Virus record (IMG/VR): IMGVR_UViG_3300044797_000048 | Coordinates: 1 to 20,037 of that record | Length of the DNA stretch: 20,037 nucleotides | Direction: 5' to 3' (one strand) | Source of the DNA: a virus | Shown: piece after piece, positions 1-20,037 of the stretch | How positions within the stretch are numbered: the first letter of the stretch is position 1 | Layout of the letters: each line of letters opens with the position of its first letter | The notes under the pieces: model-generated | Told to the model about the DNA's origin: nothing | The model's input: only the letters and a program-made list of their open reading frames with translations | Databases searched by the model: none | Program-made: the position numbers and the translations under genes

Positions 1-1965
1 CACGAGCGAGCCCGTCGTGAGCGGGAGGAGCGGGATCACGCCAAGCGCCGCCGGCACGCTGATGCTCTGATAAGTCATGCCGGTCGCGGTCCACGGCACG
101 AATCCTTGCATCGGCGGAGCCGGTTGCCAGACCTGGGCGGCGGGCGTCGCGAACACATTCGCGGTCGTCCCGGTGTTCGTGCAAATGATCGGATTCGGGA
201 ACGGCATATAAGTCGCCGCGAATTGATTCACGGTCCAGCCTTCGCCGACTCCCCAAGTCGTTTGGCCCGTCGTCGAGCCGCTCGACGCGATGAAAGAGGA
301 GGTCCCGCCGCCGGAGCTTGTGCTCCCGGTGCGGGTATTCACCAGCGACGAAGAGGAGGTCGAGGAAACCGTCGAATTATTATAAGCGGTCGGCCCCGAG
401 GTCCCGTTGATCCAATTGCAAGTGAAGGTCGTCGTCGTGCTCGAAATATCCGGCGCGGTGATGATCGAGATCCCGCCCTTGAGCGTCTCGCCGCCAAGCC
501 CGATCGCATCCGAAACCGTCGTATAGCCGGCGATCAAGGTCGTGATCGTCACCGTCGCGACAAAGGTCGCCCGCGAGGAAGGGCAAGTCGTCTGGCTGAT
601 TTGCAGCGTCGCGACTTGGAAAGGGAGCGTCGTCGCGGTCGTGCTCGTGGTCGTGTTCAGTTGATGAATCAAAAGCTCCGTTTGGGTGGTCGTGAAGGTC
701 GAGTAAGTCGTGATCCCCTGGGTCACGGTCGGGATCGGCACGGCTTGGACGGAGGTCGCGAAGGGATCAATGTCGCTCGCGGTGGTCGTCGTCGTGTAAG
801 ACGAGGAGCCGACGATCGTCACTGTCGTATTGGTCTGCAACGTGACGGTGAAGGCTCCGGCGAGGGTGGAATTGCATGTCGCCGTCGCGGCCGGCCCGGC
901 GGTTCCGGTCGGCTGGGCCGGCCAAATCGTCGTTTGCGTGACGGTCAGATATTGCCAGAGCGCCGGGGCGACGCCGGCCGCGCCGGCCGTCGCGATCGCC
1001 GCAAGATCTTTGGTCCCGGTGTTGCCGGTACAGAGGATCAAGGTCCCGATTTCCATGAACGGACCAAACCAAGAAGGGGTCGCCAGCGTGATGGAGGTCG
1101 TCGTATTGGCCGAGATCGAGCCGGTCGAGGTGCCGGAGGTAGTCACGGTCGAGCCGAGCGTCGTCGTCGTCACCGATCCGGCGCTCACCGTGTTGATCGT
1201 CGCCGTGGTCGCCGCGGTCGAGGTCGAAGTGATGGTTACGCTTTTCGAGACGGTCGTCACGGTCGGGAACGTGATCGAGGTCGCGGTAAAATAAGGCGAG
1301 CCGGTCGAGGTCGAGGTCGTCGAAGAGCTAGTCAGGCCGGAATTGCCGGCGGTGGAGGTCGTGATCGAATAGGTGTATTTCGTCGTCGAGGTCTGAATGA
1401 TGGTCGAGCTAAAGGCGGTCGAATAGGACGACGAACTCGAATATTTATAGAACGAGGTGAAGGCATTCACGAGGCCGATCGTCGAGCCGAACTCGAAGAG
1501 GACGCTCGCCCAAATCCAACAATCGGCCTTGAGCGTGGTCGTGTCCGTATTGGTCGAAGTGATGCTCTGCGTCGTCGTCGCCGTGGTCGTGGTCGAGGTC
1601 GGAATCCCCGGATGGGTGGTCGAGATCTGCGTCGTCGAAGCGGTGCTGACGGTCGTCGTCGTGGTCTGCGTAACGGTCATCAAAAACGACGAGGATTCAT
1701 ATTGGTTGGTCCAACTCGTGAGCGAGGTCGAGCCGAACGAATTATAAGCGGTTTCGAGCGTCGAAAGGGCGTGCGGTTGTAAAACCGTGAAATTGGCCGA
1801 GGCCGAGGTCGAGGCGGTTACGATCGTGGACTCGTACAAAAGTCCGCCCAAGGTCCCGGCATAGCCTACGGAGACAGTCGAGCCCGTGGTCGAGCTTGAA
1901 TTGCCCGAGGAATATTGGTCGGGCGCGTAGCTCGCGGCCCGATAGGTTGAGCAGGTGAGGAACAT
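1..1965 (-). CDS. Giant Thr/Ser-rich virion protein, C-terminus outside the window
   Basis: I translated the frame by hand from the ATG at 1965 (CAT at 1963-1965) to base 1 and found no stop in 655 codons. The gene runs off the left edge. By hand count there are about 168 Thr (26%) and 96 Ser (15%), with fewer than 30 charged residues. Long stretches consist of ACC/ACG and TCG codons, giving runs such as TTTTT and STTTT. Thr/Ser density is highest around residues 90-300. Segments near 300-360 and 575-655 look more globular, with Trp, Pro and aliphatic residues. The start lies one base after the stop of the upstream tail gene (TGAAATG), so translation is probably coupled. Its place at the distal end of the tail module suggests a tail fibre, adhesin or tip protein. 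I do not recognise a family. A mucin-like, possibly O-glycosylated surface protein is an inference from composition and from the glycosyltransferase genes in the same unit. Confidence 0.85.
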   Translation of the reverse strand, partial: MFLTCSTYRAASYAPDQYSSGNSSSTTGSTVSVGYAGTLGGLLYESTIVTASTSASANFTVLQPHALSTLETAYNSFGSTSLTSWTNQYESSSFLMTVTQTTTTTVSTASTTQISTTHPGIPTSTTTTATTTQSITSTNTDTTTLKADCWIWASVLFEFGSTIGLVNAFTSFYKYSSSSSYSTAFSSTIIQTSTTKYTYSITTSTAGNSGLTSSSTTSTSTGSPYFTATSITFPTVTTVSKSVTITSTSTAATTATINTVSAGSVTTTTLGSTVTTSGTSTGSISANTTTSITLATPSWFGPFMEIGTLILCTGNTGTKDLAAIATAGAAGVAPALWQYLTVTQTTIWPAQPTGTAGPAATATCNSTLAGAFTVTLQTNTTVTIVGSSSYTTTTTASDIDPFATSVQAVPIPTVTQGITTYSTFTTTQTELLIHQLNTTTSTTATTLPFQVATLQISQTTCPSSRATFVATVTITTLIAGYTTVSDAIGLGGETLKGGISIITAPDISSTTTTFTCNWINGTSGPTAYNNSTVSSTSSSSLVNTRTGSTSSGGGTSSFIASSGSTTGQTTWGVGEGWTVNQFAATYMPFPNPIICTNTGTTANVFATPAAQVWQPAPPMQGFVPWTATGMTYQSISVPAALGVIPLLPLTTGSLV

Positions 1966-1966
1966 T

Positions 1967-2599
1967 TCACGCCGCCGCTCCCCATTCCCAATTATACCAA
2001 GGCGTGAACGGAGCCGTGAGGAGCGCGCCCGTGTTGATCGTGTCGAAGAAAACGACAAAGGGCTGAACCCAAATATTGCCGAAGCCGACCAAGCTTTCCG
2101 CGAGCGAGCTTGCCGGAGCGAAGATCGCGATCGGGATATTAAACGAAGTCGGCGGCGCGGCGGAGGTCGCATTCGCGAGCGAGGGAAAGGTCGTCGAAGC
2201 GGCCAGGGTCGCGCCGGTCAGGTTGCCCGAGCTTGCCGTCATCTCCGCGTAAACATAATTCGTATGCGTTTGGTCGAGGGTGAGCGGGCTCATCATGTTC
2301 GACGGCAAGATCCCGCCGATCGTCCCCGGGTAGAAATTCGCGGTTTGCGAGCCCGCCGTCCCCGCGAGATACGGCCACCAGGGCGGATAAAGCGTCGCGG
2401 CGGCGGCGCTCGATCCCTTTTGCTGAAGGGGAACGAAAAGATCTCCGCCCGGGAAGCGTCCGCCATAGCCGAACGGGCTCGGGAAAACGCCCGGCAGGGT
2501 GAAGAGGGCGTCGCCGAGCCGGTTTAGATCCCGCGCGCCGGGAGCCGGGTCCCCGCGGGTGAAAGGTTGGGTCTGCCCGCTGAGAGGATTCGCCGGCAT
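1967..2599 (-). CDS. Distal tail protein, fibre-like, unknown family
   Basis: This encodes 210 aa starting with MPANPLSGQTQPF. The ATG at 2599 was chosen because it follows the upstream stop with one base between (TGACATG); the frame extends further up to 2698 but only by covering the neighbour. The first 110 residues are rich in Pro, Gly and aromatics (PFGYGGRFPGG, YPPWWPYL). The middle has a segment around LDQTHTNYVYAEMTASSG, which resembles short beta repeats seen in phage fibre and tip proteins that describe an observable with a unit strand pair. The C-terminus is hydrophobic and ends WYNWEWGAAA. Its position between the tape measure and the Thr/Ser-rich giant supports a tail-tip or fibre-base role. 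The function is inferred from position and composition only. Confidence 0.75.
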   Translation of the reverse strand: MPANPLSGQTQPFTRGDPAPGARDLNRLGDALFTLPGVFPSPFGYGGRFPGGDLFVPLQQKGSSAAAATLYPPWWPYLAGTAGSQTANFYPGTIGGILPSNMMSPLTLDQTHTNYVYAEMTASSGNLTGATLAASTTFPSLANATSAAPPTSFNIPIAIFAPASSLAESLVGFGNIWVQPFVVFFDTINTGALLTAPFTPWYNWEWGAAA

Positions 2600-2600
2600 G

Positions 2601-3290
2601 TCAGGGCGGATAAATGTTCGTATTCCATCCGGGCGGCTGGGTGCTGACCCAAACGATCGAATATGTGTAAATTTGCGTCGAGATCCCGACGTAGGCAAAA
2701 TCGACGGTCACGGCTTGGCACATGAACGCATCCGTCCCCGAGACGGTCATCCCGCCCGCCGAGATCGAGGAGGAGATCGTCCCCAAGTCGCCGAGCGCGG
2801 AGGCAAGCGTGATCGCCGAGGTCGTGCACTGCGTAAAGCGGTACGTGTTCGCGGCGGCAAGATAGACGCGGACGCCGCCGAGATTGTCCGGAGCGCCGGC
2901 CGGCCATCCCAAAAAAACTCCGGTGGAATCAAAAATCGCATCGTTGAGCGCAGAGCCGGGCGTTCCGCCCAAGGTCGAAACGAAATTCGGATGCGTCTCA
3001 ATCGGGTTGGCTTGGAGCCCGGCTTGCACGTCCACGCGGACCGCCGAGGCGGACCAAACCCCTTGATAGCGCAGGGTCGCGTATTGAAAAACCTCGTCGT
3101 ATTCCACATCATAGGCGATGCAATAAGCCCGCGAGTCGTCCGGATGGGTGTTCCCGATGACGGAAGGCGTATCGGTTTGAGCAAAGGCATATTTTGCGGT
3201 CCCGGAGATCGTCCCGTCCGTGTTATAGGAGAGCGTCGCGCCCGGCATGAGCTTGCCGCCGGTCACTGATCCGATGATGATGGCGGGCAT
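2601..3290 (-). CDS. Distal tail structural protein, unknown family
   Basis: This encodes 229 aa from an ATG at 3290, three bases after the tape-measure stop. The sequence is beta-rich and low in charge, with many Thr, Ser, Gly and aromatic residues, typical of virion proteins. It begins MPAIIIGSVTGGKL and ends with a Pro-rich tail (QPPGWNTNIYPP). Residues about 55-90 (YCIAYDVEYDEVFQYATLRY) look like alternating beta strands. I recognise no named family. The slot directly after the tape measure is where distal-tail or minor tail proteins sit in lambda-type phages, so that is the best guess. Three Cys are present but no metal-binding spacing is evident. Confidence 0.75.
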   Translation of the reverse strand: MPAIIIGSVTGGKLMPGATLSYNTDGTISGTAKYAFAQTDTPSVIGNTHPDDSRAYCIAYDVEYDEVFQYATLRYQGVWSASAVRVDVQAGLQANPIETHPNFVSTLGGTPGSALNDAIFDSTGVFLGWPAGAPDNLGGVRVYLAAANTYRFTQCTTSAITLASALGDLGTISSSISAGGMTVSGTDAFMCQAVTVDFAYVGISTQIYTYSIVWVSTQPPGWNTNIYPP

Positions 3291-3293
3291 AAA

Positions 3294-4403
3294 TCAGGCG
3301 GCGAGGAGCGGCGGCGCTTTGGCCGCGGCGGTGTTCGCTTTCAAGTTTCCGTTGATCTCGGCGAGGAGTTGATTCGTCTTCCGGGCTTCGGTCACGACCG
3401 GATCGACGATGATCGTCGAATACGCCCGCCCGCCGCCGCCTTCCTGCCGCTGCGCGCCCGCATAGTCGTGAAGGGAGACTTTGTACCCGGTGACGCGCCG
3501 CTCGGATGCCTGGGCGCGCTCATCCCGGCCATCCTCGCGGGCTTGGCGGGCTTTCTCCTCCTCGGCCTTGCGGTCCGCCTCCTCTTCGGTCCGGGCGGTC
3601 CGGGCGGCGGCTTCCTGGGCGTCCTTGGCCCGCTTCTTTTTGATCTCGTCGTCGATGTCGGCATTTTCGACGAGGGATCGGAAGGCCGCTTGGGAAAGAT
3701 TTTCCTCCGGCTTCCGATCGGAGAAGCCCTTCACTTGCCCGGAATTGAGCTTGATCTCCTCATTTTTCGCCGCGAGCGCGCCGGCCGATTCAAGGATCGT
3801 TTGCCGGAGCGATTCCTCCTTCTGCCGGTCGGCCGCGAAATTGGTCGCGCCCGAGCCCAAGCCGAAGAGCTTCTCCGCGCCGATCGCGACGGTCGCAAAA
3901 AATCCCGGGTTTTGAAGCTGGGCGTTTTTGGCTTGGTCCTCCTTCTCCTCTTTTCCCAGCGCCTTGCCCTCGCGGCGCTCCGCGGTCTGCTTGATGCCTT
4001 GGATCTCTTCGAGGAGATCGCCGGCGCTTTCAAGCTGGCGGTCGAGTTCTTCGCCCATCGACTTAAGCGCTTCCTCGCCTTTGTCGAAGGCGGACACGAG
4101 CGCCGCGCCGACGCCGGCAATCACGGCTCCGGCGAAGCCGATATTGAAGACCTCCGAGAGATGGGTCACGGCCCCGGCGAGCGCTTGCGTCGAATCCTTC
4201 GCGTTCGCGAAACTGCTCACGGTGTCGATCAGGTTCGTGCGGACGCGGCGCTCGGAATCGACGAGGAGGGCATTTGCCTGGGCTTGGCGATTCTTCGAGG
4301 CGACGAGCCGGTCCGAGGCTCCCTCGAATTGAGAGAAGCCGGACGTGTCCGCCCGGGAGGTCAATTGGACTTGGACTTCTTGTTTGGTCGTCTCGCTGGC
4401 CAT
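3294..4403 (-). CDS. Tail tape measure protein, unusually short
   Basis: This encodes 369 aa from an ATG at 4403 that shares one base with the upstream stop (TAATG). The N-terminus (QVQLTSRADTSGFSQFEGAS) resembles the opening of many tape measure proteins. A hydrophobic segment lies at residues about 88-106 (GFAGAVIAGVGAALVSAF). Charged, Ala/Glu/Lys-rich coiled-coil stretches follow at about 108-155 and 245-310. This pattern, and the place two genes after the G/T chaperone, fit a tape measure that sets tail length. At roughly 0.15 nm per residue it would give a tail near 55 nm, well below the 853-aa lambda gpH. A minor coiled-coil tail protein is the alternative, but no larger candidate exists in the window. 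Confidence 0.75.
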   Translation of the reverse strand: MASETTKQEVQVQLTSRADTSGFSQFEGASDRLVASKNRQAQANALLVDSERRVRTNLIDTVSSFANAKDSTQALAGAVTHLSEVFNIGFAGAVIAGVGAALVSAFDKGEEALKSMGEELDRQLESAGDLLEEIQGIKQTAERREGKALGKEEKEDQAKNAQLQNPGFFATVAIGAEKLFGLGSGATNFAADRQKEESLRQTILESAGALAAKNEEIKLNSGQVKGFSDRKPEENLSQAAFRSLVENADIDDEIKKKRAKDAQEAAARTARTEEEADRKAEEEKARQAREDGRDERAQASERRVTGYKVSLHDYAGAQRQEGGGGRAYSTIIVDPVVTEARKTNQLLAEINGNLKANTAAAKAPPLLAA

Positions 4404-5008
4404 TAGCGGAGGAGGTTCAAGAACGTGTTTTTGGCGTCATCGCCCAAGCGCTTTTGAATATAGACGGCAAAGTCCGAATACACTTCGGCGATCGCGCGGC
4501 GGAGGAGTTGATGCTTGTCCGTGAGTTCGGAGATGATGCCGGCCCGGTTATAAATCCGGATCGAGGCGATCCCGGTCGCGGCATCGACCTGGGCGACGAC
4601 GCCGCCGATCCGGTTGGTCGTCGTTTGGACCTGATCGCGGATCTTGAAGCCGGCGACCGCCGCTCCCCATCCGCGCGCCGAAAAACCGATATGACCAATG
4701 CGCTTCAGGATGAGCCCGGCATATCCGCCGGCCCGCTGAAGTTGCACGCGCGCCCGCGGCGCGCCCTCGCGGCCGGTCTGGCGGTGCTTCCGGCCGGAGC
4801 CGGCGCGCCATCCGAACTTGCCCGGGACCGCATAAATTGCCGACTCCGGCGGCGCGATTTTGCGCGTCTCGTTCCGCAATTGGTACGAGAGATCCCGGCC
4901 GAGATGCACGATCGAGAACGCGAGCGTCCGTTGGCTCGCCTTGCGGTAAGCGACCACGGCCGCATTCAGGGCGAGGATCGGGGAAAAGTTTTCAGAGACT
5001 TCAAGCAC
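4403..5008 (-). CDS. Tail protein of unknown family (201 aa)
   Basis: This encodes 201 aa. The likely start is GTG at 5008, which overlaps the end of the T frame by 8 bases; no ATG is available nearby. The protein is basic in the middle (WRAGSGRKHRQTGREGAPRAR, about residues 67-87). It also has helical segments at the start (ILALNAAVVAYRKASQRTLAF) and end (KHQLLRRAIAEVYSDFAVYIQKR). It lies between the tail assembly chaperone and the tape measure, a slot usually held directly by the tape measure in lambda. A tail-completion or minor tail role is inferred from position. No catalytic or binding motif is recognised. Confidence 0.7.
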   Translation of the reverse strand: MLEVSENFSPILALNAAVVAYRKASQRTLAFSIVHLGRDLSYQLRNETRKIAPPESAIYAVPGKFGWRAGSGRKHRQTGREGAPRARVQLQRAGGYAGLILKRIGHIGFSARGWGAAVAGFKIRDQVQTTTNRIGGVVAQVDAATGIASIRIYNRAGIISELTDKHQLLRRAIAEVYSDFAVYIQKRLGDDAKNTFLNLLR

Positions 5009-5192
5009 GGGCGAGGGCGGCGAGTTGTTCTTCGATGTGCATCCTTGGCGCGCATGTCACTCCCTTTGACCATTGATAATGATGAATGAAGAGCCAGCAT
5101 CGCGAGAGCGGCCAGCGCCAGAAGATTTCATCCGGGGCGAGATGATATTCCCGGGCGAGCGTCGCCGTGAGCCAAACCGCTTCGCTCGGCAT
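5001..5192 (-). CDS. Tail assembly chaperone T domain, -1 frame relative to G
   Basis: The frame has 63 codons from an ATG at 5192 that overlaps the upstream stop (TGATG). It also lies in the -1 frame of the upstream gene and stays open back to the A9 run at 5197-5205. It is therefore best read as the T part of a G-T fusion made by programmed frameshifting. The sequence REYHLAPDEIFWRWPLSR followed by an aromatic helix resembles T domains of tail assembly chaperones, which pair a short acidic motif with a WPLS-like helix. The fusion would be 186 aa: 121 residues of G, Asn-Leu, then these 63. In lambda the GT fusion binds the tape measure and recruits tail tube subunits. Independent translation from the ATG is possible but not needed. 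Confidence 0.75.
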   Translation of the reverse strand: MPSEAVWLTATLAREYHLAPDEIFWRWPLSRCWLFIHHYQWSKGVTCAPRMHIEEQLAALARA

Positions 5193-5205
5193 CAAGTTTT
5201 TTTTT
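5164..5205 (-). promoter_or_regulatory. Programmed -1 ribosomal frameshift site between G and T
   Basis: On the minus strand the gene reads G, then nine A (5205-5197), then CTTGATG. In the zero frame this is GAA AAA AAA ACT TGA, which contains an in-phase A AAA AAA slippery heptamer. A -1 slip gives AAA AAC TTG ATG and enters the 63-codon T frame. Six bases after the A run an imperfect stem can form. GCCG (5190-5187) pairs with CGGC (5167-5164), AGC (5186-5184) pairs with GCT (5172-5170), and two bases bulge. Heptamer, spacer and stem match the usual design of -1 frameshift signals in tail chaperone genes. Confidence 0.75.
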
Positions 5206-5560
5206 CAGCGCCGGCCGTTCCCTCGGAAATCGTATCGACGCGCGCCTTCTCGACCCGATCGAGGATTTCGCGGACGAGCTTCGAGGCTTCCGGGTAATCC
5301 GGTTCCGCGAAGCCATCGAGCCACTTGTAAAAGCGCTCCTTGCCCTCTTCCTCGTTCTCGATCGCCGCCCGGGCTTCCTTCTCGGGGAGCGTGAGGATGT
5401 AAAGGACCGCGAGCGTCCAAAGCTTGGTCGTCCCCTTCGAGAATTGGACGGCGAAGAGCTTCCGGCCGATCGAATACGGGGCGAGCTTGGTCCCTTTGAA
5501 CGTGAAGCCGCCGTCTTCCATGAGCCGGGCATCCGGCGCTTCTTGGTCGAATTGATCCAT
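5192..5560 (-). CDS. Tail assembly chaperone G-like protein
   Basis: This encodes 122 aa from an ATG at 5560, one base after the upstream 48-aa gene stops (TAACATG). It has a beta-type N-terminal half (DGGFTFKGTKLAPYSIGRKLF) and an acidic helical C-terminal half (EKEARAAIENEEEGKERFYKW). This matches the layout of lambda gpG-type chaperones, which coat the tape measure during tail assembly. The last zero-frame codons are GAA AAA AAA ACT TGA, and the A run supports slippage into the downstream T frame. Its position upstream of the tape measure agrees. Sequence identity to a named family was not tested. Confidence 0.75.
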   Translation of the reverse strand: MDQFDQEAPDARLMEDGGFTFKGTKLAPYSIGRKLFAVQFSKGTTKLWTLAVLYILTLPEKEARAAIENEEEGKERFYKWLDGFAEPDYPEASKLVREILDRVEKARVDTISEGTAGAEKKT

Positions 5561-5561
5561 G

Positions 5562-5708
5562 TTAAAAAACCGGCCAGCGAAGCCAAGTGAGGGCGATCCA
5601 GCGGATCCAAACGAGCGGCCCGTGGTTGATCCGGACCGCCGGCATCAAGCCGACGCCGGCCGCATGGACGACCCGGATCTCGACCTCTATTTTCGGGACC
5701 GAGGCCAT
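5562..5708 (-). CDS. Small 48-aa protein with hydrophobic aromatic C-terminus
   Basis: This is a short gene whose ATG at 5708 shares one base with the upstream stop (TGATG) and whose TAA stands one base before the next ATG (TAACATG). The product begins MASVPKIEVEIRVVHAAG and ends in a Trp-rich stretch (LVWIRWIALTWLRWPVF, residues about 32-48). That tail could be a short membrane-associating or amphipathic helix, though it carries two Arg. It sits between the Tad1-like gene and the tail chaperone, outside the core tail set. The tight junctions on both sides argue that it is translated. The function is unknown. Confidence 0.6.
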   Translation of the reverse strand: MASVPKIEVEIRVVHAAGVGLMPAVRINHGPLVWIRWIALTWLRWPVF

Positions 5709-6085
5709 CAGGCGACCGGCTTCCCTTCGACGCCGCGCGAGATCCGGTCCCGCGTGCGTTTCTGAAGCCATGCGAGCCCTTCCTCGAAGTGTTCGAGGGC
5801 TTTGCCACCCTCCCGGGATGGGAACGGCGCGACGCCGGTCACATTGAGCCCTTGGACGCCGCGTAGCCGGTCGATGATGATCGCGGCGAGCGCCTCGTTC
5901 GTGATCCCGTTCGGCCGGGCGATGTCGGCGACCTGCCCGCGGTGAAACTTGAGCCGGAGCGTGTCGTCCTTCGTGACGATCGTATATTCGGCATTCGAGC
6001 CGCCCTCGCCGACCGGATCGGTCGCGGTGATGGAGATATTCCCGTTGATCGTGCCCTCGATGCGATGATCGGTGATTGCGCGCAT
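5708..6085 (-). CDS. Tad1-like protein (Acb2/Tad1 hairpin domain), probable anti-defence signal sponge
   Basis: This encodes 125 aa from an ATG at 6085 with the only convincing Shine-Dalgarno sequence in the window. The C-terminal half, residues about 58-121, has the pattern I associate with phage Tad1-like proteins. It begins PNGITNEALAAIIIDRLRG, then a variable loop, then ALEHFEEGLAWLQKRTRDR ending in SRGVEG. The N-terminal half is beta-rich (GNISITATDPVGEGGSNAEY), also as in that family. Tad1 proteins bind and sequester TIR-derived gcADPR signals of Thoeris, and some also bind CBASS cyclic nucleotides. The loop at residues 80-94 appears longer or different from the usual FQ-G-F form, so ligand choice may differ. 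It lies among tail genes but need not be structural. The family assignment is from memory of the motif pattern, not a search. Confidence 0.7.
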   Translation of the reverse strand: MRAITDHRIEGTINGNISITATDPVGEGGSNAEYTIVTKDDTLRLKFHRGQVADIARPNGITNEALAAIIIDRLRGVQGLNVTGVAPFPSREGGKALEHFEEGLAWLQKRTRDRISRGVEGKPVA

Positions 6086-6086
6086 T

Positions 6087-6512
6087 TTATCCTTCCATTA
6101 GCCGGCGGAGATTGGCTTCCGAGACGTTCGCGCCGACGACGGCGACCCGGTTTCCTTGCTGAATGATCCGAAAAGGGAAGCGTTCCGCGTCCTTCGCCGC
6201 GCGGGCAAGGACTTTGCGGTTCTCCGCGTGCGCCTTCAGGTGCGCGACTTGATGATCGAGCGAAAGCTCCTTCGTGAAATCGGCCCAAGGGCAGGTGAGG
6301 AGCCGGAGCCAATCGAGCGTCGTCTTTTTGATTCCGCCGACGATCACTTCGCCATGCTCGAACCAAAAAATCACTTCCTTGCCGCCCTTCTCGCTGATGA
6401 CGGAGGTAATCGGCAATTGCTCGCGCCGCTGGCATCCGATTTCGATCAGGGAGGCGGCGGCGGCGATGTCCTTGGTATAGACGTGCTGCCGCTTGAAATC
6501 TTGCTCGTTCAT
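6087..6512 (-). CDS. 141-aa phage protein, DUF5659-like N-terminus, unknown function
   Basis: This encodes 141 aa from an ATG at 6512. Residues about 10-55 (HVYTKDIAAAASLIEIGCQR, then a short loop, then EVIFWFEHGE) resemble small phage proteins in which a T-D-[hydrophobic]-A-A-L helix is followed by a beta strand with alternating Phe. I think of DUF5659, at moderate confidence. The C-terminal part is helical and charged (HLKAHAENRKVLARAAKDAE) and ends NLRRLMEG. It is separated from the tail tube gene by 43 bases holding a hairpin. It is followed directly by the Tad1-like gene, so it may belong to an accessory pocket rather than to the tail. Its function is unknown. Confidence 0.7.
   Translation of the reverse strand: MNEQDFKRQHVYTKDIAAAASLIEIGCQRREQLPITSVISEKGGKEVIFWFEHGEVIVGGIKKTTLDWLRLLTCPWADFTKELSLDHQVAHLKAHAENRKVLARAAKDAERFPFRIIQQGNRVAVVGANVSEANLRRLMEG
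6090..6096 (-). promoter_or_regulatory. Strong Shine-Dalgarno before the Tad1-like gene
   Basis: The minus strand reads GGAAGGATAAAATG. The purine block GGAAGGA at 6096-6090 stands four bases before the ATG at 6085 and overlaps the end of the upstream gene. No other start in the window has a comparable ribosome binding site, which suggests this gene is translated more independently of its neighbours. Confidence 0.7.
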
Positions 6513-6522
6513 TTGAATTTTT

Positions 6523-6539
6523 CCCGCCGGGAAGGCGGG
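6523..6539 (-). other. Hairpin in the tube/141-aa intergenic gap
   Basis: A perfect 6-bp stem (cccgcc at 6523-6528 with ggcggg at 6534-6539) with a 5-base loop lies in the 43-base gap after the tail tube gene. The minus strand after the hairpin is A-rich, not T-rich, so it is not a classical terminator. It could stabilise the 3' end of the tube mRNA or hold down translation of the next gene. Confidence 0.4.
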
Positions 6540-6555
6540 TTGAAAACTGCGGGAA

Positions 6556-6960
6556 TTACGGAGTCGTGATCGAGGGGTATTGGACGAAGGAGCCCGAGAA
6601 CTTGATGAAATCCTCGTTCGTCAACCGAAGGGTGAATTCCTCGTTATACACATGCCCGCCGGAGAGCCCGGAGCCGGCTTCGTTGAACACGTTCGCCAGG
6701 GTCACGACGCCGCCCGGGTAAGCGGAGGCGGCGAGCCCGGAGAGCCCGGAGGCGTAGCCGTTCGAGAAGATCGCCGCGCCGCTCATCGTGTAAACCGCCT
6801 TCGGGGCGTAATAGCCGACCGCGATGATGTCGCCGACGTTCCCGAGGACCTCCTTGCGCTGCCGCTGGGAGGCGCGCTCGACTGAAGCGATGACGACGCC
6901 CGTCTCTGCGTTCGGGACGCCGAAGAGGAGCCCGGTTTGTCCGATTGTGATCGCGGCCAT
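6556..6960 (-). CDS. Tail tube protein candidate
   Basis: This encodes 134 aa from an ATG at 6960, 16 bases after the upstream glycosyltransferase-like stop. It is a low-charge, Gly/Ala/Thr-rich beta protein beginning MAAITIGQTGLLFGVPNAET. It has an inner segment GDIIAVGYYAPKAVYTMSGA and a C-terminal strand region (NEEFTLRLTNEDFIKFSGSF). The size and beta pattern fit a small tail tube subunit. The place upstream of the G/T chaperone also fits, although three accessory genes intervene. Another tail or neck protein cannot be excluded without a structure prediction. Confidence 0.6.
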   Translation of the reverse strand: MAAITIGQTGLLFGVPNAETGVVIASVERASQRQRKEVLGNVGDIIAVGYYAPKAVYTMSGAAIFSNGYASGLSGLAASAYPGGVVTLANVFNEAGSGLSGGHVYNEEFTLRLTNEDFIKFSGSFVQYPSITTP

Positions 6961-6976
6961 GCCTTACCCGGCCATG

Positions 6977-7915
6977 TCAATCGGCCGGATGGGGCGTAAG
7001 CTCTTTCAAGGAGCCGTCGATTTGCGGCTCAAGGATCGCGGTCGCGTTCGGGAGGGTTTTCACCGCCTGGGCGGCTTCTCCCAGGTCCAAGAGCGGCCCG
7101 GGAAGACTCAAGGCGGACGGCCGGGACGCCGGCTTGAACTTCGGCCGCTTCGGATTCGGATTGGGCTCCGCCGGCCCGGGCTTCGCCCGATCGGTCACGA
7201 GGACGAGGATCTTCGCGAGCCGGCCGCGGCCGGGGACCGCCGCTTGAGCGAGCCCGGCGATGATCCCCTTCACGGTCACGACGGCCTTTGCCGCGGCGAT
7301 CACGCCGGCAAGCTCGGGAAGCGAAGAGAAGGGCGCGGCGATCCGGCCCGGCCCGAAGTTGCGGCCGAAGGTCGCCCAAAGCTGCGGCACGCCCGGGAAT
7401 GCCTTTTCCGCCCAAGCCGCGAGGGCATTGGCGTTGATTTCGATCGGGTTGCTCTCTTGCGAGATCGGGGCGATCAGCACACAGCCGGCCGTCGCGATCG
7501 CCGCCGGCTTCGGGAGCGGGATCTCGATCGAAGGCCAAGGATTCATTTGGATCTCGCCGGCAAGCTCCGGGTTTTTCTCCGAAATGACGGAAACGACCCA
7601 AGCCCAAAAGGAGCCGCCGAAGGCAACTTGCCGCGCCTCGAATGGTCCCTCGGAATCGATGTCGATCACGCGGTCATAAAGCGGCCCGGCCTTGCGGTGA
7701 AGATTCTGATTTTCGTTCAGCCGCTCGACGACCTCGAAGGGATGATGAGGGTTTTTCCATTTCACGCCCGGCGCGAGGTCGAGCACATGCTTGTGCTCGT
7801 CGAGGCATTCGATGAAGACCTCCTCGTCCGGCCGGATCTTCTTGATCGCCTGGGCGATCGCGAGCGCCCGAAAGACGTGATACGTCCGGACATGCCGGCG
7901 GATGACGGTCTTCAT
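6977..7915 (-). CDS. GT-B-like glycosyltransferase (GT9/heptosyltransferase type), second copy
   Basis: This encodes 312 aa from the ATG at 7915, which overlaps the previous stop as ATGA. The N-terminus (IRRHVRTYHVFRALAIAQAI, then EEVFIECLDEHKHVLD) aligns by eye with the 276-aa protein encoded at 8975-9805. Shared positions include HVR, R-L/A-AQ, EVF-E, and a W followed by Pro. A second Rossmann-like half has GCVLIAPISQESNP and SLPELAGVIAAAKAVVTVKG. The latter resembles the region in GT9 heptosyltransferases where an acceptor site helix follows a sugar-nucleotide pocket. The C-terminal 80 residues are Pro/Lys-rich (KPGPAEPNPNPKRPKFKP) and likely disordered. The donor and acceptor are unknown. 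A catalytically degenerate relative is possible. Confidence 0.65.
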   Translation of the reverse strand: MKTVIRRHVRTYHVFRALAIAQAIKKIRPDEEVFIECLDEHKHVLDLAPGVKWKNPHHPFEVVERLNENQNLHRKAGPLYDRVIDIDSEGPFEARQVAFGGSFWAWVVSVISEKNPELAGEIQMNPWPSIEIPLPKPAAIATAGCVLIAPISQESNPIEINANALAAWAEKAFPGVPQLWATFGRNFGPGRIAAPFSSLPELAGVIAAAKAVVTVKGIIAGLAQAAVPGRGRLAKILVLVTDRAKPGPAEPNPNPKRPKFKPASRPSALSLPGPLLDLGEAAQAVKTLPNATAILEPQIDGSLKELTPHPAD

Positions 7916-8172
7916 CGCTGGTCGCCGCCGATCCCGGCCGCGATGAGCTTGCGTTGCCGCCGCATCCGCTGGCATTGCGGGGACATTCCCCAATCACGGG
8001 GCGAATGGGAGCTTCGGCGGGCGAGCGGATGCACGTTGAGGAGCGGAGCGTTCGACGAAGCGACTTCCGAGCCCGCGGAGAGCCTCGGCATGAGCGCGCC
8101 CATCGTCGCGGCCAGGATGCCGAGCCGGGAGATCCGGCCCTCGATTTTCTGACGGTGTTTTTCGGAGTCCAT
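7912..8172 (-). CDS. 86-aa protein, unknown
   Basis: This encodes 86 aa from the ATG at 8172 (MDSEKHRQKIEGRISRLG). It stops in an ATGA overlap with the following glycosyltransferase-like gene, which supports translation. The first half is probably helical with a hydrophobic patch (LGILAATMGALMPRLSAG). The second half is basic, with one Cys and many Arg (QCQRMRRQRKLIAAG). A longer frame to 8235 would overlap the upstream gene, and the start at 8172 is 16 bases after that gene's stop. No family is recognised. It could be a neck protein or an accessory partner of the glycosyltransferase. Confidence 0.6.
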   Translation of the reverse strand: MDSEKHRQKIEGRISRLGILAATMGALMPRLSAGSEVASSNAPLLNVHPLARRSSHSPRDWGMSPQCQRMRRQRKLIAAGIGGDQR

Positions 8173-8188
8173 GATGCCGGATTGAGCG

Positions 8189-8659
8189 TCAACGGGTGGG
8201 CGTCGCATGGACCTCGAATTCCCAGTGGTAAGCATAAAGCCGCATTTCCTGGGAGACTTCGACCTCGCCCTCGGGCCGGGCGATCACGCCGTAAACGGTG
8301 AGCGGGATCGCGCTCGCGGCGGTGAGCCGGAGCGCAAGATCCTGCATCGGGCCGCGGTTGGTGAGGTCGTTCCGATAGAAGGTTTGCCGGACGCTCCGGA
8401 TCAAGGAGGAGGTCGTCTCCGGATCGAGCGTGTCCGCCTTGACCTGCAATTCGAGATCGACCCGCTGCTTGAAGACGCCGGAGCCCGGCGCGAGTTCTTC
8501 GACCTGATCCCGGCAGCGGATCAGAAGCCCGGGATGCTTGATTTCATCCGTGCTTCCGCTCGTGAAGATGGCGAGATCCGGCAGCAGGCCGCGGATCATC
8601 AGGGCAAACGCGGCTTCCGTGAGGAGCCGCGGATCGAAGGTGTTCAAGGGCGCGCTCAT
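8189..8659 (-). CDS. Tail terminator / tail-completion candidate
   Basis: This encodes 156 aa from an ATG at 8659 in an ATGA overlap with the previous gene (MSAPLNTFDPRLLTEAAF). The alpha/beta pattern PGLLIRCRDQVEELAPGSGV, then a strand VDLELQVKAD, then a helix with IRSVRQTFYRNDL, resembles tail terminator and neck proteins of siphoviruses. It ends in a strand-rich segment (LYAYHWEFEVHATPTR). The position after the head-tail joining candidate and before the tail tube matches lambda gpZ/gpU. The role is inferred from fold pattern and order. Confidence 0.6.
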   Translation of the reverse strand: MSAPLNTFDPRLLTEAAFALMIRGLLPDLAIFTSGSTDEIKHPGLLIRCRDQVEELAPGSGVFKQRVDLELQVKADTLDPETTSSLIRSVRQTFYRNDLTNRGPMQDLALRLTAASAIPLTVYGVIARPEGEVEVSQEMRLYAYHWEFEVHATPTR

Positions 8660-8985
8660 TTGCCGTCGATCAAGGCGAAGGAATAAGTCGCTCCGTCCGG
8701 AGAGACATGCCACGTCAAGACCTCCCAATCCGGATCGCCGTCGAGGACCACAGGCATTCCCTCCTTCAGCTTCACGCCGACCAAATTCGCCGCGAGCGCC
8801 ATCAATCCTTGCGCCCGGTGAATCTCCCGGCCGGCAATTTCGAGCTTGTCGGACTCGGCAAGCTCCGTGAGGCACACTTGAAACGACGCGCCGCCGATCT
8901 CAAAGGTCGAAGTGAATTGCCGCGCGAAGACGTTCCCGATCAGGCGGGCATAAGAGGCGCGGGCGGTTGGGTTGTTATCGGGCAT
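8656..8985 (-). CDS. Head-tail joining protein candidate
   Basis: This encodes 109 aa from the ATG at 8985 (MPDNNPTARASYARLIGNVF), overlapping the end of the upstream gene by 11 bases. The frame continues to 9060, but that extension is Arg/Ser-rich and lies inside the neighbour, so I rejected it. The C-terminal half has KLKEGMPVVLDGDPDWEVLTW followed by a final strand. This beta-barrel-like pattern is similar to small head-tail connector proteins such as lambda gpFII (117 aa). It is ATGA-coupled to the tail terminator candidate, as expected for neck genes. Confidence 0.6.
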   Translation of the reverse strand: MPDNNPTARASYARLIGNVFARQFTSTFEIGGASFQVCLTELAESDKLEIAGREIHRAQGLMALAANLVGVKLKEGMPVVLDGDPDWEVLTWHVSPDGATYSFALIDGK

Positions 8986-9805
8986 TCTGCGGGACGATCG
9001 ACGGGCAAATCGACGCGAAGGAGACTTCCCATCGCGCTTGCCCTTTGGCGATGATGTCATCTTGGGAGCGCTCGCGCGGATCGAGCGGACTCACATGATG
9101 CCACTTCTCGCGGATGCGCTCCGAGCCGACGAAGGCGGAGCAAATCGCGGAAACCGTCCCGTTGATGGTCGCGACGCCGGCCGCGCCCTTGCAGAGCGCC
9201 GGTAGATCCGGCAAATGCGAGACGGTCAGCGGCCGGAGCGCCGGATTCGGGGCGAAGCCGCCCGGCCCGATCAGATACATCGGTTGCGGGAGTTCGCCGG
9301 CAATTTCAAGCCCGCGAGCCCAGGCGAAAATCATCTCGAAGCCGATCGGCACGAGATCACAGAAACCGCGTTGCTGGGCGTAGGAGAAGCCGGTCATGCA
9401 GAGGAGAGAATACTTCGCCGGCAGGTGATACTTTGCCCGGGTCGCCTCGACCTCGGGGATCTTCGAGAAACGGATCTCGCGCGGCGCGCCCTTGAAATCC
9501 TTCGGGGACATCCCGACGATGAAATCCCAAAACTTCGGAGCCGGATGATCGGTCCGATATTTGCTGGTAAAGCGCGGGTTGATCGTGAGCGGGAAGACGA
9601 CCTCGAAGGGCGCGCCGTCGTCCTGGGGCCGGCCCTTGCGCCGCGGGTCCTGCCAGCGGCAATAATCGACGCAATCGAAGATCGATTCATAAGCCGGGAG
9701 CGTCTCAAAAAAGACCTCGTGCTTCTGCTTCGCCAAATGCTGCGCGAGCGGGAGAAGCCGGATGATCTCGGAGAGCCGGACGTGATATTGAATACAAATT
9801 CTCAT
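8975..9805 (-). CDS. GT-B-like glycosyltransferase (GT9/heptosyltransferase type), first copy
   Basis: This encodes 276 aa from the ATG at 9805, ATGA-coupled to a 47-aa microgene. The N-terminus MRICIQYHVRLSEIIRLLPL, then HEVFFETLPAYESIFD, looks like the first Rossmann strand-helix unit of GT9 ADP-heptose transferases. A second domain contains YLIGPGGFAPNP and HLPDLPALCKGAAGVATING. This resembles the donor-binding region of that family, in which a Gly-rich loop precedes a helix and a conserved T-x-x-G site. It is shorter than usual (about 320-350 aa for GT9). The 312-aa protein at 6977-7915 is a divergent paralogue. A likely role is attachment of a sugar to a virion component or to a host surface glycan. 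The substrate is unknown. Confidence 0.65.
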   Translation of the reverse strand: MRICIQYHVRLSEIIRLLPLAQHLAKQKHEVFFETLPAYESIFDCVDYCRWQDPRRKGRPQDDGAPFEVVFPLTINPRFTSKYRTDHPAPKFWDFIVGMSPKDFKGAPREIRFSKIPEVEATRAKYHLPAKYSLLCMTGFSYAQQRGFCDLVPIGFEMIFAWARGLEIAGELPQPMYLIGPGGFAPNPALRPLTVSHLPDLPALCKGAAGVATINGTVSAICSAFVGSERIREKWHHVSPLDPRERSQDDIIAKGQARWEVSFASICPSIVPQNAR

Positions 9806-9945
9806 TTGGTTTGGCGACTCTCACATTTACGCGGCACCGGATGTTGGGCGACTATTTCAATTTTGGGCTTCGGTCCTTTCGGCGTTTGCCAAGGCCACGG
9901 TTCTGCGCACGGGCGTCCGTTTTTATAGACAATTTTTGCATTCAT
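9802..9945 (-). CDS. 47-aa microgene between two glycosyltransferase genes
   Basis: This is a small frame from ATG at 9945 to TGA at 9802-9804. Its start overlaps the upstream stop (GAATGA) and its stop overlaps the next start (AAATGAG), so it is locked by ATGA junctions on both sides. The product begins MNAKIVYKNGRPCAEPWPW and ends VPRKCESRQTK. It is basic and rich in Pro and Lys, with two Cys and a WPW motif. It exactly fills what would otherwise be a gap between the two glycosyltransferase genes. No family is recognised. A partner or chaperone of the glycosyltransferases is a guess from position. Confidence 0.65.
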   Translation of the reverse strand: MNAKIVYKNGRPCAEPWPWQTPKGPKPKIEIVAQHPVPRKCESRQTK

Positions 9946-11849
9946 TCGATTTTATAGCGTGGATTCCTGCGGTTGAACAGGGCTTTGCCTTGCTCGTATC
10001 GGTCGGCGGCATTCTGCGCCGCGTAAGTCGCATCGAGCGGCTTGCCGGCAAAAAGCGGGTGATCGTGGACAAAGGTGAGATCCCGCCCGTCGATCACGAC
10101 GCCGTTCTCATAAGCGCGGACCGTGAATTCGTTGTCCGAATAGACGCCCAAATAATCCGGATGGAAGAGATAAGGATCGCCGGTCCGCTCGTGCTTCTGG
10201 CGGAGGTAGTATTGCCGCGTCAGGATCGCCATGCAAAGGAGCTTGTCCGTTCGATGCCCGTCCGAGATCGCGAGGACCGCCGGCCGGTTATGCTCGATCG
10301 CCACTTGCATCCGCCAAATAATGAGATTGTCCCAGTGATGCGGCACGATCCAATCATCGGACATTTGCACGAGGACTTTGCCGCGGGAGAGCGCCGCCGC
10401 CGCATTCCACGCCCGCACGCAACCGCCGCCGGGCTCGACCGTGACGACGTTGCATCCGTCCAACTCTTCGACGCTCTCCTTGTCGTCCGCATCGATCGCG
10501 AAAATGTGCTCGATCATCCCCGGCTTCAGCGCCGCCCGGAGCCATTGATCCCGGGTCGCGAGCGCCTTCTCGGGCCGGCCGCGGGTCGCGTGCAAGAGCG
10601 AGATCATCGGCGCGCCGCCGTGCTCCTCGTCCTCGATCTTGAGCGCCGCCTCGGGAGCCTTCAGCTTCCGGCAGATAAAGGCGTTCGTGAGATTCGCCTG
10701 CCATCCGTACCAAGCATCCTCGATCCAATTCGGCCGCTCGTTCACGGGCGGCATGTTGATGCACTTCGCGAGTTGAATCCAAGTGAGCGCCCGGGTCCAA
10801 TCCTTCCGGGCATTGTACGAGAGCGACATGATGCAATAACACTCGCGCCGGTACGGGGCGAGCCGGAGCCCGTTCAAGCACATGTTTTCGCATTGGCCGA
10901 AGTCGCCGACATCGAGGTACAGCTTCGCGAGGTTATAATAAACCGCGTACTTTTCGGCGGGGGTGAGGTTTTCCGCCTTTGCCGCCATGACTCCCCACTT
11001 GATCGCCTCGTTCGGCTTGGCGAGAAGGAGAGAGTCGCGATGGAGATAAAAGTAAATCATCGCCGAGGGCTCGATCGCATTTTCCAAGATCCGGAGATTC
11101 CGCGAGAGGCTCTTAATCGCCTTGTTCGAGCGCTGCTTGTCGGGAAGGGGAAGGTGAAAGACTTCGAGATCCGGCCGCGCCCGGCCGATGAATTTCCCGG
11201 GCGGCGGCAGCGAGAGCGCCTCGTGCACGGGTTGGACCCAAGGACAATTCAGGGAGCGCCGGATCACGCGCTCACGCATGAGCGGCGGTTTCCCGGCGAT
11301 CCGGTAATGCATGAAGAGCACGTCGAAGAGCCCGAGATCGACCTCCGCTCGGAGCTTGGCGATCGTGTCCGAGTCAATGATGTCGTCGCAATCGGCCCAC
11401 ATGATGAACTTGCCGCGGGCGAGATCCCAGGCGGCTTGCCGCGCCTTCGCGAAGTTGTCCACATGCGGCCAATGGGCGAGGTTCGCCTCATTGTGATATT
11501 CGGCGATCCGGAGCGGCTTGCGGACCTGCTCCCGGGCGATCGCGATCGTCTCATCCGGCACGAGGGAGCCGATTGCCCGGACAAGGACGATCTCGTCCAC
11601 CAAGGGCTCAAAAGCCGCCAGGAAGCGGCCGATGTGATGCTCCTCGTTCCCGACGATGCAAGCCAAGGTGAACCAGGGAGCCGGCCCGTCGCCGATACCC
11701 AGGTCGGCCCGGATCTCGGGGAGCGCCTGGGAAGGGTCCCTTTGGGGCGGAATCGGCTCGTCCCGGCCAGGATCGGCCGCGGGCGGGACATCGGCAGGGC
11801 TCGGCGGCTTGATTAGGTCCAAAAGATCCGGGGCGGTGCTTGAATCCAT
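9942..11849 (-). CDS. Two-domain GT-A glycosyltransferase with central helical (TPR-like) region
   Basis: This encodes 635 aa from an ATG at 11849. Residues 1-57 are Pro/Asp-rich and probably disordered. A family-2-like glycosyltransferase domain starts at about 58 (FTLACIVGNEEHHIGRFLAA) and has GKFIMWADCDDII at about 146-158. The ADCDD supplies the DxD-type metal and nucleotide-sugar site. Residues about 250-405 are helical and TPR-like (YAVYYNLAKLYLDVGDFGQC). A second GT-A domain begins at about 414 (MISLLHATRGRPEKALATRD), has GGGCVRAWNAAAALSRGK and MSDDW at about 497-500, and ends with VHDHP at about 594-598. Two catalytic domains around a repeat region suggest transfer of two sugars or building of a short glycan on a protein target. 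It sits directly in the late structural operon. Sugar and acceptor are unknown. Confidence 0.8.
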   Translation of the reverse strand: MDSSTAPDLLDLIKPPSPADVPPAADPGRDEPIPPQRDPSQALPEIRADLGIGDGPAPWFTLACIVGNEEHHIGRFLAAFEPLVDEIVLVRAIGSLVPDETIAIAREQVRKPLRIAEYHNEANLAHWPHVDNFAKARQAAWDLARGKFIMWADCDDIIDSDTIAKLRAEVDLGLFDVLFMHYRIAGKPPLMRERVIRRSLNCPWVQPVHEALSLPPPGKFIGRARPDLEVFHLPLPDKQRSNKAIKSLSRNLRILENAIEPSAMIYFYLHRDSLLLAKPNEAIKWGVMAAKAENLTPAEKYAVYYNLAKLYLDVGDFGQCENMCLNGLRLAPYRRECYCIMSLSYNARKDWTRALTWIQLAKCINMPPVNERPNWIEDAWYGWQANLTNAFICRKLKAPEAALKIEDEEHGGAPMISLLHATRGRPEKALATRDQWLRAALKPGMIEHIFAIDADDKESVEELDGCNVVTVEPGGGCVRAWNAAAALSRGKVLVQMSDDWIVPHHWDNLIIWRMQVAIEHNRPAVLAISDGHRTDKLLCMAILTRQYYLRQKHERTGDPYLFHPDYLGVYSDNEFTVRAYENGVVIDGRDLTFVHDHPLFAGKPLDATYAAQNAADRYEQGKALFNRRNPRYKIE

Positions 11850-11884
11850 GCCGCCCGGGGAGCGTCAACCGCCGGCCCGGCGCT

Positions 11885-12367
11885 TCAGCAGCGGACGAGC
11901 TTGCCGCCGTGCAAATGCCCGTGCCACTCGTCCGGCTGTCCCTGATTGACCCAAATCGAGCCCGCGCCGGCCGCGCATGTGCTATCCCCAGGCTCGGGCG
12001 TCTTATCGACATGCAAGGTTCCATCCTTGGCGCTCCCGTGCCGGCACCAACACGAATGCGGCTCGTTAGGCCGGGTGCAATTCGAGGCGCGCCCGTCGAT
12101 CGACCAATGTTCCCCGTTCGGGAGCTTACAGCACAGGTAAAGCCCGTCCTTCTTGGCGCTCCCGAGGCAATTCATCTTATCCGCGGTGACGTGCTCGGCG
12201 AGCCAATCGGCATTCCAAACCGCGCCGGGCTCCGCCTCACCGAGCAAGACCTTTTTCCCGGTCCGCGTGTCGATCCAATATCGGCGGCTCCGGCGACCTC
12301 CTTCGATCTCCTCGACAAGCTCTTCTTCGGTCGCTTCGAGCCAATAGACGGTGACGGGCGCGCTCAT
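11885..12367 (-). CDS. Conserved phage Cys/His-containing protein, unknown function
   Basis: This encodes 160 aa from an ATG at 12367 in an ATGA overlap with the upstream gene. It opens MSAPVTVYWLEATEEELVEE, then RRYWIDTRTGKKVLLG. Further on it has WSIDGRASNCTRPNEPHSCW, then CRHG, TVDK-like HVDK, and TCAAGAGSIWV, and ends EWHGHLHGGKLVRC. I recognise this as a recurring phage protein pattern (RA-NCT, CW-RHG, CAAGAGSI, WHGFL) of unknown function. Clustered Cys and His suggest a possible metal site. The upstream 104-aa protein ends in a similar WHGHL-x2-G-x-L motif. It lies just downstream of the capsid gene. Confidence 0.75.
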   Translation of the reverse strand: MSAPVTVYWLEATEEELVEEIEGGRRSRRYWIDTRTGKKVLLGEAEPGAVWNADWLAEHVTADKMNCLGSAKKDGLYLCCKLPNGEHWSIDGRASNCTRPNEPHSCWCRHGSAKDGTLHVDKTPEPGDSTCAAGAGSIWVNQGQPDEWHGHLHGGKLVRC

Positions 12368-12678
12368 GGTTCGGATCTCAAGCGGCCGGCTTCAAGGTGG
12401 CCGTGCCAATAACCTTTGTTTTCGATCGAGGGCTTCAGCGTCGGACGCTCGAAATTGCCATCCCATCCCCAAACGTGAGCGAGGGAGGCATCGCCGATCC
12501 GGATCGGCATCACGGCGACGCCGGGACCCGACCGGCTGAATTCTCCGGGGAGGAGGAGGATCATCAGATGGGAAGCGCCGGGCGTCGCCGACATCCCTTC
12601 GGCGATCACGTAATCGCCCGGGAGGACGAGATCATCGACCGTCGCTCGCCGTCGCGTATCGCAATGCTCCTTGTTCAT
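12364..12678 (-). CDS. Small conserved phage protein, WHGHL tail, unknown function
   Basis: This encodes 104 aa from the ATG at 12678 (MNKEHCDTRRRATVDDLVL). A longer frame would use TTG at 12699, but that codon lies inside the terminator stem-loop, so I rejected it. The C-terminal part has VWGWDGNFERPTLKPSIENK followed by GYWHGHLEAGRL. The GW-WDGN-PTL-PSI pattern is widespread in small phage proteins whose function I do not know. The ATG directly follows the U tract of a terminator and has no Shine-Dalgarno sequence, so expression should be low compared with the capsid gene. Confidence 0.7.
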   Translation of the reverse strand: MNKEHCDTRRRATVDDLVLPGDYVIAEGMSATPGASHLMILLLPGEFSRSGPGVAVMPIRIGDASLAHVWGWDGNFERPTLKPSIENKGYWHGHLEAGRLRSEP

Positions 12679-12710
12679 AAAAAAGCCCGAGGGCGACAAT
12701 TCCCTCGGGC
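12679..12710 (-). terminator. Rho-independent terminator after the major capsid gene
   Basis: On the minus strand a perfect 9-bp GC-rich stem, GCCCGAGGG (12710-12702) with CCCTCGGGC (12693-12685), has an 8-base loop and is followed by six T (12684-12679). It lies 29 bases after the capsid stop. The T tract ends directly at the ATG of the next gene. This is a textbook intrinsic terminator and probably lowers transcription of the downstream genes relative to the capsid. Confidence 0.9.
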
Positions 12711-12738
12711 TTGTTGAAGTGATGAAACCCGGACGAAA

Positions 12739-13719
12739 TCAGGTGATCTTCGAGCCCGAGCTTGCGCTCGTGATGATGAGTTGCCCGGCGCGGGCGTCGA
12801 TGACCTTCTCGACGACCGATTGGCGGACCCGGAGCACGTCGGAGCGCTTGTCCTCATCGCGATAGGCTTCCACGGCCTTGAAGCCGCCGTCTTCGGCCCA
12901 TTCGATCGTTCGCATCGCGCCGCCGGCCAGGAAGTCGCCGCCGGAGATCTTGCCGACCCAAATGTAAGCATTCGTCCAAATGGGTTGCCCGAGGTACAAT
13001 TGACCTTCGCCGCCGATGTCCTGATAAGCGCCGCCGATCAGCAAGCGCTCGATCCCTTGGTCGAAAAAGACCTGGGCGGCTTGCTCGGGCGTGAGCACGG
13101 TCGGGAGCACGGTCGGGAAATTGCCGCGGACGTAGTTTTGAAAGAGCGGCGCGCGCCGGATGTAATTCCACAGCGGGTAGCTAAGGACGATCGTGTTCGC
13201 GATCGTGCCGATCCCGCGTTGATATTCGCACGCCGTTTGCACGTCGTTCACGAAGTCCACGGCGGCGAGGTTCGCTTGCGAATAAGCGGTCGTCGCGGAG
13301 AACGAGGTGAAGGAGGTCGTGCTCATCAGCAAGTTTTCGACGCGGACCTCGTAAGCGAGCATGAGCTTCGCGTCGAGGATCCGGGCGGTCGAGACTTCGA
13401 GGTCGAGATAACGGTCCGCGTATTGCTTGAGGGAGTCGTCCACGGTGGACTTGTACCCGTAATCGTTCGTCTCGAATTGATCGGACGACCAGGACGAAGT
13501 AACCTCTTGATAAGAGGTCCCGGGCGCGCGACGGTTCTCGTCGATGCGCTGCGCGCCGCGTTGCTCAAGCGAGCGGAAAAGGTACTGGCCCGCCTTGCCG
13601 CCGCCGTTATAAATCGGCGCGACTTTCTCGGCGATGCAGAATTTCAGGGCATCAAGCCCTTGTTCGAGCGCGGTGCGGACATCCGCGCGAAGAATTGTGC
13701 CGCCGACCGGATAAGGCAT
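12739..13719 (-). CDS. Major capsid protein (lambda gpE-like, HK97 fold)
   Basis: This encodes 326 aa from an ATG at 13719, close in length to lambda gpE (341 aa). It matches the gpE-type pattern. There is an N-terminal helix-rich part, a long middle with QANLAAVDFVNDVQTACEYQ, and a segment PLWNYIRRAPLFQNYVRGNF. The C-terminal region has GQPIWTNAYIWVGKISGG, TIEWAEDGGFKAVEAYRDED and a final SVVEKVIDARAGQLIITSAS. The last pattern, W followed by a yre-sDv-rv stretch and a terminal strand, is typical of this capsid family. It follows the decoration protein and is followed by a strong terminator, as expected for the most abundant virion protein. There is no clear Shine-Dalgarno sequence; the leader is pyrimidine-rich (CTCCTCCCATG). 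Confidence 0.88.
   Translation of the reverse strand: MPYPVGGTILRADVRTALEQGLDALKFCIAEKVAPIYNGGGKAGQYLFRSLEQRGAQRIDENRRAPGTSYQEVTSSWSSDQFETNDYGYKSTVDDSLKQYADRYLDLEVSTARILDAKLMLAYEVRVENLLMSTTSFTSFSATTAYSQANLAAVDFVNDVQTACEYQRGIGTIANTIVLSYPLWNYIRRAPLFQNYVRGNFPTVLPTVLTPEQAAQVFFDQGIERLLIGGAYQDIGGEGQLYLGQPIWTNAYIWVGKISGGDFLAGGAMRTIEWAEDGGFKAVEAYRDEDKRSDVLRVRQSVVEKVIDARAGQLIITSASSGSKIT
13093..13116. repeat. 12-bp perfect tandem repeat inside the capsid gene
   Basis: The unit gagcacggtcgg occurs twice back to back within the capsid coding sequence. It keeps frame and encodes PTVLPTVL on the minus strand. It is probably a small in-frame duplication in a loop. Confidence 0.7.
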
Positions 13720-13769
13720 GGGAGGAGATCAGGTTTGTTTTTTGCGGGGGACGGAAAAAAGAGGACGGA

Positions 13770-14192
13770 TCAAACGTAGCCTTCGAGATAGACGAACTCG
13801 AAGACGGAGCCGAGGGCGGTCGCGGCGACCAGTTGCCCGGAGGGAGCGAGGGCGAGCCCGAGGGTGATCGCATTCGCCGAGAAGCCCGCCGTGCCGGCCG
13901 CGCCGGTCACATACCCGGAGGTCGAGGCGTAAACGTACCCGTAGGCGGTGATCGCCGTATCGGCGATCCCCTTGCGGGTGCCCGGGGCGGTCGGGAGCCG
14001 CACAGATCCGAGCGCGCTCGGATTGACCGAAGTCGCCTCCGAGTCGAGGTCGAGGAAGCCGATCGCGCGGGCGGTCGGGCCGGCAGTCTGAAGGACGCCC
14101 GTCGCCGTGTTCAGCGAAACACGGGTGAAGGCGGACATCGCGGTCGCCGCGGCGGGGAACGCCCGGACGCCGGTTGTGTTGAATGAGGCCAT
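13770..14192 (-). CDS. Head decoration / capsid cement protein candidate
   Basis: This encodes 140 aa from an ATG at 14192. It is Ala, Gly and Thr-rich with few charged residues. It begins MASFNTTGVRAFPAAATAMS, has TRAIGFLDLDSEA-like and VNPSALGSVRLPTAPGTRKG segments, and ends SVFEFVYLEGYV. The beta-rich composition and its place immediately upstream of the major capsid gene fit small head decoration proteins (lambda gpD is 110 aa; DUF2190-type cement proteins are similar). A pair of alternative hairpins lies in its leader. Confidence 0.72.
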   Translation of the reverse strand: MASFNTTGVRAFPAAATAMSAFTRVSLNTATGVLQTAGPTARAIGFLDLDSEATSVNPSALGSVRLPTAPGTRKGIADTAITAYGYVYASTSGYVTGAAGTAGFSANAITLGLALAPSGQLVAATALGSVFEFVYLEGYV

Positions 14193-14222
14193 GTCGGAGG
14201 AGCGGTTTTGGTTTCGGGACTC

Positions 14223-14256
14223 GGCGAGCCTGGGAGGGCTCGCCCTTTACGGGCGA
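14223..14256 (-). other. Two mutually exclusive hairpins in the leader of the decoration gene
   Basis: The 80-base gap after the protease gene can form an 8-bp stem (ggcgagcc 14223-14230 with ggctcgcc 14237-14244, 6-base loop). It can instead form a 6-bp stem (tcgccc 14240-14245 with gggcga 14251-14256, 5-base loop). The two share bases 14240-14244 and cannot form together. No T tract follows, so it is not an ordinary terminator. It could be an RNA processing or stability element, or a translation switch. Confidence 0.5.
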
Positions 14257-14272
14257 ATAAGGTCGAAAAGGA

Positions 14273-15394
14273 TCAGGCGGCTTTGAACGGGATCGTGCGC
14301 TCCGGCAGCGTGCCGAGCGTGCGGGCCGCGAGGGCGAGCGCGTGCTTCTTCGGGTGGGCGAAGGTGCATTTGCGCACGATCTCGAAATTCGAGAGCTTCT
14401 CGTTCGCCGGGTTGGAGAACTCGAATTTCAAGATGCCTTGAAAATCGAGCTTCTCGATGTCGGCGGCGGACGGCGGCGTGACGGGCGTCATCTCGGCCGG
14501 GCTGACCCGCGGTCCGGTGCCGGCCGTGAGCCCGAGGGCGTGCAAGGTCTTCGCCGTGTCCTGAAGTCCCTTGGTAATCAACTCCGGCACGATCGAGGAG
14601 ATGGTGCCCTTGACCATCGATTCGAGCCGCGAATACTGCGCGGCCGGCTCATCGGCGGAGGGCGACGGCTGGGCGGTCGTGCCCGATCCGCCTTGACCGG
14701 AAGGGAGCTTGGCTTCGATGGCGGCAAAGCGCGTATGGATCGCGTCCATGTGGGGCTTCATTGCGGCGGCGCAGGCGGCGGAGAGTTCTTCGGGAGTCAT
14801 GTTTGAATCGTCGATTTGAGATTTGTCGGGGACGACATTTCCGAGGCTGTCAACTTTGAGGCCGAACATGCCGGACGGATTCGCGGCCGGATCGGTCACG
14901 AGATCCACGGAATAAAGGGTTTCCGGCCGGCCGAAAAAGAAATCCTTGATCCGCTGCAAAGGACCGTCGAAAAACGCCGAAAAGCCGAGCGTGTCGGGAA
15001 TCGTCTCGATCGTTTGCAAGAGGTGATCGATGTCGGGCGTCGTCTTGAAAAGATGGAAATCGGCGACCGCCTTTTTCTTCTTATCCTTGGTTTCGCCCAC
15101 TGAAAAATTCGTGAGGTATCCGATGATCTGCCCGACGCCGCCCTCGTGATTGGCCTTCACCTTGACGCCCGTTTCATATTCGGCCGAGAGCTTGACGATG
15201 GACTCGATCGTCGTCGCGTCGCAGCAAATTTGAAATTGCTTCTTCTGGCCGTCGATTTCGACCTCGACCATGTGGCCTTCGGCCGGCCCTTCGGTCATCA
15301 CGGAGACGCCGCGAATGATCCATTCCTTGCCCGTGTCCTCGGGGACGAGCTTCGCGCCGACCGAGGGTTGCTGATAGAATTTGAAGCGGCCCAT
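14273..15394 (-). CDS. Prohead serine protease fused to scaffold
   Basis: This encodes 373 aa from an ATG at 15394. The N-terminal part, residues about 1-185, has the pattern of phage prohead serine proteases. It carries KVKANHEGGVGQIIGYLTNF with His83, HLFKTTPDIDHLL, IPDTLGFSAFFDGP with Ser139, and LYSVDLVTDPAANPSGMF with Asp164 or Asp168. These are a likely catalytic set. Residues about 199-300 are helical and acidic, with a Ser/Gly/Gln-rich linker, as in the scaffold portion of lambda gpC/Nu3-type proteins. Met199 (ATG at 14800, MTPEELSAACAAAM) could start a separate scaffold product, but no ribosome binding site is visible there. It would cleave the scaffold and possibly other head proteins during capsid maturation. 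Confidence 0.82.
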   Translation of the reverse strand: MGRFKFYQQPSVGAKLVPEDTGKEWIIRGVSVMTEGPAEGHMVEVEIDGQKKQFQICCDATTIESIVKLSAEYETGVKVKANHEGGVGQIIGYLTNFSVGETKDKKKKAVADFHLFKTTPDIDHLLQTIETIPDTLGFSAFFDGPLQRIKDFFFGRPETLYSVDLVTDPAANPSGMFGLKVDSLGNVVPDKSQIDDSNMTPEELSAACAAAMKPHMDAIHTRFAAIEAKLPSGQGGSGTTAQPSPSADEPAAQYSRLESMVKGTISSIVPELITKGLQDTAKTLHALGLTAGTGPRVSPAEMTPVTPPSAADIEKLDFQGILKFEFSNPANEKLSNFEIVRKCTFAHPKKHALALAARTLGTLPERTIPFKAA

Positions 15395-15426
15395 GCGTCC
15401 GGGCCGAATGTCAAAATCGCCGGGTT

Positions 15427-15705
15427 TTAGGTGATCGTGAAGCCGTTGGCGGTCGCAAGCGCTTCGAGCGAGGTAAGCACTGCCGCATTGAGCGCAGTTT
15501 GGCTCGTGAGGCTGATCGTCTTATTGAAGCTCGCCATCGGAATCACGTTGCCATTCACATCCAGGCAGACCGCAAACACGGTCGCCGAAACTCCGGGGAC
15601 CAGCCTTTGCACGATGCAGCGCAGATAAGCCGCCACGGTCGGAGGAATGCCGACCGTATTGGAGGAGCTTATCGGAAATTCGTTCGGCGCCGGGGAATAG
15701 CTCAT
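15427..15705 (-). CDS. 92-aa protein of the portal-protease insertion, unknown
   Basis: This encodes 92 aa from an ATG at 15705, ATGA-coupled to the fibre-like gene. It begins MSYSPAPNEFPISSSNTVGI, then has a beta core (LVPGVSATVFAVCLDVNGNV) and a C-terminal helix (QTALNAAVLTSLEALATANG). No family is recognised. Coupling to the 350-aa protein suggests it works with that protein, for example as a chaperone or an attachment subunit. This is an inference. Confidence 0.65.
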   Translation of the reverse strand: MSYSPAPNEFPISSSNTVGIPPTVAAYLRCIVQRLVPGVSATVFAVCLDVNGNVIPMASFNKTISLTSQTALNAAVLTSLEALATANGFTIT

Positions 15706-16754
15706 GCGACGGGAATTGCGATCAAGTCAACTTGGGTCACGAGAATGGTCCCGGCTCCGAGCGCGCCGGATAATTTTGCATAGATCGCATAGCTCGTTCC
15801 CGCCTGCGGATTGTTAATCATCACGGGCGGCAGACTCACTTCTCCGAGCGGCCCGGTGTAGCCGGCAACCGTCCCGAGCGGAAAAATGCGGACCGAGTTC
15901 GCAACCGCGCCCGCGCCATTATTCGTCTGATATAGCTCGAATTGAATGCTCTGGCCGGTGGTCGTGATCGCCGATCCGACCGCGAGCATGATCCGGCCGC
16001 TCACGAGCCATCGCCCTTGCCCGGCATTCACGGGAATCGTGATCGAAGGCGAGCCGGTGAAGGTCGCGAAGCTCGTCGAGGTGATCGAAGTCGTTAAGCC
16101 GGTGCCATAGCTTTCCTCGTCGTCGTCTCCGATCGCCGCGACGGTCGAGTCGCCAAGCACGACGAAAGCTCCGAGCGAATTGGTCAAATAATCGAATTGC
16201 AGACCGTTGGTGACGTTGCATCCCTGGGTGCAATTGATGATCGATTGAAAGCCGATGCCGTTTACATTGTCGCCGATCAGAACTTGGATCAGATCGCCGC
16301 CGTCGTCGCACCAAATCGCGAATTGCGAATAACGGCCGGAGCCATGACTCGCGCTTTTCCATTGGAAGCCGAAAGCGCCGATGCTCTGTTGCGGTGTGGT
16401 CGAATCGTCCGCCTGATAAAGCGTCCCGACTCCGAACAAAGTCCCGGCCGTGCCGCTAGTCGCATGATAAACGTTCGCCGGATACAACGTGTTAACCGTC
16501 CCGGCATCCTTCAAAGTCGTTTGCTGCGCGGTCGCGCCGGTCGAAACCGTGACGGTTAGTTTCGCTTGAAAGGTATGCGCTCCGGTCCACGTCGGCGCGA
16601 TCGTCTGGTCGATCGGCGGCGCGCTGTCCGAAGTCATAAATGTCGCCGCCGAGCCATCGACGGCGGTCAATCCGACCTTGGCGGTCGGATTCGCGCTCAC
16701 GGGCGGCGGTGTCGGAGTGGGAGCCGGGGGCGTGGAAAAGCCGGAGCCGTGCAT
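15702..16754 (-). CDS. Fibre-like virion protein with Pro-rich linker and C-terminal beta domain
   Basis: This encodes 350 aa from an ATG at 16754 that directly follows the upstream TAA. Residues about 1-25 hold a Pro-rich linker (TPPAPTPTPPPVS). Near residue 50 is IAPTWTGAHTFQAKLTV; the TWTGAHTF motif recurs in phage tail fibre proteins. The middle (about 90-200) is beta-rich with Gly, Asp and aromatic residues. The C-terminal 140 residues (GRWLVSGRIMLAVGSAITTT to TQVDLIAIPVA) look like a jelly-roll-type beta sandwich, a common receptor- or carbohydrate-binding head. The gene lies between portal and protease, an unusual place for a fibre, so a head-attached fibre or spike is as likely as a tail part. 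Confidence 0.72.
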   Translation of the reverse strand: MHGSGFSTPPAPTPTPPPVSANPTAKVGLTAVDGSAATFMTSDSAPPIDQTIAPTWTGAHTFQAKLTVTVSTGATAQQTTLKDAGTVNTLYPANVYHATSGTAGTLFGVGTLYQADDSTTPQQSIGAFGFQWKSASHGSGRYSQFAIWCDDGGDLIQVLIGDNVNGIGFQSIINCTQGCNVTNGLQFDYLTNSLGAFVVLGDSTVAAIGDDDEESYGTGLTTSITSTSFATFTGSPSITIPVNAGQGRWLVSGRIMLAVGSAITTTGQSIQFELYQTNNGAGAVANSVRIFPLGTVAGYTGPLGEVSLPPVMINNPQAGTSYAIYAKLSGALGAGTILVTQVDLIAIPVA

Positions 16755-17042
16755 TTAGAATTCGATGTATCGAAGATCCTGATTGCCGGAATTGGCGATC
16801 CCGAAAATCGCCTGCTGCCAGGGCGGCGCGGTGATCGCCGGAAAATCCGAAGTCAGATAAAGGCTTTCGCCGGGCTCGATCGGCATATCGACCGCCGTTT
16901 GCGCCGCCGCGCCGAGGAGATTGACGAAAATTGTATCCGTATTGCTCTTATGAGCCTTCAGGATCACGCCGACCCGAGTCAGATTCTTCGGCAGGATTTG
17001 AGCCGAGGAATTGGTGAGGGTGATCTGCCCGGAAGCGCTCAT
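16755..17042 (-). CDS. 95-aa small beta protein, unknown
   Basis: This encodes 95 aa from an ATG at 17042. The pattern TRVGVILKAHKSNTDTIFVN, then PIEPGESLYLTSDF and a final strand NQDLRYIEF, is typical of small beta-sandwich phage proteins that carry a repeated G-x-I-x-N-x-[T/N] strand theme. These are often found beside fibre or head-surface genes. It lies between portal and the fibre-like gene. A decoration, fibre-anchor or minor head protein is possible. Its stop abuts the fibre-like ATG (TAAATG). Confidence 0.68.
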   Translation of the reverse strand: MSASGQITLTNSSAQILPKNLTRVGVILKAHKSNTDTIFVNLLGAAAQTAVDMPIEPGESLYLTSDFPAITAPPWQQAIFGIANSGNQDLRYIEF

Positions 17043-17065
17043 TATTTTGAAGGAGGGAGGACCAA

Positions 17066-18793
17066 TTATTTCGCCGAGCGCGCATGTTCGCCGTCTTCGA
17101 TCCGGCTGAAAAGCTCGTCCGCGGTCATTTCGAGCGCACGGACCTTCCGCGAGAGCGAAGAAATCCCGGCCGAATCGCTGCCGCCGGCTCCGCCGCCGCC
17201 GGCTTGCCCGCGTTGCCCTCCGGTCGTGCTCGGAGTGGGCCGCGGCTCGATCAGTTCGATCGGGATGCTCTTTTGCTTCGCCTGTTGAATCTTGAACGCC
17301 GCGTCATCGGCCATCCGTTCGACCTCCTCGCGCGGATTGCCGCCTTGCTCACGGACGATCCGGTCGAAGCTTTTCAAGCCCGCCTCGTATTCGGTGACGT
17401 TCGCCCGGCTCTCGCGGCCGACATCGACAGTCGGATGCGCCGGGACGCAAACATTGACTTTCGGGAGGCGCGAAAGATTTCTGAAGCGAAGCCGGCCGGT
17501 GACGATGCCGTTCGCGATGCAGCGCTTGAAATACGGCTGATAAAGTCCTTCGTCCATGAAGGCTTGCCATTGCTCGAAGGTCCGCTTCGCCTGGGCGGAT
17601 TCGAGCCGGGCCGGCACGCCGCCGAGCGTGGACGTGTCGAAGGAGAAGCCGAAGGGCATGCAAAGGGCGGTACAGACCTGCCGATAAAGGAGGGCGACAA
17701 AGCCGTTGAACGACGAGGACGGCCGATCGGTCTTCGCCGCCTCGATCGACTCGCCGATCCCAAGATAGCCGATTTGCCCGGGACGAAAATCCTCGTAAAC
17801 CCGTTCGGTCGTGAACGCGCCGGCCGGGCCGATCGTCGGGAGCACGCCGGGGACCTCGGCGGCGAAGATGCGCTCCGGATTCGCCGCCGACGCATCGCCC
17901 GGCGCGGTTTTGACAAAGCCCGCCCAAGAGTTTGCCCATTTGACGCCGAGCTTCTCGTTCGCGAGGATCTCCTTGATGTCGCGGGCGGTCGTGACGGCGG
18001 AGGCGATCGCCGAGATGCCGCGATATTGGTCCGTCCGCTGCCGGTTTGCCAAAAACTGAAATTGATTCGCGGGCACGCGGGTATATTCGCTTTGGTAATA
18101 CCCGAAATTATTCCGGGGGTAGATGCGATAACCGAGGACCTTTCCGGTCGCGGAATCATACTCGACGCCCGAGACGAGCCCGGGCTCGATCCAATAATGA
18201 TAGCCGCCGATCACATCGGATTCGCAAGATTGAAGCTGAATCCATGAAACCGGCCGGCCCATGATCGCTGAACCTTCCGGATCGGCGACATCGTGGAAAA
18301 TGCTCCCGAAGTCGCCGTCGCGGATCACGGACTTGAAAATCAGGCGCGCAAGCTCCGTGAATTTCGATTTGCCCGTGAGATCGCAATTTTGCATGCACTC
18401 GTAAAGGTAATCTTCGAGCATCGCGTCGTCGCCGGGATCGCCCGTGATCGCCTCGATCCGGATCTTCGGCCCGACGACGTAATGCGACATCCGGTCGAAG
18501 AGCCCGTGAATGAAGGGATCGTTCATCTCCAAATCGCGCGCCTCCCAAACGATTTGCAGGCGGTCGGAGGAATTTAGCGGAGTGTTCGACGTGATCGTTC
18601 CGGCGCGGGTCGCGTTCATCCGCGCCCGGGTGATCCGCGCGCCCTCATACCCGAAGGCGTGCCGCCGCTCGCGGGCGATCGCGTTCCGCAGCGCCGCTTG
18701 GGGCGCGACGATGCTCAAAGCCCGGTCGGCGATCCGCTCCGCGAAATTCGGCTGATAAGGCTTATACCCTTGCTCTCGAATATCGGTCTGCAT
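17066..18793 (-). CDS. Portal protein (lambda gpB family)
   Basis: I place the start at the ATG at 18793 (MQTDIREQGYKPYQPNFAER), giving 575 aa; a longer start at 18829 would overlap the upstream gene by 23 bases. It carries typical lambda-type portal features. These are an N-terminal RARMNATRAGTITSNTPLNS, then DPFIHGLFDRMSHYVVGP, the wing and stem region with YHYWIEPGLVSGVEYD and YRGISAIASAVTTARDIKEI, and VALLYRQVCTALCMPFGF. The C-terminus has a helical segment (SLSRKVRALEMTADELFSRI) after a Gly-rich linker. Lambda gpB is 533 aa, so the length fits. The portal is the dodecameric ring at the capsid vertex through which DNA is packaged. Confidence 0.9.
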   Translation of the reverse strand: MQTDIREQGYKPYQPNFAERIADRALSIVAPQAALRNAIARERRHAFGYEGARITRARMNATRAGTITSNTPLNSSDRLQIVWEARDLEMNDPFIHGLFDRMSHYVVGPKIRIEAITGDPGDDAMLEDYLYECMQNCDLTGKSKFTELARLIFKSVIRDGDFGSIFHDVADPEGSAIMGRPVSWIQLQSCESDVIGGYHYWIEPGLVSGVEYDSATGKVLGYRIYPRNNFGYYQSEYTRVPANQFQFLANRQRTDQYRGISAIASAVTTARDIKEILANEKLGVKWANSWAGFVKTAPGDASAANPERIFAAEVPGVLPTIGPAGAFTTERVYEDFRPGQIGYLGIGESIEAAKTDRPSSSFNGFVALLYRQVCTALCMPFGFSFDTSTLGGVPARLESAQAKRTFEQWQAFMDEGLYQPYFKRCIANGIVTGRLRFRNLSRLPKVNVCVPAHPTVDVGRESRANVTEYEAGLKSFDRIVREQGGNPREEVERMADDAAFKIQQAKQKSIPIELIEPRPTPSTTGGQRGQAGGGGAGGSDSAGISSLSRKVRALEMTADELFSRIEDGEHARSAK

Positions 18794-18806
18794 TTTGACG
18801 CCCGGG

Positions 18807-19064
18807 TCAGGTAGTGAAGCCGCCGCCATAGGCCAGGGTCCGCCGCACGCGGTTGCTCCCTTGCGTGTCCTGGGCGGCTTGGATCTCCGCCCGGAATTGG
18901 GTCAGTTCCGACATATTGGCGAGGGTCATCGAGCGACCCGTGATCGAGTGTCCTTGCCCGGTCTGAAGCACATCGAGGATGCATTGATCCGTCGCCGCGG
19001 CATATTGCACCAGCGTCGCCGCCGGCAGCTTCGCGAGATAATTCGTGATTTGTCCAAGAGCCAT
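18807..19064 (-). CDS. gpW-like head-tail joining protein
   Basis: This encodes 85 aa. I chose the ATG at 19064 (MALGQITNYLAKLPAATLVQ), which is 16 bases after the terminase stop; an upstream start at 19148 would run inside the terminase gene. The C-terminal pattern HSITGRSMTLANMSELTQFR followed by a helix resembles small gpW-type proteins, which carry a G-R-S-x-T-x-A-x-L helix hairpin. The place between terminase and portal is the classical gpW position. It would plug the portal after packaging and help join the tail. Confidence 0.78.
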   Translation of the reverse strand: MALGQITNYLAKLPAATLVQYAAATDQCILDVLQTGQGHSITGRSMTLANMSELTQFRAEIQAAQDTQGSNRVRRTLAYGGGFTT

Positions 19065-19080
19065 GCCCAAGCCGCGAGTG

Positions 19081-20037
19081 TCAAGAGGGCGCGGGGGGCT
19101 CCTCGGGCGGCGGCGCGGCGCGCCGGAGCGGTCCCTTGATGAGTCCAAAGACGACTTGCATTGCCTCGCAATCCCAAAGGTGATTGGGGCGCTTGCCGAC
19201 GCGGACCCATCGCCGGATCTCCCGGGTCCCGCGCGTCTCGACGACCTGCTTCCGCTCGCTTGTCATTTGGTTCAAGTAGAATTGCGGCACGTCCGAGCCG
19301 ATCCCGAAGTAAACCGCCTTCCCGCCGTAAAGCCGGGCGAGGATGTCCTTGCAAGGCGTGTTCGCCCACATGATCTCAACCGCCCGCCGCCGGAGCGCGT
19401 CGCCTTGCTTGTCCGTGCCGATCGCCGTATCCACGACGCGCGGCTCGGAAAAATAGCGGCGGATCGGGCTCTTCAGTCCCTTCGAGTGGACAAAGGAATC
19501 CTCATCCCGGCCGCGGAGCGCGAGCCATCCCCATTGGGCGCAGCGTTCGAGGACCTCGCTCGGATTATACGTCACATCGCAAAGGACCATTCGATCAGTG
19601 ACTTGGTTTTTCTGCTGAAGCTCGCGGAGTTGATCCCAGGTATGGGCATAGCCGCATTGCCGGAGCCGCGATCGGCCGTCGTCGGCCCAATCGCGGACGA
19701 CAAACCAGAAGTAAGGAGCCAATTCTTGCACGTCGATCGTCATCGCGACGCATGATCCTTCCTTCCACGGCTCGCCGGTCATCGAATAATCGCCGGTCGA
19801 ATTCGTATTCACGTCGAAGATCACGTCGTCCGACCAAGGCTCATTCAGTCCCTTGAGGATGAATTGCTTCATCTCCTCGTCGTCGCCGAGGTCGAGCGAT
19901 TGCTGCGCGTTCAGAAATTGTTTTACGAGGTCCGCCCAGGGATAAACGGCGACGCCCGAGACGGCCCAAGCCCGCGTCTTCATCGAGGCGCTCGGATTGA
20001 AGGCGCGGTAACGCATCTTCTGCCGGAGCTTGACCCG
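19081..20037 (-). CDS. Terminase large subunit, C-terminal nuclease part (GpA family), N-terminus outside the window
   Basis: 318 codons are visible. The frame stays open to the right edge, so the ATPase part lies beyond the window. The visible part matches the nuclease half of GpA-type terminases. It has VAMTIDVQELAPYFWFVVRD with a likely metal-binding Asp, MVLCDVTYNPSEVLERCAQW with a second Asp, and the late motif RPNHLWDCEAM typical of this family. The C-terminus is Pro/Glu-rich (RRAAPPPEEPPAPS), which in terminases can contact the portal. It cuts concatemeric DNA and powers packaging into the prohead. The assignment is firm. Confidence 0.9.
   Translation of the reverse strand, partial: RVKLRQKMRYRAFNPSASMKTRAWAVSGVAVYPWADLVKQFLNAQQSLDLGDDEEMKQFILKGLNEPWSDDVIFDVNTNSTGDYSMTGEPWKEGSCVAMTIDVQELAPYFWFVVRDWADDGRSRLRQCGYAHTWDQLRELQQKNQVTDRMVLCDVTYNPSEVLERCAQWGWLALRGRDEDSFVHSKGLKSPIRRYFSEPRVVDTAIGTDKQGDALRRRAVEIMWANTPCKDILARLYGGKAVYFGIGSDVPQFYLNQMTSERKQVVETRGTREIRRWVRVGKRPNHLWDCEAMQVVFGLIKGPLRRAAPPPEEPPAPS

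Follow-up and report, generated by a model that had tools for sequence, protein, structure and literature searches.

The Thr/Ser-rich gene at the edge of this phage contig raises the question of whether its product is glycosylated by an enzyme that the phage itself encodes, and if so by which one. Phage virion glycosylation is known so far from cultured actinobacteriophages, and phage-encoded glycosyltransferases are held responsible for the virion glycans. In mycobacteriophages, structural proteins bear glycans (Freeman et al. 2023, cited in PMC12619734), and work cited in PMC12619734 reports these at the C-termini of capsid and tail-tube subunits. The window analysed here is a 20,037-base IMG/VR virus fragment, IMGVR_UViG_3300044797_000048, with tailed-phage late genes on the minus strand in the order terminase, portal, capsid and then tail genes (Table 1). 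The original prediction paired the Thr/Ser-rich protein, TS, with three putative glycosyltransferases of the same window, and its guess was right about the type of system and wrong about the enzymes. Our analysis instead points to a fourth gene, GT4, found in relatives of the window phage. Because a Thr/Ser-rich tail-region gene adjoins GT4 in almost every GT4 genome found, the results suggest that the tail of these uncultured viruses is partly decorated with sugar. Several of the viruses are linked to Verrucomicrobiota.

Table 1. Positions of the genes of the window that are discussed in the text
Feature	Positions	Strand	Description
TS	1..1965	-	Late protein rich in Thr and Ser; N-terminal 654 aa, the rest past the contig edge; 916 aa in the sister phage
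g2	1967..2599	-	About 210 aa, small, of structural type; in relatives, its gene immediately precedes TS-type genes
g3	2601..3290	-	Putative tail protein, 229 aa; 67% identical in sister phage G001
Tape-measure-position gene	3294..4403	-	369 aa, 30% charged; putative function, from position and composition
GT3	6977..7915	-	Paralogue of GT2 and possible glycosyltransferase; matches no family
GT2	8975..9805	-	Possible glycosyltransferase; no family match; found only in the window phage and G001
GT1	9942..11849	-	Two GT-A domains, the first Glycos_transf_2, with a TPR-like middle; sits behind the capsid gene
Major capsid protein	12739..13719	-	phrog_1005
Portal protein	17066..18829	-	Lambda family (Phage_portal_2)
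Terminase large subunit	19081..20037	-	C-terminal part (GpA_nuclease); truncated at the contig edge

The Thr/Ser-rich gene and a sister phage

The long, low-charge Thr/Ser-rich frame described at the contig edge was confirmed. On the minus strand it runs without a stop from the ATG at 1965-1963 to the edge and comprises 654 complete codons (26% T, 15% S and 4% D+E+K+R); its start lies one base past the stop codon of the gene before it. A scan with the capsid protein returned one relative, G001 (IMGVR_UViG_3300050116_000063, 32,533 bases), which has the same gene order and is identical to the window at 60% for GT1, 41% for GT2, 35% for GT3 and 51% for g2. The start of g2 was set at the ATG at 2599 from its likeness to the G001 start. 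G001 encodes a complete TS, and directly after it GT4 (440 aa). GT4 is absent from the window because the contig ends inside TS; judging from the sister phage, the GT4 of the window phage would lie beyond the contig edge.

The TS proteins of the two phages are 37% identical in alignment. Identity of the two genes by codon position was 0.48/0.55/0.34, and different codons were used at 129 of the 232 identical residues. Thr and Ser codon usage and GC3 were similar to those of the other window genes. The codon-position conservation relative to the sister phage indicates that TS is a translated coding sequence. Its composition is not a matter of chance, since T+S was far lower in the other ORFs of at least 300 aa in the fetched loci (median 0.11, 95th percentile 0.24). 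Opposite TS, a 593-codon antisense frame is open on the plus strand at 1-1782; it probably arises as a side effect of the GC-rich codons of a Thr/Ser-rich gene and is not a gene itself. No G001 counterpart was found for two other parts of the window, the three ORFs from the protease-position gene to the portal gene (15427-17042) and the two small ORFs between the capsid gene and GT1 (11885-12699), one of which matches phrog_15183, of unknown function.

Glycosyltransferase candidates inside the window

The two-domain GT-A protein of the original prediction, GT1, was supported by matches to Glycos_transf_2 (E 7.6e-10), phrog_13126 and phrog_14945. Each of these two phage glycosyltransferase families matches one half of GT1, which differs in joining both in a single protein with a TPR-like middle. 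GT1 has at least 202 relatives in IMG/VR. Of 50 GT4 contigs, 19 had GT1; of 50 GT1 contigs, 3 had GT4. On these reciprocal counts, GT1 was rejected as the dedicated partner of TS. Co-occurrence across related phages was seen for GT4 and Thr/Ser-rich genes, and GT1 proved neither necessary nor specific. GT1 sits behind the capsid gene, which suggests that it has a target other than TS, possibly the head. Among the 80 loci found with GT1 (L008-L087), two (G002 and G003) carry g2, a Thr/Ser-rich gene and GT4 in a row; in L064, the GT1 relative (6233-8479) also has a Methyltransf_24 domain.

GT2 and GT3 had been labelled GT-B-like. Neither gave a match to PF01075 or a sequence match in Pfam, PHROG, NCBIfam or the PDB, and their reading as GT9-like GT-B enzymes is unsupported, with no Glyco_transf_9 or other GT-B match. 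The two are paralogues of each other and were found only in the window phage and G001.

Linkage of GT4 to Thr/Ser-rich genes

To GT4, we found at least 221 relatives in the metagenomic viral contigs of IMG/VR; the alignment scans yielded 22 loci and then the best 80 of 221. GT4 was also present in five bacterial genome contigs, one labelled Betaproteobacteria and four labelled Verrucomicrobiota (Rariglobus, Opitutales, a Verrucomicrobiota bacterium and Chthoniobacter). Because four of the bacterial contigs bear Verrucomicrobiota names, a Verrucomicrobiota host of the window phage is likely but unproven.

After removal of 13 repeated contigs, 94 distinct GT4 contigs were available. ORFs were taken as Thr/Ser-rich partners if they encode at least 300 aa, reach a T+S of 0.20 and lie no further than 600 bases from GT4, and the final count covered both sides of GT4, as upstream-only counting misses convergent partners. 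Such a partner adjoined GT4 in 90 of the 94 contigs, with T+S of at least 0.24 in 81 and at least 0.28 in 54. The linkage to GT4 lends strong comparative support to the original idea of a Thr/Ser-rich protein with an enzyme of its own, although the enzyme is not among the three first named. In 78 contigs the partner lies upstream on the same strand, overlapping GT4 in 27, and in 12 it lies downstream and convergent. When contigs were grouped by GT4 identity at 80%, the partner was present in 46 of 48 clusters. All 12 convergent loci belong to one of these clusters, so the convergent arrangement may be a single rearrangement. Two of the four exceptions (L106 and L180) end near GT4, one (L102) has one gene between the pair, and one (L140) is clearly without a Thr/Ser-rich neighbour of GT4. 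Control genes from the same loci adjoined another Thr/Ser-rich gene in only 3 of 361 cases. In 71 of 76 loci, compared with 14 expected, the partner exceeded every other gene, of about six per locus, in Thr/Ser content. The linkage is thus tight across divergent phages and occurs in two orientations.

Because these loci had been chosen by GT4, we also performed a separate scan that started from g2. A Thr/Ser-rich protein without any glycosyltransferase was sought in this way and none was found, as all 17 loci carry GT4, two of them in new contigs. The g2 set is small, comes from few lineages and shares 15 of its 17 contigs with the GT4 scans, so that it lowers the bias from GT4-based locus choice in part, without removing it.

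An alignment of 19 GT4 proteins revealed an invariant SD within a DSD/ESD motif and a G-T-[E/Q]-D motif. In the AlphaFold2 model of GT4 (pLDDT 82), the DSD/ESD follows a strand at 107-112; GT4 of the relatives has a predicted GT-A fold with a DxD-type motif after the fourth strand. A Foldseek search of the PDB with this model gave human COLGALT1 as the top match (PDB 9evj, 9evk; E 2.5e-7, TM-score 0.42-0.45, 14% identity), and chondroitin polymerase and other GT-A enzymes as further matches. COLGALT1, a collagen hydroxylysine galactosyltransferase, is like the GT4 model in being GT-A and is a protein O-glycosyltransferase, but its acceptor is collagen hydroxylysine and not Thr/Ser. Some GT4 members also gave weak Glyco_tranf_2_3 or Glycos_transf_2 matches, and GT4 had no match among 50,697 annotated phage records. 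The model and motifs support the assignment of GT4 as a GT-A glycosyltransferase; with TM-scores below 0.5, the fold matches support a GT-A enzyme and not specificity for a protein acceptor. Phage glycosyltransferase genes are therefore found among late structural genes both in the window (GT1) and, next to TS, in its relatives (GT4).

TS as a putative acceptor and its relation to known systems

We consider it probable, at about 0.6, that TS has a structural role at the tail tip or in the fibre region and is the acceptor of the dedicated GT4 that adjoins it. In such a system, of which we infer the virion location and acceptor role of TS, the O-linkage, the identity of the sugar and the benefit, TS would be made late in infection. 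GT4, which has a DxD-type motif, would glycosylate TS at Thr/Ser hydroxyls, with a nucleotide sugar of host or phage origin as donor. This would occur in the cytoplasm of the infected cell, either ahead of tail assembly or while it proceeds, and the glycosylated TS would then be built into the tail tip. The sugar might hydrate or shield a protein with very few charges, or alter adsorption. RmlD/epimerase, cytidylyltransferase-like, sulfotransferase-like and WbuC-like cupin genes lie near GT4 in some relatives, which fits with sugar supply and tailoring; in such phages the sulfotransferase-like or sugar-nucleotide neighbours might tailor the glycan, the former hinting at sulfated glycans. A broader reading, to which we give slightly less than even odds, is that g2, the Thr/Ser-rich protein and GT4 form a widespread module with optional sulfation or sugar-nucleotide genes, in which the acceptor and a GT-A O-glycosyltransferase co-evolve and the product is a densely glycosylated, mucin-like tail tip. 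Other acceptors of GT4 are possible, namely g2, g3, a further virion protein or a glycan of the host.

The last of these acceptors belongs to an alternative in which the target of GT4 is a glycan on the host surface, as happens in serotype conversion or superinfection exclusion, and GT4 stays with TS because TS is the fibre that binds this glycan as receptor. The Foldseek matches of GT4 include GtrB and polysaccharide synthases, GT4 adjoins a gene in tail-fibre position, and nucleotide-sugar genes lie near it in some phages, all of which would fit. We nevertheless regard this alternative as unlikely, as GtrABC-type membrane neighbours were not found among the scanned downstream genes, GT4 usually belongs to the late structural genes and often overlaps TS, and the consistent Thr/Ser bias of its neighbour would be left unexplained.

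That bias was examined across the proteins adjacent to GT4, in which T+S had a median of 0.30 and a range of 0.20-0.43, with the window TS at the high end (0.41). TS proteins of different phages often have no BLAST similarity to each other, and a direct search of viral contigs with the TS protein gave no matches; T+S was kept at 28-41% in the first 21 TS loci despite this divergence. The term mucin-like, used in the original prediction, is apt for this composition, a long, low-charge Thr/Ser-rich region kept while the sequence diverges. It does not extend to the proline-rich Thr/Ser repeats of mucins: proline averages 3.7% in TS proteins, hydrophobic residues are frequent, and Thr/Ser shows the lag-2 spacing of beta strands (mean z of 2.25 across 80 non-redundant proteins). 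Because of the lag-2 recurrence and the scarce proline, a beta-rich fibre with outward hydroxyls appears, from composition and spacing, as likely as a disordered mucin. Structure prediction of TS from a two-sequence alignment gave no confident model (pLDDT 27.5).

These features could also mean that Thr/Ser richness reflects nothing more than a beta-structured fibre with threonine ladders, and that the glycosyltransferases act on the capsid, tail tube or other virion proteins, as the place of GT1 behind the capsid gene would allow. Tail fibres in GT1 phages without GT4 reach a T+S of 0.22-0.29, so the lowest GT4-linked values are unremarkable by themselves, and part of the linkage signal may be that GT4 lies beside a tail-fibre gene. 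The window TS stands out from such ordinary fibres. We find the fibre-only account decidedly improbable, since it does not explain why GT4 lies beside TS in nearly all contigs, the convergent ones included, and not beside capsid or tail-tube genes. Hypermodification of phage DNA instead of protein is very remote: DNA-glycosylating phage glycosyltransferases are known (work cited in PMC12619734), but the genes here lie within a structural operon, GT4 is linked to the gene of a Thr/Ser-rich protein, and no base-hypermodification gene was prominent among the scanned neighbours.

Glycosylation of phage virions as such is already known; what sets this variant apart is the unusually strong genomic link between a putative substrate and its enzyme. 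Compared with the mycobacteriophages, the putative acceptor is a large Thr/Ser-rich tail-region protein with its own GT-A family, GT4. The cultured Verrucomicrobia phage P8625 (KP792622; PMC4642752) has a related terminase and portal and a similar head gene order, but differs from the window phage in lacking GT4, GT1 and g2 and in having ordinary tail fibre genes; its tail-fibre-region genes have a T+S of 20-23%. The recurrence of the pair across GT4 clusters means that the acceptor of a phage glycosyltransferase may be predictable from gene order. If glycosylation of TS by GT4 is real, it would show a way for uncultured phages to sugar-coat an exposed part of the tail, and GT4 would be a source of new protein O-glycosyltransferases with natural multi-site acceptors.

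Several minor observations were made in the GT4 loci. A C-terminal 'EP' motif was considered as a common feature of TS proteins and rejected, as it was present in 24 of 79, not clearly above expectation (shuffled mean 16, maximum 28). Genes resembling sulfotransferases are located at L102:9250-9948 (weak match), L224:10040-10831 and L225:10269-11060, either separating TS from GT4 or a short way past GT4. In the 12 convergent loci (L143, L144, L146-L149, L151, L155, L156, L160, L162 and L165), a 142-aa gene precedes GT4; that of L143 has a match to Polysacc_synt_C and a weak one to the WbuC cupin family. In L119, GT4 is preceded by two large tandem proteins, encoded at 448-2769 and by the next gene, with T+S of 42% and then 20%.

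Follow-up and report, generated by a model that had tools for sequence, protein, structure and literature searches.

What does a phage sponge protein of the Tad1 family bind once the otherwise invariant residue of its pocket has been replaced? This question is raised by a gene in a stretch of 20,037 bases, referred to here as the window, that makes up a complete IMG/VR virus record and may be a fragment. The only close relative found is a second record, IMGVR_UViG_3300050116_000063 (the sister), in which the gene order is as in the window. The features discussed are collected in Table 1.

Table 1. Features of the window; residue counts refer to the set of 119 relatives described in the text.
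Feature	Position	Strand	Details
Terminase large subunit, endonuclease-domain match	19081..20016	minus	Pfam PF20454, E 4.5e-13; near window end
Portal protein, lambda family	17066..18829	minus	Pfam PF05136, E 3.4e-41
Major head protein	12739..13719	minus	PHROG 1005, E 4e-22
Preceding gene	6087..6512	minus	141 aa; stop TAA 6089-6087
Shine-Dalgarno-like AAGGA	6090..6094	minus	4 bases before the tad1-like ATG; within the final codons of the preceding gene
tad1-like gene	5708..6085	minus	125 aa; ATG 6085-6083, stop 5710-5708
Codon 32	5990..5992	minus	GCC, Ala; His in 110/119 relatives
Codon 48	5942..5944	minus	CAC, His; Gln in 118/119 relatives
Codon 77	5855..5857	minus	GTC, Val; Phe in 111/119 relatives
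Inter-helix stretch (helix 1 to helix 2) with about six additional residues	5831..5851	minus	residues 79-85
Codon 93	5807..5809	minus	GGT, Gly; Asn in 119/119 relatives

The gene and its translation signals

Every gene considered in the window is read from the minus strand. An earlier, sequence-only reading of this DNA had placed an open reading frame at 5708-6085. The frame exists on the minus strand, which that reading left unstated, and the motifs that it had picked out (NGITNEALAAIIIDRL, LQKRTRDR and RGVEG) are all found in the translation. A plus-strand reading of the same stretch contains an in-frame stop and was rejected. The GC content at the three codon positions (0.65/0.48/0.83) is similar to that of the neighbouring genes, and the frame therefore looks like a translated gene. 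One base separates its start codon from the stop codon of the preceding gene, whose product matches no Pfam or PHROG family, and the arrangement is consistent with translational coupling of the two. In the sister this junction is two bases long, and AAGGA precedes tad1 there too. The same motif had been singled out as the only good ribosome binding site of the window; in a check of 24 starts, no other match at a usable distance was as long, but the motif also serves as coding sequence of the preceding gene.

Pyrimidine runs of the CTCC type lie directly before the starts at 13719, 14192, 17042 and 4403 (minus strand), at the position expected of a Shine-Dalgarno sequence; the motif is absent in that form from the sister counterparts checked. 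At the other end of the tad1-like gene, a possible open reading frame of 48 aa (5562-5709, minus strand), contained within one of 69 aa (5562-5771), overlaps the stop codon through TGATG. In the corresponding region of the sister, only about 45 bases lie between tad1 and the next gene.

Membership of the Tad1 family

PHROG 2428, to which no function is assigned, matches the window protein at an E value of 1.8e-19. Because the Tad1 of Bacillus phage SBSphiJ7 falls in the same family (E 8e-47), PHROG 2428 can be equated with the Tad1 family. A single-protein search of PDB sequences retrieved CbTad1, the Tad1 of a Clostridium botulinum prophage (PDB 7uav, 7uaw, 8smd, 8kbe, 8kbf), at an E value of about 7e-9, and CmTad1 (PDB 8kbb apo, 8kbc with cAAA, 8kbd with cAAG) at 1.5e-6. 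With a seven-sequence profile, the PDB matches were CmTad1 (2e-39), CbTad1 (about 6e-28) and phiKZ gp184 (1.2e-18), and there was no other at E values up to 0.1. At E values up to 1e-3, 33 of 50,697 phage records match the window protein, among them the SBSphiJ7 gene annotated as Tad1 (E 3e-7, tblastn); the best matches, in the Agrobacterium phages OLIVR5 and OLIVR6, are 37% identical over nearly the whole length. A search of plasmids with the window protein gave four weak matches. In a tree of 120 sequences, the protein sits on a long branch without support. The domain also occurs in longer proteins: in gp131 of Burkholderia phage FLC9 (L006:718-1734) it forms the C-terminal part, and the N-terminal part presumably resembles a cyclophilin-type prolyl isomerase.

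A search with the profile of the Acb2/Tad1 hairpin family, proposed as a check by the sequence-only reading, formally fails: Pfam PF24729 does not match the window protein even at an E value of 1, and NCBIfam gives no match either. On full-length relatives, the Pfam model scores 34.2 bits for SBSphiJ7 and 25.7 bits for the sister against a cut-off of 27, and does not detect OLIVR5. The model is insensitive for the branch to which the window protein belongs.

The hairpin itself is present in the predicted fold, together with a beta sheet. An AlphaFold2 monomer model built from 61 sequences (pLDDT 92.9, pTM 0.83) has an N-terminal beta sheet followed by two long C-terminal helices, the order of elements that the available text of PMC12043709 gives for Tad1. 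All ten Foldseek matches in the PDB at E values up to 1e-3 are CbTad1 (TM 0.72-0.83). By VIA-align, CbTad1 has a Z score of 13.2, with 116 residues at 2.6 A, CmTad1 has 11.0-11.7, and the next, unrelated entry has 6.2. The best BFVD match of the model is an Acb2/Tad1 hairpin protein. Acb2, a phage sponge that Pfam groups with Tad1, has a helical hairpin like that of the window protein, but consists of helices only according to PMC12043709, whereas the window model also has its N-terminal sheet. No Acb2 chain is among the Foldseek and VIA-align matches listed, which is not proof of a difference. Sequence and predicted fold together support the membership of the window protein in the Tad1 family, and the Tad1-like identity suggested earlier is borne out.

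Residues of the pocket and its loops

Conservation was assessed over 119 relatives, consisting of 63 distinct proteins (from 80 of 176 loci), 46 more (from 80 of 203 loci), the sister, seven proteins of named phages, CbTad1 and CmTad1. Since the set was gathered with patterns that covered residues 59-68, the conservation figures for that region are biased; positions 32, 48, 77, 93, 110 and 114 are outside it. The window protein retains R73, R110 and R114, three arginines found in all 119 relatives, the RGVEG tail (G118, V119, E120, G121), and F47, G50, N59 and G60. In comparison with CbTad1, the whole fold is alike (TM about 0.8) and the conserved arginines of helix 2 are common to both, but the two are about 30% identical, and the window protein has Val, Gly and His in place of Phe, Asn and Gln, as well as the extra inter-helix residues. 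A longer form of the insert occurs at the same place in the sister, and also in two other relatives (L010 and L011). The difference that had been noted in the loop at residues 80-94 is real, and larger than was described.

SBSphiJ7 Tad1, CbTad1 and CmTad1 all keep the equivalents of N93 and Q48, and CmTad1, unlike the window protein, also has the Phe and His; the SBSphiJ7 protein likewise has the standard pocket residues. One relative (L120) has His at residue 48, as does the window protein. The change from Asn to Gly at residue 93 requires at least two base changes, and a single sequencing error is therefore no explanation. Residues 77 and 93 align to F82 and N92 of CbTad1, which we take to be gcADPR contacts and which are reportedly named as such in the first Tad1 paper; this numbering agrees with the PDB alignment provided that the construct in the PDB carries one additional residue at its N-terminus. 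At these two positions the window protein carries V77 and G93 instead of Phe and Asn.

According to the available text of PMC12043709, the Tad1 pocket is built from two protomers, one of which contributes four loops and its C-terminal tail and the other its helices; the trinucleotide sites are located at the trimer interfaces. The residues lost from the window protein lie within or next to the loops from which the family builds its nucleotide pocket. With N93, Q48 and F77 gone, the suggestion that the loop difference may alter the ligand gains strength, and such a change in the pocket would make a plain gcADPR sponge less certain.

The number of changes is in itself not unusual. Out of 30 positions that are at least 85% conserved, the window protein departs from the consensus at 10, CbTad1 at 9, a Serratia phage protein at 10 and the sister at 7. 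The idea that the protein is unusually degenerate overall was rejected, since CbTad1 departs from the consensus about as often. The departures affect 8 of 16 loop positions and 2 of 14 positions in helices and strands, a difference that is not significant (Fisher p 0.058). The identity of the lost residues, rather than their number, is what is remarkable. Because Phe, Gln and Asn are present at residues 77, 48 and 93 of the sister protein, the loss of the pocket rests on one sequence. In phiKZ gp184, Gln and Asn are kept, while Tyr replaces Phe and Lys replaces His; a sponge reported to be functional can thus do without His 32 and the precise Phe.

One could regard the protein as an ordinary Tad1 that still sequesters gcADPR and CBASS nucleotides, with neighbouring or extra loop residues compensating for those lost. 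In favour of this are its CbTad1-like predicted fold, its arginines and RGVEG tail, and a total divergence similar to that of the working CbTad1. Such a protein would, however, have to do without an Asn that every relative has and a Gln that all but one have, both of which persist even in gp184, and this reading seems unlikely.

A late structural operon and the sister phage

The genes for terminase, portal and major head protein lie upstream of the tad1-like gene in the same late gene array. The earlier placement of the gene in a tail module stands as far as a late structural operon is concerned, but a tail assignment would be a deduction from position only. As none of the ten proteins between 1967 and 8875 matches a PHROG, the term late structural operon is used here. 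A predicted model of the product of 6556-6960, based on two sequences, reached a pLDDT of 36.5 and gave no identification of a tail gene.

In the sister, tad1 (L090:8873-9277) occupies the same slot, and its product is 43% identical to the window protein. The corresponding identities are 75% for the head protein, 70% for the portal, 50% for the preceding gene and 30% for the following gene, and the genes flanking tad1 are 30-66% identical to those of the window. A further record (L091) covers the terminase and portal end only. Single-sequence scans of viral and genome contigs gave no relative, and two-sequence scans, which included the Tad1 and head protein of the sister, found the sister only in viral contigs and nothing in genome contigs. 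Among the 50,697 phage records, the head protein has one distant match and the portal matches 124 records, all under 60% identity, so there is no close named relative in that set. The proteins encoded at 6087-6512, 6556-6960, 8189-8875 and 3294-4403 have no match there.

Two other parts of the array deserve mention. A gene for a two-part glycosyltransferase of 635 aa (9942-11849, minus strand; PHROG 13126, E 3.2e-18, and PHROG 14945, E 7.4e-10), which is 60% identical in the sister, comes after the head genes and before the later ones. The products of 6977-7993 and 8975-9805 (minus strand) belong to no Pfam or PHROG family; each matches the sister counterpart of the other, and for this reason they are probably paralogues within the late operon.

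Relatives of Tad1 in other phages adjoin portals, terminases, helicases and replication genes. Ten large neighbours of such relatives, picked by hand, comprise two portal-type head-tail adaptors, three terminases, two helicases, one protein that matches a family of unknown function and two without a match. In SBSphiJ7, tad1 is not in a late structural array, but adjoins a gene that corresponds to one annotated as RecA-like in phage 035JT004. The proposal that a Tad1 beside structural genes is unusual in itself was rejected, as other relatives adjoin portal-type adaptors and terminases; the proximity of Tad1 to structural genes is already known. None of 168 other Tad1-match loci has a structural gene in common with the window, and one of them (L039) has a glycosyltransferase match. 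The lack of common structural genes and the variety of the neighbours indicate that the gene moves between unrelated phages.

A precedent for a Tad1 in the phage particle is gp184, which is attributed to phiKZ from its name and from PMC10449902. Its Tad1 domain corresponds to residues 101-226 of chain I in PDB entry 8y6v, and is preceded by about 100 extra N-terminal residues, possibly a part that serves in particle loading, whereas the window protein consists of the domain only. According to the accessible part of PMC10449902, gp184 is found with the inner-body proteins of the virion and was validated as injected. A review states, in the portion available, that the injected phiKZ Tad1 blocks CBASS and Thoeris (PMC13282480).

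This precedent raises another alternative, namely that this phage lineage has put the Tad1 fold to a new use in the virion or in its assembly, where the protein would bind ligand little or not at all. The late-operon place is fixed in the two phages, some relatives carry annotations as structural proteins, and consensus residues drift in both phages: H32, Q48, F77 and N93 in the window, and, in the sister, H32 as well as L66 (to Tyr), E120 (to Asp) and G121 (to Arg). Position alone says little, however, given the many kinds of genes near which Tad1 is encoded across the family, and phiKZ Tad1, although carried in the virion, is reported to keep its sponge activity in the same part of PMC13282480. 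Reuse as a structural protein is accordingly doubtful. That the gene is decaying, its pocket lost and its product no longer useful, is more improbable still: an otherwise invariant residue is gone and the lineage has two known members only, but the frame is intact with the codon-position GC of its neighbours, AAGGA and the tight spacing are common to window and sister, and the core residues R73, R110, R114, F47, G50, N59 and G60 are kept.

Proposed function

The explanation favoured here, with chances that appear about even, is that the gene is expressed late, together with the structural genes, and encodes a diverged sponge of the Tad1 family whose pocket has been re-tuned. It is supported by homology, the predicted Tad1 fold, the late-operon slot kept in the sister, and the loss of near-invariant residues. 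The protein would assemble as a Tad1 hexamer of three dimers and would sequester a nucleotide alarm signal without cutting it. Its six inter-protomer pockets would no longer hold gcADPR in the standard manner. They may take a different small nucleotide, or the protein may rely on the two trimer-interface sites, which in the Tad1 proteins studied hold CBASS cyclic trinucleotides. Late expression may blunt signals that arise late in infection, or may load the protein into particles for the next infection.

Several points speak against an altered pocket. The departures are hardly more numerous than in a working CbTad1, the apparent excess in loops is not significant, and a single sequence is concerned; gp184, reported to be functional, already departs at two of the sites. 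For carriage in the particle, phiKZ is a precedent by analogy. It is tempting to speculate that there is a phage lineage with a late, possibly particle-borne Tad1, the pocket of which has been rebuilt, through the replaced Asn, Gln, Phe and His and the longer inter-helix loop, for a signal that standard Tad1 misses, but the full combination is unlikely.

Implications

New here is a variant of the known and widespread Tad1 family in which the invariant Asn and its neighbours are missing. Tad1 sponges reveal the second messengers that bacteria use against phages, and a natural variant that keeps the fold and has lost an invariant pocket residue is a test of which residues determine the choice of ligand. 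The fixed place of the gene among late genes also prompts one to ask whether phages other than the phiKZ-like jumbo phages carry sponges in their particles. The window variant might lead to a messenger so far undescribed and, if the rebuilt-pocket lineage were true, it would be a hint of a host defence based on a different messenger.
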